Shown: one piece after another, positions 1 to 64,000 of the stretch
Position numbering within the stretch: position 1 is the stretch's first letter
Layout: the number at the start of each line of letters is the position of its first letter
DNA from: Fodinibius roseus
GTDB taxonomy: Bacteria; Bacteroidota; Rhodothermia; Balneolales; Balneolaceae
Reading direction: 5' to 3'
DNA: 64,000 bases
Assembly (NCBI RefSeq): GCF_900129315.1
Contig: NZ_FQUS01000003.1
Coordinates: forward strand, 62,001-126,000
The notes under the pieces: generated by a model
What the model was told of the DNA's origin: nothing
The model's database searches: none
What the model saw: the letters and a program-made list of their open reading frames with translations, nothing else
Translations under genes and position numbers: made by a program

Positions 1-2
1 AA

Positions 3-2513
3 ACGCTCCAAAAGTATCTGCCGAAAGATTACGTTATCGATTCATCGATGGGACATATCCGTGATCTGCCGGCCAATGCCAAAGAGGTGCCCAAAAGATT
101 CAAGGGCGAGGACTGGGCCAACCTGGGTGTAAATACCGATGATGATTTTGATCCCCTGTATGTGATCCCGTCCAGCAAGAAGAAGGTGGTCAGGCGGTTG
201 AAAAAAGCGCTGAAGGAGGCGGACGAGCTTATCCTGGCGACGGATGAAGACCGCGAAGGGGAAGCGATATCATGGCATTTGACGGAGATACTGGAACCCA
301 AGGTGCCGGTCAAGCGAATGGTGTTCCGGGAGATTACGAAAGAAGCAATTCAGGAGGCCTTGAATCATTTTCGTGATATCGATATTAACCTGGTGAATGC
401 GCAGGAGGCCCGTCGCATTATCGACCGCCTGGCCGGCTATACCATTTCGCCGCTGCTCTGGAAAAAAATTGCCCCCGGACTTTCGGCGGGACGCGTGCAG
501 TCGGTGGCTGTTCGTTTTCTGGTGGAGCGCGAGCGAGAGCGCATGAAATTCCGCACGGCCCGATACTGGGACTTAAAAGCAACGCTTCACAAGGTGGATG
601 ATGAGTCGGCTTTTGAAGCCGACCTGACGCACCTGGATGGCAAACGCCTGGCATCGGGAAAGGATTTTGACGAAAATACCGGGAAGCTGAAGAAACCGAA
701 GAAAGTCGTACTGCTGGATGATAAGTCGGCTTCCGAGCTGCGCGACAACCTGGTGGATGCCGAATGGAAGGTTTCGGAAGTCAAGAAAAATCGAAAGAAA
801 CGCAATCCTTCTCCTGCTTTTATCACCTCTACGCTTCAGCAGGAAGCCAACCGCAAACTTAATTTCTCGGCCAAGCAGACCATGGGTGTCGCCCAGAAGC
901 TGTATGAGAATGGTTATATAACCTATATGCGTACCGACTCGGCGCGGCTGTCGGGACAGGCTATCAACGCGGCCCGAAGTGCGGTAAAAGAGGAATACGG
1001 CGATGAATATCTTTTTGAGCGGGTCCGTAATTACGGTGGAAGCTCAAAAGGAGCGCAGGAAGCCCACGAGGCCATACGTCCCGCCGGAAGCAGCTTCCGG
1101 AAACCGGAAGCTGCAGGTTTGCGCGGAGCCCAGTTCAAACTGTATGACCTGATCTGGAAGCGAACCATTGCCACCCAGATGGCCCGGGCCGAACTGGAAT
1201 TTACAAACGTTACAATCGAGGCCAAAGCGAATGGCAGGGTGGCCGAATTCAAAACAAGCGGCAAGAAAATTATTTTCCCGGGTTTTTTCCGGGCGTATGT
1301 GGAGGGGAGTGACGATCCCGATGCGGCGCTTGAAAATCAGGAGCGATTCCTTCCCGGCTTGAACGAGGGCGAAGAGGTGGAAGAGGAGGGTATAGAGCCT
1401 ATTTCTCACGAAACCAAGCCGCCGGCGCGATTTACGGAGGCGACACTGGTGAAAGAACTGGAAAAACGCGGTGTCGGTCGTCCCAGCACCTATGCCTCAA
1501 TTATCAGTACCGTTCAGAACCGAGGGTATGTGGAGGCCGATGGGAAGACGCTTGTTCCTACCTTTACGGCTTTTGCTGTTACGGAACTGCTGGAAAAGAA
1601 TCTCCACGACCTTGTGGACAGTGATTTTACTTCGGAGATGGAAGCTAAACTGGATGAAATCGCCCGTGGAAAGCTGGACATTAATGATTATTTAAGCACG
1701 TACTATAAAGGGGAGGAGGGACTTAAAGCGAAGGTCGATGAGCAGGAGGATAAGATAGACCCCAAAGAAGCGCGGCACCTTGATCTGCCCCTGCCGGATC
1801 TGAACGGTATAAAGGTATTTGTAGGACGGTATGGACCGTACCTGAAAAAGGAGACGAATGGCGAGGAACTGACAACTTCGATTCCTGACAGCTGGAAACC
1901 CAGCGACATCACGGTGGAAAAACTGGAAGAACTGGTTAAGGCGGAAGAAGAAGGTCCCAAGTCGATTGGCAATCACCCGGATACGGGGGAGCCCATCTTC
2001 ATACTGAATGGGCGGTATGGCCCCTATGTACAGGTCGGGGAAGTGTCCGACGATAATAAAAAGCCACAGCGTGCGTCACTGTTGAAAGGAATGAAGCCCG
2101 GGGATGTAGATCTTGAACTGGCGCTTCGTCTTCTGGAGCTGCCGCGTCCGCTGGGCGAGCATCCTGAGTCCGGAAAGGTGATAAAGGCGGGTGTGGGACG
2201 TTATGGTCCTTTTGTGGTACATGACGGCACCTTTGCTTCCCTGAAGCGCAGCGATCACGTGCTGGATATTGAGCTGGACCGGGCCGTAGAACTGCTGGAG
2301 AATAAGAAAAAGAAAAAATCCGGAAGCAGTTCTGTCATCAAGGATCTGGGCGATCATCCGGACAACAGTAAAAAAGTGCGGGTTATGGACGGACGTTACG
2401 GGCCGTATATCAAGTACGGAAAAAAGAATATCAGCCTTCCCAATGACTTTGATCCCGAAGATGTTTCGATGGAGATTGCGGTGCAGCTCATTGAAGAGAA
2501 GGGGAAGAAATAG
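3..2513 (+). CDS. topA: DNA topoisomerase I, 5'-truncated by the window edge
   Basis: Type IA topoisomerase that relaxes negative supercoils by cutting and rejoining one strand. The frame is open from base 3, and the residues before the first Met (TLQKYLPKDYVIDSS) match the family, so the true start lies upstream. Visible parts are the Toprim acidic motif ATDEDREGE (about 237-265), the active-site motif ITYMRTDS with the catalytic Tyr codon at 924-926, and the GVGRPSTYA motif near 1471. The C-terminus carries four GRYGPY/F repeats (about 1825, 2010, 2195 and 2390) in place of cysteine zinc fingers, the repeat-type tail common in this phylum. It ends in a Lys-rich stretch. No partner gene is visible downstream. 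Confidence 0.97.
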   Translation, partial: TLQKYLPKDYVIDSSMGHIRDLPANAKEVPKRFKGEDWANLGVNTDDDFDPLYVIPSSKKKVVRRLKKALKEADELILATDEDREGEAISWHLTEILEPKVPVKRMVFREITKEAIQEALNHFRDIDINLVNAQEARRIIDRLAGYTISPLLWKKIAPGLSAGRVQSVAVRFLVERERERMKFRTARYWDLKATLHKVDDESAFEADLTHLDGKRLASGKDFDENTGKLKKPKKVVLLDDKSASELRDNLVDAEWKVSEVKKNRKKRNPSPAFITSTLQQEANRKLNFSAKQTMGVAQKLYENGYITYMRTDSARLSGQAINAARSAVKEEYGDEYLFERVRNYGGSSKGAQEAHEAIRPAGSSFRKPEAAGLRGAQFKLYDLIWKRTIATQMARAELEFTNVTIEAKANGRVAEFKTSGKKIIFPGFFRAYVEGSDDPDAALENQERFLPGLNEGEEVEEEGIEPISHETKPPARFTEATLVKELEKRGVGRPSTYASIISTVQNRGYVEADGKTLVPTFTAFAVTELLEKNLHDLVDSDFTSEMEAKLDEIARGKLDINDYLSTYYKGEEGLKAKVDEQEDKIDPKEARHLDLPLPDLNGIKVFVGRYGPYLKKETNGEELTTSIPDSWKPSDITVEKLEELVKAEEEGPKSIGNHPDTGEPIFILNGRYGPYVQVGEVSDDNKKPQRASLLKGMKPGDVDLELALRLLELPRPLGEHPESGKVIKAGVGRYGPFVVHDGTFASLKRSDHVLDIELDRAVELLENKKKKKSGSSSVIKDLGDHPDNSKKVRVMDGRYGPYIKYGKKNISLPNDFDPEDVSMEIAVQLIEEKGKK

Positions 2514-2769
2514 CTGTCGGAAGCAGTACGTGCAGTGCGGGAAAAGTGTTATCTTCTTCCCGGGATCTCTGAGAAACCGGAAATGTTGATCAACATCAAC
2601 CCCTGAGCGAATTCAAAATCACCGCATATACGGAGAAGAGGCATACGGAGGATGTTGAATGCGCTAAAATGCAACAATTGGCTAAAAACGGTTTTGCAAA
2701 GCGCTCTGCTTATAAATTATAAAAATTTATACATGACAATGATCTGTTAGTTTTCTAATTTGATAAGTC

Positions 2770-3339
2770 ATGGAAAAAACATCACAACACTACTTCCGAT
2801 ATCCCGGTAACCTGCATGAGATCGACCTGGCGACGCTGGTCTCCATGTACCGGGACCGGGGGATCCCCAAAAAAGCCAAACCGGGGGAGTATTTTGCCTG
2901 TGCAGCGACCGGCAACCTTATTAAAGAGGGGAAGTGGTGGTTCGGTCAATATTATGAGCAAAAAGCGTGGGACAAAACCCTTACCAGGGGGAGTGAGGGA
3001 TATCCATTGACCGAAGTGGAAATGAATATGTTGGGGATGGCCTACGCAGCGGACGGAGAAGCACCCCGCCGGGATCACGTGGAACAGAACGCCGGTGTCA
3101 TAAGCAAACTCTCATACATGATCATCAATGATTTGAAAGAGTTTGGCTTCCTCTCTATTGACGAACAAAAGAGACTGCTGATTACTCCGCGCGGCGAAAA
3201 GGCGTTACAGGGAATTGCACAACGAGTTTACGGGAAGAAATTTCATGCCGATATGTTGAATATCAACCAGGGTGATATTGCTCAGCCGAGGATAAAACGG
3301 GCACAAAAGGAAGACAACGAACAAGCCAGCCTGTTCTAG
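2770..3339 (+). CDS. Unrecognised protein with C-terminal QASLF
   Basis: A 189-residue soluble protein that I cannot assign to a family. It has no signal peptide or membrane segment. The first half is rich in aromatic residues (YFACAATG, KWWFGQYYEQKAW). Residues about 110-165 alternate helices with an ITPRGEKAL stretch and could form a winged helix, but this is only an impression. The last five residues are QASLF, close to the QLxLF consensus of bacterial sliding-clamp binders. An AT-rich inverted repeat (TATAAATT/AATTTATA, 2711-2731) lies just upstream. The gene stands alone between topA and a catabolic cluster. Codon use looks native and the reading frame is intact, so a real gene is likely. 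Confidence 0.75.
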   Translation: MEKTSQHYFRYPGNLHEIDLATLVSMYRDRGIPKKAKPGEYFACAATGNLIKEGKWWFGQYYEQKAWDKTLTRGSEGYPLTEVEMNMLGMAYAADGEAPRRDHVEQNAGVISKLSYMIINDLKEFGFLSIDEQKRLLITPRGEKALQGIAQRVYGKKFHADMLNINQGDIAQPRIKRAQKEDNEQASLF

Positions 3340-3592
3340 CATATCTTTCTTTGATCCTTTTTTGTAGTGGATCTGCCGGTTACAAGCGTATAACTATCAG
3401 AAGGCGGACAAATATGGCGTATTGTTCATCCCGAATACTTCGGGGGCTTCACTGTGACGTTAGTTTCTGCGCCGGATGGACTTTCCGATTGCCAGGGAAT
3501 GAAAAAATACGGGTTAGCACCCTCCCGCACGCAGTCGGTATGCTGTTACCCATGTCAGGGATGTTCGGAAAGATTACAACCAAAAAATAAAC

Positions 3593-4531
3593 ATGAAATA
3601 CCTGGAATCTTTTTTTATTGCACTTTTTGTTTTTTGTTTGGGACTTCAGTTGCCGGCCAATGGCCAGACGATTCCCAAAGAGAAGTTAATTGCCCTGACC
3701 CCGCAGTGGGAGGGAGAACGCTTTGAGGACGGTCGTCCCCGGGTGCCGGACCATATTCTTGAGCGCATGGAGCATGTGACTATCGAGGAAGCTTGGGGGA
3801 TTATCCGCCGGGAAGGATACGACAATCAATTTGAGGGCGGGGAATGGAAAATACTGCACCCGGATGAGCCGATTGTAGGCCGAGCGCTTACTGCGACGTA
3901 CAGCCCGGCGCGTCCGGGGGTACAAGCGTATATAGACCGGCAGGGTGAGAAAGCGGATCGTTCGGGACCGCCCAACACCTGGCCGATTGATATGTTGAAA
4001 GAGGGTGATGTATATGTAGCCGATGGCTATGGCAAGGTGAAAGACGGGACCTTGATCGGCGACCGGCTGGGCAACACGATCTATGCCAACTCCGGCAACG
4101 GGGTCGTGCTTCATGGCTCCTCGCGGGACCGGGAGGGACTTGCGGAAATTGACGGCTTTAATGCTTTTGTACGGGACTGGCACCCGTCGTATATCCGGGA
4201 AATGATGCTGATAGGGTTGAATAGCCCGACACGGGTGGGTTCGGTGACGGTCATACCCGGGGACGTGGTGCTGGCCAAGCAAGATGGGGTGATCTTTATA
4301 CCGGCTCACCTGGCCGAACGTGTGGTTTCCCGCTCAGAGGTGATCCGGGCCCGGGATACCTTCGCCCACGAGCGCGTACGCAGCGGGACGTATACGGCCG
4401 GGCAAATGGATACTGAATGGACTCAGGCGATTGAAGAAGACTTTATCCAGTGGGTGGAAAAGAATGCCGATCGGCTGAAAGAGGAGCTTGGAGTCAGTCA
4501 GATAACTATCGATGACATGTTGGAAGAATAG
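3593..4531 (+). CDS. Exported RraA-family (HMG/CHA aldolase-like) protein
   Basis: A 312-residue member of the RraA / 4-hydroxy-4-methyl-2-oxoglutarate aldolase fold. It starts with a clear Sec signal peptide (MKYLESFF..., cleavage probably after ANGQ). The core GDVYVADGYG, GDRLGN and LHGSSRDREG follows the family pattern of a metal-binding loop then an Arg-Asp pair. The usual Asp before the final Gly is His here (LHG instead of VDG), so activity may differ. A long charged extension follows the core (about residues 235-312). Characterised relatives are cytoplasmic and cleave pyruvate-containing acids or bind RNase E; an exported form points to periplasmic sugar-acid chemistry. It is the first gene of a three-gene unit, with 45 bases to the next gene. 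Confidence 0.85.
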   Translation: MKYLESFFIALFVFCLGLQLPANGQTIPKEKLIALTPQWEGERFEDGRPRVPDHILERMEHVTIEEAWGIIRREGYDNQFEGGEWKILHPDEPIVGRALTATYSPARPGVQAYIDRQGEKADRSGPPNTWPIDMLKEGDVYVADGYGKVKDGTLIGDRLGNTIYANSGNGVVLHGSSRDREGLAEIDGFNAFVRDWHPSYIREMMLIGLNSPTRVGSVTVIPGDVVLAKQDGVIFIPAHLAERVVSRSEVIRARDTFAHERVRSGTYTAGQMDTEWTQAIEEDFIQWVEKNADRLKEELGVSQITIDDMLEE

Positions 4532-4576
4532 CATATCCGGGAGAACCAACTTTTAACCAAATGGTATATATAACTG

Positions 4577-6001
4577 ATGAAGAAAAAAAAGCGACGTGAT
4601 GCAAAAGGGAACAGCAGGCGGGATTTTTTAAAAAAAGCTGGGATGGGGGGACTCGGGCTGGGTTCGCTGGCGCTGGGCCCGATAACGGAGCAGGTCGGAT
4701 ATCTGAGTTCTGAGATAAACCGAAATTCGGCCCCTTCAGAGTTGGAGATTACGGATATGCGGGTTGCGGAAGTAGACGGCATTCCTTTCCGGGTGCCGCT
4801 GGTCCGCATAGACACCAACCAGGGGATCTCCGGCTATGGGGAGGTGCGCGACGGCGGGGCCAAAGAGTATGCGCTGATGTTGAAAAGCCGTATAGTGGGT
4901 AAGAACCCCTGTAATGTTGAAAAAGTGCTCGGAATCATTGAACAGTTCCGGGGCGAAGGACGGCAGGCCGGCGGCGTGGCGGCGGTCGAAATGGCGCTCT
5001 GGGATATCGCCGGTAAAGCCTACGGGGTGCCGGTCTATCAGATGCTGGGCGGCAAATATCGTGATAAAATTCAGCTCTATGCGGATACCGCCGGAGCGAA
5101 GGACCCGCATGAATTTGCCCGGCGGATGAAGGAGACCCGCGTAGATGCGGGGTATACTGCACTGAAGATGGATATTGGCATTGAATTGCTTTCCCGGACG
5201 CCCGGTACACTGGTGAATTCCGGCGCGCACGTTCCCAAAGGCGAACGCCGGCTGCAGAGCCAGTATTCCGGTACCCCGGATGAGTATGGACAAATTGATC
5301 ACCCGTTCACGCGCATCCAGATTACCGAAAAGGGACTCGAACTGATGGAAGAATATGTACGGGTCATGCGTGATACGGTCGGCTATGAAATACCCCTGGG
5401 CATCGATCATTTCGGCCATTTCGGGGTTAACGAAGCGATAAAAATTGCTCGGATGCTGGAGCCGTATACCATCGCCTATGCCGAGGATATGGTCGCCTGG
5501 AAATGGACGGACCTCTGGAAGGAAATTACCGGGGCCACCACAACCCCCACTCAAACAGGTGAAGACATCGGTACCTGGGAAGGGTGCAAGCCGTTAATCG
5601 ACAACAGGGCGGTCGATATTATCCATCCGGATCCGGGTTCGACAGGCCTTCTGGGGACCAAAAAGATCGGGGACTACGCCCAGGCGCAGGGCATAGCCAT
5701 GAATCTTCATTTTGCGGGCTCGCCGGTCGGCTTTATGGCGTCGGTGCACGTAGCCGCGGCGACACAAAATTTTAACACCCTCGAGCATCACTCGGTCGGC
5801 GTTGACCGCTGGTATGATATGTACGATGGAGATCCTGAGATGATTTTTGATGAGGGCTATGCCACGGTGCCGGAGAAGCCGGGACTGGGAGTGGAACTGA
5901 ATATGGATGTGGTGAAGGACAGCCTGATCGAAGGGGCCGGGTTCTTTGAGCCTACGCCAGAGTGGAACGAGATCCGGTCCTGGGATCGCCTCTGGAGTTA
6001 A
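4577..6001 (+). CDS. Tat-exported mandelate racemase/muconate lactonizing family enzyme
   Basis: Enolase-superfamily protein of 474 residues, probably an acid-sugar dehydratase or racemase. A twin-arginine signal (SRRDFLKKAG then a Gly/Leu-rich h-region) opens the protein. The N-terminal capping domain is followed by a barrel with ALKMDIG (Lys-x-Asp at the end of strand 2), the metal ligands GIDHFGHF, YAEDMV and TGEDIG, and a later LHFAGSP His segment resembling the galactonate/mannonate dehydratase groups. Substrate cannot be read from sequence. A Tat signal on an MR/MLE protein is unusual because most act in the cytoplasm. It lies between the RraA-like gene (45 bases) and the AGE epimerase (37 bases), which fits one operon. 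Confidence 0.88.
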   Translation: MKKKKRRDAKGNSRRDFLKKAGMGGLGLGSLALGPITEQVGYLSSEINRNSAPSELEITDMRVAEVDGIPFRVPLVRIDTNQGISGYGEVRDGGAKEYALMLKSRIVGKNPCNVEKVLGIIEQFRGEGRQAGGVAAVEMALWDIAGKAYGVPVYQMLGGKYRDKIQLYADTAGAKDPHEFARRMKETRVDAGYTALKMDIGIELLSRTPGTLVNSGAHVPKGERRLQSQYSGTPDEYGQIDHPFTRIQITEKGLELMEEYVRVMRDTVGYEIPLGIDHFGHFGVNEAIKIARMLEPYTIAYAEDMVAWKWTDLWKEITGATTTPTQTGEDIGTWEGCKPLIDNRAVDIIHPDPGSTGLLGTKKIGDYAQAQGIAMNLHFAGSPVGFMASVHVAAATQNFNTLEHHSVGVDRWYDMYDGDPEMIFDEGYATVPEKPGLGVELNMDVVKDSLIEGAGFFEPTPEWNEIRSWDRLWS

Positions 6002-6038
6002 GGGACCGGATTTACGCCGCAAATAATTACATAGCAGA

Positions 6039-7424
6039 ATGGGTTTTGATTATCAATGGAGTAAGATATTCCGAAATGGTATATGGCTTGTAGTGCTGAT
6101 TATGGTGATCGGGGGCTGCCGGGATCAGGGGGCAGAAGCCGGTGAAGAGACAGGGAGCCGCCAGCAGCGTATTGCCGCTGAAATCGACAGCGTGCTGAAT
6201 GATCAGTATCAGTTGTGGTATCCCCGGGTTGTCGATCGGGAACACGGGGGCTTTTTCAGCCGCTTTACCTACGACTGGCGTCCTGAGGGGGTTCAGGATA
6301 AATTTATTGTCACCCAGGCGCGACATGTCTGGTCGACCTCAAAAATTGCTTTTCGCGATGAACGTCACCGGGATTTCGAAAAATACGGCGAGCACGGGTT
6401 CCGGTTTCTGCGGGAGGTAATGTGGGACCGGGAGCACGGGGGCTTTTACAATATGGTCACCCATAAAGGAGAGGTTATAACCGGAGACGATGGACAGATC
6501 CGAAAACAGCTCTACGGAAACGCCTTTGCCATCTACGGGTTAGCGGCCTATTATCAGGTTTCGGAGGACAGGGAAGCCCTGCGTTTGGCGCAGAAAGCCT
6601 TTCAATGGCTCGAGAGGGGAGCCTATGACCGGGAATATGGGGGATACTTTAACAGCCTGACAAGAGAGGGACAGCCATATGAAGAGGATTTCCCCAAAGA
6701 TTACAACAGCAGTATCCATATGCTTGAGGCCCTTGCGGAACTCCACCTGGTGTGGCCGGACAGCCTGCTGCGGGATCGTCTTTATGAAATGTTTAGAATT
6801 GTACGTGATACTATCGTCACGGATAAAGGATATATGAACCTGTACTTCCGCAAAGACTGGTCCCCGGTCGTCTACAGCGATTCTTCACGGTCCCTGCAGG
6901 AAGAAATGCAGGCGACAGATCACATCACCTTTGGTCATGATATTGAAACGGCTTTTCTGCTGTTGGAAGCCGCCCATTCCCTGGAGTTTGATGCAGATTC
7001 TACACTCAAAAAGGCTAAAAAAATGGTGGACCATACGATTGATCATGCCTGGGATGAGAAGGAGGGCGGCATCTATGACTACGGCTATTATTTCCAGGGC
7101 GACGATTCCCTGACCGTCACCCAGACCTCCAAGGAGTGGTGGTCGCAAGTTGAAGCCTTGCATTCGTTGCTGATTATGGCCGATTATTTTCCCGGTGATC
7201 CACGCCGCTATTTTGGTCATTTTATCCGCCAGTGGGCTTATATTAAAAAATATATGCTGGACCACGAGCATGGGGGATGGTACCGGAGCGGTATCGATGA
7301 GGAACCGGAAGAACGTACAGCGCCCAAAGCTACTGTCTGGAAAGGAAACTATCATACGATCCGGGGATTGCTGAGATCGCGGGAGCTTCTGGAACAGATG
7401 TCTCAAAGCAGTCATTCGGAATGA
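6039..7424 (+). CDS. AGE-family epimerase (cellobiose/mannobiose 2-epimerase-like) lipoprotein
   Basis: N-acylglucosamine 2-epimerase family (alpha/alpha)6 barrel of 461 residues. It begins with a hydrophobic segment and lipobox (VIGGC, Cys near residue 27), so it is probably a membrane-anchored periplasmic lipoprotein. Family signatures are the repeated DREHGGF turns (residues about 66, 130 and 195), NSSIHMLEALAEL, FGHDIETAFLL near residue 298 and DHEHGGW near residue 408. The last two carry the His residues that act as acid/base in cellobiose 2-epimerases. Known enzymes flip C2 of the reducing-end sugar. As the third gene of the exported set it may prepare a disaccharide or aldose for its neighbours. 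The substrate is inference. Confidence 0.9.
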   Translation: MGFDYQWSKIFRNGIWLVVLIMVIGGCRDQGAEAGEETGSRQQRIAAEIDSVLNDQYQLWYPRVVDREHGGFFSRFTYDWRPEGVQDKFIVTQARHVWSTSKIAFRDERHRDFEKYGEHGFRFLREVMWDREHGGFYNMVTHKGEVITGDDGQIRKQLYGNAFAIYGLAAYYQVSEDREALRLAQKAFQWLERGAYDREYGGYFNSLTREGQPYEEDFPKDYNSSIHMLEALAELHLVWPDSLLRDRLYEMFRIVRDTIVTDKGYMNLYFRKDWSPVVYSDSSRSLQEEMQATDHITFGHDIETAFLLLEAAHSLEFDADSTLKKAKKMVDHTIDHAWDEKEGGIYDYGYYFQGDDSLTVTQTSKEWWSQVEALHSLLIMADYFPGDPRRYFGHFIRQWAYIKKYMLDHEHGGWYRSGIDEEPEERTAPKATVWKGNYHTIRGLLRSRELLEQMSQSSHSE

Positions 7425-7709
7425 CATACGATTTAAGAGGTAGATGAATGCCGCTGCTCGTCAATGCGAATGTAACAGCAGGCATCCATGGTCGTCATGT
7501 GAGTATGACCGCCTGCGCAGCGCTGAAAGGCACCGGTAACCTGCCTGCTCCCCCCCTTGAGAAACTACTGAATACTTAAGCTATCCGTATGGGTTCATAG
7601 GAGCCTTTTCGGACTCGCAGTAGAATTTTCTAAGCATGACGGGCTCTTCTATATCGGAGTGATATCCCATCAGACCATAAAAGTTGATTGTTAATCTTAA
7701 ATTAGTAAC

Positions 7710-8348
7710 TTGCCTGATATAATTGTGGGATGTAAGTCAGTAATTCCGGTTATCCGTAAAATAACAGCTACCGTTGTGGAATCTGCACACAGATATAATT
7801 CTTTGCCGGCTGATAAAGTATTGGTAGAGCAAATAAGAGATAATGACAGGGAGGCTTTTGAGAAGCTATTTCGGAAATATTACTCCAGCTTGCAGCGGTT
7901 TTTATGGGGGTATGTAACAAATCAGCAGGTTGCGGAAGACTTGGTACAAGAGGTGTTTGTAAAAGTTTGGGAAAATCGGTATGCCTTAAATCCTGATAAA
8001 AAAATAAAGACTTACCTCTACAAAATCGGGCGGAATCTGGCAATCGATCACACTCGTCACAGGAAAATAGTCCGCGACTGGGAGGAAGAGCAAAAAGCGC
8101 TTCACTCATTTTCGCCGGCAGATCAGGCGATCAATGAAAAGCTTCACAACAAATTAATGCTCAGAGAAGTCAAACAAGCGATTGAAGCCCTTCCGAAACG
8201 ACGCCGGCTGGTGTTTATGCTTAGCCGGTATGAGGGCATGACCTATAAAGAGATTGCGGAAGAGCTTGATATATCGGTGAACACCGTGGATACCCAGATA
8301 TGCCGGGCGTTGCAGACGCTCCGGGACAAATTTTCTGCTTTTCTATGA
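7710..8348 (+). CDS. ECF RNA polymerase sigma factor, orphan
   Basis: Sigma-70 family factor of the Bacteroidota ECF type. Region 2 is seen in LFRKYYSSLQRFL and AEDLVQEVFVKVWE. Region 4 is seen in LPKRRRLVFMLSR, YKEIAEELDISVNTVDTQI and the final RALQTLRDKF. The frame opens at a TTG (7710), but the first 35 or so residues are not sigma-like, and a later GTG or TTG before LPADKVLVEQIRD (about 7770-7805) is more likely the true start. No fecR-like anti-sigma gene follows: the next 500 bases are noncoding and then comes aspS. Its target genes and partner must lie elsewhere. Confidence 0.85.
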   Translation: MPDIIVGCKSVIPVIRKITATVVESAHRYNSLPADKVLVEQIRDNDREAFEKLFRKYYSSLQRFLWGYVTNQQVAEDLVQEVFVKVWENRYALNPDKKIKTYLYKIGRNLAIDHTRHRKIVRDWEEEQKALHSFSPADQAINEKLHNKLMLREVKQAIEALPKRRRLVFMLSRYEGMTYKEIAEELDISVNTVDTQICRALQTLRDKFSAFL

Positions 8349-8854
8349 TTGTTGTACGCATCCCCATAGGTACGACCGGTCGAATACCTGTTTGCAACTG
8401 ATTATTCCTATAAATAGAATCCTCTCGTCTTCTTTTTAACGAAGTGCTTGTTGCTTGAATAATACCGGATCTACGGCATTGTTGAGGTAATAACCGTTAC
8501 CCTCCCTTGGAGAAGAGAGGCACAGGAGGGGATTTCCGCACCCTCTGAGTCCGGTAAGCTCCGAGTAAAGTAAATACATTCATCCTGACTATATTATATC
8601 CCGGTCAGCTGATAGATCCCGTATCGCTTGACAGGCGACAGGGCGAAGGCAGGAGGGGGATAAGCAGGGATATTCAACAGCCTTACGCGAGGGCAGACGG
8701 GAGGATCCGAGACCAGGTATCTGCCCGGTTCGGGAGGTCTGAACAGGAGTGGCACCCTTAAAAATATGGTTTGTAAATAACATGGGCGATTGGTCTGCAT
8801 AATACTTATTTTCAAGGCTTCTGAAAACAGATTGTCAATATATAAGTTAAGTTA
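8349..8854 (+). other. Noncoding gap with a G+C-rich structured block before aspS
   Basis: About 500 bases without a convincing gene. 8500-8535 holds a purine/pyrimidine-rich partial palindrome (ccctccc ... ggagggg). 8690-8735 is G+C-rich and can fold: GGGCAGA (about 8691-8697) pairs exactly with TCTGCCC (about 8720-8726), followed by a smaller GTTC/GAAC hairpin. The last 60 bases before aspS are AT-rich and probably contain its promoter. The weak reading frames on the minus strand lack codon bias. It could be an mRNA leader, a small RNA or a decayed repeat. Confidence 0.4.
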
Positions 8855-10651
8855 ATGTTATTTATGGCGTGGAAACGAACCCACAACTGTGGAGAACTGA
8901 CAGCGGAACATACAGGTGAAAAGATTATTCTGAACGGGTGGGTAGCCACCCGTCGCGATCTGGGCGGGGTTATTTTTATCGACCTGCGGGACCGTCACGG
9001 CATTACCCAGATTGTATTTAATGAGACGGACAAAAAGCTGCATGAGAAAGCCGAGCAGCTGCGAGGTGAATATGTGATCGGCGTGAAGGGAGTGGTCGAA
9101 AGACGGGATGAGGAGAATATAAATCCCGACCTTGATACCGGGGATATTGAAATTATAGTAACGGATCTTCAGATATACTCAAAAGCGGAAACCCCTCCTT
9201 TTGAGATCAAGGAAGACATTGCCACAGGTGAAGAGATCCGGTTGACCTATCGTTACCTGGACCTGCGTCGCCCCGATCTCCAGCGGAATATGATCCTTCG
9301 CTCCGATTTTTATCAGTCGGTTCGCTCTTTCTATCATGATCGCGATTTTATGGAAGTCGAAACGCCGGTACTGATGAAAAGTACCCCGGAAGGCGCCCGC
9401 GATTACCTGGTGCCCAGCCGCGTAAATGCCGGCAAGTTTTTTGCGCTGCCCCAGAGTCCGCAGACCTATAAGCAGCTGCTTATGGTCTCCGGCTTCGACC
9501 GCTATTTCCAAATCGTAAAATGCTTCCGGGATGAAGACCTGCGGGCCGACCGCCAGCCCGAGTTTACCCAGATTGATGTGGAGATGTCGTTCGTCGATGA
9601 AGAGGCTGTGATGAGCAATACCGAGGCGTTGATGCGGAAGCTGATGAAAGAAACCATCGGCCGGGAGATCGAAACCTCATTCAGGCGAATGACCTATGAG
9701 GAGGCGATTAAAACCTACGGCACGGATAAACCGGATACGCGTTTCGGACTGGAGTTTGCCGACTTTTCAGAGCTGGTCAAAGATTCTGAGTTTAATATTT
9801 TTTCCGGTACGGTTGAGAAGGGCGGCGCCGTGCTGGGTATCACCGTGCCGGGACAGGGAAGCATGGGGCGCGGGGCCATTGACCGGCTCACCGAACGCGT
9901 TCAGAAAGAAACCGGGGCCGGGGGACTCATTTATATAAAGCTGAATGAAAAAGACGGGGTAAAATGCAGCGTTGAGAAGTTCCTGAAAGAAGAAACCGTG
10001 CAGGCCATGGTCGAGCGGGCGGAAGCGGAGATGGGTGACCTGGTGCTTATCCTGGCGGGAGGCAGTCCCGATGTATACCAGCAGATGAACAAGTTGCGCC
10101 TGATGATGGGCGAAGAACATAACCTTATTAACAAGGATGAATTTGAGTTCCTCTGGGTAACCGACTTTCCGCTCGTAGAGTGGAGCCGTGAAGATCAGCG
10201 ATACCAGGCCCTGCACCATCCGTTTACGGCTCCGCATCGCGGGGATGTGGACCGGCTGGATGAGGATCCGGCCTCTGTGCGATCACGGGCATACGACCTG
10301 GTCCTGAATGGCTATGAGATTGGCGGCGGTTCAATTCGTATCCATGACCGGGAGCTGCAAAAGCGTATGTTCAAGCTCCTGGGTATCGATGAAGAGGAAG
10401 CGGAGGAACGATTTGGGTTCCTGCTCGAAGCCTTTAAATACGGCGTTCCCCCCCACGGAGGCATTGCGCTGGGAGTGGATCGAATCATTATGATCCTTTC
10501 GGGAGGCAACAGCCTGCGGGATGTCATCGCTTTCCCCAAAAACCAGAAGGCACAGAGCCTCATGGATAACAGTCCCGCATATGTCGATCAGGAACAGCTC
10601 GATGAACTGCATATCCGGTTGAAGCGCGGCGTGGGGGAAGAACACGAATAA
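8855..10651 (+). CDS. aspS: Aspartate--tRNA ligase
   Basis: Class IIb aminoacyl-tRNA synthetase of the bacterial type, 598 residues. The N-terminal OB fold binds the anticodon (NGWVATRRDLGGVIFIDLRD). Then come GARDYLVPSR and FALPQSPQ, motif 2 (FRDEDLRADRQPEFTQ), the bacterial GAD insertion (about residues 300-420) and motif 3 (GIALGVDRIIMIL). Leu in RRDLGG is typical of discriminating enzymes that charge only tRNA-Asp; non-discriminating ones usually have His there. The start could instead be the Met three codons later (8864, MAWKRTHNCGEL), which matches relatives better. The DUF429 gene follows after 30 bases. Confidence 0.97.
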   Translation: MLFMAWKRTHNCGELTAEHTGEKIILNGWVATRRDLGGVIFIDLRDRHGITQIVFNETDKKLHEKAEQLRGEYVIGVKGVVERRDEENINPDLDTGDIEIIVTDLQIYSKAETPPFEIKEDIATGEEIRLTYRYLDLRRPDLQRNMILRSDFYQSVRSFYHDRDFMEVETPVLMKSTPEGARDYLVPSRVNAGKFFALPQSPQTYKQLLMVSGFDRYFQIVKCFRDEDLRADRQPEFTQIDVEMSFVDEEAVMSNTEALMRKLMKETIGREIETSFRRMTYEEAIKTYGTDKPDTRFGLEFADFSELVKDSEFNIFSGTVEKGGAVLGITVPGQGSMGRGAIDRLTERVQKETGAGGLIYIKLNEKDGVKCSVEKFLKEETVQAMVERAEAEMGDLVLILAGGSPDVYQQMNKLRLMMGEEHNLINKDEFEFLWVTDFPLVEWSREDQRYQALHHPFTAPHRGDVDRLDEDPASVRSRAYDLVLNGYEIGGGSIRIHDRELQKRMFKLLGIDEEEAEERFGFLLEAFKYGVPPHGGIALGVDRIIMILSGGNSLRDVIAFPKNQKAQSLMDNSPAYVDQEQLDELHIRLKRGVGEEHE

Positions 10652-10681
10652 CGTAACCATAAAGACAGACAGAGGGATAGT

Positions 10682-11392
10682 TTGAAAACCTTAGGTATTG
10701 ACGGCTGCAGGGCGGGATGGATCGCCATATCGCTTGATGAGGATCATGCAGGATACTGGCTGCTGGAATCGGACCGGGAGCTGGGAACCTATTTTGAAGC
10801 ATACGACCGCATCTTTATTGATGTGCCCATCGGGCTGGAGGAAGAAGCGTATGTGCGGGAATGCGACCGTCTTCTCCGGGATGTTTTGGGGGCTGACTAT
10901 ACGGCCAGCGTTTTCAATCCTCCCATTCGGCGGGCTCTGCACGCTCCCACCTATGGTGAAGCTTCCATGATCAGCTACGAGGCGACCGGTAAAAAAGTGT
11001 CGATTCAGTCCTGGAATATTACCCCGGAGATTAAAGCTGTTGATCAGTACCTGCAGCAGGATAAAACACTTCGGGAGAAGATTTTTGAAAGTCACCCGGA
11101 GCTGCTTTTCCAAAAACTGAACGGGGGAAATCCCATCCTGCAGAAAAAAGCTACCAAGAAGGGCCTGCGTCACCGCCTGGACCTCATCAAAGAAGAGAGT
11201 ACCTACGCTGATGACTTTTTCCGGGATATTAAAGAGGAATATCGCCGGAATCAGGTTGATGAAGACGATATCGTGGATGCCATGGTCCTGGCCCTGTTCG
11301 CCCGGGATTCGCTGAATCGGGAGATTAAAACAATCCCGGAAGACCCTCCTGCCGACGAAACCGGTCTTAAAATGGCCATTCATTATCTTTAA
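10682..11392 (+). CDS. DUF429 protein, predicted RNase H-like nuclease fold
   Basis: A 236-residue DUF429 protein. It opens with GIDGCRAGW, the family's first strand with a conserved Asp, followed by IFIDVPIGL (second acidic strand), FNPPIRRALH, SHPELLFQKL and the C-terminal VDEDDIVDAMVLALFAR acidic helix. These match the scattered Asp/Glu pattern of RNase H-fold nucleases; activity is predicted only. The start is TTG at 10682, supported by an upstream gaggga at ribosome-binding distance and by the family motif beginning within six residues. It lies 30 bases after aspS and is probably co-transcribed with it. It converges on sthA. Confidence 0.85.
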   Translation: MKTLGIDGCRAGWIAISLDEDHAGYWLLESDRELGTYFEAYDRIFIDVPIGLEEEAYVRECDRLLRDVLGADYTASVFNPPIRRALHAPTYGEASMISYEATGKKVSIQSWNITPEIKAVDQYLQQDKTLREKIFESHPELLFQKLNGGNPILQKKATKKGLRHRLDLIKEESTYADDFFRDIKEEYRRNQVDEDDIVDAMVLALFARDSLNREIKTIPEDPPADETGLKMAIHYL

Positions 11393-11574
11393 AAGGGGAT
11401 TACTATCTATTTATCGGTTATTCGTGAATGACCAGGCGGAGGGAATGTGAGCACGGACTATTCACCGGAAACGGGATATTTCGCACTCATGCGAGAATAA
11501 TTAGGGTGAAGCCTTTTCTTGAAATTCAGAGATGTCCCGAAAACTCCACCAAAGAGATAACTCAAAATTCAATA

Positions 11575-13032
11575 TTACCCATCCCGCTCTCCCAGGATAT
11601 TCCGGTATTTTACTCCGTTCTGGTATACGCGGTTGACGCCATTAAAAGCAGCTATGCGGTAGGCCTCGCTCAGGGTGGGATAGTTCATGACATGCTGTAT
11701 AAAATACCGTACATCCCCGTCAAGAGCCATGACCGACTGGCCCAGGTGAATAAGATTGGCGGCCTCATCCCCGAGAATATGGACGCCCAGCAGCTTGAAG
11801 GTGTCGGTGCGGAAAACAAGCTTAAGCAGCCCGTCGCTGTGATTGGTCATATCCGCTTTGGTAATTTCACTGAAATGAGCCCGGCCTATGGTAATGTCCA
11901 GGCCTGTTGCCTGTGCTTCCTGTTCGGTCATTCCGATATTCGAAATTTCGGGAATGGTATAGATACCGTAGGGAATTTGTTCTGGCATTTCCAGGCTGGA
12001 GATGCTAAACATATTGCATGCTGCCAGGCGCCCCTGTGTAAATGAGGCGGAGGCCAGTCTGGGAAAGCCTATGACGTCCCCGGCGGCGTAAATGTTGTCA
12101 ATAGTTGTTTTATAGGCTTCATCAACGATCACAAAATTACCGGCATCGGTCCGGACTCCTACCTTGTCGAGGTTTAGATTTTCTACATTGGGTTTGCGAC
12201 CGCCGAGATATAAGACGTGCTCTGTTTCTATTACCTGGAGCTGTTGGTTGCCGGACTTATCTTTAAATTTAACTTCGGTATTATTGCGAAGGGCATTGAA
12301 TTCCACATCCTGGATCGACACATTATTTTTGATGCTGATGCCCCTGCTGTCAAGGGCCTTTTTAAAATGATCCTTGATTTCAAGATCTAAAAAGGGGAGG
12401 TAATCCTGCTGCTCGTTCAGCAGGGTGACATGTGTACCCAGTGCAGCAAAGATGGTAGCGTATTCGAACGCGCTTACACTGGAACCGATGACGACCAACC
12501 GTCGGGGAATATGCGTAAGGTCAAGGATTGATTTGTAATCCAGGATCTTGTTGTGATCGATTTCAAAGGTCTCCGGTTCCGTGGGACTGCTGCCGGTACA
12601 CAGCAGAATATAGTCGGCGCTGTAGGTTTCCGTGGTGCCCAAATGCGTTTCGACTTCTACGGTATGTTCATCCTTGAGGCGGCCGAATCCGCGCGCGACA
12701 TCCACCTTATTATTGATGAAATCATTTTTTACTTTCCGGTTTTCCTTTTCCAGGATCTCTTGCTTGTATTGAAGCAGGTCCGTCATTCGAAACCGTTCAT
12801 ACGGTTTTTTGTTCTCGTGGTCACCGAACTGGCTGTTAAATTCCAGAATGGTCTTGGCAGCCTCGCGCAATGCTTTACTGGGGACGGTGCCGGTATTGAT
12901 CCAGGTTCCTCCCAGGTAATCTTCGTGCGATTCAACTACCAGTACTTGCTGGTCAAATTTAGAACTTTGCATGGCACACGAAAAACCAGCTGGCCCGCTG
13001 CCAATAATAATTACGTTATAATCTCGACTCAT
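11575..13032 (-). CDS. sthA: Soluble pyridine nucleotide transhydrogenase (SthA-like)
   Basis: FAD-dependent disulfide-reductase family protein, 485 residues. The N-terminal FAD fingerprint is IIGSGPAGFSCAM. The site that carries the redox-active CxxxxC in lipoamide or glutathione reductases reads GGTWINTGTVPSKALREA, with no cysteines. That is the hallmark of energy-independent NAD(P)+ transhydrogenases, which exchange hydride between NADPH and NAD+. The NAD domain (VVIGSSVSAFEYATIFAALG), the second FAD motif (NIYAAGDVIGFP) and the dimer domain (LLGVHILGDEAANLIHLG) follow in order. The gene is divergent from sodA, so the pair may share control linked to redox state. Confidence 0.92.
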   Translation of the reverse strand: MSRDYNVIIIGSGPAGFSCAMQSSKFDQQVLVVESHEDYLGGTWINTGTVPSKALREAAKTILEFNSQFGDHENKKPYERFRMTDLLQYKQEILEKENRKVKNDFINNKVDVARGFGRLKDEHTVEVETHLGTTETYSADYILLCTGSSPTEPETFEIDHNKILDYKSILDLTHIPRRLVVIGSSVSAFEYATIFAALGTHVTLLNEQQDYLPFLDLEIKDHFKKALDSRGISIKNNVSIQDVEFNALRNNTEVKFKDKSGNQQLQVIETEHVLYLGGRKPNVENLNLDKVGVRTDAGNFVIVDEAYKTTIDNIYAAGDVIGFPRLASASFTQGRLAACNMFSISSLEMPEQIPYGIYTIPEISNIGMTEQEAQATGLDITIGRAHFSEITKADMTNHSDGLLKLVFRTDTFKLLGVHILGDEAANLIHLGQSVMALDGDVRYFIQHVMNYPTLSEAYRIAAFNGVNRVYQNGVKYRNILGERDG

Positions 13033-13187
13033 GGTACAATGTAATCGCTAAAGGTTTTTGTGACAAGAAAAGTAAAATAGATGAATTTGCGAAGGATTTC
13101 TCCGTTTTAAGCGATTAGTTTTAAATTTTTTAAAATTGGAACGAAAATATCGTCGTTTTTGATTGGGAGTGTGCTAATAAGATGCTA

Positions 13188-13220
13188 AATTTAACTCCTT
13201 GATTCATAAGGAGTTAAATT
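13188..13220. promoter_or_regulatory. Perfect 13-bp inverted repeat between sthA and sodA
   Basis: AATTTAACTCCTT (13188-13200) and its exact complement AAGGAGTTAAATT (13208-13220) flank a 7-base spacer. It sits about 155 bases before the sthA start and 55 before the sodA start. No T-run follows on either side, so it is not a standard terminator. It may be an operator for a dimeric regulator, or a hairpin in the sodA leader that would hide an AAGGAG sequence. Confidence 0.6.
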
Positions 13221-13275
13221 CTTTACACACACTATTATATAGTACGAATTCTAAAATTTTAAAATTGTAACAATT

Positions 13276-13884
13276 ATGGCTTACGAATTACCTGACCTCC
13301 CATACGATTACGATGCATTGGAACCTCATATTGATGAGCGTACCATGAAAATTCATCATACCAAGCACCATCAGGGATACACCAACAAGGTGAATGCTGC
13401 CCTGGATGGACATGAATTTGCTGACCTCCCGATTGAAGAGGTTTTACAACGCATTAACGATGTTCCCAAGGACATCCGCCAGGCGGTGATCAACAATGGC
13501 GGTGGCTATGCTAACCACAAACTATTTTGGACGATTCTCTCTCCGAACGGCGGCGGACCTGCTACCGGCGATGTTGCGGATGCGATTGACGACGAGTTCG
13601 GAAGTTTTGCTGATTTTAAGGAAACGTTCAGTAACTCCGCAACCGGGCAGTTCGGTTCCGGATGGGGTTGGCTGTGTGTCAAAGATGACGGCAGTCTCGA
13701 AGTACTCTCCACGGCTAATCAGAACAGTCCCTATATGAATGGTCTGACCCCTATTTTGGGCGTTGACGTCTGGGAGCACGCGTACTATCTGCACTATCAG
13801 AATAAACGCGGTGATTATGTCGAACATTTCTGGAATCTGGTCAACTGGGACCAGGTGAATGAATATTATGCAGAGGCTACGTAA
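13276..13884 (+). CDS. sodA: Superoxide dismutase, Fe/Mn family
   Basis: Converts superoxide to oxygen and hydrogen peroxide; 202 residues, the usual length. The N-terminal domain has [16 protein letters not shown] with the first metal His, and [11 protein letters not shown] with the second. The C-terminal domain has FGSGWGWL and [15 protein letters not shown] with the Asp and His that complete the four-ligand site. I cannot decide between iron and manganese from these motifs, so the symbol follows the usual default. There is no signal peptide, so it is cytoplasmic. A strong terminator follows at 13921, making it a single-gene transcript. An inverted repeat upstream may control it. Confidence 0.95.
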
Positions 13885-13920
13885 TAGGAGTTTTTGTTGA
13901 GAAGTGTAAATATAAAAATG

Positions 13921-13956
13921 AGAAAACGCTCCGCGGACGACGGTGGAGCGTTTTCT
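13921..13956 (+). terminator. Rho-independent terminator after sodA
   Basis: A 12-bp perfect stem, AGAAAACGCTCC paired with GGAGCGTTTTCT around a 12-base loop, ends in a T-rich tract (ttttcttctt). It lies 37 bases after the sodA stop and before the bacilliredoxin gene. The A and T runs on both sides could let it work in either direction. Confidence 0.85.
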
Positions 13957-14030
13957 TCTTCAATACTTCATAAAAGCTTGTTATATTGGGTTTTAAATGA
14001 TAGCTGCAAAACAAAAAAGGATGTTTTATT

Positions 14031-14486
14031 ATGCAATTTGGATTAGGAACCGGACCTGATGTTTCATGGATGCGTGAAGAACTGACAGACCTGGGCGTCG
14101 AGGAGTTGAAGACCGTCGAAGATGTCGATCGTGCAATGAAGGAATATAACGAAGGCACTATGCTTATGGTGATTAATTCCGTTTGCGGATGCGCGGCCGG
14201 GAATGCACGACCGGGGGTTAAGATAGCCCTTGAAGAATCGGAAGATACGCCGGATCACATGGTTACCGTTTTTGCCGGCCAGGATAACGAAGCGACGGCC
14301 CGGGCCCGTGAGTATTTCAGCGAATACCCGCCCTCCTCTCCGGCTTTTGCGTATTTTCAGGATGGAGAGATCAAGGCTATGATTCCGCGGCATCGTATTG
14401 AAGGACGTACGAAGCAGGAAGTAGCCAGCGATTTAAAAATGGTATTTGAAGCCTTTAACGGGGAGAAAGAAGCCGAAGAAGGGTAG
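14031..14486 (+). CDS. BrxA/BrxB-family bacilliredoxin
   Basis: DUF1094/bacilliredoxin family protein of 151 residues. These thioredoxin-fold proteins remove bacillithiol from S-bacillithiolated proteins in organisms that make that thiol. The diagnostic CGC motif is in NSVCGCAAGNARPG (Cys52 and Cys54). The C-terminal segment (YFQDGEIKAMIPRHRIEGR) also fits. An aaagga about 12 bases before the ATG serves as ribosome-binding site. It follows the sodA terminator and converges on the AarF gene 24 bases away. Together with sodA and sthA it gives a small redox-defence neighbourhood; bacillithiol use by this organism is inferred from the motif. Confidence 0.92.
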   Translation: MQFGLGTGPDVSWMREELTDLGVEELKTVEDVDRAMKEYNEGTMLMVINSVCGCAAGNARPGVKIALEESEDTPDHMVTVFAGQDNEATARAREYFSEYPPSSPAFAYFQDGEIKAMIPRHRIEGRTKQEVASDLKMVFEAFNGEKEAEEG

Positions 14487-14510
14487 TGTTCGCTGCCACA
14501 ATAGCGCAGG

Positions 14511-15842
14511 TCATATCGCCGGGTCATTTTCCATTTCACCCAGCACCTTCTGCGTAATCTCTTTACTCCGGCGCGTATCTATCCGGGCCTGCAGTTTCAT
14601 CAGGATGCTATAGAGTCCCATGTGGACTTTGGTGCTGTATATGAAGTTTTTATCGCCGCGAGGTTCATTCATAATCGGCATTTTTCTGGCGTAATGATTG
14701 ATTCGCCGCTTGAAAGAGGGATTACCGAAATCGAAGTTATCCTTCATATACGGGCGGGCAAAGGTGTTGCCGTAGTTCTTGCAAAACTGGAAGAACTCCT
14801 CCTCCTTTTCGGGATTGTCCGGGTTTGCCTTGATGATATCCAGGCGGGTATAGAGGTCCCGGATCGCTTCTTCATCCCCCTCGAGATGCATCGGAAGCAG
14901 TTGCATGTAGTTTTGGGTAAACTCTTCATCAAATTTCTTAACGCACCCGAAGTCAATGACCCCCAGCCGGCCGTCATCCCGGAAAAAGAAATTGCCCGGG
15001 TGAGTATCGGCATGAATAAAGTTTCTCTGCTCTACCTGATCGTGAAAGAAATTCCATAGCAGCTGTCCGAAGTGATTACGTTGCTGCCGGGAAGGATCTG
15101 TTTCCAACAGCTCCTTCAGGTGCTTCCCTTCCACAAACGTCATCGTCAGCACCTTGCGGGAGGACAGATCCTTAATCCAGCGGGGAGTGACAACGGATTC
15201 TCCGAAGAATCTCCGGTGAAAATACTCGATATATTCGCCTTCCTGCCGATAGTCGGTTTCTTCCATCAGGGTCGCCTCTACCTCATCAAAATAATCATCC
15301 AGGTTGGCCCCCCGTTTGGCCAGCCGCTTGACCAGCGACTTGGCCATGGCCATATCCGAGTGGATGGTATTACGCACATTGGGATACTGGATCTTAACGG
15401 CGACTTTTTGTCCATCGTGCAGCCGGGCTTCATGTACCTGCCCGATCGAGGCGGCAGCAATAGCCTCCGGTTCAAAATGCGAAAATAGCGCTTCGGGATA
15501 ATCGCCCAGCTCTTTTTTGATAATCGACCGCGCCAGCGCCTTGTTGATAGGCGGCACGCTGTACTGGGCTTCGCTCATTACTTCAGCAAACTCGCCGGGC
15601 AGTACGCCCTCATCCATACTCAGCGACTGGGCTATTTTCAGCGCCGTACCGCGCAGCTTGGTAAACTCATTAAACACCTGCCGGGCATTGTCGGTATGGA
15701 ACTGGCGTCCCTCTTCTTTGCTCTCTTTTTGGCCCATGGATTTTTTGAGATAACGCTTGGCGTAGTTGGTGCCGACTTTAAGGCCTGTTTTAGCAAATAT
15801 TTTGCCACGTTCAAGTTTGGATGATGGAAAATCGTCGTTCAT
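14511..15842 (-). CDS. AarF/UbiB (ABC1) family atypical kinase
   Basis: A 443-residue ABC1/ADCK/UbiB protein. It shows the family's KxGQ-like helix as RGTALKIAQSLSMDEG (about residues 60-75), the ATP-binding Lys in VAVKIQYPNVR (about 150), the catalytic-loop region HADTHPGNFFF (about 280) and the metal-binding VIDFGCVKKF (about 295). Relatives support ubiquinone or isoprenoid-lipid metabolism, and many act as ATPases. No C-terminal transmembrane pair is obvious, unlike E. coli UbiB. It begins 3 bases after the TetR gene, so the two are translated from one message. Confidence 0.9.
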   Translation of the reverse strand: MNDDFPSSKLERGKIFAKTGLKVGTNYAKRYLKKSMGQKESKEEGRQFHTDNARQVFNEFTKLRGTALKIAQSLSMDEGVLPGEFAEVMSEAQYSVPPINKALARSIIKKELGDYPEALFSHFEPEAIAAASIGQVHEARLHDGQKVAVKIQYPNVRNTIHSDMAMAKSLVKRLAKRGANLDDYFDEVEATLMEETDYRQEGEYIEYFHRRFFGESVVTPRWIKDLSSRKVLTMTFVEGKHLKELLETDPSRQQRNHFGQLLWNFFHDQVEQRNFIHADTHPGNFFFRDDGRLGVIDFGCVKKFDEEFTQNYMQLLPMHLEGDEEAIRDLYTRLDIIKANPDNPEKEEEFFQFCKNYGNTFARPYMKDNFDFGNPSFKRRINHYARKMPIMNEPRGDKNFIYSTKVHMGLYSILMKLQARIDTRRSKEITQKVLGEMENDPAI

Positions 15843-15845
15843 GAA

Positions 15846-16544
15846 CTATCGAATTTCTATTTTTGAAAAAATCTGTTTAACAACCGGAATTTCGCATAAA
15901 AAATTTTCCCGGTTGGCATATAAAAATTTACCCAGCTCAAACCCCCGGTCGAGAACGGAGCTATACATCAATTCCTGCAAAAAAGTCGTTAACTTGTCCG
16001 TAAGCTCCATCGTCAGTTCATAATCCTCGCTGGTATCAGACAGCCGAAACCGGATGAGTCCGAGGTATTTATTTCGCAGGAAGGCATAAAAAATGTCATT
16101 CATGAGGACCGAAGAACTGGCCGGAAGTCGCGGGTCGTCTTCCAACAGCTGCCGGAGCAGCTCCTCTGTCTCCATTTCAAAATCAGTCCTGCTGCAGGAG
16201 CGTAAAATAAGATTCTGAAAGGTATCTTCCACAAAGGCTTTCTTTTCATCCAGCATATCGAAGCTGGCATACGCAAAGTTCGAAAGTTTTTCGCTGAGCG
16301 TGTAGGAGTCGAAGTGGTCGATTTCATCGATCATCAGCCGGTAGCGATAGATGATCGCTGTATAATAAAACTGGAGGATAGCTTGCTTGTTCGGGAAATA
16401 ATTAAAGACGTCTGCAGGATCTATGCCAACAGTGTTAGCGACGTCTTTAATCAGAAAATGACCATCGCCTTCCACAAACAGATCAGTTGCGGCATCGGCA
16501 ATGGCAAATTTAATTTCAGCTGTTTCGGGATCGAAGGTCGTCAT
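15846..16544 (-). CDS. TetR/AcrR-family transcriptional regulator
   Basis: A 232-residue regulator with an N-terminal helix-turn-helix: AIADAATDLFVEGD, FLIKDVANTVGIDPADVFNYFPNK and AILQFYY fit the TetR pattern of three helices ending in YFxxK. The C-terminal ligand-binding part (about 60-232) is helical and unassigned. Its stop lies 3 bases before the AarF start, which implies co-transcription and probably self-regulation of the pair. The upstream 230 bases to the DinB gene contain no other gene and should hold the promoter. The ligand is unknown. Confidence 0.88.
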   Translation of the reverse strand: MTTFDPETAEIKFAIADAATDLFVEGDGHFLIKDVANTVGIDPADVFNYFPNKQAILQFYYTAIIYRYRLMIDEIDHFDSYTLSEKLSNFAYASFDMLDEKKAFVEDTFQNLILRSCSRTDFEMETEELLRQLLEDDPRLPASSSVLMNDIFYAFLRNKYLGLIRFRLSDTSEDYELTMELTDKLTTFLQELMYSSVLDRGFELGKFLYANRENFLCEIPVVKQIFSKIEIR

Positions 16545-16775
16545 AATAAAAACTTCTGATCGTTAAGGGTGTGTATGGCAGCTTGCGCCTGGATAAACAC
16601 ATAACAGAAATAACACCATACCGCGAGTTTAAATATCGGGAACCGCTGAAGGGATCCTCTATATGCCACTTCCTCACACAGACTATTCCGTGATTTGTTT
16701 TGATTACTTAACAAGACATTGTTCGTTTTCTCACAAGAGAAACGTAGCACCGGAGATTTAATTATATATTCATAT

Positions 16776-17369
16776 TCATCCCGCGTGTGGCTTTCCATAC
16801 TTTTCCTTGAGAACCGACAAGGTTTGCTCCGCCTGCCAGTGGTGCCGGCGCTGGTGCGCAATGGTTAGCAGGTAATACTCTGAGAAGGTAAGTTTGAGAA
16901 AGCCTGCTATCGGATGCGAAACTTTGGTTCCGCTTAAATCAATATGTTCATTTTTGGCATGCTCAAGCTGAGCTATAAATTGATCCTGCAGCTCCATAAA
17001 CTCGTCCAACAACTCGAACCGGTTGTAGTCGGCCGTAACCTCAGGCTCCATTGATGACATCGTTTTTAACCTGAAAGAGTAAGGCGGTTCAAAAAAATCG
17101 GCAGCCTTTTTCCACAGCCAACGGGGTCGGAAGGATTGGTCCACATTGTGAATTCTCTTCCTGCTATTTTGCAGGGCACGGCTTAAGTTTCTATGATATA
17201 TATATCCGAATTTGATAAGATGATGATAGCACTCTGCAACGCACCATCTGTTTTGGGCCGGAGGTTTCAGAAAATAGGCTTCATCCACGGAGAGGAGAAA
17301 ATCCTCCGCTGTTTCTTTAGCCTCGGCAAACTGTTGTATATACCAATCAAAGCTGTACCGCAAGATCAT
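16776..17369 (-). CDS. DinB-family putative metal-dependent hydrolase
   Basis: A 197-residue DinB/DUF664-like four-helix bundle protein. The expected metal-binding histidines are seen in WCVAECYHHLIKFG (about residue 44-55) and in the C-terminal IAHQRRHHWQAEQTL (about 170). Members include thiol S-transferases for bacillithiol or mycothiol, and many have no known role. The presence of a bacilliredoxin 2.3 kb away makes a thiol-transferase role thinkable, but nothing in the sequence settles it. It is transcribed divergently from the YihY gene and in the same direction as tetR-aarF, with a 231-base gap to the latter. Confidence 0.8.
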   Translation of the reverse strand: MILRYSFDWYIQQFAEAKETAEDFLLSVDEAYFLKPPAQNRWCVAECYHHLIKFGYIYHRNLSRALQNSRKRIHNVDQSFRPRWLWKKAADFFEPPYSFRLKTMSSMEPEVTADYNRFELLDEFMELQDQFIAQLEHAKNEHIDLSGTKVSHPIAGFLKLTFSEYYLLTIAHQRRHHWQAEQTLSVLKEKYGKPHAG

Positions 17370-17481
17370 GGGTGGGAGATATGCTGATTAAGGTTTAACT
17401 TATTGAATAGCTGGCAGATTAATAATAATCACCAGTATAACATTATAATGTAACTATAAAATAGCCATTTGGGAGACCGTT

Positions 17482-18369
17482 GTGAAATTCATCAAAAATT
17501 CAGGCAGGCTATTCAAACAGACCTATGAACAGATCCTGCAATTTAATATAGGACTGCATGGAGCTGCTATTGCCTTTTATGCCATTTTTTCAACGGCACC
17601 CCTGATTATTATCCTGGTTTGGCTGCTCAGTATGGTATTGGGCGGTGAAATGGGTCAGGCCCGTCTGCAACAGACGTTATATGCTGTGGTGGGTCCCGGT
17701 ATCGCCGATTCGATACAGTCGATGGCAGATTCCGCCACGCACAGCGCCACGGGATTATGGTCGTCGATGACAGCGGTTGCCGCGCTCCTTTTCGGGGCTA
17801 CAACCCTGCTCTCACAGGTAAAACACACGCTTAATATGATTTGGGGGGTCCGTGATCCGGCGATCGGAAAAATAGGACATTTTTTGTGGAGTCGATTTAA
17901 AGCGCTTCTGTTTGTCGGGGCTCTCAGCCTGTTGTTGCTGGTGGGGTTGATCTCTGAAAGCATACTCTATGGTATGGAACAGGTGTTGATACTGCTTTTT
18001 GGCGTCGAAGAGCTGTTTCTGATACAGCTGGTCAGCAGCGGCGCGAATGTCGTACTGGCATTCGTGTTTTTTTTAGCCTTGTTTAGAATTCTGCCGGATC
18101 TGGAGGTGCGATTGCGCGATATTGCAGTGGGCGCCCTTTTTACCGCACTCCTTTTTATGGGGGGAAAGATGGTGGTCGGATGGTACCTGTCAGGGACAAC
18201 GCTCGGACCGGCCTATAAAACCGCTGGTTCCTTCGTCGTCTTTCTGATATGGATATACTATAATGTACAGATCGTGTTGGTCGGAGCCTTTTTTACCAGA
18301 GAATACACCCGCTTGTACGGGGAGGATGTGGTGCCGTATTGGGAAGCTTCGCTGGGGCAGGACTGGTAG
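17482..18369 (+). CDS. YihY/BrkB-family inner-membrane protein
   Basis: A 295-residue integral membrane protein of the YihY/virulence factor BrkB (UPF0761) family, with about six membrane spans. Family marks are the N-terminal HGAAIAFYAIFSTAPLII, WSSMTAVAALLFGATTLL and the C-terminal SFVVFLIWIYYNVQIVLVGAFFTREY. The start is GTG (17482) preceded by gggag. Members have been confused with tRNA-processing RNase BN; the transport substrate is not established. It converges on the GH3 gene with only 22 bases between, and no terminator hairpin is visible there. Confidence 0.88.
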   Translation: MKFIKNSGRLFKQTYEQILQFNIGLHGAAIAFYAIFSTAPLIIILVWLLSMVLGGEMGQARLQQTLYAVVGPGIADSIQSMADSATHSATGLWSSMTAVAALLFGATTLLSQVKHTLNMIWGVRDPAIGKIGHFLWSRFKALLFVGALSLLLLVGLISESILYGMEQVLILLFGVEELFLIQLVSSGANVVLAFVFFLALFRILPDLEVRLRDIAVGALFTALLFMGGKMVVGWYLSGTTLGPAYKTAGSFVVFLIWIYYNVQIVLVGAFFTREYTRLYGEDVVPYWEASLGQDW

Positions 18370-18391
18370 GCGGCAGGTTTTTGGGGTTATG

Positions 18392-19531
18392 TTATGGTGT
18401 TAACCGGTTTCTTTTCAGCTCCATAATCCGCCGGTACGACTGGTCGATGCGTTGCCGGCTCACTTCTTCTCCGGCAATAAGCTCACGGATAATGTTGTGT
18501 GCCCGGGGCACAATTTCGGGATCATAGATCGCATTGTTGGCAAAGGTCAGTATGTCGACCCCCGCAAGAAGCGCCTGTTTGATCGCCGTCTTCAGTCCAT
18601 ATTCCTTGCGGATGGCGCCCATCATCAGATCATCTGATATTACCACACCATCGAATCCGAGGCTGTCCCGCAGCATTCCGGTAATGACGGGTTTCGAAAG
18701 GGTCGCCGGGTGAGCGGTATCCCATTCGGCATTAAAAATATGGGCGGTCATGATCATGTCAGCCTGACCGGAATGGATTAACCGGCGATAGGGAATGAGT
18801 TCCTGTTTGGACCACGTTTCGGTGACATCGACCACGCCGAGGTGTGAATCTTTTTTTGAGCTTCCGTGGCCGGGAAAATGTTTGAGTACCGTTACTATAT
18901 CGAAATTATGATGCGCTTCTATATATACCGAAGCGTGTTTGACCACGGTGCGGGGATCAGCAGAAAAGCTACGCTCTAAGCGGCCAATCACGGGATTGCC
19001 GGGATTGACATTAAGATCCACCACCGGGGCAAAATTGAGATTAAAACCCAGCTCGGAAAGCGTTTCAGCAGTTCTGCGGGCATAATACCGCGTGCTGTCG
19101 GTGTTATTTGTTTCGCCCAGGGATTGAGCAGATACCGAGGCAGGGAATCCGCGTTCCGGCTTGAGCCGGGCCACTTTTCCGCCCTCCTGGTCGACCGCAA
19201 CAAACAGGGGTGTTTCAGCGCGCGCCTGCAGATCGTTTATAAGTGTTTTGAGCTGCTGGGGCGACCGGATATTGCGCAGCGCCGTGTCCAGCGGCACGTC
19301 ATAATCAAACAGCGTTACACCGCCGAGATGGTAGTGTTGAATGTCCCGCACAATATGGTTGGTATCCGATATCGCTGTCCCCCGGAACCCCACATTCAGC
19401 ATTTGTCCGATCTTTTGATCCAGGGAAATCTCTTCTTCCGCAGTTTCATCGCTTGTATCCTGGCTGCAGGCCTCCCCGGCAAGAAATAATGAAAGCATCA
19501 GAAGCATCGTAATGTGACGGTTCACGGTCAT
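18392..19531 (-). CDS. Glycoside hydrolase family 3 lipoprotein (NagZ-like)
   Basis: A 379-residue GH3 N-terminal (beta/alpha)8 domain protein, likely a beta-N-acetylhexosaminidase. A lipobox (FLAGEAC) ends the signal peptide. The NagZ loop with the catalytic His-Asp dyad is KHFPGHGSSKKDSHLG (about residues 213-228), and the nucleophile Asp lies in VISDDLMMGAI (about 297). E. coli NagZ is cytoplasmic and recycles peptidoglycan; a lipoprotein form would act on wall fragments or glycans outside the cytoplasm. It follows the TlpA-like gene after 12 bases, so the two are probably co-transcribed. Confidence 0.9.
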   Translation of the reverse strand: MTVNRHITMLLMLSLFLAGEACSQDTSDETAEEEISLDQKIGQMLNVGFRGTAISDTNHIVRDIQHYHLGGVTLFDYDVPLDTALRNIRSPQQLKTLINDLQARAETPLFVAVDQEGGKVARLKPERGFPASVSAQSLGETNNTDSTRYYARRTAETLSELGFNLNFAPVVDLNVNPGNPVIGRLERSFSADPRTVVKHASVYIEAHHNFDIVTVLKHFPGHGSSKKDSHLGVVDVTETWSKQELIPYRRLIHSGQADMIMTAHIFNAEWDTAHPATLSKPVITGMLRDSLGFDGVVISDDLMMGAIRKEYGLKTAIKQALLAGVDILTFANNAIYDPEIVPRAHNIIRELIAGEEVSRQRIDQSYRRIMELKRNRLTP

Positions 19532-19543
19532 GGGCCTGTGATA

Positions 19544-21028
19544 TCAGGGGCGTTCCTGTTGTGTTAGCAAGCTGTCCAGCAGGGTGTCGAGATTAAAAGA
19601 GGGACGAACGTCATTATAACGGAGAATACGACCCTCCGGGCCAACCAGAATGTAAAAGGGGATACCGCCCCCCCGGTAAGCCGAAAAGGTCTCTTGCTGA
19701 AATCCATCGCCTCCGTACAGCTGCGGCCAGGGATTTTGAAACTGATTCAGGGATTGACGCCAGCGAAGGCTGTCTTCTTCTATTGATATAGCCAGGATTT
19801 CAAACTCATCGCGGCTATATTCGTTATAAAGGTCTTTCATATGCGGAAATTCGTCAAGGCAGGGAATACACCAGCTGGCCCAGAAATCAAGCAGTACATA
19901 CCGGCCCCGGAAATCCTCCATTCGCACCGTCTCACCGTCAGCATTCGGCAGGGCGAAGGGGATGGCCGGCTCTCCCGGGGAAACCCGCTTTATTTCACGA
20001 TAAAAGGATTTCAGAAAAGAGGTATAACGCGGGAAATCCGAATAGGTATCCAGGTACGCTTTATAGCTCGGGGTGGCTACATCCAGCGGCATTTCACCGA
20101 TTCGTTCGGTGACCAGGTACAGCTGTGCATAGGCCCGGGCCCGGCGTTCATCTACATATTGCAATACCGAGGTGCGGGCTGAGTCAAGGGTTTCGTAGCC
20201 CAGCCGTTTGACATCGTACTGCATCAGAGATTGTCCCAGTTCTTCTTCCAGGCTGTCGGCAACCCCAAAGGTATTGGCAAAGGCATTGGTAAAATCCCTG
20301 ATGCCTGCTCGCTGGGCATGAAGAGATTCAAAAGTAAAGAAATCCAGCTCATTGGCTGTTTGCAGGACGTTTTGGCGCTCGTTCTCAGGATGAAAACCAG
20401 GCTGCGTACGGCGATACGTAATATTTTCAAGTCGTTTAACGAGGTATTCGCCCACTGCTTTCAGATAGAGATCTTCGAAAGGGGTATCTTTAAAATAGCG
20501 CTCAGCCAATTCATATCGCTGGCGGTAGAATGAGAGCACCCGGGTCGAATTTCCCTCCCGAAAAGCAGGGAGCTGGCGTTGGATTTTTCGAAGCAGCGAC
20601 TGTTCCCTGTCCCTGTAGTCGGCGTAGCGTTCATCCCAGGGTTCCTCATAGCCCTCCACTTCAACCGATCCCGGAAAATTCGCCCGTTCTATGGTGACGG
20701 TCAGCGGACGGCCGGGCCGCAGGAGGAGGGGGTGGTATTGATCATCGATTGTCAGTTCCACAAGCTGGGTGGAATCGACCGGGATAGATACCTGAAAGGT
20801 CCCTTTTTTATCGGGCTGCACCAGGTGTTGAATGTTATCTGAGTATTTATAATGGAGTGGCTGCTGGCTGATATAAATCTCTGCTGACCCCACATAGTCG
20901 ATGGTTCCGGAAACCGTCACGTGCTCATCGCTGCTGCAGGCTGCTGCGGCAATCAACAGGGAAAGAAGCCCGAAGCAGTAACCAACGGAATTATAACTCA
21001 TGAAAAAGGAGCATTTGAGGCGACGCAT
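19544..21028 (-). CDS. TlpA-like thioredoxin-domain lipoprotein
   Basis: A 494-residue exported redoxin. The signal sequence ends in a lipobox (LIAAAAC). Residues about 35-120 form a beta-rich DUF4369-like domain, and 120-330 are helical and unassigned. The C-terminal thioredoxin/AhpC-TSA domain has [16 protein letters not shown] with a CIPC active site (about 384-389) and the cis-Pro region [10 protein letters not shown]. Such proteins reduce disulfides in the periplasm of Bacteroidota. The upstream Met is preferred because it supplies the positive residues (MRRLK) a signal peptide needs; a start at 21001 would lack them. The GH3 gene follows 12 bases downstream. Confidence 0.88.
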
Positions 21029-21329
21029 AAAGATCTACTTTCGATCTGTGAACAGGATGAACCCATAAGATAAGCTGATTGTATTATTTTGCAATAAGAG
21101 ATTCAGTTACGCCGGTCCCCCGGCATGTACCATAGCAGGCGGGATTTTTTTCAATTTTTTTACACTTGCGCTTCTGAATTATATTGTTATGTTGTAAAAG
21201 AAATTTTGAACAATGGTTTCATATGTTGAAATAAAAGGGCATTTTGGCGGTGCAATTATTTATTGCAAATTTTTATAAAAAAGCTTATTTCCCTGCTTGC
21301 AACAAACAGGTTAACCAAAAAACAAGGTG

Positions 21330-21590
21330 ATGAAAGAGGAAAAAAACAGGAAGGAATACTGGCGTGCAAATCTCCGCTATGTAAGTATTCTGTTGAGCAT
21401 ATGGTTCCTGGTGTCGTTTGTATTTGGCATTTTGCTGGTCGAACCGTTAAATACGATACAGCTGGGTGGTTTTGAGCTGGGCTTTTGGTTTGCCCAACAG
21501 GGATCAATGTACGTATTTGTGGTTCTCATTTTTGTGTACGTCTGGCTTATGAACAGGCTCGACAAAAGATTTGGCGTTTACGAAGATTAA
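21330..21590 (+). CDS. DUF4212 sodium symporter small subunit
   Basis: A small membrane protein with two transmembrane helices (about residues 17-38 and 53-75). WRANLRYVSILLSIWFLVSF and GFWFAQQGSMYVFVVLIFVY are the DUF4212 signature. This family is found next to VC_2705-type sodium:solute symporters, as here, where the large subunit starts 30 bases downstream. It is presumed to be a subunit or assembly partner. The ATG at 21330 is preferred over the GTG immediately before it. An ald-acs-type carbon switch probably controls the locus, but no operator can be named. Confidence 0.92.
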   Translation: MKEEKNRKEYWRANLRYVSILLSIWFLVSFVFGILLVEPLNTIQLGGFELGFWFAQQGSMYVFVVLIFVYVWLMNRLDKRFGVYED

Positions 21591-21620
21591 CTTATCAACA
21601 GCGGGATATAATAAATAATT

Positions 21621-23312
21621 ATGGATATTCAAACATGGATGTATATACTGGTGGGAGCCACGTTTGCCGTGTATATAGGTATCGCAATATGGGCAAGAGT
21701 TGGAACCACAAGTGACTTTTACATTGCGGGAAGCCGCGTTCACCCATTAGCCAACGGGATGGCAACGGCTGCGGACTGGATGTCGGCGGCCTCCTTCATA
21801 TCGATGGCCGGTCTGATTTCATTTATGGGGTATGATGGAGCCGTTTACCTGATGGGCTGGACGGGGGGATATGTGTTGCTGGCCCTGATGCTGGCCCCCT
21901 ACCTGAGAAAATTTGGTAAGTTCACCGTTCCGGATTTTATAGGAGACCGCTATTACTCGAATGTCGCACGGACCGTCGCCGTAATTTGTGCCATTATCGT
22001 ATCCTTTACCTACGTGGCGGGACAAATGCGGGGGGTGGGCGTCGTTTTTGCGCGGTTCCTGGAAGTCTCTGTCAACACCGGAGTCTATATAGGAATGGTC
22101 GTTGTTTTTTTCTATGCCGTTCTGGGAGGAATGAAGGGTATTACCTACACCCAGGTTGCGCAATACTGTATTCTTATTTTCGCCTACATGGTACCCGCCT
22201 TTTTTATCTCGTTTCAGCTGACCGGCAATATTATTCCCCAACTCGGTTTTGGTGGAACGCTTGCCGACGGTTCCGGGACCTACCTGCTGGAGAAACTAAA
22301 TCAGCTGCACGTGGAGTTGGGTTTTGCGGAGTATACCTCCGGGACAAAATCTACGGTCGACGTACTTGCCATTACGCTGGCATTAATGGTGGGAACCGCA
22401 GGGCTTCCCCATGTCATTGTCCGGTTTTTTACAGTCCCGAAAGTGCGCGACGCGCGGAAGTCCGTGGGTTATGCCCTGCTTTTTATCGCGATTCTTTATA
22501 CAACGGCCCCGGCCATTGCTGCCTTTGGCAAGATTAATTTGATTGAAACCGTTTCGAATGAGGAGTATGCTGAGATGCCGGCCTGGTTTGACAACTGGGA
22601 GACAACGGGACTTTTGGAATTTACGGACAAGAACAGTGACGGCAGAATTCAATATGTGGCGGATGAAAAGGCCAACGAACTTACGATAGACCAGGACATT
22701 ATGGTGCTGGCGAATCCAGAGATTGCCGACCTGCCCAACTGGGTTATAGCTCTGGTAGCTGCGGGGGGGCTGGCGGCCGCCTTGTCGACGGCTGCAGGAT
22801 TATTACTGGTTATTTCCACCAGTATAGCCCACGATTTGGTGAAAAAGCAGATAATGCCTGAAATTACAGAAAAAGGGGAATTGATCTGGGCCCGGGTTGC
22901 CGCAGGTTTTGCGGTCCTGGTAGCCGGTTATTTTGGCATTCATCCCCCGGGTTTTGTAGCTGCGACCGTTGCCCTGGCCTTTGGCCTGGCGGCCGCTTCG
23001 TTTTTTCCCGCCATTTTACTGGGTATTTTTGATAAGAAAATGAACCGGGAGGGCGCTATTTCCGGAATGATTGTGGGAATCCTTCTGATGTTGTTTTATA
23101 TGATAAAATACAAGCTGGGTGGCTTCGGCGGTGGACTTGAAGAAGACTGGTGGTTTGGTATTTCCCCCGAAGGCTTCGGTACCGTCGCCATGTTGGTCAA
23201 CCTGGTTGTGGCCATAGTCATATCCAGATTGACCACTGATCCGCCGGAAGATGTCCAGGAGATGGTGGAAGAGATCAGATACCCGGGAGAAGCACGGAAA
23301 ATAGAGAACTAA
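21621..23312 (+). CDS. VC_2705-type sodium:solute symporter (acetate-like substrate)
   Basis: A 563-residue member of the sodium:solute symporter family (SSF), VC_2705 branch, near ActP acetate permeases. About 13 membrane spans are visible, with the SSF-like segments SDFYIAGSRVHPLANGMATAADWMS (in part), GYVLLALMLAPYLRKFG and AALSTAAGLLLVISTSIAHD. A hydrophilic loop at about residues 310-360 includes DKNSDGRIQ, which resembles an EF-hand calcium loop. The small subunit gene precedes it and acs follows after 148 bases, so import of acetate or another short acid followed by CoA activation is the natural reading. Substrate is inferred from context. Confidence 0.93.
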   Translation: MDIQTWMYILVGATFAVYIGIAIWARVGTTSDFYIAGSRVHPLANGMATAADWMSAASFISMAGLISFMGYDGAVYLMGWTGGYVLLALMLAPYLRKFGKFTVPDFIGDRYYSNVARTVAVICAIIVSFTYVAGQMRGVGVVFARFLEVSVNTGVYIGMVVVFFYAVLGGMKGITYTQVAQYCILIFAYMVPAFFISFQLTGNIIPQLGFGGTLADGSGTYLLEKLNQLHVELGFAEYTSGTKSTVDVLAITLALMVGTAGLPHVIVRFFTVPKVRDARKSVGYALLFIAILYTTAPAIAAFGKINLIETVSNEEYAEMPAWFDNWETTGLLEFTDKNSDGRIQYVADEKANELTIDQDIMVLANPEIADLPNWVIALVAAGGLAAALSTAAGLLLVISTSIAHDLVKKQIMPEITEKGELIWARVAAGFAVLVAGYFGIHPPGFVAATVALAFGLAAASFFPAILLGIFDKKMNREGAISGMIVGILLMLFYMIKYKLGGFGGGLEEDWWFGISPEGFGTVAMLVNLVVAIVISRLTTDPPEDVQEMVEEIRYPGEARKIEN

Positions 23313-23385
23313 AGGATTTGAAATTTTAACAAAAATAATTGCATAAAAAAGTTAATAATTTTTTGCTTTTTTAGGTGTTAATCCC

Positions 23386-23413
23386 TTGATTGTGTCTCTA
23401 AATTTTGTAATAT
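23386..23413 (+). promoter_or_regulatory. Candidate vegetative promoter for acs
   Basis: TTGATT (23386-23391) and TAATAT (23408-23413) are separated by 16 bases and lie about 48 bases before the acs ATG. The match to a sigma-70 -35/-10 pair is good, but the region is AT-rich and Bacteroidota-like factors prefer other elements, so this is tentative. It would let acs be expressed apart from the symporter genes. Confidence 0.4.
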
Positions 23414-23460
23414 GAATTTATGAACGTAGAATATTTTCAACTTAAATTTGAGTTATTGTT

Positions 23461-25359
23461 ATGTGGCTGAATATCGATTCGTTTGAAGAGTATAAGGAAG
23501 TGTATGAACACAGCGTGGAAAATCCGGAGGAGTTTTGGGATCATGAGGCCGGGACCTTTTATTGGCGGAAGCGATGGGACAAGACGCATAGCGGCAGCTT
23601 TAAGGATGGAGATATAAAATGGTTTGAAGGCGGTAAGCTGAATATCACCGAAAATTGTCTCGACCGCCACCTTAATACGATCGGTAATAAAACAGCTTTT
23701 ATTTTTGAGCCCAACCATCCGGACTCTTTTCGCCGTACCATTACCTACCGGCAGCTGCATGAGGATGTATGCCGTTTTGCAAATGTGCTGGAATCGAAAG
23801 GTATTGAAAAGGGCGATCGCGTAGCCATCTATATGGCTATGACACCTGAACTGATGATTGCAGCCCTGGCCTGCGCCCGCATCGGAGCGGTTCATTCCAT
23901 TGTATTTGCTGGATTTTCGGCCCAGTCGCTTGCCGAGCGTATACAGGATTGCGATGCCAAAATGCTGATCACCAATGACGGGCTGCGGCGCGGCGAAAAA
24001 CATGTACCGCTCAAGGATATTTCTGACGAAGCGCTGGAAGATTGTCCCTCGGTGAACAAAGTCATCGTGTGTCAGCGTACCAATCGTGACATAGATTGGG
24101 TGGAAGGCCGGGATGAATGGTGGCATTTGTTGATTCGAAATGCTTCCAAAGAACATGAGGCGGTGGAGATGGATGCGGAAGATCCGCTCTTTATTCTTTA
24201 TACCTCCGGCTCCACCGGTAAGCCTAAAGGACAGGTCCACACCTGCGGCGGGTATATGGTGTATACCAGCTATACCTTCCGGAATGTATTTCAGGTTGAA
24301 GAGGAGGATATTTACTGGTGTACTGCTGATGCCGGATGGATTACCGGGCACTCGTACATTCTGTACGGACCTCTGCTGAACGGTGCTTCGAGCATTATTT
24401 TCGAGGGAACCCCAACCTATCCCGATCCGGGGCGTCTTTGGGAAGTCTGCGACAAGTATAACGTAACCCACTTTTATACCTCGCCGACCGCCATTCGCGC
24501 CCTGATGAAAGAAGATATTGAGTACGTCAACAAGTATGACCTCAGCTCCCTGAAGGTGCTCGGAAGTGTGGGCGAGCCGATCAACGAAGAGGCCTGGCAC
24601 TGGTATCACGATCATATCGGGAACGGACAATGTCCAATCGTGGATACGTGGTGGCAAACCGAGACGGGGGGCATTATGATTTCCCCGTTAGCGGGCGTCA
24701 CGCCGACAAAGCCGGGATTTGCGACCTTGCCGCTGCCGGGTATTCAACCGGCCCTGATGGATAAGAACGGGAAAGAAATTGAAGGTAACGGCGTACAGGG
24801 TAACCTGGTCATCAAGCACCCGTGGCCGGGCGTAACGCGGGGTATCTGGGGGAACCAGGAACGTTACAGAGAAACTTATTTTGAAGATTACCCGGGCTTC
24901 TATTTTACCGGAGACGGTTGTCGTCGCGATGAAGACGGCTATTACCGCATTACCGGCCGGGTGGATGACGTACTGAATGTTTCAGGTCACCGCTTGGGAA
25001 CAGCTGAAATTGAGAATGCAATCGATGAGCATCCGAAAGTGGTAGAAGCGGCCATTGTGGGCTACCCCCATGATGTCAAGGGAGAAGGGATCTTTGCCTT
25101 TATGACTTGCGATGACGGTGTCTCGAAACCGGAAACGTTCAAGAAAGAGATTCATGATCTGGTTTCCAAGATTATCAGTCCCATTGCCAAGCCCGATAAG
25201 ATTCAGATCGTAGAGGGGCTGCCGAAGACGAGGTCCGGTAAGATAATGCGTCGCATACTGCGAAATGTTGCAGCCGGCGAAACCGATGACATGGGCGATA
25301 CTTCCACTTTGCTGGATCCCACCGTTGTCGACGAGATCATAGCCGGTAAAGCTTATTAA
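23461..25359 (+). CDS. acs: Acetyl-CoA synthetase, AMP-forming
   Basis: ANL-superfamily ligase that activates acetate with ATP and CoA; 632 residues, the normal length. The P-loop is YTSGSTGKPKGQVHT (about residue 246; the family usually has VLHT). Further motifs are WWQTETGG, YFTGDGCRRDEDGYY, GRVDDVLNVSGHRLGT and the C-terminal RSGKIMRR (about 590), which carries the Lys often silenced by acetylation. It starts 148 bases after the symporter gene with its own candidate promoter and ends in a strong hairpin, so it closes an acetate uptake and activation unit. Confidence 0.97.
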   Translation: MWLNIDSFEEYKEVYEHSVENPEEFWDHEAGTFYWRKRWDKTHSGSFKDGDIKWFEGGKLNITENCLDRHLNTIGNKTAFIFEPNHPDSFRRTITYRQLHEDVCRFANVLESKGIEKGDRVAIYMAMTPELMIAALACARIGAVHSIVFAGFSAQSLAERIQDCDAKMLITNDGLRRGEKHVPLKDISDEALEDCPSVNKVIVCQRTNRDIDWVEGRDEWWHLLIRNASKEHEAVEMDAEDPLFILYTSGSTGKPKGQVHTCGGYMVYTSYTFRNVFQVEEEDIYWCTADAGWITGHSYILYGPLLNGASSIIFEGTPTYPDPGRLWEVCDKYNVTHFYTSPTAIRALMKEDIEYVNKYDLSSLKVLGSVGEPINEEAWHWYHDHIGNGQCPIVDTWWQTETGGIMISPLAGVTPTKPGFATLPLPGIQPALMDKNGKEIEGNGVQGNLVIKHPWPGVTRGIWGNQERYRETYFEDYPGFYFTGDGCRRDEDGYYRITGRVDDVLNVSGHRLGTAEIENAIDEHPKVVEAAIVGYPHDVKGEGIFAFMTCDDGVSKPETFKKEIHDLVSKIISPIAKPDKIQIVEGLPKTRSGKIMRRILRNVAAGETDDMGDTSTLLDPTVVDEIIAGKAY

Positions 25360-25392
25360 CAGCAGGGAATCAACGCATATTTCACGTTTTAT

Positions 25393-25428
25393 GTAACAGG
25401 CACATCATTTCTTTGGTGTGCCTGTTAC
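25393..25428 (+). terminator. Hairpin terminator after acs
   Basis: GTAACAGGCACA (25393-25404) pairs perfectly with TGTGCCTGTTAC (25417-25428) around a 12-base loop, 33 bases after the acs stop. The following bases are T-rich but interrupted (tatttcgtctgtattttt), so termination may be less sharp than at the sodA hairpin. Confidence 0.75.
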
Positions 25429-25536
25429 TATTTCGTCTGTATTTTTGTTTATCTTCCGGTAAAATCGGGGTTTAACTGCGAACAGTTTCATTCAATTCAT
25501 AAAGTTCTTCACATCTTAAATCATTGATCGTTAATC

Positions 25537-25748
25537 CTATAACACTTCCAGATACAGGAAAGCAAAAGTTGAAAGTGCTTGGTTTTGAGTTCCGGCCGAT
25601 ACGTTTTTTTCTTTGGCAAGATAAGTAAGAAAATATTTAACGTCTTTGTCATCAAGTTTACACGGGTGGAAATGCCATGAAACCGGATAAACCGGACGAT
25701 CCAGGCACATAATACTGTTCGGTCCGGATTCCAAATATCGGACATCAT
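25537..25748 (-). pseudogene. Relic of a tyrosine recombinase / integron-type integrase N-terminus
   Basis: Two overlapping minus-strand frames together rebuild the SAM-like core-binding domain of a phage/integron integrase. The first (down to about 25675) reads AWIVRFIRFHG. After a frameshift near 25670 the second reads DDKDVKYFLTYLAKEKN followed by SAGTQNQALSTFAFLYLEVL, then a stop at about 25536. These match the RFIxFHG, FLxxLAxxxxV and STQNQALxALLFLYxxVL pattern of IntI/XerC-like proteins. No catalytic domain (R-HxxR-Y) follows and the N-terminal part is decayed. The surrounding 25360-25860 is otherwise noncoding. It marks past recombinase activity at this site. Confidence 0.72.
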
Positions 25749-25860
25749 ACATAGCCAAAGCGAGGATCATCGTCTACTGGAGGCTATCCGGGGCTTGCGG
25801 GAAAACCGACGCCAGCGCTGTTATCCTCCGTCCTCCTTCGAAGGGAGAGGCAGATTTGTG

Positions 25861-26232
25861 TTAGGTCTGAAGAGCAAACCCGGTAATGAAAAGCAACAGG
25901 CTTACCACCAGTAGCATAAGCCGGAATCTTGTCCGTATCATCATAGGGTAAAACAGCAGGCCATAGGTAAGGGGCGTTTCGGCGAGCCATTCGTAGTAGT
26001 GGTGGCGATGGACGCTTCCCAAGGCTATTGTTACGTGACCATGCAGAATAGTAATCATAAAGGGAATCGCAAAAAAGGCAGCACCGGGATAGGCAAGAAA
26101 ATCTTCAATACCCACAAATCGGGCAATATAGATATAAGGCCAGGTAAAGAGTAAAAGCAAGGGAATGCAGAGTAACGAATTAATCAGATGAATACGTTTG
26201 AAATTTTTAAGATTGAGCTCTTGGTGTTTCAT
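25861..26232 (-). CDS. Small membrane protein of unknown function
   Basis: A 123-residue protein with three to four hydrophobic helices (about residues 18-38, 45-68, 85-100 and 103-122) and a His-rich hydrophilic loop between them (HGHVTIALGSVHRHHYYEW, with five His). I do not recognise the family. The His cluster could bind a metal or heme, but there is no supporting context. An ATG with a short upstream AT-rich region is available. It lies beside the integrase relic and 74 bases downstream of the alanine dehydrogenase gene on the same strand, so it may be the last gene of that transcript. Confidence 0.6.
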   Translation of the reverse strand: MKHQELNLKNFKRIHLINSLLCIPLLLLFTWPYIYIARFVGIEDFLAYPGAAFFAIPFMITILHGHVTIALGSVHRHHYYEWLAETPLTYGLLFYPMMIRTRFRLMLLVVSLLLFITGFALQT

Positions 26233-26306
26233 AATATGGATTAGGTGGGAAGGCGGTTCCCGGTTATCTGTACTACGATAACAACGTCAAAAATATGATA
26301 ATAATA

Positions 26307-27521
26307 TTAGATTTGGCTGGCTATGAGCATTTCAATACTGCGGTAAGGCATATCAAACAGCTCTGCAAGTGATTTTTTGGTGAGATGCTTTTTATATACA
26401 TAGGTGCCATTTCGCAGAGCGGTGTTCTTCCACAGGCATTCTTTGATGTCTCCGGCATCACCGATGTCGAGCAGGTATGGTACAATTACATTGTTGAGTG
26501 CATAGGTGGCGGTTCGGGCCACATTGGACGGGATGTTGGGCACACAGTAGTGAATGACCTCATGCGCCGAAAATATCGGATTGGAATGGGTGGTGGTGCG
26601 GCTTGTGGCAACACACCCGCCCTGGTCAATAACCGTATCTACGATAACACTGCCCGGTTTCATATTCATGACCATCGGCTCGGTAACCATGCAGGGAGCC
26701 CGGTCACCTTCCTGCTCCGTCGCCCCAATGACCACATCAGCATATGCCAGTGCGGAGGATATATATTGATAATTGGCCGTAGCCGTAATAATACGTCGAT
26801 CAAGGGCGTTTTCAAGATGACGAAGCCGGGCCAGGTCATTATCCATTACAAATACCTGGGCCCCGTATCCCAGGGCCGTTCGCGCAGCATATTCGGCGGT
26901 AATACCCGCCCCCAGGATCACAACGGTCGCTGGAGGAATCCCCGAAATGCCGCCCAGCATGATACCCTGTCCTCCTTCGCCTTTCTCGAGATAATGGGCC
27001 CCGATTTGAACAGCCATGGAACCGGTTATTTCATGCATCATGCGTACAATGGGGAATTCTTTGTCTTCTCCCCTGATAAATTCAAAACCGATGGCGGTGA
27101 TGGATCGCTCAATAAGGGTCTCTATGAACGGCTCGTTGGCGTTGCCGAGGTGCAGCGCCGAAATGAGGATATGATTATCTTCCAGCAAATCCAACTCCTC
27201 TTCGGTAGGCGGGGCTACTTTCACAATCATTTCTGACTTCTGGTAGACCTCGTCAATGCCATGGGCGATGGTGGCCCCGGCATCGGCATATTCCTGGTCT
27301 GTAAAATTGGCTTCGGATCCGGCCTCTTTCTCCACAAAGATTTCATGTCCGTTTGCTTTGAGTATGGAGACCCCGTCGGGGGTGAGACAGATACGTCGTT
27401 CATCGTTGGAAACCTCCTTCGGGAGCCCTATCTTAAGCGATATATTGGATTCAGACGTCATGAGTTGTTTTTCCAGCGTCTGTATACCAATTTGTTCGGT
27501 TTCGAGCGGTTTTATATCCAT
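26307..27521 (-). CDS. ald: Alanine dehydrogenase
   Basis: NAD-dependent oxidative deamination of L-alanine to pyruvate and ammonia. The AlaDh/PNT N-terminal domain starts at LKIGLPKEVSNDERRICLTPDGV, with VEKEAGSEANFTDQEY and a catalytic-region MHEITGSMAVQIGAHYLE. The Rossmann domain has VVILGAGITAEYAARTALGYGA. The VDTVIDQGGCVATSRTTTH segment is also diagnostic. The start is placed at MDIKPLE (27521): the frame runs further upstream to 27590, but those 23 residues look non-native. About 35 residues precede the usual family start, so an even later Met (MTSESN) is possible. It is a single gene with a small membrane protein gene downstream. Confidence 0.92.
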   Translation of the reverse strand: MDIKPLETEQIGIQTLEKQLMTSESNISLKIGLPKEVSNDERRICLTPDGVSILKANGHEIFVEKEAGSEANFTDQEYADAGATIAHGIDEVYQKSEMIVKVAPPTEEELDLLEDNHILISALHLGNANEPFIETLIERSITAIGFEFIRGEDKEFPIVRMMHEITGSMAVQIGAHYLEKGEGGQGIMLGGISGIPPATVVILGAGITAEYAARTALGYGAQVFVMDNDLARLRHLENALDRRIITATANYQYISSALAYADVVIGATEQEGDRAPCMVTEPMVMNMKPGSVIVDTVIDQGGCVATSRTTTHSNPIFSAHEVIHYCVPNIPSNVARTATYALNNVIVPYLLDIGDAGDIKECLWKNTALRNGTYVYKKHLTKKSLAELFDMPYRSIEMLIASQI

Positions 27522-27879
27522 AAAATAGTATTTCCAGAACCTGATTTCTGATAATTTAAATGACAGAGCTGCAGTAAGCAAAAAAGACAATGATAAATGA
27601 AAAATTAAGTGATTTTTATATACAAAAACCTCGACTACCTGTGATAAACATACTTACTTTTCTGGTCTTTTAGCTGAACACGTCAAGACTGAATACAAAA
27701 TAAGAACCTTCCTGTTGTACCTTTTTCAAACAGCTGACAAGTTCTGTGTACGTGTATTCAGAAACATGATGACAGGATGGGTTAGAGTTCCAAATTAATC
27801 GAAAGTATGTGGAACAGATGTAAAATAAAAGCTCGTAACGGGGATTTTTCATTTATAATTTTCCATCATTTATTTCACA

Positions 27880-28656
27880 ATGAGTATCAGACCTAAAAAA
27901 AGTTTAGGGCAGCATTTTCTAACGGATGAAAATGTCATAGAAAAAATTGCAGATTCCATCCCGGCCGAAGCGGGTGACAGGGTTATTGAAATTGGTGCTG
28001 GTACCGGTGCGCTTACCGGCGCATTGGTGAAGCGTTTTGATGACCTTCTGGCTGTTGAACTTGATGAGCGGGCAATTGAACTTTTGCACAGGAAGTTCGA
28101 GGGACTTGAGATCCGGCACGCCAATGTATTGGAGGTAGACTGGAGAGAACTATCCATTGGCAAATCCAGAACGCATGTGGTAGGGAATTTACCCTATTAT
28201 ATTACCAGTCAGATTTTATTTTCGCTGCTTGAGCACAGATATTTTCTTTCGGATGCCATCCTGATGATGCAAAAGGAAGTAGCCGAACGACTTGTATCCG
28301 ATATTCGTACCAAAGCTTACGGCATCCTCAGTGTTCAAACACAGCTTATGAGCAGCCCGGAAATACTATTCCCCGTTTCCCGCCATTGTTTTAGTCCCCA
28401 GCCCAATGTCGACAGCGCCATGGTGAAGTTGACTTTTGACAAGAACAGGCTGAGCTGTAGCGATCAGCACTTAAAAACGGTGGTGCGCACGGCCTTTAAC
28501 CAGCGGCGTAAAAAATTGAGCAATGCCCTCAAGCCCATTATTCCCAAAGATCAGCTGCCCCGGGCATTTGATTTTGACAAGCGGGCCGAAGCCTGGCCTC
28601 CCTCCGAGTATGAAAAGTTGACAGCACAATTCGAAAAAAATGGCATTTTGACCTGA
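27880..28656 (+). CDS. rsmA: 16S rRNA adenine dimethyltransferase (KsgA/RsmA)
   Basis: Dimethylates the two adjacent adenines near the 3' end of 16S rRNA during small-subunit maturation. It has 258 residues, typical length. Visible motifs are RPKKSLGQHFLTDENV at the N-terminus, the SAM-binding VIEIGAGTGALTGAL, LLAVELDERAIELL, the catalytic NLPYY in VVGNLPYYITSQILF, and the C-terminal helical domain with FNQRRKKLSNAL. The ATG follows an AT-rich leader and stands 290 bases from the divergent ald gene; nothing else is visible in that gap. groES follows 256 bases later with its own control region. Confidence 0.96.
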   Translation: MSIRPKKSLGQHFLTDENVIEKIADSIPAEAGDRVIEIGAGTGALTGALVKRFDDLLAVELDERAIELLHRKFEGLEIRHANVLEVDWRELSIGKSRTHVVGNLPYYITSQILFSLLEHRYFLSDAILMMQKEVAERLVSDIRTKAYGILSVQTQLMSSPEILFPVSRHCFSPQPNVDSAMVKLTFDKNRLSCSDQHLKTVVRTAFNQRRKKLSNALKPIIPKDQLPRAFDFDKRAEAWPPSEYEKLTAQFEKNGILT

Positions 28657-28771
28657 AATTTCGACTAATCTTTTTTCATCTATTTGGGCTGTATTGGATG
28701 ATTACTGCCTTAAGCGGGCTTTGATCTGTTTAAATAGCTATTTGATGTTTTATTCATTTTTTTCGCATAGT

Positions 28772-28788
28772 TTGGTACGGTCCTTGCT
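28772..28788 (+). promoter_or_regulatory. Sigma-54-type promoter before groES
   Basis: TTGGTACGGTCCTTGCT matches the -24/-12 consensus TTGGYACGnnnnTTGCW at every fixed position, with the GG (28774) and GC (28786) doublets exactly 12 bases apart. Transcription would begin near 28798, leaving a leader of about 115 bases before groES. No CIRCE element (TTAGCACTC repeat) is present upstream. An RpoN-dependent chaperonin operon would need an enhancer-binding activator, which is not in this window. Confidence 0.6.
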
Positions 28789-28803
28789 CACCTATATATC
28801 TTA

Positions 28804-28858
28804 ACAAAGTAATTTGCTTTGTACGATATTGAATCATTTTTACAGCATCATTATGCTG
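28804..28858 (+). promoter_or_regulatory. Two small hairpins in the groESL leader
   Basis: ACAAAG (28804-28809) pairs with CTTTGT (28817-28822), and CAGCAT (28843-28848) pairs with ATGCTG (28853-28858) around a four-base loop. Both fall in the predicted leader between the promoter and the groES start. They may stabilise the message or act in temperature control. The arms are only six base pairs, so chance cannot be excluded. Confidence 0.35.
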
Positions 28859-28912
28859 ATGTCGATGTATTTCAACTTCAACTAATAACCTTAAATTGTA
28901 GGAGTCATAATT

Positions 28913-29206
28913 ATGGCTAAATCTAAAATCAAACCGTTAAGCGATCGCGTTTTGGTTCAGCCAGAACCTGCCGAAGAAAAAACCAGTTCCGGAATTATTA
29001 TCCCTGATACGGCTAAAGAAAAGCCCCAGGAAGGGACGGTTGTTGCCGCAGGTCCCGGCAAAGTAGAAAACGGAACCAAGATTGACATGTCGGTAAAAGA
29101 AGGCGACAAAGTGCTTTATGGGAAATATTCGGGCACGGAAATCACGCTGGATGGGGATGAATATCTTATAATGCGTGAAGCCGATATTCTTGGAATCGTT
29201 TCCTAA
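28913..29206 (+). CDS. groES: Co-chaperonin GroES
   Basis: A 97-residue GroES that caps the GroEL cylinder. The N-terminal [25 protein letters not shown] region (here split by description) includes the mobile loop [14 protein letters not shown], and the C-terminal part has [17 protein letters not shown] and [14 protein letters not shown] strong taggag ribosome-binding site precedes the ATG. groEL follows after 59 bases in the same operon. Control appears to be from the sigma-54-like element upstream. Confidence 0.98.
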
Positions 29207-29265
29207 GTATCTCATCTATTTTTACAACAAACTAATTACAAACACTTAAAAATTAATAGACAACT

Positions 29266-30954
29266 ATGTCAGCAAAATTAGTTCATTATGATATGGAGGC
29301 ACGCGATGCACTAAAGCGTGGCGTTGACAAGCTTGCAAATGCTGTCAAGGTCACCTTGGGTCCGCGTGGACGAAACGTAGTAATTGAGAAATCTTTCGGT
29401 TCACCGACCGTTACCAAAGACGGTGTCACGGTAGCCAAAGAGATCGAGCTCTCCAACAAGCGAGAAAACATGGGTGCTCAGATGGTGAAGGAGGTTGCCT
29501 CCAAAACCAGCGACAATGCCGGTGACGGAACAACAACAGCTACTGTTCTTGCTCAGTCCATCATTCAAACCGGTTTGAAGAATGTTACGGCCGGTGCTAA
29601 TCCGATGGAATTGAAACGAGGGATCGACACCGCCGTTAAAGCGATTGTCGAAGAGCTTCGAACAATGAGCAAGCCGGTAGGCGACAGCCTGGACAGTATC
29701 AAGCAGGTCGGCTCCATCTCGGCCAATGGTGATGAAGAGATTGGCCAGAACATTGCCGATGCGATGGAGAAGGTAGGTAAAGACGGTGTCATTACGGTTG
29801 AAGAAGCCAAAGGGACTGAAACCTATCTCGAGACAGTTGAAGGTATGCAGTTCGACCGCGGCTATCTTTCTCCTTATTTCGTAACCGATTCTGAAAATAT
29901 GGTTACGGAAATGGAAGAGCCTCATATCCTGATCTTCGATGAGAAGATTAGCAATATGAAGGATCTGCTTCCAATCCTTGAAAAAGTAATTCAAACCGGC
30001 AAGCCGTTGCTGATTATCGCTGAAGATGTTGAAGGCGAAGCACTGGCTACACTGGTTGTTAACAAGCTGCGCGGTTCGCTGAAAATCGCAGCCGTCAAAG
30101 CTCCCGGATTCGGTGACCGCCGAAAGCAGATGCTGGAAGACATTGCTATCCTGACAAACGGTACCGTTATTTCGGAAGAGCGGGGCTATAAACTGGAAAA
30201 TGCTACGCTTGACTATCTGGGTACGGCCGACCGTGTCAATATCACCAAGGATGACACGACGATTGTCGGGGGCCAAGGTTCTGATGATGATATCAAAGCC
30301 CGGGTCAACCAGATCAAAGGTCAGATCGAATCTACCACTTCCGATTACGATCGTGAGAAGCTGCAGGAACGCCTTGCCAAGCTCAGCGGTGGTGTTGCTG
30401 TCCTAAACATCGGTGCTGCTTCTGAAGTTGAGATGAAAGAGAAGAAAGCCCGTGTTGAAGATGCGCTGCATGCTACCCGCGCTGCCGTAGAAGAAGGCAT
30501 CGTAGCTGGTGGTGGCGTAGCACTACTGCGTGCTCAGAGGGCGCTGGATAGCCTGAAGGGCGAAAATCCCGATCAGGAAGTTGGGTTCGACATTGTACGC
30601 AGGGCCCTTGAGTCTCCGCTTCGTTGTATTGCCAACAATGCCGGAGCCGAAGGTTCTATCGTTGTACAGAAAGTGAAAGAAGGTAAAGATGCTTTCGGGT
30701 ACAACGCTCGTACCGAGACCTATGAAGATCTGATCGAGGCAGGCGTTATCGATCCTACGAAAGTAACGCGCACCGCGCTTGAAAACGCTGCTTCTGTAGC
30801 AGGATTGATGCTGACGACCGAAGCCCTCGTCTCAGAGAAACCTTCCAAAGGTGATGATGATGATGACGGACCTGCCGGCGGCGGTGGCATGCCCGGCGGA
30901 ATGGGCGGCGGTGGCATGCCCGGAGGCATGGGTGGAATGGGCGGTATGATGTAA
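29266..30954 (+). CDS. groEL: Chaperonin GroEL
   Basis: A 562-residue 60-kDa chaperonin, ATP-driven folding cage. Characteristic stretches are [30 protein letters not shown], the ATP-binding [31 protein letters not shown] and [15 protein letters not shown]. The C-terminus carries the flexible Gly-Met tail ([11 protein letters not shown]-type repeats ending in GGMGGMM), which projects into the cavity. Sequence is highly conserved and strongly codon-biased, as expected for an abundant protein. It is the last gene of groESL and is followed by a clear terminator. Confidence 0.98.
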
Positions 30955-31007
30955 ATATAGCCCCCGATCCCACGCTTCGGGTTTAAAACACCCTACAGGT
31001 ATAAAAT

Positions 31008-31050
31008 AAAGCCTCACTTTTCCGCCTTGCGGGAGAGTGGGGCTTTTTTA
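31008..31050 (+). terminator. Rho-independent terminator after groEL
   Basis: AAAGCCTCAC pairs with GTGGGGCTTT (one G-U pair), with an inner CCGC/GCGG stem, and ends in a run of T (gctttttta). It lies 53 bases after the groEL stop. Confidence 0.82.
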
Positions 31051-31066
31051 TTTGTTTCCTCAACCT

Positions 31067-31284
31067 GACACGATGTCTGGAAATGTCTCGAGTATTGCGG
31101 ACAACGTAAAAGAGTCAGGTTTTTATGCCTTTTCCCGGCAGCAGGGAGAGCCGGTTTGGGAACTGGCCGCACCGGAAAAGTATATCCATGGATTGTCCCG
31201 GGCAGTAAGGGCTATTATCCCATGCAGGATTTCAAAAAGCTCATCACGATCACCGAACGGGGAATTACAAGTTATGAGCTGTAA
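31067..31284 (+). pseudogene. Possible gene remnant with one frameshift
   Basis: One frame reads ADNVKESGFYAFSRQQGEP then VWELAAPEKYIHGLSR, and near 31200 a shift into another frame gives KGYYPMQDFKKLITITERG then ITSYEL and a stop at 31282. Both halves look protein-like (balanced composition, plausible turns) and join smoothly, which suggests the tail of a decayed gene. The YAFSRQQGEPVWEL stretch is faintly like a PQQ-type beta-propeller strand, but I cannot name a family. The rest of 30955-31395 is noncoding apart from the groEL terminator. Confidence 0.35.
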
Positions 31285-31395
31285 ATTCATGAGCGAGCGA
31301 GAAGCCAAAGTGGAAAAAATCAAAGCTGAAAAATAAAAATTGGAAGCTCGTTCTTCCCTGACTTCAGGGAAGAAAAACCAATAACCGTAACCAAC

Positions 31396-32280
31396 CTAAT
31401 CCGTCTCAGTGGTTGAGGCGTTTACGGTCGTTGTTCCGGTTTCAAACTCTTTGGCAAGATCCAGCACGGCATCGGCATACAGCCCGCTGGGGTTATAGCG
31501 CAGTATGGAGGTTCGCAGGTTGTTGGTTCGCTGTTGAAAATAGGCTAAATAATTGGCTACCGACATAATGTTATTGCCCATATCAAAAATGTCATCCCCG
31601 ACAAACCATTTATTCAGGGAATAGGGAATAAACTGCGCGAATGACATTGCCCCGGCATAACTGGATTTCAGCTCAAACAGGTCAATATTCTTTCGTTTAG
31701 CGAAGTCCAGTAGCTCCAGCAGCTGTGCCTTTGCAAAGTCGGCCCGGTAATCCACCGCGTACATCGAGACGTAGGCGTTAAAAGGATTATAGCTGCCGAT
31801 GTTATTCCCGAAATCCGACTCAATACCGATAATGGCAGTAATTACGTATTTCGGAATACCGTACTTTTCCTGTGCTTTTTGCAGCTGATCGGCATGGTCA
31901 CGCATGAAATCCACCCCCCGCCTTTTTTTCTCTTCAAATCCGAGAATCTGTTTGTATTCTTCGAGGTTTATGGACTTCCGCTCAGCGGATTTCCGAAAAC
32001 GATCGGCAATACCTTCATAAATCGTAAATCGTTCATCCCGGAGCAGGTCATCTATCGCGAGCCCCTCGTTGCGACAGGCCTCAAGGAGAGTAGCAAGTGC
32101 CCCCTCGTACTCGCTGTGCGAAGGCAGGGACAGGGTATCCGCATCAGCCTCCGAGAATGGAGGGGACGGGGATATTAAAGCCTGATCTTCTGCGGGATAA
32201 GCAGGGTGAGCCTGGCATAAGGTAGTGGTCCCTATAAGCAGCAGGCATGCTATGCACCCGTTTTGGACTATGGTATTCAT
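31396..32280 (-). CDS. Exported lytic murein transglycosylase (MltB/SLT_2-like)
   Basis: Cleaves the glycan strands of peptidoglycan, forming 1,6-anhydromuramic ends. It has 294 residues and a Sec signal (MNTIVQNGCIACLLL..., cleavage near CQA). The catalytic region IPKYVITAIIGIESDFGNNIGSYNPFNAYVSM (given here only as a span, about residues 140-172) has the general acid Glu in GIESDFG. Later AGAMSFAQFIPYSLNKW and the NIMSVANYLAYF helix fit the MltB group. There is no peptidoglycan-binding domain after the lysozyme-like fold. The gene is transcribed toward groEL and away from the DUF1080 gene. Confidence 0.85.
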   Translation of the reverse strand: MNTIVQNGCIACLLLIGTTTLCQAHPAYPAEDQALISPSPPFSEADADTLSLPSHSEYEGALATLLEACRNEGLAIDDLLRDERFTIYEGIADRFRKSAERKSINLEEYKQILGFEEKKRRGVDFMRDHADQLQKAQEKYGIPKYVITAIIGIESDFGNNIGSYNPFNAYVSMYAVDYRADFAKAQLLELLDFAKRKNIDLFELKSSYAGAMSFAQFIPYSLNKWFVGDDIFDMGNNIMSVANYLAYFQQRTNNLRTSILRYNPSGLYADAVLDLAKEFETGTTTVNASTTETD

Positions 32281-32699
32281 AAACTGATTTTTTTCGTTAC
32301 CGGATGCCTAATAATACAAAAATTCGGGAGTAATTATAATCTGTTTCAGCTTTATTGTAAAAATGTCTGAACGCGAGTAACATATAATCAGGTGCCAGAT
32401 CGCTCGATAGTATTGTCTTTTGTACCGGAAGGGAAGCGTTGATCTGATTTGGGTTCGATAATTTTTATTATAGTTGCCTTCGATCAAAAACCGAAAGCCA
32501 TTTATGTATGAATTATAGTTTCTTTATCTTAAGCTTGGTTCATACCAGATCGATCCGAAATGCTCTTTTTTGGTCAGGATTAATCAGTAAATAAAATTTA
32601 GTATAACCTTGGTGGAAATATTTTAACCATGAGATTAATGCGTAGGAGTGGTTGCTGTTACCCGATAATGCAACTGTTGAAGCATGAGTTTTTTTTAGC
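32281..32699. other. Noncoding gap between divergent genes
   Basis: About 420 AT-rich bases between the transglycosylase and DUF1080 genes. I see no reading frame with codon bias, no strong hairpin and no RNA gene. Promoters for both flanking genes are expected here but none can be picked out with confidence. Confidence 0.5.
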
Positions 32700-33590
32700 A
32701 TGAAAAACACACCTGTAGTTTGGTTTTTCCTTTTATTGATCGCGGGCGCTATACCGGCTCAAAGCCAGGAGGCCCCTGAACCGATCACGCCCGGGGAACC
32801 GATTCAATTATTTAACGGAAAAGATCTCTCGAATTTTTATACGTGGATTCCCGCCCATGAGTATGAAGATCCCAACCGGGTGTTTTCTGTAGTACGCAAT
32901 ATCGATGGATTTCCCGCCATCAGGATCAGCGGAGAGGAGATCGGCAGCCTGATTACTCAAAAAAGCTATCAAAATTATCACCTCATTGCGGAATACCGGT
33001 GGGGACCGGTTACCTGGGAATGGCATTACGGCAAATATACCAGAGCACACCGGGCGAGAGACAGTGGCATTCAAATTCATTGCCAGGGAGAGGCGGGCAA
33101 CTGGCACAAAGATCGCAAGGCTCCTTTTATGTATGGCATACAATACCAGATGCGGGAAGGACGTATCGGAGACATAATTATGATGGGGGGCTGGAACAAG
33201 GATGGTAGTGTCAAAGAAGGTCCTACCGTGACTGTTAACGCACATCAAAATGAAAACGGTAGATATCAATATCACTGGGGTGCTGATCCGATAACCGCAA
33301 GCGATACCCGAAATGACCCGCAGAGAATACGACAGGTGCACTGGTATGGCGCCGATCCCGACTGGGCAAATGTAAAAGGATACAGAGGTGGTGGCGACCT
33401 GGAGAAAGATTATGGCGGATGGAACAGGGTAGAAATAATTGCCGGTCCCGATAGCCTTATTTATAAACTGAATGGTACAGTGGTTAATATCGGGACCGAG
33501 CCCAGTGTCAAAGAGGGCAAAATTCTGATCCAGTCGGAATACTCGGAAATATATATTCGAAAACTTGAATTGCAACCTCTCGAAGAATAA
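32700..33590 (+). CDS. Exported DUF1080 (3-keto-disaccharide hydrolase family) protein
   Basis: A 296-residue protein with a Sec signal peptide (MKNTPVVWFFLLLIAG..., cleavage near AQSQ). The LamG/concanavalin-like DUF1080 fold is seen in IQLFNGKDLSNFYTW at the start, YRWGPVTWEWHYGK, the RDSGIQIHCQGE core (a surface-exposed ligand site in the family), GWNRVEIIAGPDSLIYKLNGTVVN and the final ILIQSEYSEIYIRKLELQPL. Some members split 3-keto-glycosides made by glucoside 3-dehydrogenases; most are untested. It stands alone, convergent with the NSS transporter gene 93 bases away. Confidence 0.9.
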   Translation: MKNTPVVWFFLLLIAGAIPAQSQEAPEPITPGEPIQLFNGKDLSNFYTWIPAHEYEDPNRVFSVVRNIDGFPAIRISGEEIGSLITQKSYQNYHLIAEYRWGPVTWEWHYGKYTRAHRARDSGIQIHCQGEAGNWHKDRKAPFMYGIQYQMREGRIGDIIMMGGWNKDGSVKEGPTVTVNAHQNENGRYQYHWGADPITASDTRNDPQRIRQVHWYGADPDWANVKGYRGGGDLEKDYGGWNRVEIIAGPDSLIYKLNGTVVNIGTEPSVKEGKILIQSEYSEIYIRKLELQPLEE

Positions 33591-33682
33591 CAGAGTCAAA
33601 CGGATTTCAACTATATTTTATAGCGGTCCAAAGGGAGCGGGATCAAATGCTATTATCATTAACGGCAAGCGTTTGAAACAGT

Positions 33683-35200
33683 TTAACCCGGGTTGACTTC
33701 CCGGCTGCCGGTGGTTTTGTCGGCGAGCGTGCCATTATAAAAATAGAAGAGTGCCATAACGATGCCCCACTGCATGGCGATGGTAGCTACCGAGAAGGCG
33801 CTGAGCGGGTTATACCAGCTGTCGGGAGCGTAAGTTGTAATGCTCAGGTAGATCCACCAGATGAGCAGTGAAATGACTTCCACCGGCACTACATACCGGA
33901 TGATTATTTCCCACCATCTCCCGAGAGTATATTGTTGTTCTCCATTGTTTACAATTTCAGATCGAAAGCGGGCCGGTCCGAAACGGATGATCGCGAAGGA
34001 CATAAAGGCTCCGGAGACCATCAGGCCCACCGACCACACAAAATCCTGGTTGGCCAGGATGTCAAGCGACATGGCTGAAGGAATACCAAGCAGGAAGCCG
34101 GACAGGCAGATAAAAAAAGTGGATTTTTTGCGGGAAAAACCCATATCCACAAACACGCGGCTTGCCAGTTCAATCATCGATATCAGGGAGCTGAAGGCGG
34201 CAAAAGTTAGGCCCAAAAAGAAGAGAATGGCAAAAACGGGTCCTCCTGCCATCTCGTTGAAGAGCTGGGGCATCCATATAAACGTAAGTCCCGTCGAAGC
34301 GGGACCGGAAGTTTTCATGATCTCCAGAATTTCGCTGTTGCCCATGCTGCTGCCCAGCGTGCCGAAAACGGTGGCAAAAATGGTCATCGCTGCCAGCAGG
34401 GATACGATGTTATTTCCGATGCCGGTCTGAAAAGCGCTGACGGTGATGTCGTCCCGGCTGCGCATATAGGCTCCATAGGTGAGAATGAGTCCCCACGCGG
34501 CCCCGGTATCCCAGGCGTTTTGGGTAAGGGCCTCAAGCCACAGGCGAGGTTCAGTCAGTGTAGACCAGTCGGGAGTAAACAGGTACTGCAGACCCTGCGC
34601 GCTCCCGGAAAGCGTGGAGGCGCGAATCAGTGAAATGACAACAACCAGCAGCAGGGAGGGAATGAGTATTTTGTTGATGCGCTCGATGGAAGAAATTCCC
34701 CTCACGACCACAAAGCCGCCGAGTCCCATCATCAGGGCATGATAAACCGAGGGCCAGAGCGATCCCTGAAACCCTTCCCAGATCATGTTGGCCTGCTGCA
34801 TGCTCCCGGGCAGGCTGGAGGTGACCGATTCCACGAGGTAGAAGAGCGCCCATCCCGCTACTACGCTGTAGTAGAACATGATGGCGGTAGCGACAAAGCC
34901 GATGAACGCCCCCATCCAGCCATATTCTTTTCCCACCAGCTTAATGAAGGAGCCAATGACTCCTTTCCGACCGTGCCGTCCGATGCCGTACTCGGCGATA
35001 ATCAGGGGGATGGAAAACAGAAACAGGCAGCAGATCCAGGCAATAAGAAAAGCCCCGGCTCCCTCTTCTCCCCCGTTCTGTGCGGCGATGCGCGGGAAGC
35101 GCCATATGTTGCCGGTCCCCACAGCAATGCCCAGCACGCTCAGGATTAGTCCCAGTTTCGAGGAAAAAAGGTCACTCTGGCTTTTTTTATGGGAACTCAT
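33683..35200 (-). CDS. Sodium-dependent transporter, NSS (SNF) family
   Basis: A 505-residue neurotransmitter:sodium symporter family carrier with about 12 spans. The family signature in the first helix is VLGIAVGTGNIWRFPRIAAQNGGEEG, seen between residues about 19 and 44, which includes the unwound sodium/substrate site (GNIWRFP). ILTYGAYMRSRDDI, near helix 6-7, also fits. Such bacterial proteins import amino acids or related compounds using the sodium gradient; the substrate is not readable. The use of sodium-coupled carriers here and at 21621 suits a marine or saline habitat. The gene faces the DUF1080 gene and lies 88 bases downstream of PlsC. Confidence 0.93.
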   Translation of the reverse strand: MSSHKKSQSDLFSSKLGLILSVLGIAVGTGNIWRFPRIAAQNGGEEGAGAFLIAWICCLFLFSIPLIIAEYGIGRHGRKGVIGSFIKLVGKEYGWMGAFIGFVATAIMFYYSVVAGWALFYLVESVTSSLPGSMQQANMIWEGFQGSLWPSVYHALMMGLGGFVVVRGISSIERINKILIPSLLLVVVISLIRASTLSGSAQGLQYLFTPDWSTLTEPRLWLEALTQNAWDTGAAWGLILTYGAYMRSRDDITVSAFQTGIGNNIVSLLAAMTIFATVFGTLGSSMGNSEILEIMKTSGPASTGLTFIWMPQLFNEMAGGPVFAILFFLGLTFAAFSSLISMIELASRVFVDMGFSRKKSTFFICLSGFLLGIPSAMSLDILANQDFVWSVGLMVSGAFMSFAIIRFGPARFRSEIVNNGEQQYTLGRWWEIIIRYVVPVEVISLLIWWIYLSITTYAPDSWYNPLSAFSVATIAMQWGIVMALFYFYNGTLADKTTGSREVNPG

Positions 35201-35288
35201 GGGGATTACACTTTAATGAATTTTACAGGTTGAGTAATGCTCAGGACACCGACACATATTTTTAACTATTTTTTTGTGCAGTGGCAAG

Positions 35289-36041
35289 CTATTCTTCTTT
35301 ATCCGCTTTGGCCCACTGCAGGTATTTGCGGCGGATGCCCGTCATATGTTCTTCCAGGTCATCAAGCCTCCAGTTCGAAACGTCCACCGGTTCATGGATA
35401 TGGGCCGTTACGATTCCTGATTTTGTCAGCAGCGTACCCCCCGGGCTGAGTTCGCGGCTGCCTTCAAAATAGACAGGTACCACAGGATAGCCCAGATCCA
35501 TCGCCATCCGAAAAGGGCCCTTTTTGAACGGACCGATAATTCCGGGATGTTTGCGTGACCCTTCAGGCGCCATCATCACCGAAATCTGCTGTTCTTTAAT
35601 ACGTTTACAGGCCTCCTGCAGTTGTGCTATGGCTTTCTCGGACTGGTTGCGCCGGATAAAAATCTGTCCCGTTAATCTCCCCAAAAGAAAGAAAAGCGGA
35701 TTGTACTGGAATTCCCATTTGGCGACAAAACGAATCCTCGGGAGTCCCAGCGCCAACAGGGTCAGCACATCCAGTGTGGAACTGTGATTGATAATAAATA
35801 CGGAGGGACACGGTATGGTGCCGGCATGGCGTTCTATATTAAAACGGATACCGCTGAACCACAGGACAGGCCGGACCATCAGCGGAGCAATAGTTTCCAT
35901 GATATAGTTGGTGGCTTTTCCCAGGGTTATCACCAGAAAAAAAAGGATAACGGGGGCTGCCATCAGAAAAATCAGAAAAAAAGCCGTAATAGCAAGCATA
36001 CTGCGAATATAATCGATCGTGCTGAACGTGCTTTCGCTCAT
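35289..36041 (-). CDS. Lysophospholipid acyltransferase (PlsC family)
   Basis: A 250-residue 1-acylglycerol-3-phosphate acyltransferase-like membrane protein. One or two N-terminal spans (about residues 12-45) precede the catalytic HX4D motif in INHSSTLDVLTLL (about residue 85). Substrate-binding motifs follow as FIRRNQSEKAIAQ and MAPEGSRKHPGIIGPFKKG (about 157), then YPVVPVYFEGSREL. It would place the second acyl chain on glycerophospholipid precursors at the inner membrane. The gene is divergent from the tandem esterase gene across 154 bases and is upstream of the NSS transporter on the same strand. Confidence 0.9.
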   Translation of the reverse strand: MSESTFSTIDYIRSMLAITAFFLIFLMAAPVILFFLVITLGKATNYIMETIAPLMVRPVLWFSGIRFNIERHAGTIPCPSVFIINHSSTLDVLTLLALGLPRIRFVAKWEFQYNPLFFLLGRLTGQIFIRRNQSEKAIAQLQEACKRIKEQQISVMMAPEGSRKHPGIIGPFKKGPFRMAMDLGYPVVPVYFEGSRELSPGGTLLTKSGIVTAHIHEPVDVSNWRLDDLEEHMTGIRRKYLQWAKADKEE

Positions 36042-36195
36042 AAATCAGCAGTTATTAAGAATCCCAAAAATTAATGTCGCCGCTCCTCCATAACCTATAT
36101 TTATTATTTTAATAATTCAGGTCATTGTTCTATACTTGTTTTTTAACGGTTCCAGCCGCAAACAAATACTATATATTTAAAATTATTCAGGAACT

Positions 36196-38526
36196 ATGGG
36201 CAAGGATATTGCTAATGTGTTATTCCTTTTGATGTCAGTGTGTGTTGGTTTTATTCATATCTCCCATTCAAGTGCTCATGCACAGAGGGGAGAAGAAGAC
36301 CGGCAACAATATCTGGAACAGCTGCTGGAGGTGTTGCCGCCGGACCGGTATCAGAGAAGATCGGATGCTTTGCCGCCGACCCCGGTAGATTCTACCTGGT
36401 CAGCCTGGGTGGAGCGAACCGGGGAGCTGCCGCCGGATTTTGAACAGATGCCCTCCCTGCCGTTTCTTCCCGATCCCCTGGTGCTGAATGAGGGGGGTGA
36501 GCACATCCCGGTGGAGACGATCAGTCAGTGGCGGAAAAAACGTCAATGGATCAAAGAAAAAGCCCAGCACTGGATTACCGGGACCGTCCCGCCGCCGCCC
36601 GGCAACCTGAAGGCGGAGCTTCTTGAGGAACGTCAAATGGGGGAACTGACCGAGCAGGATGTTCTCCTCAGGTTCGGACCGGACCACAAGGCGCAACTTC
36701 GTATTACCTTGCTGATCCCGCCCGGAGAGGGACCCTTTCCGGTATTTATGTGTCCCTGGAAAGAGGACCGCTACGACTGGGTACAGGCGGCCGTCCGTCG
36801 GGGGTATATCGGCGTCAGATTTGCTGCCACGGATCCCAAATACGGACTTGAAGATGACAGCGAAGCATATGCCGATATCTGGTGGCCGGACTATGATTTT
36901 ACCACGCTCATGCGCTGGGCCTGGTCTGCGTCCCGGACGATCGATTACCTGCATACGCTTCCGCAGGTAAACCGCGAACAGATAGCACTCACGGGGCTGT
37001 CGCGCAACGGCAAGTCCGCTCTTTGGGCCGCCGCTTATGATAAGCGCATCAAGGCCGTGGTACCGATCAGCGGGGGCACCGGGGGCGAGCATCCTTTTCG
37101 CTATACGTCGGCTAAATATAACAATGAATCCATTGAACTGCTTACCCGGGTGCAACCCCACTGGCTGCACCCGAGGCTTCGCTTCTTTGTGGGGCGGGAA
37201 CACAAATTGCCCGTCGATCAAAACTCGCTCATGGCCCTGGTTGCTCCCCGGGGACTCATGTTGACTTCTTCGATTAACGAGCACGCCGCAGATCCCTGGG
37301 GCATCGAACAGGCTTACCGGTCGGCCAAGTCGGTGTATGAATTTTTGGGCGCTGAAGAGAACATAGCCATTGATCTGAGAGATGGATTTCATTCCCCGGC
37401 CGCCCGGGATATGGAGCGGTACCTGGACTTCTTCGATTATGTTTTTGAGAGAGGGGATACGGAACCACAGAATAAACTGTATTACGATTATACCTTTTCA
37501 AAGTGGCTGGGCCTGTCCGGGGAGATGATCGATCCTCTTGATTATCCCTCCAAAGGAATAGATGACATGCTGGAAGACCCTGACGGGCAGAAGATCGATA
37601 AAACCGAAGATTGGGAGAAAAAAAGAGAAGAGATCCGGTCCCGTATCAGCTGGGGCCTGGGCAAAGAGCCGCCTTCCCTGAGTCCGGGCCCGCAGCGTAA
37701 TTACAAGCGGGATGTTCTCGGGCTGCCCAGGGTGGATGAATCCGTGGGAAGCCGTCCTATCTCTTTCGGGCGGTTGTATTATCCCGCCGACGGGGAGGGG
37801 CAGCCGGTGGACGATGACCTGCCGGTGGTGGTATATCTTCACGAGTATACCTATTCGACGGGTTTTCTCCGGACGGGGGATATCATCGACCGGTTTACGG
37901 ACCGGGGATTTGCCGTTTATGTGTTCGACCAGATCGGTTTCGGAACCCGCATAGAAGAGGGGCGGCTGTTCTATGAGCGATTTCCCCGCTGGTCCAAAAT
38001 GGGACGCATGGTCGCTGATGTCCGTTGGGCTATCGATGAGTTGGCCTCCGTGAATTATCTGGACCATGATAACCTCTTTGTCGGCGGCTATGCGCTGGGA
38101 GGCACCGTTAGCCTGTACAGTGCGGCCCTGGACGCTCGCATTGCCGGCGTCATTTCTGTCGCGGGCTTTTCGCCCATGCGTACCGATCGCCCCGGCAAAA
38201 CCGCCGAGGGGATATACCGCTATTCGCATTTGCACGGGCTGCTCCCCCGGCTGGGCTTTTTTGTCGGGCATGAAGACCGGATTCCCTATGACTACCACGA
38301 AATCCTTGCCTCCATTGCCCCCCGGCCGGTGTTGGTTACGGCTCCGACGTGGGACCAGTACAATTCATCGGAGGATGTCACCATGGCGGTGGATGAAGCT
38401 GCCGAGGTCTACCAGTTATATGGGGCCGGGGACGCGCTCCGCCTCGAAAAGCCGGAGGATTACAACAGGCTTTCCCCGGAAATGAAAGAGGACATGGTTG
38501 ACTGGGCTGCGGAGATGGTAGAGTGA
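36196..38526 (+). CDS. Exported two-domain esterase: CE15-like domain plus a catalytically degenerate hydrolase domain
   Basis: A 776-residue protein with a signal peptide (cleavage near AHAQ). Residues about 60-420 resemble CE15 glucuronoyl esterases, which cut ester links between glucuronoxylan and lignin: the nucleophile is Ser269 in TGLSRNGKSALW and a catalytic His is probably His399 in DGFHSPAARD. Residues about 470-776 form a second alpha/beta hydrolase related to the three esterases at 45889-57668. Its nucleophile elbow reads GGYALGGTV (Ala633 instead of Ser), and the His position is Asn757 (PEDYNRLS against PEAGHDFP in the neighbours). The second domain is therefore probably a binding or structural module. 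It is a single gene, divergent from plsC. Confidence 0.85.
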   Translation: MGKDIANVLFLLMSVCVGFIHISHSSAHAQRGEEDRQQYLEQLLEVLPPDRYQRRSDALPPTPVDSTWSAWVERTGELPPDFEQMPSLPFLPDPLVLNEGGEHIPVETISQWRKKRQWIKEKAQHWITGTVPPPPGNLKAELLEERQMGELTEQDVLLRFGPDHKAQLRITLLIPPGEGPFPVFMCPWKEDRYDWVQAAVRRGYIGVRFAATDPKYGLEDDSEAYADIWWPDYDFTTLMRWAWSASRTIDYLHTLPQVNREQIALTGLSRNGKSALWAAAYDKRIKAVVPISGGTGGEHPFRYTSAKYNNESIELLTRVQPHWLHPRLRFFVGREHKLPVDQNSLMALVAPRGLMLTSSINEHAADPWGIEQAYRSAKSVYEFLGAEENIAIDLRDGFHSPAARDMERYLDFFDYVFERGDTEPQNKLYYDYTFSKWLGLSGEMIDPLDYPSKGIDDMLEDPDGQKIDKTEDWEKKREEIRSRISWGLGKEPPSLSPGPQRNYKRDVLGLPRVDESVGSRPISFGRLYYPADGEGQPVDDDLPVVVYLHEYTYSTGFLRTGDIIDRFTDRGFAVYVFDQIGFGTRIEEGRLFYERFPRWSKMGRMVADVRWAIDELASVNYLDHDNLFVGGYALGGTVSLYSAALDARIAGVISVAGFSPMRTDRPGKTAEGIYRYSHLHGLLPRLGFFVGHEDRIPYDYHEILASIAPRPVLVTAPTWDQYNSSEDVTMAVDEAAEVYQLYGAGDALRLEKPEDYNRLSPEMKEDMVDWAAEMVE

Positions 38527-39086
38527 AAGAGATTGTAGAATGAGCGGGAATCAGACGATTAGCCGCGTACATTTCATTTGGAATGATCGGGTTATAAAAT
38601 CGGACCGTATTCCTGAACCGGCATTCCCAGGTATGTAATCGTCACATCTGCTGCGTTGAACCTTCCCGGGTAGTCCGGGGTGAATGATCCAGGGCGTGGT
38701 TAAATTCCGATCTTTGAATACAATTGTATATCGTCGTTCCCATCATATGGACGATAGTGTATGCAGACACCCGAACCACGACAAGCTTCTCTTGGGTACT
38801 CTATATCTGCTCTGTGCGACGCTTTGAGGCAACTGTTACCTATTATTACCGGTCGGCTTTTCTGAGGGGTTATGGAATGTTTTATTTGGATTCGCTGCAT
38901 TATGTTTTTGGATTTAATTATGAAATTTGCAATTATAAAACAACATACTCCGGGAAAGGGCTAACGTATTTACAAGTGGAGGTGTGATTTTTCAGGGTGA
39001 GTTTATTGGAAATGCTTTCGGATGGGAAGAGCCCTGGAAATAGATTTAAATTTTTCGGGCAAAATGATACATAAATAAACAGAACT
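38527..39086. other. Noncoding gap before the ECF sigma gene
   Basis: About 560 bases without a supported gene. A short frame at 38724-38987 has no family features and poor codon bias. The last 150 bases become AT-rich and should contain the sigma gene promoter. No hairpin terminator is evident after the esterase gene. Confidence 0.5.
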
Positions 39087-39656
39087 ATGGGCTCAGGTGA
39101 TAATGGGGACAAGGTACTTCTGCAAAAGCTTAAGAGAGGAGATGAAACGTCTTTCCGAACCATCTATCTGAAATATCACAAGCGGTTATTCAGACTGGCA
39201 TTCAAATACCTGCGCAGCAAGTCACTGGCCGAAGATGCCGTCCACGAAGTGTTTGTCAGCTTGTGGAATGACCGAAAAAAACTAAGAGTATCCGGATCAC
39301 TGAGAGGGTTTTTATTTACCGCCATCAAAAATCACGTGCTGAATGTGATTGACAAAGACAAGCGAAGGCTGAAGAAGCACATTAACCATTCATACGAGAA
39401 GAAGGCCAGCCGGTTGGAAGCCGCTAATGTTATTGAGCTTTCCGAATACAGGGGACTTTATCAGTCAGCTGTTGAACATCTTCCTGAAAAGAGACGTCAA
39501 GTTTTTGAGCTGCGCACGGAAGAGGGACTAACCAACAGGGAAGTAGCAGCGTATATGGAGATCTCCGTACACACCGTCAAATCGCAGTATTATAAGGCAT
39601 CTACCTTTATCAAAGAGTATGTGCGCAGGAATATGAACAGAGAGACGGGGAGTTGA
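39087..39656 (+). CDS. ECF sigma factor of the FecI/SusCD-associated type
   Basis: A 189-residue Bacteroidota-type ECF sigma factor. Region 2 is in FRTIYLKYHKRLFRLAFKYLRS and AEDAVHEVFVSLWND (adjoining segments), the -10-binding part. Region 4 is in LPEKRRQVFELRTEEGL and NREVAAYMEISVHTVKSQYYKA. In the usual order such a gene is followed by fecR, susC and susD. Here it is followed by a repeat-like element and a fecR relic, then susC-susD, so its cognate anti-sigma factor is probably the intact FecR at 49865. It likely drives transcription of one or both SusCD sets. Confidence 0.93.
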   Translation: MGSGDNGDKVLLQKLKRGDETSFRTIYLKYHKRLFRLAFKYLRSKSLAEDAVHEVFVSLWNDRKKLRVSGSLRGFLFTAIKNHVLNVIDKDKRRLKKHINHSYEKKASRLEAANVIELSEYRGLYQSAVEHLPEKRRQVFELRTEEGLTNREVAAYMEISVHTVKSQYYKASTFIKEYVRRNMNRETGS

Positions 39657-39717
39657 AGGGATTTTTTGAGTCTCCTTTATACTACTATTATAGGTTCTAT
39701 TGTTGGAACGACCAAAT

Positions 39718-39905
39718 TCTTTGCACCTTTTTGGCTTGACCCAAAAGGTGCGTAAAAGGTCAAGACTGAGAAAACTCAGCGCCCGGCAGTCGCGCCGGCT
39801 CCGGAGAAAAATATAAACTCACCCGACAGCGTCGGGCTCAGACAAATATTTTTCTTATTCCTCCGCCTTGCGTCCGCCACCCGGGGCACTGACTTTTCAA
39901 GGCCA
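39718..39905. repeat. Stem-loop-rich noncoding element, probable dispersed repeat
   Basis: Between the sigma gene and the fecR relic, 190 bases contain four nested hairpins: CTTGACC/GGTCAAG (39735-39764), CTGAG/CTCAG (39766-39779), CCGGC/GCCGG (39783-39798) and CCCGAC/GTCGGG (39822-39836). The outer ends are partly complementary (ggcttgac... and ...cttttcaaggcc). It is G+C-richer than its surroundings and has no coding potential. From memory, very similar blocks recur in other Bacteroidota-like genomes between genes, which suggests a REP-like or nonautonomous repeat; a genome-wide copy count would settle this. Confidence 0.5.
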
Positions 39906-40015
39906 CATGTTTACATCCTTGAAAACAAGGATACTCTTTCATCACAGTTTGTCTGGTCCATCCTGTACGGTATTTCTCGCAACAAGGAAAAAGTTGCCTT
40001 CCTTATTTCACCTTC

Positions 40016-40113
40016 TTTCAGAAAAAACGGATTTAGCGTAATACTTTTGCGATTGGCATCTGTAGTACTATCAAAGACGGCATAAATCGCAAGGATTTGA
40101 TTATTGATGGACC
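40016..40113 (+). repeat. Direct repeat copy A: fecR promoter region
   Basis: These 98 bases match 49774-49871 without gaps, with six mismatches by eye. They include the fecR ATG (40107) and first codons, an aagga ribosome-binding site and a TACTTTTG (40042-40049) that fits the Bacteroidota -7 element TAnnTTTG. Upstream of 40016 the two loci share nothing obvious. Confidence 0.85.
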
Positions 40114-40345
40114 ACAGGTTGCGGCACTTGAAGGAAAGTGGCCCTAAAAAGCGGAGATACGGAAATGCGGCCAGTGCTCATCTGAATCGTAACAACGTAG
40201 GTGTATTGAGGCTCTCCGACAGCCAGATTACTTTTAAAAAAGCAAATGCCGAAAACTATGCAAGCTGGTTTGAAAATCGACTGAAATTTTCAGGGTTACC
40301 GTAGGGACAGGTGAATTGCCAATACGAACGCCTCTATTGAGTAGA
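40107..40345 (+). pseudogene. fecR relic with a large internal deletion
   Basis: The start codon and next bases (atggacc) match the intact fecR at 49865, then the sequence jumps to the equivalent of 50477 (caggttgcgg), so about 605 bases are missing. Two one-base losses follow, the second restoring the frame (NAASAHLNRNNVGVLRLSD is shared exactly apart from one residue later on). Similarity then fades after about 40345, where a stop interrupts SGLP. The membrane span and most of the FecR domain are gone, so no working anti-sigma factor can be made. It stands just before susC, where an intact fecR would be expected. Confidence 0.88.
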
Positions 40346-40420
40346 ACCGTTCTCTGTAATATTTGGGATAAAAAAACAGGTATTATTTAAACATTATACA
40401 ACAAATCAATTGAAAGGGTT

Positions 40421-43400
40421 ATGATTATAAGTGGCGAATACGAAAATGTTGATATAAGAAAAATAGAGGCGGTCCGAAGAGCACTTCTCTTGTTGTTTGC
40501 TGGGTTAATCATAATGGGACAGACAGCCTATGCCGGCCAGGCTAATTTGATCGGAGCGACGGCCTTATCATTAAATAAACCCGTCGATGAACAACAGCAA
40601 CTTATTTCAGTTAATTTTAACAATAAGCCTTTGTCGGAGATATTGAACGAACTGGCTCAAGAAGTGAATGCAGGTTTTTCATATGATGCCAACATAATAC
40701 CTCATAAATCGATTACGTATCAGGGTAAAAGTCAGTCAGTCTATACCGTACTGAAGGCTGTCCTCGAAGGGACCGGTCTATACATAACGTTATCTGATAA
40801 TAGAAAAGTAGTTGTAATTAAAGAACAGAATGTGCAGCAAATAGGAAGGATTCAGGAGGAGATAAATGGGACAGTTACTGATGCACAGTCCGGGGAACCA
40901 CTACCAGGGGTTAATATTTCTGTTGAGGGAACAACTACCGGAACTTCTACTAATGCAGCGGGTGAATATAGCCTCGAAGTACCGGGACCTGAATCTGTTC
41001 TTGTTTTTTCTTTCATAGGTTATAAAACCCAGAAAATAACGGTGGGAGAACAGAGTATTATTGATGTTGCTATGGAGCAGGATTTCGGCCGATTAGATGA
41101 AGTAATCGTAGTGGGGTATGGGACTCAGGAAAGACGAGATCTCACCGGATCTGTTGATCGAATTGAAGGCGAAGACTTTCAAAACCAAAGCGTGACAAAT
41201 GTTACTGATATGCTGGCGGGAACTATCGCTGGTTTTAATGCGAATCAGGGAACATCAGCAGCCGGTGGGAGTTCGTTGGAAATTCGTGGACCTACATCTT
41301 TATCTGCCGGTACTGAGCCGATGATAGTCCTGGATGGAGTAGTTTACAATGGCAGTATCAGAGATATTAACCCAAATGATATTGAAACAATCGATGTATT
41401 AAAAGATGCAAGTTCTGCCGCGGTATATGGTGCAAGAGCTGCCTCGGGGGTAATACTGATAACTACGACCAAAGGTGATATCGGAAAGCCTACCATCGAA
41501 TTCACTTCCAAGGTAGGGCGCACAGAGGTAGCCAGCCGGAATTATGGGCCAAGGGGACCCCAGGATTATATAGATTTCAGAACAGATTATTATCGGACTG
41601 TTCCGACTGATTTTCCTGAATATCACTTTATGAATCCTAATGAATTGCCAGATGGTATTACCCTCGAAGATTGGAGATCAACAGTGGGTTCTCCAAATTC
41701 AGATGATACGGTTGAATGGTTAAATCGTCTTAATTTTTATGGTGGTGAAATTGAAAATTACCAGTCCGGAAGAACTACAGATTGGTTTAATGAAGTCATG
41801 CCACCGGGATTACGGTTTGATAATGATCTGAGCATTGCTGGAGGAACAGAAAATGCCAGATATTATTGGTCTATTAATCAAATTGATAATGAAGGCATCA
41901 TACAAGGTGATAAATTTGAAACTATTCAGACCAGATTGAATCTGGATTTCCAAGTTACTGATTGGTTAAGTGCGGGGATAAACGCGCAGTATGCTAATCG
42001 GGATGAAAGTGTAACAGAAGCCAGTTTAGGTCAAATGCTTCTGGTTACCCCGTATGGAAAAATTTATGATGAGGAAGGTGATCTGGAATGGTTCCCGGGG
42101 GGGTCTGAGAATGCACAAAATCCACTCATTAATACGCTGGGCCAAGAGAGAAACAGAATAATTAACAGTGCGTTTAGTTCCATTTTCGCTGAGTTTTTTC
42201 TACCGTATAATATTACTCATAAGATCTCATTTCAGCCTCGGATTCAAACAATTAGAGATTATAATTTTTGGTCACCTGAAACTATTATTGGCGGAAGATC
42301 TTATGAAGACGGACGGGCAACCCGACTGGATTTTCATGAATTTGAATGGATGCTTGACAATCTGTTGACATGGGAGCAGACTTTTGGTATCCATGATGTT
42401 GATCTAACATTACTTTACACCGTTGAGGAAGGTAAGACATGGCAGACAAGCACTTCCAATAATACCTTCCGCCCTACAACAAACCTTGGATATTCCGGGA
42501 TTCAATTTGGAATTAATCCATCCCTTTCGTCCCAGGATACCAAGGTGACCGGAGATGGTATGATGGCCCGATTGAACTATACGCTGTTAGATAAATACCT
42601 GCTTACAGCCTCGGTTCGAAGAGATGGTTATTCTGCTTTTGGTCAAGAGAATCCGAGAGCGATTTTTCCGGCTGTTGCTCTGGCTTGGAATCTTTCGGAT
42701 GAATCGTTTTTTGATGTTGATCTTATCAATCAGTTAAAATTAAGGGTTTCCTGGGGTAGAAATGGTAATCGGGCTATTGGGGCTTATTCCTCTCTTGCCC
42801 AATTAAGTGCCAACCAATTTTATAATGGATCCGAAGTTGAAATGGGGGTCTCAACTTCTTCCCTGGCAAATCCAAGTTTAGCCTGGGAGGAAACGGAGTC
42901 CATTAATTTCGGTATGGATGTTGGCATGTTAGATAATCGCATTAACCTGACGCTGGATTATTATGACATGACGACTACAAGTCTGTTGGTTAATCGCTCT
43001 TTGCCATCTATAACTGGATTTGATAATGTAACAACCAATCTTGGCGAACTTGGTAATAAGGGATTTGAGGCAACCATACGAACGAGAAATATTACCTCAT
43101 CGAATGTTAACTGGAGATCTTCTCTTAATTTTTCTCTAAATCGCAACAATATTAAATCACTTTATGGCCAGACAGGAACATATACGTTGGCCGGACAACA
43201 ATATGAAGGGGAAGTACCGGATTTTGAAAATGAATGGTTCCCCGGCCGTTCTATTCACGCGGTTTGGGATTATGATGTCCTTGGCATGTGGCAAGAAGAG
43301 GAGGTGGAACAGGCATCTGAATACAACTTAAGGGCCGGAGACATTAAAGCCCGTGATTTGGACGATAGTGGGACCTATGAAGCATTAGAGGATAAAAGAT

Positions 43401-43867
43401 TTATTGGCCATACCGAACCTCGATTTCGAATAGGCCTGCGAAATGAAGTGGATTTTTGGCAAAATTTTTCTGCGTCTTTGTTTGTGCGCGCTGATCTTGG
43501 TCATATTCTTCCATTTCCTCAGGCGTTATCAGGATGGTCTACTTTTGATCGCAGAAGCACGCCCAATTATCCTTACTGGACACCTGAAAATCGCTCGAAT
43601 GAATGGCCTGTCCTATCAAAGTCAACGCAGCCGTTTGGGGGAGGGATAATGCTTTATAAGCCTGCATCTTTCGTTAGGATTCAGAACTTATCAGTTTCTT
43701 ATAATTTGCCTTCAGAACTAGCTCAGAGGATATTAATGCAAAGTGTACGAGTGTTCGGTTCTGCACGAAATTTATACAGTTTTGACAACTGGCCTGGATG
43801 GGATCCGGAATCAGCACATGATCCAATGCCAAGGACCTTTACGATTGGATTGAGTCTATCCATATAG
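40421..43867 (+). CDS. SusC/RagA-type TonB-dependent outer-membrane transporter, copy A
   Basis: An 1148-residue TonB-linked outer-membrane protein importing oligomeric nutrients with its SusD partner. After the signal region come an STN domain (about 55-130, VNFNNKPLSEILNELAQ), which talks to FecR-type anti-sigma factors, a carboxypeptidase-regulatory-like domain (GTVTDAQSGEPLPGVNISV, about 150), the RagA-type VVVGYGTQERRDLTGSV lead-in, the plug (RGPTSL to VYGARAASGVILITT) and a 22-strand barrel. The STN domain shows that this is a signal-transducing transporter even though the adjacent fecR is broken. susD follows after 53 bases. DNA here is more AT-rich than in the first 38 kb. Confidence 0.95.
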   Translation: MIISGEYENVDIRKIEAVRRALLLLFAGLIIMGQTAYAGQANLIGATALSLNKPVDEQQQLISVNFNNKPLSEILNELAQEVNAGFSYDANIIPHKSITYQGKSQSVYTVLKAVLEGTGLYITLSDNRKVVVIKEQNVQQIGRIQEEINGTVTDAQSGEPLPGVNISVEGTTTGTSTNAAGEYSLEVPGPESVLVFSFIGYKTQKITVGEQSIIDVAMEQDFGRLDEVIVVGYGTQERRDLTGSVDRIEGEDFQNQSVTNVTDMLAGTIAGFNANQGTSAAGGSSLEIRGPTSLSAGTEPMIVLDGVVYNGSIRDINPNDIETIDVLKDASSAAVYGARAASGVILITTTKGDIGKPTIEFTSKVGRTEVASRNYGPRGPQDYIDFRTDYYRTVPTDFPEYHFMNPNELPDGITLEDWRSTVGSPNSDDTVEWLNRLNFYGGEIENYQSGRTTDWFNEVMPPGLRFDNDLSIAGGTENARYYWSINQIDNEGIIQGDKFETIQTRLNLDFQVTDWLSAGINAQYANRDESVTEASLGQMLLVTPYGKIYDEEGDLEWFPGGSENAQNPLINTLGQERNRIINSAFSSIFAEFFLPYNITHKISFQPRIQTIRDYNFWSPETIIGGRSYEDGRATRLDFHEFEWMLDNLLTWEQTFGIHDVDLTLLYTVEEGKTWQTSTSNNTFRPTTNLGYSGIQFGINPSLSSQDTKVTGDGMMARLNYTLLDKYLLTASVRRDGYSAFGQENPRAIFPAVALAWNLSDESFFDVDLINQLKLRVSWGRNGNRAIGAYSSLAQLSANQFYNGSEVEMGVSTSSLANPSLAWEETESINFGMDVGMLDNRINLTLDYYDMTTTSLLVNRSLPSITGFDNVTTNLGELGNKGFEATIRTRNITSSNVNWRSSLNFSLNRNNIKSLYGQTGTYTLAGQQYEGEVPDFENEWFPGRSIHAVWDYDVLGMWQEEEVEQASEYNLRAGDIKARDLDDSGTYEALEDKRFIGHTEPRFRIGLRNEVDFWQNFSASLFVRADLGHILPFPQALSGWSTFDRRSTPNYPYWTPENRSNEWPVLSKSTQPFGGGIMLYKPASFVRIQNLSVSYNLPSELAQRILMQSVRVFGSARNLYSFDNWPGWDPESAHDPMPRTFTIGLSLSI

Positions 43868-43920
43868 TACTTGCGCCTAAATAAATTGAAAGAAATGCAA
43901 TACAATAAAATACCCTGATT

Positions 43921-45714
43921 ATGAAACGACTAATAACAAACGTGTTGATATTCTCAGTCTTGTTGATTTTTATGGGCTCATGTTCAGAGAATTTCCTCCA
44001 ACCAGAACCTAAATCATTTTTTGCACCTGAAAATGTATTTCTGGATAGATCAGGACTTGAAGCTACGCTGGTTACAATGAAGAAAAATTTGCTAAGCGAA
44101 CATGCTGGACAGAAAGATAATATATCCCATCAATTTCATGCTTCGGAAACGGGGTCTCCACTTTTACAGATGGATTATACCAACTTGACTCCCAGTACCG
44201 ATCGGTATCAGCAATTTGTGAACCAGCTAAACAATATGTTTAATTATGTAAAGGATGCAAATACCGTAATAACAAGAATTGATGATATTGAATGGGAAGA
44301 TGAACAAAGTAGAAACAAAGCTTTAGCTGAGGCCTTATGGCATCGGTCGTATTGGTATTATCGGATGGTTCACAATTATGGTGATTTGCCCTTTGTTTCT
44401 GAAGAAGTGCGTGGGGCAACTCTTGATTATAATACCCATAGCCGTTGGGCCATACTTGACCGTATTCAGGCAGATATGGAGTTCGCAATAGAATATCTTT
44501 CTGAAGCGAAAGGTCCACATAAAATAACGCTGGGAGCTGGAAATCACCTTTTGACAAAAATTTATCTTGCCAACATGGAGTGGGATTTAGCCATTGAAGC
44601 AGCAACCAGGGTTATTAATGGGCCATATTCCTTGATGACCGAGCGGTTCGGGGAAGATGCTGATGATCCAAAACGAAATTTACTATGGGATCTTCACCGC
44701 CCCTACAACAAAAATATTTCGGCAAATAACGAAACCATTCTCGCTACCGTTGACAGATTTGAAGCACCAGAGGAGGCACGAACTGCAGGTAGCTATTCCA
44801 TGCGGATATACACCGCTTCCTGGTGGCATTCTAATAATAGGGATAGTGAGGGTAATGTAGCGTTTGTACGGGGAGGAGCAATGCATGATACCTTGGGAAA
44901 TGGGAATCCTGACCATGCAGCAAGTGATTGGCATATGTATGATATCTGGGAAGAGGATGGTTACCATTGGAGTAATACCCCCGATCTGCGTCGGGCTGAT
45001 ATCAACTGGATTGATAAGCACGAGATAACAATAAACAATCCGGATTCCCCTGATTTTGGCGACCCTATGAAAGGAGAATGGATGGCAAATCCATCAGATA
45101 GCGTTTATACGCTCTTTGCATGGCCTTTCTACAAAGTTTATTCACCAGAGCAAAATCCAGCTTCGCTGCCCAATGGGGGACATGCTGACTGGTATATTTA
45201 TCGTTTGGCTGAAACGTATCTTTTAAGGGCTGAAGCATACTACTGGAAGGGTAATCTACAGGCAGCTGCTGATGATATTAATATGATAAGGGAACGTGCA
45301 AATGCTCCACTAATTTCAGCCGGTGATGTGGACATTGACTATATATTTGATGAACGGGCTCGAGAGCTGTATGCCGAAGAACCAAGGCAAAACGAATTAA
45401 ACAGAGTATCCCATATTATGGCTGCTCAAGGCATAAATGGATATAGTCCGGATAATTTACATGAAAACAACTGGTTTTACGATAGGGTTTATAATCTTAA
45501 TAATCTATATCACATCAGTCCCGCACCTGTTGTCCTTGGGGAGTCACCCAAAATTGAACCCCGCCATTTTCAGTGGCCAATAGACGATGGAATCATCAAT
45601 TCAAATGTTTTTGGTACCGTCAATCAAAATCGCGGCTACGCTGGTGCTCAAAATAATGAGCCTCCGATTGAAGAGATCCCAGAACCTGGCTATCAGACAG
45701 GACTGGCAAATTAG
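43921..45714 (+). CDS. SusD/RagB-family surface lipoprotein, copy A
   Basis: A 597-residue RagB/SusD nutrient-binding lipoprotein that caps the SusC barrel at the cell surface. The signal peptide ends in a lipobox (FMGSC, Cys near residue 21). TPR-like helices include the conserved NKALAEALWHRSYWYYRMVHNYGDLP (residues about 123-148) and LAETYLLRAEAYYWKGN, and RARELYAEEPRQNEL is the typical C-terminal signature, read here as DERARELYAEEPRQ. It is paired with susC A. The ligand is unknown; the downstream esterases suggest an acylated or esterified compound. Confidence 0.94.
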   Translation: MKRLITNVLIFSVLLIFMGSCSENFLQPEPKSFFAPENVFLDRSGLEATLVTMKKNLLSEHAGQKDNISHQFHASETGSPLLQMDYTNLTPSTDRYQQFVNQLNNMFNYVKDANTVITRIDDIEWEDEQSRNKALAEALWHRSYWYYRMVHNYGDLPFVSEEVRGATLDYNTHSRWAILDRIQADMEFAIEYLSEAKGPHKITLGAGNHLLTKIYLANMEWDLAIEAATRVINGPYSLMTERFGEDADDPKRNLLWDLHRPYNKNISANNETILATVDRFEAPEEARTAGSYSMRIYTASWWHSNNRDSEGNVAFVRGGAMHDTLGNGNPDHAASDWHMYDIWEEDGYHWSNTPDLRRADINWIDKHEITINNPDSPDFGDPMKGEWMANPSDSVYTLFAWPFYKVYSPEQNPASLPNGGHADWYIYRLAETYLLRAEAYYWKGNLQAAADDINMIRERANAPLISAGDVDIDYIFDERARELYAEEPRQNELNRVSHIMAAQGINGYSPDNLHENNWFYDRVYNLNNLYHISPAPVVLGESPKIEPRHFQWPIDDGIINSNVFGTVNQNRGYAGAQNNEPPIEEIPEPGYQTGLAN

Positions 45715-45888
45715 CCATAGATAGAGCTTTTACTCATATAGTGATGAAATCAGTTTTCGGGGATTTAAAAGTCGGTGATGACTTTGTATGAGTTATATCA
45801 GAACTAATTTTCAGTTAGACATAGGTTCTATAGACAATTTTTTTAAAAATATGACCAATAATCATAGTATGTCTTGTTGGAATGCTAA

Positions 45889-47079
45889 ATGAAATATGGA
45901 ATGAGAGAAACAACAAATAATGTCTTTGGATCAAATAAACAGGAGGTAAAGGATAACGGGATTAGTCGTAAACGGTTTTTGAGGTATGCAACTGTACTGA
46001 GTCTGTGTGCTACTGGAGTTGCCCCTGCTTGTATGCGCTACGCTACCACTGGAAATGGACAGGAGGGAACAAGGCTGGATCGTGAAAATCTTTTGATTTA
46101 TCGTGATGAAAAAGGAGAAATCCGTCCTGTTCAGGCTGTAAGCGATTGGCTTCAGCGCAAAGAGAGTATCTTGAGCGCCATGCAAACAGTGATGGGACCA
46201 TTCCCTGGAGAGAAGCAGCGTGTCCCCCTGGATCCCAGTATTAATTGGGAAGTTGATGAAGGCTCGTATATCATACGCTACATCTCTTATTCGTCTGATG
46301 CAGGGGAACGGGTTCCCGCCTACCTTCTTATACCGAAAGAGGCGCTTCATTCTGATACCCGATTTCCAGCACTTCTCAGCCCTCTCGGTACCGGTCAAAG
46401 TCAGGTAACATTTGGAGAGGATGCTATCGAGATGAAGAAGTTTCCCGTTTGGGACGACTATAGAGACTGGCCCCGGGAATTGGTTCAGCAGGGATATGTG
46501 ACGCTTGTGCCATCTTACCCCATTCTCGGGGTATATAATCCCCATCTTGATGAACTTGGTTATCAAAGTGGGACTATGAAAGCTATCTGGAATAATGTTT
46601 GTGCACTTGATCTTTTGGATCAGCTCCCGTTTGTACGCAGTGGAGAATATGGCTCAATCGGGCATTCGCTTGGTGGACACAACTCTATTTTTACTGCCGT
46701 ATTTGATGAACGGATCAAGGTTGTCGTTTCAAGTTGTGGTTTCGATTCATTTGTTGATTATATGGACGGGGATATTAGCGGCTGGTCACAAGAACGATAT
46801 ATGCCGAAAATAGAAAATTATGCGCTTGAGGAAATACCTTTTGATTTTCATGAGATGATTGCAGCATTGGCACCACGTGTTTGTTTTGTTAATGCTCCCC
46901 TTCAGGATAGTAATTTTAAATGGAAGAGCGCGGCGACTATCGTTGAATCGGCTATGCAAATTTATGAACTCTATGATGTTCCCGAACGGTTGCAGATAGC
47001 GCATCCCGACGCCGAGCATGCTTTTCCAAAGAAGGAGCGTATGCAGGCATACCAGCTTTTTGACCAGTATTTGGTTTAA
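45889..47079 (+). CDS. Exported alpha/beta hydrolase (acetyl-xylan-esterase-like)
   Basis: A 396-residue secreted hydrolase. The N-terminus has a Tat-like SRKRFLRYAT motif (Lys-Arg in place of Arg-Arg) and an h-region ending at a Cys (APAC) that could be lipidated. The nucleophile is Ser260 in GSIGHSLGGHNS, the His is His377 in HPDAEHAFP, and an acid is expected in the FDSFVDYMDGD-to-FVNAPLQDSNF region. It resembles the two other hydrolases of the region but is more distant from them than they are from each other. It probably deacylates the ligand imported by the adjacent SusCD pair. It begins 174 bases after susD. Confidence 0.88.
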   Translation: MKYGMRETTNNVFGSNKQEVKDNGISRKRFLRYATVLSLCATGVAPACMRYATTGNGQEGTRLDRENLLIYRDEKGEIRPVQAVSDWLQRKESILSAMQTVMGPFPGEKQRVPLDPSINWEVDEGSYIIRYISYSSDAGERVPAYLLIPKEALHSDTRFPALLSPLGTGQSQVTFGEDAIEMKKFPVWDDYRDWPRELVQQGYVTLVPSYPILGVYNPHLDELGYQSGTMKAIWNNVCALDLLDQLPFVRSGEYGSIGHSLGGHNSIFTAVFDERIKVVVSSCGFDSFVDYMDGDISGWSQERYMPKIENYALEEIPFDFHEMIAALAPRVCFVNAPLQDSNFKWKSAATIVESAMQIYELYDVPERLQIAHPDAEHAFPKKERMQAYQLFDQYLV

Positions 47080-47185
47080 ATCGAATAGAAGTTAAGACAG
47101 ATCTTTGCTGTGTCTACTCGTTCTTACTGTACGATCTAAATTAATCACTATGGCTGCCTCCTCATAAATCCCTAACTAACGACAT

Positions 47186-48310
47186 ATGTATCGATATCAT
47201 CGTAAAGCAATATTATTCCTGGTGCCGCTAATTGTATTTTGCATAGTCAGTTGTACAAAATCCTCTGAATCAACGGACTCTTTTCAGTTTCGTGATGCCA
47301 GCGGTGAGGAACAGCGCATCACCAATATGGCTCAGTGGGAGCAAGAACGCTGGCAAATTTTGCAGGGAATGGAAGACGTGATGGGTGAATTGCCCCCGCG
47401 AACCGGGCTGTCTTCCTTGAATATCCAGGTGTCGGATACCCTGGAAACAGACCGTTATTATAGGTTGACCATACGTTTTACCGCTGCGGAAGGGGAAATC
47501 GTACCAGCCTACATGTATCTTCCTTTTCGGAAAAGTACATCAGGAAAACACCCCGCCATGCTTGTGTTGCATGGGACAGGTGATGGCGGAAAAAGACTGG
47601 TTGATGGCGAAAGCCCACGAGCAAATCGGGCCCAGGCGAAAGAACTGGCCGAGAGAGGATATATTGTTATCGCACCTGATTACCCGAGTATGGGAGAATT
47701 ACGGGATTATGATTTTAGCAGTGATCGGTACAAGTCTGGCACCATGAAGGGGATCTTTAACCATATGCGCAGCGTTGATGTGCTGTTGGCCAGAGGGGAT
47801 GTTGATCCGGAGAGAATAGGTGTGTTGGGACACTCACTGGGGGGACACAACGCTATGTTTGCCGCTGCTTTTGACCCGCGGCTAAAGGTTGTGGTTTCAA
47901 GTTGTGGGTGGACACAAATGGATTATTATGACATTGGACAGGTCGCCCATGAAGAGTATGGAGGACGCTTGGGACCTTTTGCCCAAGATCGGTACATGCC
48001 CCTGTTCCGTGATAAATATGGACTGGATGGAGATAAGATACCCTTTGATTTTCACGAAATTATTGCGGCCCTTGCTCCCCGCCCTTTTTTCTCTAATTCC
48101 CCGGTCAATGACGGTAATTTTGACGTAGAAGGTGTTAAAAAAGGAATTAAGGCCTCGGTGGAAGTTTACCGCTTTTTAGATGCGGAAGATAACCTGCAGG
48201 TTCGCTATCCTGAGGCGGGACATGATTTTCCTACAGAGGTCAGATTGGAGGCCTATCAATTTATCGATCAGAAGCTTGACCACACCCCCAATGACCATAA
48301 TATTGAATAG
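47186..48310 (+). CDS. Alpha/beta hydrolase lipoprotein, copy A
   Basis: A 374-residue lipoprotein (lipobox FCIVSC). The N-terminal helical part (QWEQERWQILQGMEDVMGELP) leads into an alpha/beta hydrolase fold with AMLVLHGTGDGGKR (oxyanion region), nucleophile Ser217 in GVLGHSLGGHNAMF and His346 in YPEAGHDFP. It is closely similar along its whole length to the gene at 56493, its counterpart after the second SusCD pair. Family members act as acetyl or cinnamoyl-type esterases or dienelactone hydrolases; the exact bond cut is not known. It converges on the phosphatase-like gene. Confidence 0.88.
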   Translation: MYRYHRKAILFLVPLIVFCIVSCTKSSESTDSFQFRDASGEEQRITNMAQWEQERWQILQGMEDVMGELPPRTGLSSLNIQVSDTLETDRYYRLTIRFTAAEGEIVPAYMYLPFRKSTSGKHPAMLVLHGTGDGGKRLVDGESPRANRAQAKELAERGYIVIAPDYPSMGELRDYDFSSDRYKSGTMKGIFNHMRSVDVLLARGDVDPERIGVLGHSLGGHNAMFAAAFDPRLKVVVSSCGWTQMDYYDIGQVAHEEYGGRLGPFAQDRYMPLFRDKYGLDGDKIPFDFHEIIAALAPRPFFSNSPVNDGNFDVEGVKKGIKASVEVYRFLDAEDNLQVRYPEAGHDFPTEVRLEAYQFIDQKLDHTPNDHNIE

Positions 48311-48404
48311 TATCTTTATAGCTCCTTATAGATACTAATTAAGGGACATTAAATTTGACAAACTCTTGGGACCCAAAATATATTTCTTCTTCAAGCACCA
48401 AAAA

Positions 48405-49553
48405 TTATTCCTGGTGAATCGCATTGTTCAGTTCTTTTTTCATTTTATCCACAATCTGTTCGTTATGGTTGTTAAGGGAATCGATTGATTTTAGATTGTT
48501 CCAATCCATTATACGATTTAGCCCATAAAATTCTCTCTCATACAACATAACACTACTATTTAAATAAGGATGTTTCGAAGAATTCGTCAACATTTTAGCT
48601 CGTATCGTAAAGTATCTTGCAAGAATTCTATTAAACTTAAGCAAACGGGAAGAAGACGGAGAATTATTACTTTCCCCTGTAATCAAATTATATAATATTC
48701 TGCCTGTTCCGCCATCCGCATTAGGAATTTGAACATCCATCAAATGAGCAATCGTAGGTATAATATCGATTTGGTCACCCCATTCTAAAGTGGAACCTTC
48801 CTTAACATTTGGCCCATAGAATATCGTAGGAAATTGCCAACTCTCTTCAGGTAAAATTGGATGCCAACCTGTCTTTGTTTGACCATGGTCAGATGTGACC
48901 ACTAATAAGGTACCTTCCCATTTCCCTATTTTTTTCAACTCTGAAATGAACCTTCCCAGCTGTTTGTCTGCCTCTCTTACTGCATCAGTATAGGGCGATT
49001 CTTCATCCCAGATGTTATATTTATAGGGTTTATCATCATCAGCGGTATATGATTGATATCCCGCTCCACCAGCTGCTTGCAGATGCACTCGAATAAAGTC
49101 CAAGTCTTCGCCGTCTAATATTCTAATAGCCTTATCAACCGAAAATTTATCCGGACCATCTTTTTGTACAACAAATTGATACCCTTCGGTAATAGACTGG
49201 TAAGATGATGTATTAGCAACGAAAGCACTATTATCAAAACTGTGCTGGAGCATTCTTTGATTCGGTTCTAAGAAAATAGTGCCTGTCATCATCACAGGAT
49301 TAGGATACGAAGAGGTATGAACCTCTGCATATTCCCCGTGGGTTGGATGATACGGCATAATGCCGTACGTTCTTTCTATCAGGGAGCCCTGTTTTGAAAG
49401 TTTTGAAAAATTAGGCATTTCTAATTTTATAGGAGCTTCGACATGCAATCCATCGATGATAAAAAGAATAGCTCGTTCGGGATTATTTTGTGCCATGCTT
49501 ACCTGGTTTGCAAATGAAAATACAATCGCAAAGAGTACTATTATATATTTCAT
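48405..49553 (-). CDS. Exported alkaline phosphatase/phosphodiesterase-superfamily protein
   Basis: A member of the alkaline phosphatase superfamily (type I phosphodiesterase/sulfatase-like), about 382 residues. The start is placed at MKYIIVLF (49553), which gives a clean Sec signal peptide ending near SMA; the frame extends 14 residues upstream. Metal-binding positions are suggested by AILFIIDGLH (Asp), VVTSDHGQTKTGWHP (Asp, His, His) and DIIPTIAHLMD. A likely nucleophile Thr or Ser lies in HTSSYPNPVMMTGT. It could remove phosphate, phosphodiester or sulfate groups. It is the only minus-strand gene of the accessory region and separates the two SusCD sets. Confidence 0.82.
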   Translation of the reverse strand: MKYIIVLFAIVFSFANQVSMAQNNPERAILFIIDGLHVEAPIKLEMPNFSKLSKQGSLIERTYGIMPYHPTHGEYAEVHTSSYPNPVMMTGTIFLEPNQRMLQHSFDNSAFVANTSSYQSITEGYQFVVQKDGPDKFSVDKAIRILDGEDLDFIRVHLQAAGGAGYQSYTADDDKPYKYNIWDEESPYTDAVREADKQLGRFISELKKIGKWEGTLLVVTSDHGQTKTGWHPILPEESWQFPTIFYGPNVKEGSTLEWGDQIDIIPTIAHLMDVQIPNADGGTGRILYNLITGESNNSPSSSRLLKFNRILARYFTIRAKMLTNSSKHPYLNSSVMLYEREFYGLNRIMDWNNLKSIDSLNNHNEQIVDKMKKELNNAIHQE

Positions 49554-49773
49554 TTTTGCTATATAGGGTGTGTGACATTGATAGATTAGCCTCATATAAA
49601 AATTCCTGAAATTGGGAAAAGTTACATAATTATTACGTCCAGTTTACAATGTAATTAACAATTAAAAAGTCAGATATAAAATGTATTTGAATGATCAAAT
49701 TAGCAATATTTAAATCCCAGTATTCAAAGACGCTTTGGTTAGATAGTATTCGTTTTCAATATCTCCAAAAATT

Positions 49774-49871
49774 TTTCAGAAAAAACTGATTTAGCGTAAT
49801 ACTTTTGCAATTGGCAACTGTAGTACTATCAAAGAAGGTAAAAATCGCAAGGATTTGATTATTGATGGACC
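49774..49871 (+). repeat. Direct repeat copy B: fecR promoter region
   Basis: This is the counterpart of 40016-40113, ungapped over 98 bases with six differences by eye. The TACTTTTG element is at 49800-49807, 58 bases before the fecR ATG (same spacing in both copies). Conservation across a noncoding stretch in two loci fits a shared sigma-dependent promoter or a recent copy event. Confidence 0.85.
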
Positions 49872-50857
49872 GCAAACTGTTAAATAGATACTTCCGGGAC
49901 GAATGCACAGAAGAGGAGGTGGACAAGGTGCTGGGTTGGTTTCAAACAGAAGAGGGACAAGCATTCCTGGAACAGGATATGGATCAGTCGGATGAGCAGT
50001 TAACGAAAGAAGAACAGCTGTCATTATACCCGGGAGTGGAAACCGAAAAGCTATTCAATCGTATCCAGCTGAATAAGAAAAAGAGGTATCAGAATAGCCG
50101 CTTGGTAGGCATCCGCGTTGCCTCCATTCTGTTATTGGTAGCGACATTTTCCTCCCTGGTTTACTGGAGTGGCATTACGTCAACAGTCAGTGATGAAAAT
50201 CCAGAGCCGGTTTATACAACATATGTAACCGAGTCGGACCAACAGAAAGTGTTGACACTGTCCGACGGCAGCCGGATAAGACTGAATGAAGGAGCTAAAC
50301 TGATTGTACCGGAGAAATTCAAAGCAAGTAAACGGGAAGTGAAGCTACAGGGGGAAGCCTATTTTGAAGTCGAAAGTAATGAGAAACAGCCTTTTTGGGT
50401 AAGAACGACAGGTTCTGTGGTCGAGGTGCTTGGGACCAGATTCAATGTCAGGGCTGATTCAGCTGCCAGGCAGGTTCAGGTTGCGGTACTTGAAGGGAAA
50501 GTGGCCCTTAAAAGCGGAGATACGGAAAATGCGGCCAGTGCTCATCTGAATCGTAACAACGTTGGAGTATTGAGGCTCTCCGACAATCAGATTACGATTG
50601 AAAACGCAAATGCCGAAAACTATGTAAGCTGGTTTAAAAATCGACTGAAATTTACCGGGGAGACGCTGGGACAGGTCAGTCGTCAGCTCGAGCGTCTCTA
50701 TGAGGTGCAGATAGCATTCGAAAGTAACAGGCTGAAAGAGCTGCAACTGACAGCAGACATGGAAAAAGTCGATTTGAAAGAAGTGGTGACCACGATTTCA
50801 AATACCTTTGATATTCAATTCCGTATGAAGGAGGATCAAGTCGTCTGGATAGAGTAG
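49865..50857 (+). CDS. FecR-family anti-sigma factor
   Basis: A 330-residue inner-membrane anti-sigma regulator. The N-terminal cytoplasmic part (KLLNRYFRDECTEEEVDKVL, DUF4880-like) binds the sigma factor. One span lies at about residues 83-102 (VASILLLVATFSSLVYW). The periplasmic FecR domain (VLTLSDGSRIRLNEGAKL, EVKLQGEAYFEVESNE, VEVLGTRFNVRAD) and the C-terminal DUF4974 (LKFTGETLGQVSRQLERLYEV) would sense the STN domain of SusC. The ATG at 49865 is preferred to the TTG just before it. No sigma gene lies directly upstream, and the only candidate partner nearby is at 39087, next to a dead copy of this gene. Confidence 0.94.
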   Translation: MDRKLLNRYFRDECTEEEVDKVLGWFQTEEGQAFLEQDMDQSDEQLTKEEQLSLYPGVETEKLFNRIQLNKKKRYQNSRLVGIRVASILLLVATFSSLVYWSGITSTVSDENPEPVYTTYVTESDQQKVLTLSDGSRIRLNEGAKLIVPEKFKASKREVKLQGEAYFEVESNEKQPFWVRTTGSVVEVLGTRFNVRADSAARQVQVAVLEGKVALKSGDTENAASAHLNRNNVGVLRLSDNQITIENANAENYVSWFKNRLKFTGETLGQVSRQLERLYEVQIAFESNRLKELQLTADMEKVDLKEVVTTISNTFDIQFRMKEDQVVWIE

Positions 50858-50957
50858 AAACTGGTGATTTCCTGAATTCTTATTTAGAAGCTCATATGAA
50901 TGAAAGTTTTTTAACAATAGCAGGCATAAAGCAGATTAATTAGAAGGGAATATAGTT

Positions 50958-53900
50958 ATGAAAAATAGGTTTAGATATGGCAGCATGTTCGGGTTAAATA
51001 TTAGCATGGTACCAAAAGTACTTTATCTGTGTTTCAGTTTTATTCTACTGGGACAGGCAGCTACTGCAGGTCAGTTGAGTCCAATCCAGGCGACTGCTTC
51101 GCTGTTAGATAACTCAACCCATAGCAATGAGTATTTCGTTTCGGTTCACTTCGAGAATGAGCCCCTTCCAAGTGTACTTCACAAACTGGCTCAAAAAGTA
51201 AATGTCGGGATTTCATACGATACTCAGGCAGTTCCTCCAAAGTTGATCACATATCATGGTCAAAATAAGTCGATATATACCGTTCTGGAAGCTGCTCTTG
51301 AAGGGACCGGGCTACATGTTACCTTATCTGAGAATAGAAAAGTAATTGTGATTAAGGCAAAAACACTGGAGCAATTTCCATTGGTTCAAGAAGCAATAAC
51401 TGGAACGGTAACTGACGCCCAATCAGGAGAAACCCTGCCGGGAGTAAATATTATAGTAAAGGCAACAACCACAGGGACATCAACGGATGGAAATGGCACT
51501 TTTGAGCTGGAAGTCCCTTCCCTGCAGGATACCTTGGTTGTTTCTTTTATTGGATACCAAACCAGGGAAGTCCCTATTGATGGTCAAACTGAGCTTAACA
51601 TAGCCCTGGAGCAGCGGGCAATATCGGGGGAGGAACTTATAGTAGTGGGGTATGGAACACAGGAAAGGCAGGATTTTACGGGTTCAGTAAGTCGAATAGA
51701 AGCCGATGATTATAATAAACAGTCTGTTTCCCAGCTTACTGAGATGTTGTCCGGAACTATCCCCGGATTTTATTCTCAGCAATCGGCTTCCCCTGCAGGT
51801 GGAGGATCTATGGAAGTAAGGGGACCAACTTCTATAAGTGCAAATACGGATCCCATGATTGTGCTTGATGGGGTTATTTATAATGGAAGTTTGCGGGATA
51901 TTAACCCTAATGACATTGAAACAATCGATGTATTGAAAGATGCAAGTTCTGCAGCTGTGTATGGGTCAAGAGCTGCGAATGGTGTGGTGCTTGTAACTAC
52001 TAAAAAGGGATCCAAGGGTGAACCAACTATCAGTTTTTCTTCTAAAGTAGGTGTGTCCACGCCAACAAAGGATAGAAAACCCTTGGGACCTGAAGAGTAT
52101 TTGACATTTAGGGCGGATTACTTTAGGGAGACGACCAGAAATAATCCTACGATCTCAGAGCACTTTTATACTGATCCTGATAATCTTCCAAACAGCCTAA
52201 GTGTTGATGAATGGTTGGAATTAAATAGTAGTCCTAATCCCGATCCATACACCGAGTATCTTCAAAGGTTGAATCTGTATCCGACTGAACAAGAAAATGC
52301 TTTGGCTGGAAAGACTGTTGATTGGTATGATTCTGTAATGATGAATGGAATAAAGCAGAATTATGATATAAGTGTTAGTGGAGGATTGGAGAATCTAAAT
52401 TACTATTGGTCAGTCGGATATTTAAACAATGAAGGGGTGATAAAAGGAGACGAATACTCGACGTTTCGCACAAGGCTGAACCTGGAATACGAAATCAATG
52501 ACTGGTTGGTTGTAGGTACAAATACACAATATAGTAGTCGAGACGAGGGAGATACACCAGCAAGTTTAGGGTTAATGTATATTGCCAGTCCGTTTGGCGA
52601 TGTACGTAATGAAGATGGATCTCTGAAATTACGTCCTTATGGTGACCCCAGCGCCTACAATCCGTTAATGAATTATTATGGGCATAATCGCGAGAGAAAA
52701 ATAAACTCGATTTTTTCGAATCTATATACAGAAATTACCCTGCCTTTCAATATTGAATATGAATTTTCCTATCAACCCAGATTGTCTTATACCAATGAAC
52801 TAAACTTTTGGGGGGGACAAACTATAACGGGTACCCAAACTTATCCGGGAGGATACGCTACCCGCGTCAACAGTAAAGTCAGTGACTGGATGGTGGATAA
52901 CTTGTTAACGTGGGAAAAGGAGATTGGTATTCATGCTGTAAACCTGACTTTCTTATACAATGTCGAAAAAAAATCAAGCCTGTATGAAACGCAATCCAAT
53001 CAAAATTTCGCGCCAAACGCGAATCTGGGATATCACGGGTTACAATTTGGAGATAGCCCGAATTTAAATAATATAGACACGAAAGAAACGGCAGATGCCT
53101 TGATGGGTCGGGTGAATTATACTTTGCTTGATAAATATATTCTGACCGCGTCAATTCGCAGGGATGGATATTCTGCCTTTGGACAGGATCAGCCGCGGGC
53201 TGTATTTCCGGCCTTGGCGGGGGCATGGAGGATATCAGATGAGGAGTTTTATAATACAGATTGGCTCGTCAACAGACTAAAATTAAGGGTATCCTGGGGT
53301 ATAAACGGCAACCGATCAATTGGAGCCTATTCCGCTTTGGCTTCGTTAAGCTCTACGCTCGATTATGATGGATCTAATGTTAAGGTTGGAGTTGAGAATT
53401 CCTCTTTAGCAAATGAAAGTTTAGCCTGGGAACAAACTACTGCTCTTAATTTTGGAGCTGATATTGGTATGTTAAATGACCGGTTAGGTATTAGTGCCGA
53501 TTATTATATAGGTACTACCAAGGATGTATTAATGAATCGACGGTTACCTATTATTACAGGTTTTTCAAATATTACGGCCAATCTGGGTGAATTGAAAAAC
53601 AGTGGATTGGATGTCAGTATAACAAGTAACAACATTATAAAGCCAGCGTTTTCCTGGAGTACCGACCTGGCATTTTCCTTCAATCGGAATGAAATTGTAT
53701 CTTTGTATGGGGATTTCGGTGAATATACTTTGTTGGGGGAACAGAGAAGGGGAGAGCTGCCGGACTTTTCAAACAATTGGTTTCCCGGTCACGCTATAGA
53801 TGCCGTATGGAATTATGATATTACAGGTGTTTGGCAGACGGGAGAGGCTGAACAGGCTGCAGAATACAATATGTTGCCAGGAGACTACAAGGCTGAGGAT

Positions 53901-54413
53901 GTAAATAATGACGGCAGTTATGTAGATGTAGAAGACAAACAGTTTATCGGGTACACTAAGCCTCGATTCCACGTAGGATTAAGAAATAATTTTAATATGG
54001 GACCGTTCAGTGCCAATATATTTATCAGGGGTGACATAGGTCATCTTATCCCGTTTAATGAGGCCTTAAGAGGCACTTTGTCCCATGACAGGCGGAATTA
54101 TGACATGGGCCCCCTTCCCTATTGGACAGCGGAGAATAGGAACAATGAATACGCCCGTTTAAGACCCAAACATACTGCATATGGGGGCGGATTAAACTTT
54201 TATGAGCCGGGGACCTTTGTTCGAGTCCAGGATGTAACACTAAATTATTCTTTTCCTCACTCCCTATTAGAAAAGTTTGATATAAATACAATGAGTATAT
54301 ATTTATCGTCACGTAATTTGCTGACATTTGATGATTTTGCGGGATGGGATCCGGAATCAAGAATGACCCCTATGCCAAAAACCTTTACCGTCGGCATTGA
54401 TTTGTCATTATAA
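50958..54413 (+). CDS. SusC/RagA-type TonB-dependent outer-membrane transporter, copy B
   Basis: An 1151-residue paralogue of the transporter at 40421, with the same order: signal region, STN domain (VHFENEPLPSVLHKLAQ), carboxypeptidase-regulatory-like domain (GTVTDAQSGETLPGVNIIV), IVVGYGTQERQDFTGSV, plug (GPTSISANTDPM to AANGVVLVTT) and barrel. Matching blocks such as DINPNDIETIDVLKDASSAA are identical in both, but loops differ widely, so the ligands may differ. It follows the intact fecR by 100 bases, the arrangement expected for a sigma/FecR/SusC signalling set. susD B starts 33 bases downstream. Confidence 0.95.
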   Translation: MKNRFRYGSMFGLNISMVPKVLYLCFSFILLGQAATAGQLSPIQATASLLDNSTHSNEYFVSVHFENEPLPSVLHKLAQKVNVGISYDTQAVPPKLITYHGQNKSIYTVLEAALEGTGLHVTLSENRKVIVIKAKTLEQFPLVQEAITGTVTDAQSGETLPGVNIIVKATTTGTSTDGNGTFELEVPSLQDTLVVSFIGYQTREVPIDGQTELNIALEQRAISGEELIVVGYGTQERQDFTGSVSRIEADDYNKQSVSQLTEMLSGTIPGFYSQQSASPAGGGSMEVRGPTSISANTDPMIVLDGVIYNGSLRDINPNDIETIDVLKDASSAAVYGSRAANGVVLVTTKKGSKGEPTISFSSKVGVSTPTKDRKPLGPEEYLTFRADYFRETTRNNPTISEHFYTDPDNLPNSLSVDEWLELNSSPNPDPYTEYLQRLNLYPTEQENALAGKTVDWYDSVMMNGIKQNYDISVSGGLENLNYYWSVGYLNNEGVIKGDEYSTFRTRLNLEYEINDWLVVGTNTQYSSRDEGDTPASLGLMYIASPFGDVRNEDGSLKLRPYGDPSAYNPLMNYYGHNRERKINSIFSNLYTEITLPFNIEYEFSYQPRLSYTNELNFWGGQTITGTQTYPGGYATRVNSKVSDWMVDNLLTWEKEIGIHAVNLTFLYNVEKKSSLYETQSNQNFAPNANLGYHGLQFGDSPNLNNIDTKETADALMGRVNYTLLDKYILTASIRRDGYSAFGQDQPRAVFPALAGAWRISDEEFYNTDWLVNRLKLRVSWGINGNRSIGAYSALASLSSTLDYDGSNVKVGVENSSLANESLAWEQTTALNFGADIGMLNDRLGISADYYIGTTKDVLMNRRLPIITGFSNITANLGELKNSGLDVSITSNNIIKPAFSWSTDLAFSFNRNEIVSLYGDFGEYTLLGEQRRGELPDFSNNWFPGHAIDAVWNYDITGVWQTGEAEQAAEYNMLPGDYKAEDVNNDGSYVDVEDKQFIGYTKPRFHVGLRNNFNMGPFSANIFIRGDIGHLIPFNEALRGTLSHDRRNYDMGPLPYWTAENRNNEYARLRPKHTAYGGGLNFYEPGTFVRVQDVTLNYSFPHSLLEKFDINTMSIYLSSRNLLTFDDFAGWDPESRMTPMPKTFTVGIDLSL

Positions 54414-54445
54414 ATTTCTGCTAAATTTGTAAAAAAGGATACGAT

Positions 54446-56230
54446 ATGAAGATTATGAATATAAATATAAAAGTCTGGCTGATAGGCGGGTTAATATTTT
54501 CAGCTTCATTGTTGAACTCGTGTACCGATAACTGGCTTGCACCTGACCCTCTCTCGACGTTCACACCCGAAAATGTATATGTAGATGAAGAGGGATTTGA
54601 ATCTCTGTTGATAACGATGAGAAAAAATATCAAGGATGAACATTATGGTTTTTTTAGCTGGTCAACAGCTGAATATGTGTCATCTGATTTGGCGGTAGGG
54701 GGGTACGGACCTGATTTCTCATTTCTCACACCTACAGGTACTCCAGAGCGATACCCGGTGGATGATATGTTTGGTGATATCTACGAGTATTTGAAGGATC
54801 CGAATGTATTAATCTCTCGCATTGATGAGGTTGAATGGCAAGATCAATCAATACGTAATCGACTTCTTGCAGAAGCTTTTTGGCACCGTGCCTATTTATA
54901 CTATCGATTAATCCATTCCTATGGAGATGTGCCCTGGATTGGTGAAGAATTAAAAGGGGCCAAGCTTGATTTTACAACTCATACCAGATGGGCGATTTTA
55001 GATAAAATTCAAAGAGATTTGGAATGGGCTGTAGAATGGATGCCTGAGTCCGCTCCTCCCAGAGTACCTACAAAATATGCCGGTTGGCATCTGTTAGCAA
55101 AGATTTACTTGGCTAATACAGAGTTTGATAAAGCAATTGAAGCTGCTACAAATGTAATTAATGGTCCTTTCGCACTGATGACCAATAGGTTTGGAAGTTG
55201 GTCAGACGATCCTGCCCGTAATGTGATTTGGGATCTTTTCAGGCACGAAAATATTTATAACGGCCAAAATACAGAGACTATATTGGGTTTGGTAGATAGA
55301 GCAGAAGCCCCGGAAGAAGCGCGGAGATACCGATCTATGGCCGCAAACTTTAATCCTCATTGGTGGGATGTAAAGGATGTAGATGGCCAGAGAGGCATTG
55401 AATACCCATCAGCACTCATGGATACCGTTATGAGAGGACAAGGTATTACGGTATCGAACAAGTATTTTCAATATAAAATATGGGGAGATGAAAATAGTTC
55501 CTGGGAAACGACTACGGATCTTAGGAGATCGGATATAAACTGGATTGAAATGAGAGAAATTCGATATAATGTAGCTGATTCCCCTAACTTTGGCGAGCGT
55601 ATCGAACAGCGGTGGTCGACTCCAAGTGACACTACATTGAGATGGTTTCCCTGGCCTCATTATAAAACATATAATCCCACAAGTCAGGAAGAAAGCACTT
55701 GGGGAGGAGGTAATGGTGATTGGTATCTGTTTCGTCTTGCTGAAACTTATTTAATAAGAGCCGAAGCATATTACTGGAATGAGCAATTAGCTCAAGCCGC
55801 TGCTGATATTAATGAGGTTAGGTTACGTGCAAATGCTTCCTCCATTACTGGTGCTGATGTAACAATAGACTATATATTTGATGAGCGAGCACGTGAGTTA
55901 TACATGGAGGAACCTCGCCATACGGAGATGGTGAGGGTTTCAAATATAATGGCCAGGTTAAATATAAATGGCTATGACTTGGACAATATTGGCCAACAAA
56001 GCTGGTGGTATGACCGAGTAATGAGAGTTAATGATCTGTACAATCAACCTCCCGGCACTTGGTGGAGTAGTCAATCTGTTACTATTGAACCATATAATAT
56101 TTACTGGCCGATACCACAAAATATAATTACAGCAAATACCCAGGGTACAATCAATCAAAACTATGGTTACGAAGGGTATCAAAATAACAGTACACCACTG
56201 GACACAATTGAAGATACGATTGAAAAATAA
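54446..56230 (+). CDS. SusD/RagB-family surface lipoprotein, copy B
   Basis: A 594-residue SusD-like lipoprotein (lipobox LLNSC) with the same landmarks as copy A: NRLLAEAFWHRAYLYYRLIHSYGD, read over residues about 133-156, LAETYLIRAEAYYWNEQ and DERARELYMEEPRHTEM. Ligand-contact loops (about residues 230-420) differ strongly from copy A. It is the partner of susC B. The following gene, after 262 bases of AT-rich DNA without a visible gene, is a paralogue of the hydrolase in set A. Confidence 0.94.
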   Translation: MKIMNINIKVWLIGGLIFSASLLNSCTDNWLAPDPLSTFTPENVYVDEEGFESLLITMRKNIKDEHYGFFSWSTAEYVSSDLAVGGYGPDFSFLTPTGTPERYPVDDMFGDIYEYLKDPNVLISRIDEVEWQDQSIRNRLLAEAFWHRAYLYYRLIHSYGDVPWIGEELKGAKLDFTTHTRWAILDKIQRDLEWAVEWMPESAPPRVPTKYAGWHLLAKIYLANTEFDKAIEAATNVINGPFALMTNRFGSWSDDPARNVIWDLFRHENIYNGQNTETILGLVDRAEAPEEARRYRSMAANFNPHWWDVKDVDGQRGIEYPSALMDTVMRGQGITVSNKYFQYKIWGDENSSWETTTDLRRSDINWIEMREIRYNVADSPNFGERIEQRWSTPSDTTLRWFPWPHYKTYNPTSQEESTWGGGNGDWYLFRLAETYLIRAEAYYWNEQLAQAAADINEVRLRANASSITGADVTIDYIFDERARELYMEEPRHTEMVRVSNIMARLNINGYDLDNIGQQSWWYDRVMRVNDLYNQPPGTWWSSQSVTIEPYNIYWPIPQNIITANTQGTINQNYGYEGYQNNSTPLDTIEDTIEK

Positions 56231-56492
56231 CTCTGACCGGCTGTTTAAATTCAGAGATTTCAATTTCTAAATAACTGACCCGAATGTAACTGTTCTTCAT
56301 GTTAACATGCGATGAATTTAAACTGTTGATTATCTGCAAATAACTGGATAATAGGTTTATATCTGCAGTAATGAGGTATTGCAATTCATTGTATATTGAG
56401 GATTACGTTCTGGGACTGCCTTCAATATTTTACAATCGATCATGGAGGCTTGTGAGATGGTGTATCAAGCTTTTTAAAATATTTTATTAGTA

Positions 56493-57668
56493 ATGACAAA
56501 AAAATGGTTTATAAAATCATTGGGTTTAGAAATAATGGGAATGTCACTTGACAAGAAATCTGGATTTCTTTTTTTCTTTGTTATCTGCTTATTAAATATC
56601 TCATTAAGTAAAGTGCAGGCCCAGTCTGATGAGCATCCTTTTACTATTGAGCGTTCTGCCGACAATAGTATAAAACGCATTTCATCAATAGCCGAATGGG
56701 AGAGGCAGAGATGGAGTATCATCAAGGGAATGGAAGAGGTGATGGGTGAATTACCGCAACGAATTGATTTACCCCCATTAAATATGCAGGTTTCTGATAC
56801 GTTGAGAACAGATAACTATAGCCGCCTTACGATCAGTTTTACGGTTGCAAAAGAGGAAAAGGTACCTGCTTATTTATATATACCTCATCGTAGCGGCGTC
56901 ACTGGAAAATTGCCTGCAATGCTTGCCCTTCATCCGACAGGAGAAATAGGAAAAGATATTGTCGATGGACAAGGGCTTGCCAACAGAGGATACGCAAAGG
57001 AATTGGCAGAACGGGGATATATTGTGATTGCACCGGATTACCCCGGTTTTGGAGCGTTGGAAGAGTACAAATTTGACAGGGACCGGTACAAGTCGGGAAC
57101 GATGAAAGGAATTTTTAATCATATGCGTAGTGTGGATTTGCTCCAAAAAAGAGAAGATGTCAATCCTCATAAAATTGGGGTTATAGGACACTCGCTGGGG
57201 GGACACAATGCCATGTTTGTCGCCGCTTTTGATACGCGCTTAAAAGTCGTAGTTTCCAGCAGCGGATGGACCCAACTCGGATACTATGATACGGGTAAGG
57301 CTGCGCATGATAAATATGGGGGACGACTGGGACCCTGGGCACAAGATGTATATATGCCCCTTTTACGGGACAGATATAATCTGGATGATAATATCATACC
57401 TTTTGATTTTCATGAAATTATCGCGGTAATAGCTCCAAGATTCTTTTTTTCGAACTCTCCCGTTAAGGATAACAACTTCGAAGTTAATGGAGTACGAAAA
57501 GGAATTTCAAAATCACGAAAAGTCTATAAATTTTTAAATGCCGATGAAAATCTCCAGGTGCGGTATCCTGAGTCCGGACATGATTTCCCAACAAAAGTAC
57601 GCCGTGAAGCGTATCAGTTTATAGATAAGGTCTTTGATCATACTCCTTTCGAGCATGAGATTGAATGA
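56493..57668 (+). CDS. Exported alpha/beta hydrolase, copy B
   Basis: A 391-residue hydrolase with a signal peptide (cleavage near KVQAQ). It matches the protein at 47186 throughout: EWERQRWSIIKGMEEVMGELP, the hydrolase core with Ser234 in GVIGHSLGGHNAMF, and His363 in YPESGHDFP. Copy B lacks the lipobox, so it is probably soluble in the periplasm or secreted, while copy A is anchored. The pairing of one such hydrolase with each SusCD set argues that a fecR-susC-susD-hydrolase cassette was duplicated. Confidence 0.88.
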   Translation: MTKKWFIKSLGLEIMGMSLDKKSGFLFFFVICLLNISLSKVQAQSDEHPFTIERSADNSIKRISSIAEWERQRWSIIKGMEEVMGELPQRIDLPPLNMQVSDTLRTDNYSRLTISFTVAKEEKVPAYLYIPHRSGVTGKLPAMLALHPTGEIGKDIVDGQGLANRGYAKELAERGYIVIAPDYPGFGALEEYKFDRDRYKSGTMKGIFNHMRSVDLLQKREDVNPHKIGVIGHSLGGHNAMFVAAFDTRLKVVVSSSGWTQLGYYDTGKAAHDKYGGRLGPWAQDVYMPLLRDRYNLDDNIIPFDFHEIIAVIAPRFFFSNSPVKDNNFEVNGVRKGISKSRKVYKFLNADENLQVRYPESGHDFPTKVRREAYQFIDKVFDHTPFEHEIE

Positions 57669-57755
57669 AGAAAATTATCCTTTCATTTTTAAAAAAACTT
57701 TAACCATTTCTAAAGGATAAAACCAATATCCCTGGAACTAAGTTTAGTACTACGT

Positions 57756-59162
57756 ATGAAAGATAACTTTGATATAACGACGTATAGGCACGTGTTTATA
57801 ATCTTTTTGACCTGTTTGTTTTGGGGATCAACAAATCTACTCATAGCCCAGCAACGTACGATGGAGGATCAGGAAAGCAGCAGCCTGGAGGTAGGCTTTG
57901 CAAGTAGTAAAATCACGCCGGACCCAATGGTTAACAACTGGGTGACCGGCAAGCCGTACGGGAAGGTACGGGACTCGATTTACACCCGTGCTCTGGTGTT
58001 GCGTGCCGGGGATCAGAAAGTCGTACTGCTCCACTGGGAGCTGGTGGATGCCGGTGAGTCGGCCACCGAGCAGGTACGCTCGGCCGTAGCGGACGCCCTG
58101 GAGATTCCGTCGGATCATATTATGGTGAATGCCTCCCACAACCACTCGGCCCCGTGGGCGCCGGTCTACGACAATGCACACCGGGGCCTGGAGCGGGACA
58201 CCTGGTGGGCGGTCCGGTACATGCCACCCCAGCACGAGGAGCCTCCTTTTAAAGCATGGATGGATCGGTTGATCAGCCAAAGCGTGGCCGCGGCCGCCGC
58301 CGCCGACCGGGCCCGAGAGCCAGCCACAGCGTGGGTAGGGCGCGCGGATGTCTCCCGGTACCTGCAAAATCGCCGCCCGCGTCCCGTTCGGGAAGGAATA
58401 GCGGAATCTCATATGCCTGACAATTATAATTACCGTCACCCGGAGTGGGACCCCAACGTACTGAGCGGGAACCGGACCTTTGGTCCGCTGGACCGGGCGA
58501 TGACGCTGGTCTCGTTTCGATCGCCCGCCGGGAATATGATCGGCACGCTGTTTCACTTGTCATGTCATGCCGTATCCGTGTATCCCTACACAGACGCCCT
58601 TTCCGGGGATTGGCCCGGGGCGGCCACCCGGGCCATAAGCGAACAGCTGGGTGGGCCGAGCATGTTTTTACAGGGAACGGCCGGGGATATTAATCCCTGG
58701 CGCCGCGGGGCGGAGGCTGTGCAGATTATGGCAAAAGGGCTGGCCGGATATGCCGGGCGGGCATACCGGTACAGCGCGCAGCTGCAACCCGGAAAACTAC
58801 ATATCGACCGGACGCACGTGGGACTGCCACTGACCGACTACGGGCGCGAGCGCACGGGGCTGCAGACCCTGCCGGCCGAAATACAGGCTGTCAGGTACGG
58901 TTCGCTGGCGATTGTGACGCTTCCCGGGGAACCGATGACGGGACTGGGGATGGCTATTAAGGAGCGCTCCCCATTCCCGCAGACCCTGGTGCTGGGGTAT
59001 TCCAATGGCAATGGGGTGCATTATGTGGGCATGCCGGGAGAAAAGGCCCGTGGAGGATACGAAGTGGGAGAGAAGACGAATCTGGGCACCGACCGGGCCG
59101 GATTGATCATGGTGGAGGCGGCCGAAGACTTGCTGCACAAGATGTACGGTGAGACGGAGTAG
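57756..59162 (+). CDS. Neutral/alkaline ceramidase-like exported hydrolase
   Basis: A 468-residue protein with a signal peptide (cleavage near LIAQ) and the neutral/alkaline non-lysosomal ceramidase N-terminal fold: VGFASSKITPDP at the start, RALVLRAGDQKVVLLHWEL, the zinc-ligand NASHNHSAPWAP, TLFHLSCHAVSVYPY and FLQGTAGDINPW. Genuine ceramidases cut the amide of ceramide; bacterial relatives in sugar-use loci are largely untested and may act on other amides or esters. From about 57850 the DNA becomes clearly more G+C-rich than the SusCD genes before it. It lies 87 bases after the hydrolase and 54 before the dehydrogenase-like gene. Confidence 0.85.
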   Translation: MKDNFDITTYRHVFIIFLTCLFWGSTNLLIAQQRTMEDQESSSLEVGFASSKITPDPMVNNWVTGKPYGKVRDSIYTRALVLRAGDQKVVLLHWELVDAGESATEQVRSAVADALEIPSDHIMVNASHNHSAPWAPVYDNAHRGLERDTWWAVRYMPPQHEEPPFKAWMDRLISQSVAAAAAADRAREPATAWVGRADVSRYLQNRRPRPVREGIAESHMPDNYNYRHPEWDPNVLSGNRTFGPLDRAMTLVSFRSPAGNMIGTLFHLSCHAVSVYPYTDALSGDWPGAATRAISEQLGGPSMFLQGTAGDINPWRRGAEAVQIMAKGLAGYAGRAYRYSAQLQPGKLHIDRTHVGLPLTDYGRERTGLQTLPAEIQAVRYGSLAIVTLPGEPMTGLGMAIKERSPFPQTLVLGYSNGNGVHYVGMPGEKARGGYEVGEKTNLGTDRAGLIMVEAAEDLLHKMYGETE

Positions 59163-59216
59163 CGGTGGAATAACTTCCATATAATAAGCAGGAAACAGGA
59201 CATAGAGAACGATCTC

Positions 59217-61403
59217 ATGAGACAGTATATAATAGTCGGAATAAGTATTTGTATCGCAGGACTTTTGATTTCATGCGGGCAGCAGCGGTATCCGGATTCG
59301 TTGACGCCCGGGCAAGCCATTCAGTCGTTTGAGCTGGATGAGCGGTTTGCTATAGAAGTATTTGCCTCAGAACCCCATGTGTTGGACCCTGTGGAGATGG
59401 TATTTGATGCGGGCGGTAATGCCTACGTGATAGAAATGGCAGACTATCCGTTCAAATCCGATACGCTCGATGACAGTCAAGTTGTCGGGAGCATCAGTCA
59501 GTATCCCATCAACTCGGAGATCGCTGAAGCGGGGGGACGCATTCGGCTGCTGGTGGATTCGGATAATGACGGGCAGATAGATGAGTCCACCATATTTGCC
59601 GATAGCATATCAGAGGGGACCAGTATTTTGCCATGGAAAGAGGGATTGTTGGTAACAAGTGCTCCCCATATCCTTTACTATAAGGATACCACCGGAGACG
59701 GTCGCGCCGACACCAGGGAGGTGCTTTTTACGGGATTTTCCAAAGATAATATGCAGTCTCAAATTACAAGCCTGCGATTTGGCGTGGATAACTGGATCTA
59801 TGCCTCCAATGACGGCCGTCCCGGGGAAGTCCGGTTTAACCGGCGTCCGGAGGCCGCTCCGCTGCCGGTGCAGGGAGCTGATTTTCGTTTTCGGCTGGAC
59901 CGCGGCGAGTTTGAAACGGCCACCGGGGCCGGTCGGGTTGGACGCACATTCAATGACTGGGGACATCGGTTTATGAGCGCTGCTGTCCCGCACATAAGAT
60001 ATGCGGTCATCCCCCGGAGATATTTGAAGCGCCACGAGCACCTTGCCTCTCCTGTTGCCATTGACAATATCAATGATCACGGGCTGCGTATGTTCCAGCT
60101 GACCCAGGCGCCCTACTGGCGGGTTGAACGAACCAAGCGCCGCCAGCAGCGCTACGATGAGGCGGGCCTGGACAGGACGGAATATGCCGAGGACCACTTT
60201 ACCGGTGCCACGGGGGGAACCTATTACGGCGCCCACGCGTTCCCGGAGGAGTTCTACGGGAACGTTTTTACGGGCGAGTCGGCCGGGAACCTGGTCCACC
60301 GGGATATACTGAGACTGGACGAAGACAGCGTTACGTATACTGCAAGCCGCAGCGAGGAGGAGACTGACCGGGAATTTTTGGCCTCTGGGGATCCGTGGTT
60401 TCGTCCGGTAACGCTTACCGTGGGCCCGGATGGCTACCTGTATGTTATCGACATGTACCGCCAGCATATTGAGCATCCGGTCGCCATCGATGAAGATCTG
60501 AAAACGGATATTGATTTTTCCCGGGGACGAGAACAGGGGCGTATTTACCGTATTGTTCCGAAAGGTGAGGATACAGAGAAAAGAATATCCGCAAACCTGA
60601 AGGAGATGGATAATGGAGAACTGGCAGAGCATCTTGCTCACGGGAATCAATGGTGGCGTCTTACCGCCCAAAGACTGTTAGTGGAGCGACAGGATCGGTC
60701 GGTTGTTCCCGTGCTGGAAGAAATGCTCACCCAGAACAAAGATCCGAGGGCCCGGCTGCATGCCCTCTATACGCTGGAGGGACTGGGGGCCCTGAACGAG
60801 GGGCTGGTCCGCCAGGCGATGGAGGATGACCACCCCCGCCTAAGGGAACACGGCATGATACTATCGGAACAGTATCCCGGGCTTATCCCGCAGTTGATCG
60901 GAGCCATTCATGATACCTCCGCAAGGGTGGCCCTGCAAGCGAGCCTGAGTTTGGGACAATTTGAAGATCCGCGGGTTCCCTCCGCACTGGCCGAAACGGT
61001 AGAGCGGCATGGCCGGGATGCCTGGTTTCGGACGGCGGTGTTAAGCTCCGGGCCGGGTTCTTCGGTGGAGCTGATGGACAAGCTGTTCAGTCGAGAATCA
61101 TTCTATGAACAAATAGATCCATGGGAAAAAACGTTTTTAAAAAACCTCTGCTTTGCAATCGGTTCGCGTAATGCGGAAAGGGAGGTCATAGCCATGTTAG
61201 ATCTTTTATCTCAATTAGATACAAGTAACCGGCAAACCTGGCAAGTGATCAGCCTGAGCGGATTGTCTGAGGGTCTGGAAAAGCACGAAGATACCCATTC
61301 TGATTTGGCAGAAACATTGCAGGGAATAACAGAGTCTGACTCAGAGGCTGAAATAACAAAGAGAATAGACCGGATAAGAACGTATTATTCCGGCTCATTA
61401 TAA
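59217..61403 (+). CDS. Sorbosone/PVC-type dehydrogenase-like lipoprotein lacking heme
   Basis: A 728-residue lipoprotein (lipobox LLISC, Cys20). Residues about 35-440 form a beta-propeller of the PVC-type membrane-bound dehydrogenase family related to PQQ-dependent glucose/sorbosone dehydrogenases (FAIEVFASEPHVLDPVEM, GRIRLLVDSDNDG, NWIYASNDGRPGE, VTLTVGPDGYLYVIDMYR). Residues about 450-700 are HEAT-like helices. Many relatives end in a cytochrome c domain with CxxCH; this one has only two cysteines in all (Cys20 and one near 644), so it has no heme site. A separate electron acceptor is needed, and the HiPIP gene follows 33 bases later. Confidence 0.85.
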   Translation: MRQYIIVGISICIAGLLISCGQQRYPDSLTPGQAIQSFELDERFAIEVFASEPHVLDPVEMVFDAGGNAYVIEMADYPFKSDTLDDSQVVGSISQYPINSEIAEAGGRIRLLVDSDNDGQIDESTIFADSISEGTSILPWKEGLLVTSAPHILYYKDTTGDGRADTREVLFTGFSKDNMQSQITSLRFGVDNWIYASNDGRPGEVRFNRRPEAAPLPVQGADFRFRLDRGEFETATGAGRVGRTFNDWGHRFMSAAVPHIRYAVIPRRYLKRHEHLASPVAIDNINDHGLRMFQLTQAPYWRVERTKRRQQRYDEAGLDRTEYAEDHFTGATGGTYYGAHAFPEEFYGNVFTGESAGNLVHRDILRLDEDSVTYTASRSEEETDREFLASGDPWFRPVTLTVGPDGYLYVIDMYRQHIEHPVAIDEDLKTDIDFSRGREQGRIYRIVPKGEDTEKRISANLKEMDNGELAEHLAHGNQWWRLTAQRLLVERQDRSVVPVLEEMLTQNKDPRARLHALYTLEGLGALNEGLVRQAMEDDHPRLREHGMILSEQYPGLIPQLIGAIHDTSARVALQASLSLGQFEDPRVPSALAETVERHGRDAWFRTAVLSSGPGSSVELMDKLFSRESFYEQIDPWEKTFLKNLCFAIGSRNAEREVIAMLDLLSQLDTSNRQTWQVISLSGLSEGLEKHEDTHSDLAETLQGITESDSEAEITKRIDRIRTYYSGSL

Positions 61404-61436
61404 CGATCATTCAAATACTCGTGTAATTCAGCAATC

Positions 61437-61808
61437 ATGAAGAACGACGACTATTCGCGGCGAACGTTTATCCGTAAATTTTTTCAGCTCGGTTCCGCCT
61501 GCCTTGGTTTTGGCATGGTGGCGGGGGGATGCCAGTCGGAAGACTCCGATCGCAAGGATGAAGGAGATTCCGGGAATAGTTCCGGCAGAGAAGACTGCGA
61601 GGATTTATCGGGGATAAACCAGGAGGAAATTCAGAAGCGTGAGGTGTATGGTTATGTGAAGGAATCCTCCTATCCGAACATGTCCTGCAGCAACTGCAGC
61701 CTCTATCTGGAACCGGAATCGGGTAATAAATGCGGAGGATGCGTGTTATTCGACGGCCCCGTTTTTGCAGAGGGCTATTGCGATTATTGGGAACCAAACG
61801 AATCTTGA
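61437..61808 (+). CDS. High-potential iron-sulfur protein with Tat signal and lipobox
   Basis: A 123-residue HiPIP, a periplasmic one-electron carrier with a 4Fe-4S cluster. The cluster ligands are Cys84 and Cys87 (MSCSNCSLY), Cys102 (KCGGCVLFDG) and Cys115 (EGYCDYW), the classic C-x2-C-x14-C-x12-C spacing. The N-terminus has a twin-arginine motif (SRRTFIRKF), suited to export of a folded cluster protein, and the h-region ends in VAGGC (Cys32), a lipobox, so the mature protein may be membrane-anchored through an acidic linker. It directly follows the hemeless dehydrogenase-like gene, its probable electron donor. Confidence 0.92.
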   Translation: MKNDDYSRRTFIRKFFQLGSACLGFGMVAGGCQSEDSDRKDEGDSGNSSGREDCEDLSGINQEEIQKREVYGYVKESSYPNMSCSNCSLYLEPESGNKCGGCVLFDGPVFAEGYCDYWEPNES

Positions 61809-62208
61809 TTTGTTATTTATATTACTGGCTGCAAAATAGCTATTCACACAAGACACCGAATTAATAAGGCAGTGGCATCCGTTTGTGTTGACATTCCGGC
61901 GTTTATACACGTCAAAACATAACGCTCCGGAGAGGAATTGCTACAACAAAATGGACAGCAAGGTAAGCCAGATCCTATAGCAAGTTCATGTATTTGGTAC
62001 ATCTCAAATCTTATTTCAAAAAGCAGGGGATCAATGTATTTTTTTAATGTGATTATACTTGTATGTTATAACCATAAGAACTTCAATGGTTATCTGTATG
62101 TAGGGATATAAGAGTAAAAATGTTAACAACAATATCCATTCCACATGACCATGACAGTCGTGTGGGAGGGTTAACGAACCTTGGTTTATTTGCTCTATAT
62201 TTTATCTT
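61809..62208. promoter_or_regulatory. Gap with two inverted repeats before the aminoacylase gene
   Basis: About 400 bases without a gene. ATAACCAT (62068-62075) and ATGGTTAT (62086-62093) form a perfect 8-bp repeat with a 10-base spacer. CCACATGAC (62141-62149) and GTCGTGTGG (62157-62165) form a 9-bp repeat with one mismatch. Neither has a T-run. They lie 45-140 bases before the next start and may be operators. No terminator is obvious after the HiPIP gene. Confidence 0.4.
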
Positions 62209-63879
62209 ATGGAAGCATACAATGGGAAAATCGAAGACAGTATGGGCTTTACCGTTAGGAAAGCGATCAATAATATCGTAACCGGAGTCTTCTGCCTCAC
62301 TCTGATTTCCTGCGCCATCCTGTCTGATATGCCGGCAGGATCTGAATATGATTATGATACCATCATTACCAACGGCCGAGTCCTCGACGGCACCGGCAAT
62401 CCCTGGTATTATGCGGATATAGCCATAAAAGGCGACGAAATCGTAACAATCGGTGAAGTGCAGGGGGAGGTGGCCCGAGACACCATCGATGCGACGGGCC
62501 TGTATGTGACCCCGGGCTTCATCGATGTGCACTCCCACGCCGGCTCGGGCCTTACCGATCCGGAGCTCAGCGGGGCCAAACCGTTGCTACTGCAGGGCAT
62601 TACCACGGTTTTTGTTAACCCGGACGGGGGTGGAGCCGTCGACCTGGAGCAGCAGCGGCGGGAACTGCTTGAAGATGGTATCGGAGTTAACGTGGCACAG
62701 ATGGTTCCCCACGGGTCAATCCGCGGGGAAGTAATAGGGATGGAGGATCGTGCGCCTGCTCCGGATGAGATGAGGGAGATGAAACGATTGGTCCGGGAAG
62801 GCATGCGGGCCGGGGGCTTCGGGCTTTCCAGCGGTCCGTTCTATTCGCCGGGCAGTTATGCCACCACCGGAGAACTGGTCGAGCTGGCCCGGGAAGCGGC
62901 CGCATACGACGGGGCCTACACCAGCCATATCCGGGATGAATCCAACTACACCATCGGGCTGGAGGCGGCCGTCGATGAGGTCATTCAAGTTGCCCGGGAA
63001 GCCCGGCTGCCGGGAGTGGTTACTCACATCAAAGCACTGGGGCCGCCGGTATGGGGACTTTCGGAGACGATCGTGGCGAATATCGAACAGGCGCGCGCGG
63101 AAGGCGTCGAGGTGTTCGCCGACCAATACCCCTATATGGCTTCCGCTACCGGGCTTATTCCAGCCCTGGTGCCGCGATGGGCTGAAGTAGGGGGGCATGA
63201 TGAGCTGGTTGAACGGCTGGAGGATCCGGAGCTGTTTCCAAAAATTCGATCCGGGATGAAGGAAAACCTGGCTCGCCGCGGGGGTGCGGACCGGATACAG
63301 TTCCGTTATTATCGTCCCGATGCCACCATTGAGGGCAAAACCCTGCAAGAGGTCGCCGGTGCCCGAAACAGATCGCCGCTGGAGATGGCCATTGAACTTA
63401 TTAAAGAGGGCAGGCCCGGCATCGTATCGTTCAACATGACCGAAGAGGATGTCCATCGTTTCATGCGTCAGCGCTGGACCATGACGAGCTCTGACGGGGG
63501 ACTGGTACCTTTGGGGCAGGGCGTGCCACATCCCCGGAATTACGGTACATATCCCCGTAAAATAAAGAAATATGTGACGGAAAAGGAAGTGATCGATCTG
63601 CCTTCTGCCATTCGCAGCATGACTACCCTCCCGGCACAGGTTTTCGGCCTCACAGACCGGGGACAACTCCGGGAGGGAGCGAAAGCCGACTTTGCTATGT
63701 TTGATTTGGAACAGTTTGCAGACAAGGCCACGTTTCAAGAGCCGCACCAGTATTCAACGGGCATGGAATATGTGCTGGTAAACGGCACGGTTGTGGTTCG
63801 GGAAGGTACATTCTCATCCAAACGCGCCGGCAGGATTCTACGTCATATAGCAGAAAAGGATGATAAAGAACGGAAATGA
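62209..63879 (+). CDS. D-aminoacylase-like amidohydrolase lipoprotein
   Basis: A 556-residue amidohydrolase-superfamily protein of the N-acyl-D-amino-acid deacylase group. A lipobox (LTLISC) near residue 36 suggests a membrane-anchored periplasmic form. Metal-site motifs are GFIDVHSHAG (His-x-His), SHIRDESNYTIG and VVTHIKALG; the catalytic Asp is in MTSSDGGLVP, followed by the family's HPRNYGTYPRKIKKYV. The C-terminal beta-sandwich strand VNGTVVVREG closes the fold. It would hydrolyse N-acyl or related amide bonds. Two starts are possible (62209 or MGFTVRK at 62242), and neither has a strong ribosome-binding site. It may belong functionally to the locus before it. Confidence 0.88.
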   Translation: MEAYNGKIEDSMGFTVRKAINNIVTGVFCLTLISCAILSDMPAGSEYDYDTIITNGRVLDGTGNPWYYADIAIKGDEIVTIGEVQGEVARDTIDATGLYVTPGFIDVHSHAGSGLTDPELSGAKPLLLQGITTVFVNPDGGGAVDLEQQRRELLEDGIGVNVAQMVPHGSIRGEVIGMEDRAPAPDEMREMKRLVREGMRAGGFGLSSGPFYSPGSYATTGELVELAREAAAYDGAYTSHIRDESNYTIGLEAAVDEVIQVAREARLPGVVTHIKALGPPVWGLSETIVANIEQARAEGVEVFADQYPYMASATGLIPALVPRWAEVGGHDELVERLEDPELFPKIRSGMKENLARRGGADRIQFRYYRPDATIEGKTLQEVAGARNRSPLEMAIELIKEGRPGIVSFNMTEEDVHRFMRQRWTMTSSDGGLVPLGQGVPHPRNYGTYPRKIKKYVTEKEVIDLPSAIRSMTTLPAQVFGLTDRGQLREGAKADFAMFDLEQFADKATFQEPHQYSTGMEYVLVNGTVVVREGTFSSKRAGRILRHIAEKDDKERK

Positions 63880-64000
63880 ACGTTTTTTTTGATTGAAGTG
63901 TGGAATACATTGATCTGAAATTTATTTATCTCTACACTTAGAGCTCATTTTACTTCACACACATAACCAACAGACTTCGCATCATGATTAACGTAGTACA

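Follow-up and report, generated by a model that had tools for sequence, protein, structure and literature searches.

We analysed a stretch of 64,000 nucleotides of Fodinibius roseus (the window, G000:C23:62001-126000). Inside the window lies a SusCD nutrient locus. There, a gene for a large beta-propeller lipoprotein is followed by a gene for a high-potential iron-sulfur protein (HiPIP). The features of the locus are the following:

50958-54413, plus strand: SusC-type TonB-dependent receptor (from sequence; the SusC cluster is among the locus neighbours)
54446-56230, plus strand: SusD-type lipoprotein (PF07980/PF14322)
56493-57668, plus strand: alpha/beta-hydrolase, glucuronyl-esterase-like (profile match)
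57756-59162, plus strand: Ceramidase_alk-like protein (profile match and neighbour clustering)
59217-61403, plus strand: heme-less PVC-type (TIGR02604/DUF7133) propeller and HEAT lipoprotein of 728 aa (open reading frame from ATG to TAA)
59217-59276, plus strand: putative signal peptide of the propeller protein, ending in the lipobox cysteine C20 (motif LISC)
59310-60566, plus strand: beta-propeller domain, residues 32-450 (PF23500 match at 31-449; fold like AA12 PQQ dehydrogenases)
60108-60188, plus strand: Arg-rich insertion APYWRVERTKRRQQRYDEAGLDRTEYA, residues 298-324 (alignment)
60402-60404, plus strand: R396, aligned with the PQQ-binding Arg621 of CcPDH (alignment; ligands from PMC6881789)
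60621-61403, plus strand: HEAT-repeat C-terminal half (HEAT_2 match; helices in the predicted model)
61404-61436, plus strand: spacer of 33 bases between the propeller gene and the HiPIP gene (from sequence)
61437-61808, plus strand: HiPIP precursor of 123 aa (open reading frame from ATG to TGA; PF01355; 3h31)
61437-61532, plus strand: predicted Tat signal (SRRTFIRKF) with the lipobox-like cysteine C32 (conservation in relatives)
61686-61781, plus strand: [4Fe-4S] ligands C84, C87, C102 and C115 (invariant in 50 relatives; placed as in 3h31)

The propeller gene ends at 61403 and the HiPIP gene starts at 61437, which leaves the 33 bases that an earlier note on this DNA had counted. That note had also stated that no cytochrome gene is adjacent. 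Indeed, no cytochrome gene adjoins the pair in the window; its neighbours are SusC, SusD, the esterase, the ceramidase-like protein and an amidohydrolase. Neighbour clustering found the Ceramidase_alk-like similarity cluster again in 49 of the 82 loci examined. A promoter scan around the pair came near to shuffle level (12 versus 8.5 ± 2.9 in shuffles) and showed no terminator-like site in the spacer. Rfam found no RNA families in the window.

The propeller protein clearly scores as a member of its family. It matches PF23500 (DUF7133) with 379.6 bits (cut-off 27) and TIGR02604, the 'PVC-type heme-binding CxxCH protein', with 231 bits (cut-off 122.2); HEAT_2 is matched as well. Yet it lacks the CxxCH that gives the family its name, and so do all 80 homologues described below. 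There is no CxxC either: the protein has no heme c site because its cysteines are found only at positions 12, 20 (the lipobox) and 645. By its own signal, the protein is predicted to be a Sec-type lipoprotein. The description that fits it best is a heme-less branch of the TIGR02604/DUF7133 family that is linked to a HiPIP. With the PVC-type proteins it shares the propeller and HEAT architecture, membership by score and a place within the family tree. In contrast to them, it has no C-terminal cytochrome c, is accompanied by a separate HiPIP gene and carries an Arg-rich insertion of its own.

The HiPIP is genuine. Its match to PF01355 (22.9 bits) is just over the cut-off of 22, and the HiPIP of Rhodothermus marinus (3h31), its closest solved relative, is matched with an E value of 5.6e-19. 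The same structure is the best PDB match of the predicted fold (Foldseek E 2.4e-8, TM 0.86 on target). The four cluster cysteines are spaced C-x2-C-x14-C-x12-C, and the similarity in cysteine spacing to the R. marinus protein includes an extra cysteine pair. Tat export is predicted from the twin-arginine motif RRx[FL], which occurs in the window's HiPIP and in 48 of 50 relatives. Among these relatives R9 is invariant, while R8 and C32 are conserved in at least 90%.

When 84,980 species genomes were scanned with the propeller protein, 80 loci came up with 41-61% identity in the best segment; these loci are not independent, since they were picked by similarity to the window's protein and many are close relatives. 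All of them belong to Bacteroidota and Balneolota. The adjacency is beyond chance: the window's genome has a single PF01355 match, the one beside the propeller gene, yet in 68 of the 80 loci the propeller gene is followed immediately by a HiPIP gene on the same strand. The gap between the two genes has a median of 26 bases, and some pairs overlap by 4 bases. Locus L040 would be the 69th, and differs only by a frameshift in the propeller gene. Within about 8 kb, a HiPIP is found in 74 loci. A NagA-like gene sits between the two genes in three loci (L082, L083 and L096), the HiPIP gene is convergent to the propeller gene in one (L088), and in another (L078) it lies about 6 kb upstream. Six loci have no HiPIP near the propeller homologue. 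For three of these, the genome has a second, HiPIP-linked propeller copy (L043/L075, L046/L060 and L048/L052); for the other three no second linked copy is known.

The pairing is not particular to Balneolota, as the majority of cases occur in Bacteroidota proper. Cultured genera with the pair include the soil and marine Bacteroidota Dyadobacter, Runella, Spirosoma, Arenibacter and Chitinophaga. The surroundings of the pair differ: SusCD, Gfo/Idh, aminotransferase, NagA/NagB and other neighbours vary between loci, whereas the propeller and HiPIP genes stay together. Because the neighbourhood varies so widely, simple synteny of the whole operon is insufficient to explain the pairing. According to neighbour clustering, no other gene is linked to the HiPIP as constantly as the propeller gene. 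A natural fusion of the two proteins was not found in about 490 genomes, where the open frames of HiPIP matches are all at most 308 aa long.

Such constant adjacency would also be expected if the HiPIP were a subunit that the propeller enzyme needs for its structure or maturation, for instance to be exported or to stay stable, and electron transfer were not its main role. Small Tat-exported partners are found with other sugar dehydrogenases. However, the propeller protein has a Sec-type lipoprotein signal of its own, and the HiPIPs strictly keep both their fold and all four cluster ligands. We give a subunit role hardly any weight.

The association also appears when the search starts from the HiPIP. 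In the window's family, 3 of 92 genomes have a HiPIP (G000, G001 and G213). The heme-less propeller occurs in the same three genomes, which represent two genera, and the two genes are adjacent in each. There are C(92,3)=125,580 ways of choosing three genomes from 92; the genomes are related, however. The window's genus is represented by eleven other genomes; both genes occur in one of them (G001) and neither gene in the remaining ten. In a phylum-wide sample and one further order, the genes are paired in three of the five HiPIP-bearing genomes outside the window's class (G204, G288 and G334, but not G338 and G342). In the window's order and class, about 40 genomes contribute further HiPIPs, and none of these has a propeller gene beside it within flanks of 1.5 kb. 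These stand-alone HiPIPs include the one at L162, which matches the 3h31 stretch.

Where does the heme-less propeller come from? The window's genome contains 16 other matches to the family, with three short GSDH-type proteins counted apart. A cytochrome c motif is fused to thirteen of the 16 and a plastocyanin-like cupredoxin domain to the remaining three, in either case on top of the HEAT half. The window's protein is the sole member there without a fused carrier. The three cupredoxin-fused proteins (L146, L147 and L148) resemble it in that they belong to the same family and have a non-heme carrier. Their carrier is a fused blue-copper domain, whereas the window's protein has a separate HiPIP.

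In the tree of propeller domains, the heme-less proteins group in a single clade (SH-aLRT 99) that branches from within the heme-fused family. Its sisters are heme-fused proteins from the same genome and from Segetibacter. On the simplest reading, the heme domain would have been lost or replaced in the ancestor of the heme-less clade. The HiPIP tree is split by one branch into propeller-linked and stand-alone HiPIPs, with a support of 80 that is not decisive over 70 columns. The window's HiPIP falls with the propeller-linked ones, away from the stand-alone HiPIPs found in its class; this, together with its linkage to a propeller gene, sets it apart from the R. marinus protein. Evolutionary distances of the two partners correlate with r = 0.70 over 47 pairs, to which shared species history contributes; the best of 2000 permutations reached 0.23. 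In Parapedobacter tibetensis, two copies of the pair have diverged in parallel (64% and 62%).

These results bear on the possibility that the HiPIP is an ordinary respiratory shuttle that carries electrons from ACIII to caa3, as in Rhodothermus, and lies in a nutrient locus by chance. Its closest solved relative is such a respiratory HiPIP, and both ACIII and caa3 are present in the genome. The ACIII and caa3 genes are located elsewhere in the genome without a HiPIP, though, and 89 of the 92 genomes of the family do without one. The position of the window's HiPIP among propeller-linked and not stand-alone proteins argues in the same direction. We consider a chance placement highly unlikely. 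The pairing that the earlier note had claimed is strongly supported: the genes are adjacent across Bacteroidota and Balneolota, they occur in the same genomes of the family without exception, the propeller descends from within a heme-fused lineage, and the linked HiPIPs form a lineage apart from the stand-alone ones. A lack of conserved adjacency, which the note had named as a ground for refutation, was thus not observed.

What the propeller does is suggested by its fold. The AlphaFold2 model of the protein (pLDDT 89.6) has a propeller fold, with 6jt5, 6i1q and 6h7t as best PDB matches. It is nearest to the fungal AA12 PQQ pyranose dehydrogenases 6jt5 and 6i1q (Foldseek E 2.6e-7 and 1.1e-6); BtuG-type B12-binding propellers are among the weaker matches (E 2e-4). 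A sequence-profile search returned no solved relative of the DUF7133 propeller, and we found no characterised activity for DUF7133.

The dehydrogenase reading is weakest where the cofactor is concerned. The residues of CcPDH that bind PQQ or take part in catalysis are catalogued, and CcPDH likewise works together with a cytochrome domain (PMC6881789). When aligned with CcPDH, the window's protein clearly keeps a single PQQ ligand, R396. It has no counterparts of His363, Arg430/Asn431, His539, His560 and Trp563/Asn564. Other residues stand in for the catalytic His and the Arg/Asn dyad; an invariant Q182 is nearby, as is a GxGQF motif, which reads GAGRV in the window. The heme-fused sister proteins have similar replacements (SQFG/SQYG), and more distant heme-fused members (C28 and C52) retain the RN dyad. 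Since heme-less and heme-fused sisters have these replacements in common, their sub-branch would either bind a cofactor differently or use another one. We dropped the assignment of PQQ at the residue level, as most ligands are absent, and do not file the protein as a PQQ enzyme. The pqqC gene had no match in the window's genome in a search that had no positive control and gave no match in any control genome. PQQ could possibly be taken up from outside.

With AA12 CcPDH and the bacterial sGDH/Asd enzymes, the window's protein shares the propeller fold, the principle of a dehydrogenase joined with an electron-transfer domain, and R396 as the counterpart of Arg621. The window's protein differs by lacking the catalytic His, the Arg/Asn dyad and most PQQ ligands, and by its extra HEAT domain. 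Furthermore, the partner of CcPDH is a cytochrome b, whereas the proposed partner of the window's propeller is the HiPIP.

Absent ligands and BtuG among the fold matches would be in line with a non-catalytic, ligand-binding lipoprotein. The HiPIP would then serve an unlinked enzyme or general respiration, and the adjacency would reflect only co-regulation. The earlier note had named missing cofactor residues as the mark of such a binding protein. Its dehydrogenase reading agrees with the fold but not with most of the PQQ and catalytic residues. However, these residues are missing equally in the closest relatives with a fused cytochrome c, so their absence is no proof that the window's protein only binds a ligand. 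Further arguments against this explanation are the redox domains fused to so many members of the parent family, the unequalled constancy with which the propeller gene is linked to the HiPIP, and the linked HiPIPs, which sit on their own branch and co-vary with the propeller. We regard a pure binding function as unlikely.

The heme-less proteins have one feature that their sisters lack. An Arg-rich insertion (PYWRxERTxRR...) adds about 18 residues that are missing from the heme-fused sister clade. W301, R302, R305 and R309 are invariant among 65 homologues, and the insertion is basic in nearly all homologues. Charge complementarity as a general docking rule is not supported, since linked HiPIPs are on average less acidic than stand-alone ones (net -0.8 versus -4.7).

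To explain the pair, we propose that a heme was swapped for a HiPIP: the propeller protein would oxidise a sugar-like nutrient and pass the electrons to its own Tat-exported HiPIP. We assign this reading a probability of about 65%. In an ancestor within the propeller dehydrogenase family, electrons would have left by way of a fused cytochrome c. One clade would have lost this heme domain and acquired a HiPIP gene immediately behind the propeller gene. The propeller protein would be exported as a lipoprotein and oxidise a sugar-like compound that the SusCD locus imports. The HiPIP would fold around its [4Fe-4S] cluster in the cytoplasm, leave by the Tat pathway and be tethered near the propeller enzyme. 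There it would take single electrons from the enzyme and hand them to the respiratory chain, probably to a heme-copper oxidase. The two genes would hence encode a dedicated redox pair in the periplasm or at the cell surface.

The nature of the nutrient may be reflected in the neighbouring genes. In several Cytophagales loci the pair occurs with NagA, NagB, a NagP/FucP-like transporter, a DegT aminotransferase and a glycoside-3-dehydrogenase-like Gfo/Idh protein. These neighbours point to amino sugars or glycosides as the substrate. For the onward path, the genome encodes ACIII as well as caa3, ba3-like and cbb3-type oxidases (assigned by gene order and heme motifs), and the electrons could leave via one of these oxidases.

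Alternatively, the electrons could flow in reverse, from ACIII or another quinol oxidase via the HiPIP to the propeller, where they would drive a reductive or oxygen-activating step on the nutrient. The direction cannot be read from the sequence. In R. marinus, ACIII and the HiPIP are known partners, with ACIII reducing the HiPIP (PMC5928083), and the window's genome encodes ACIII too. The nearest folds, however, are oxidising dehydrogenases. In addition, the paralogues bear cytochrome c and cupredoxin modules, which are the usual electron sinks of periplasmic dehydrogenases. With these two observations, reverse flow becomes improbable, and the HiPIP would be the immediate electron acceptor rather than the donor.

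We found no published description of the pairing in the open-licence literature, in agreement with the earlier note, which had thought it new. No paper there on HiPIPs with sugar dehydrogenases, PQQ, Bacteroidetes or Dyadobacter treats a HiPIP as the partner of a propeller dehydrogenase. The same literature provided no useful paper on the heme-binding family name or on the neighbouring glycoside 3-dehydrogenase family.

A wider reading of the heme-to-HiPIP swap is conceivable, but we put it forward as doubtful. The replacement throughout the clade might then define a new type of extracytoplasmic dehydrogenase in Bacteroidota. Its active site, and perhaps its cofactor, would be unlike those of known PQQ propellers. 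The Arg-rich insertion would dock the dedicated HiPIP, and the enzyme would contribute to the oxidation of amino sugars or glycosides before these nutrients are taken up.

HiPIPs are familiar mainly from photosynthetic and respiratory chains, in which they act as shuttles. Here, electrons probably pass through a HiPIP from a nutrient to respiration, by a path that has not been described before. If this is true, then the HiPIP would be the dedicated partner of a nutrient-oxidising enzyme, and a single dehydrogenase scaffold would have come to use three kinds of carrier, namely cytochrome c, cupredoxin and HiPIP. For the DUF7133/PVC family, which is large and uncharacterised, this would provide a small, soluble and concrete partner for function assays.

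The propeller-gene homologue and the HiPIP of locus L047 lie in a conserved cluster (L047:2530-16850), and similar loci occur in Runella, Spirosoma, Arsenicibacter and Dyadobacter luticola. It encodes a Gfo/Idh protein, a DegT aminotransferase, a ceramidase-like protein, a protein of ~420 aa that has no Pfam hit, the propeller with the HiPIP, another Gfo/Idh protein, a NagP/FucP-like transporter, NagA and NagB. Possibly, this cluster is an undescribed amino-sugar pathway. A family of ~430 aa (L047:6419-7678 and homologues) has no Pfam or NCBIfam match and recurs next to the propeller-HiPIP pair, with homologues in 14 loci.

Upstream of the pair's SusCD locus, the window contains a further SusCD-like locus (40421-49595), which also holds two glucuronyl-esterase-like hydrolases and, on the opposite strand, a sulfatase:
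window 40421-43867, SusC-sized ORF
window 43921-45714, SusD

Some copies of the pair look disrupted, by assembly error or decay. In genome G334 (loci L186/L188), the HiPIP gene appears frameshifted, and apparently so does the neighbouring propeller gene. In Kriegella sp. EG-1 (L040), two frames share the split propeller gene.

In G342, a genome outside the window's class, a stand-alone HiPIP (L185) is flanked on both sides by CxxCH-motif proteins, perhaps another HiPIP-cytochrome system.

Three DUF7133 putative dehydrogenases of the window genome carry a plastocyanin-like cupredoxin domain; others have cytochrome c instead:
L147:4191-7199, - strand, cupredoxin-carrying DUF7133 protein
L146:5942-8002, - strand, cupredoxin-carrying DUF7133 protein
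L148:3445-6357, + strand, cupredoxin-carrying DUF7133 protein

The domain is C-terminal in two and N-terminal in one; one of the three additionally contains ThuA. Cupredoxin in place of cytochrome c is a further carrier swap within the DUF7133 family.
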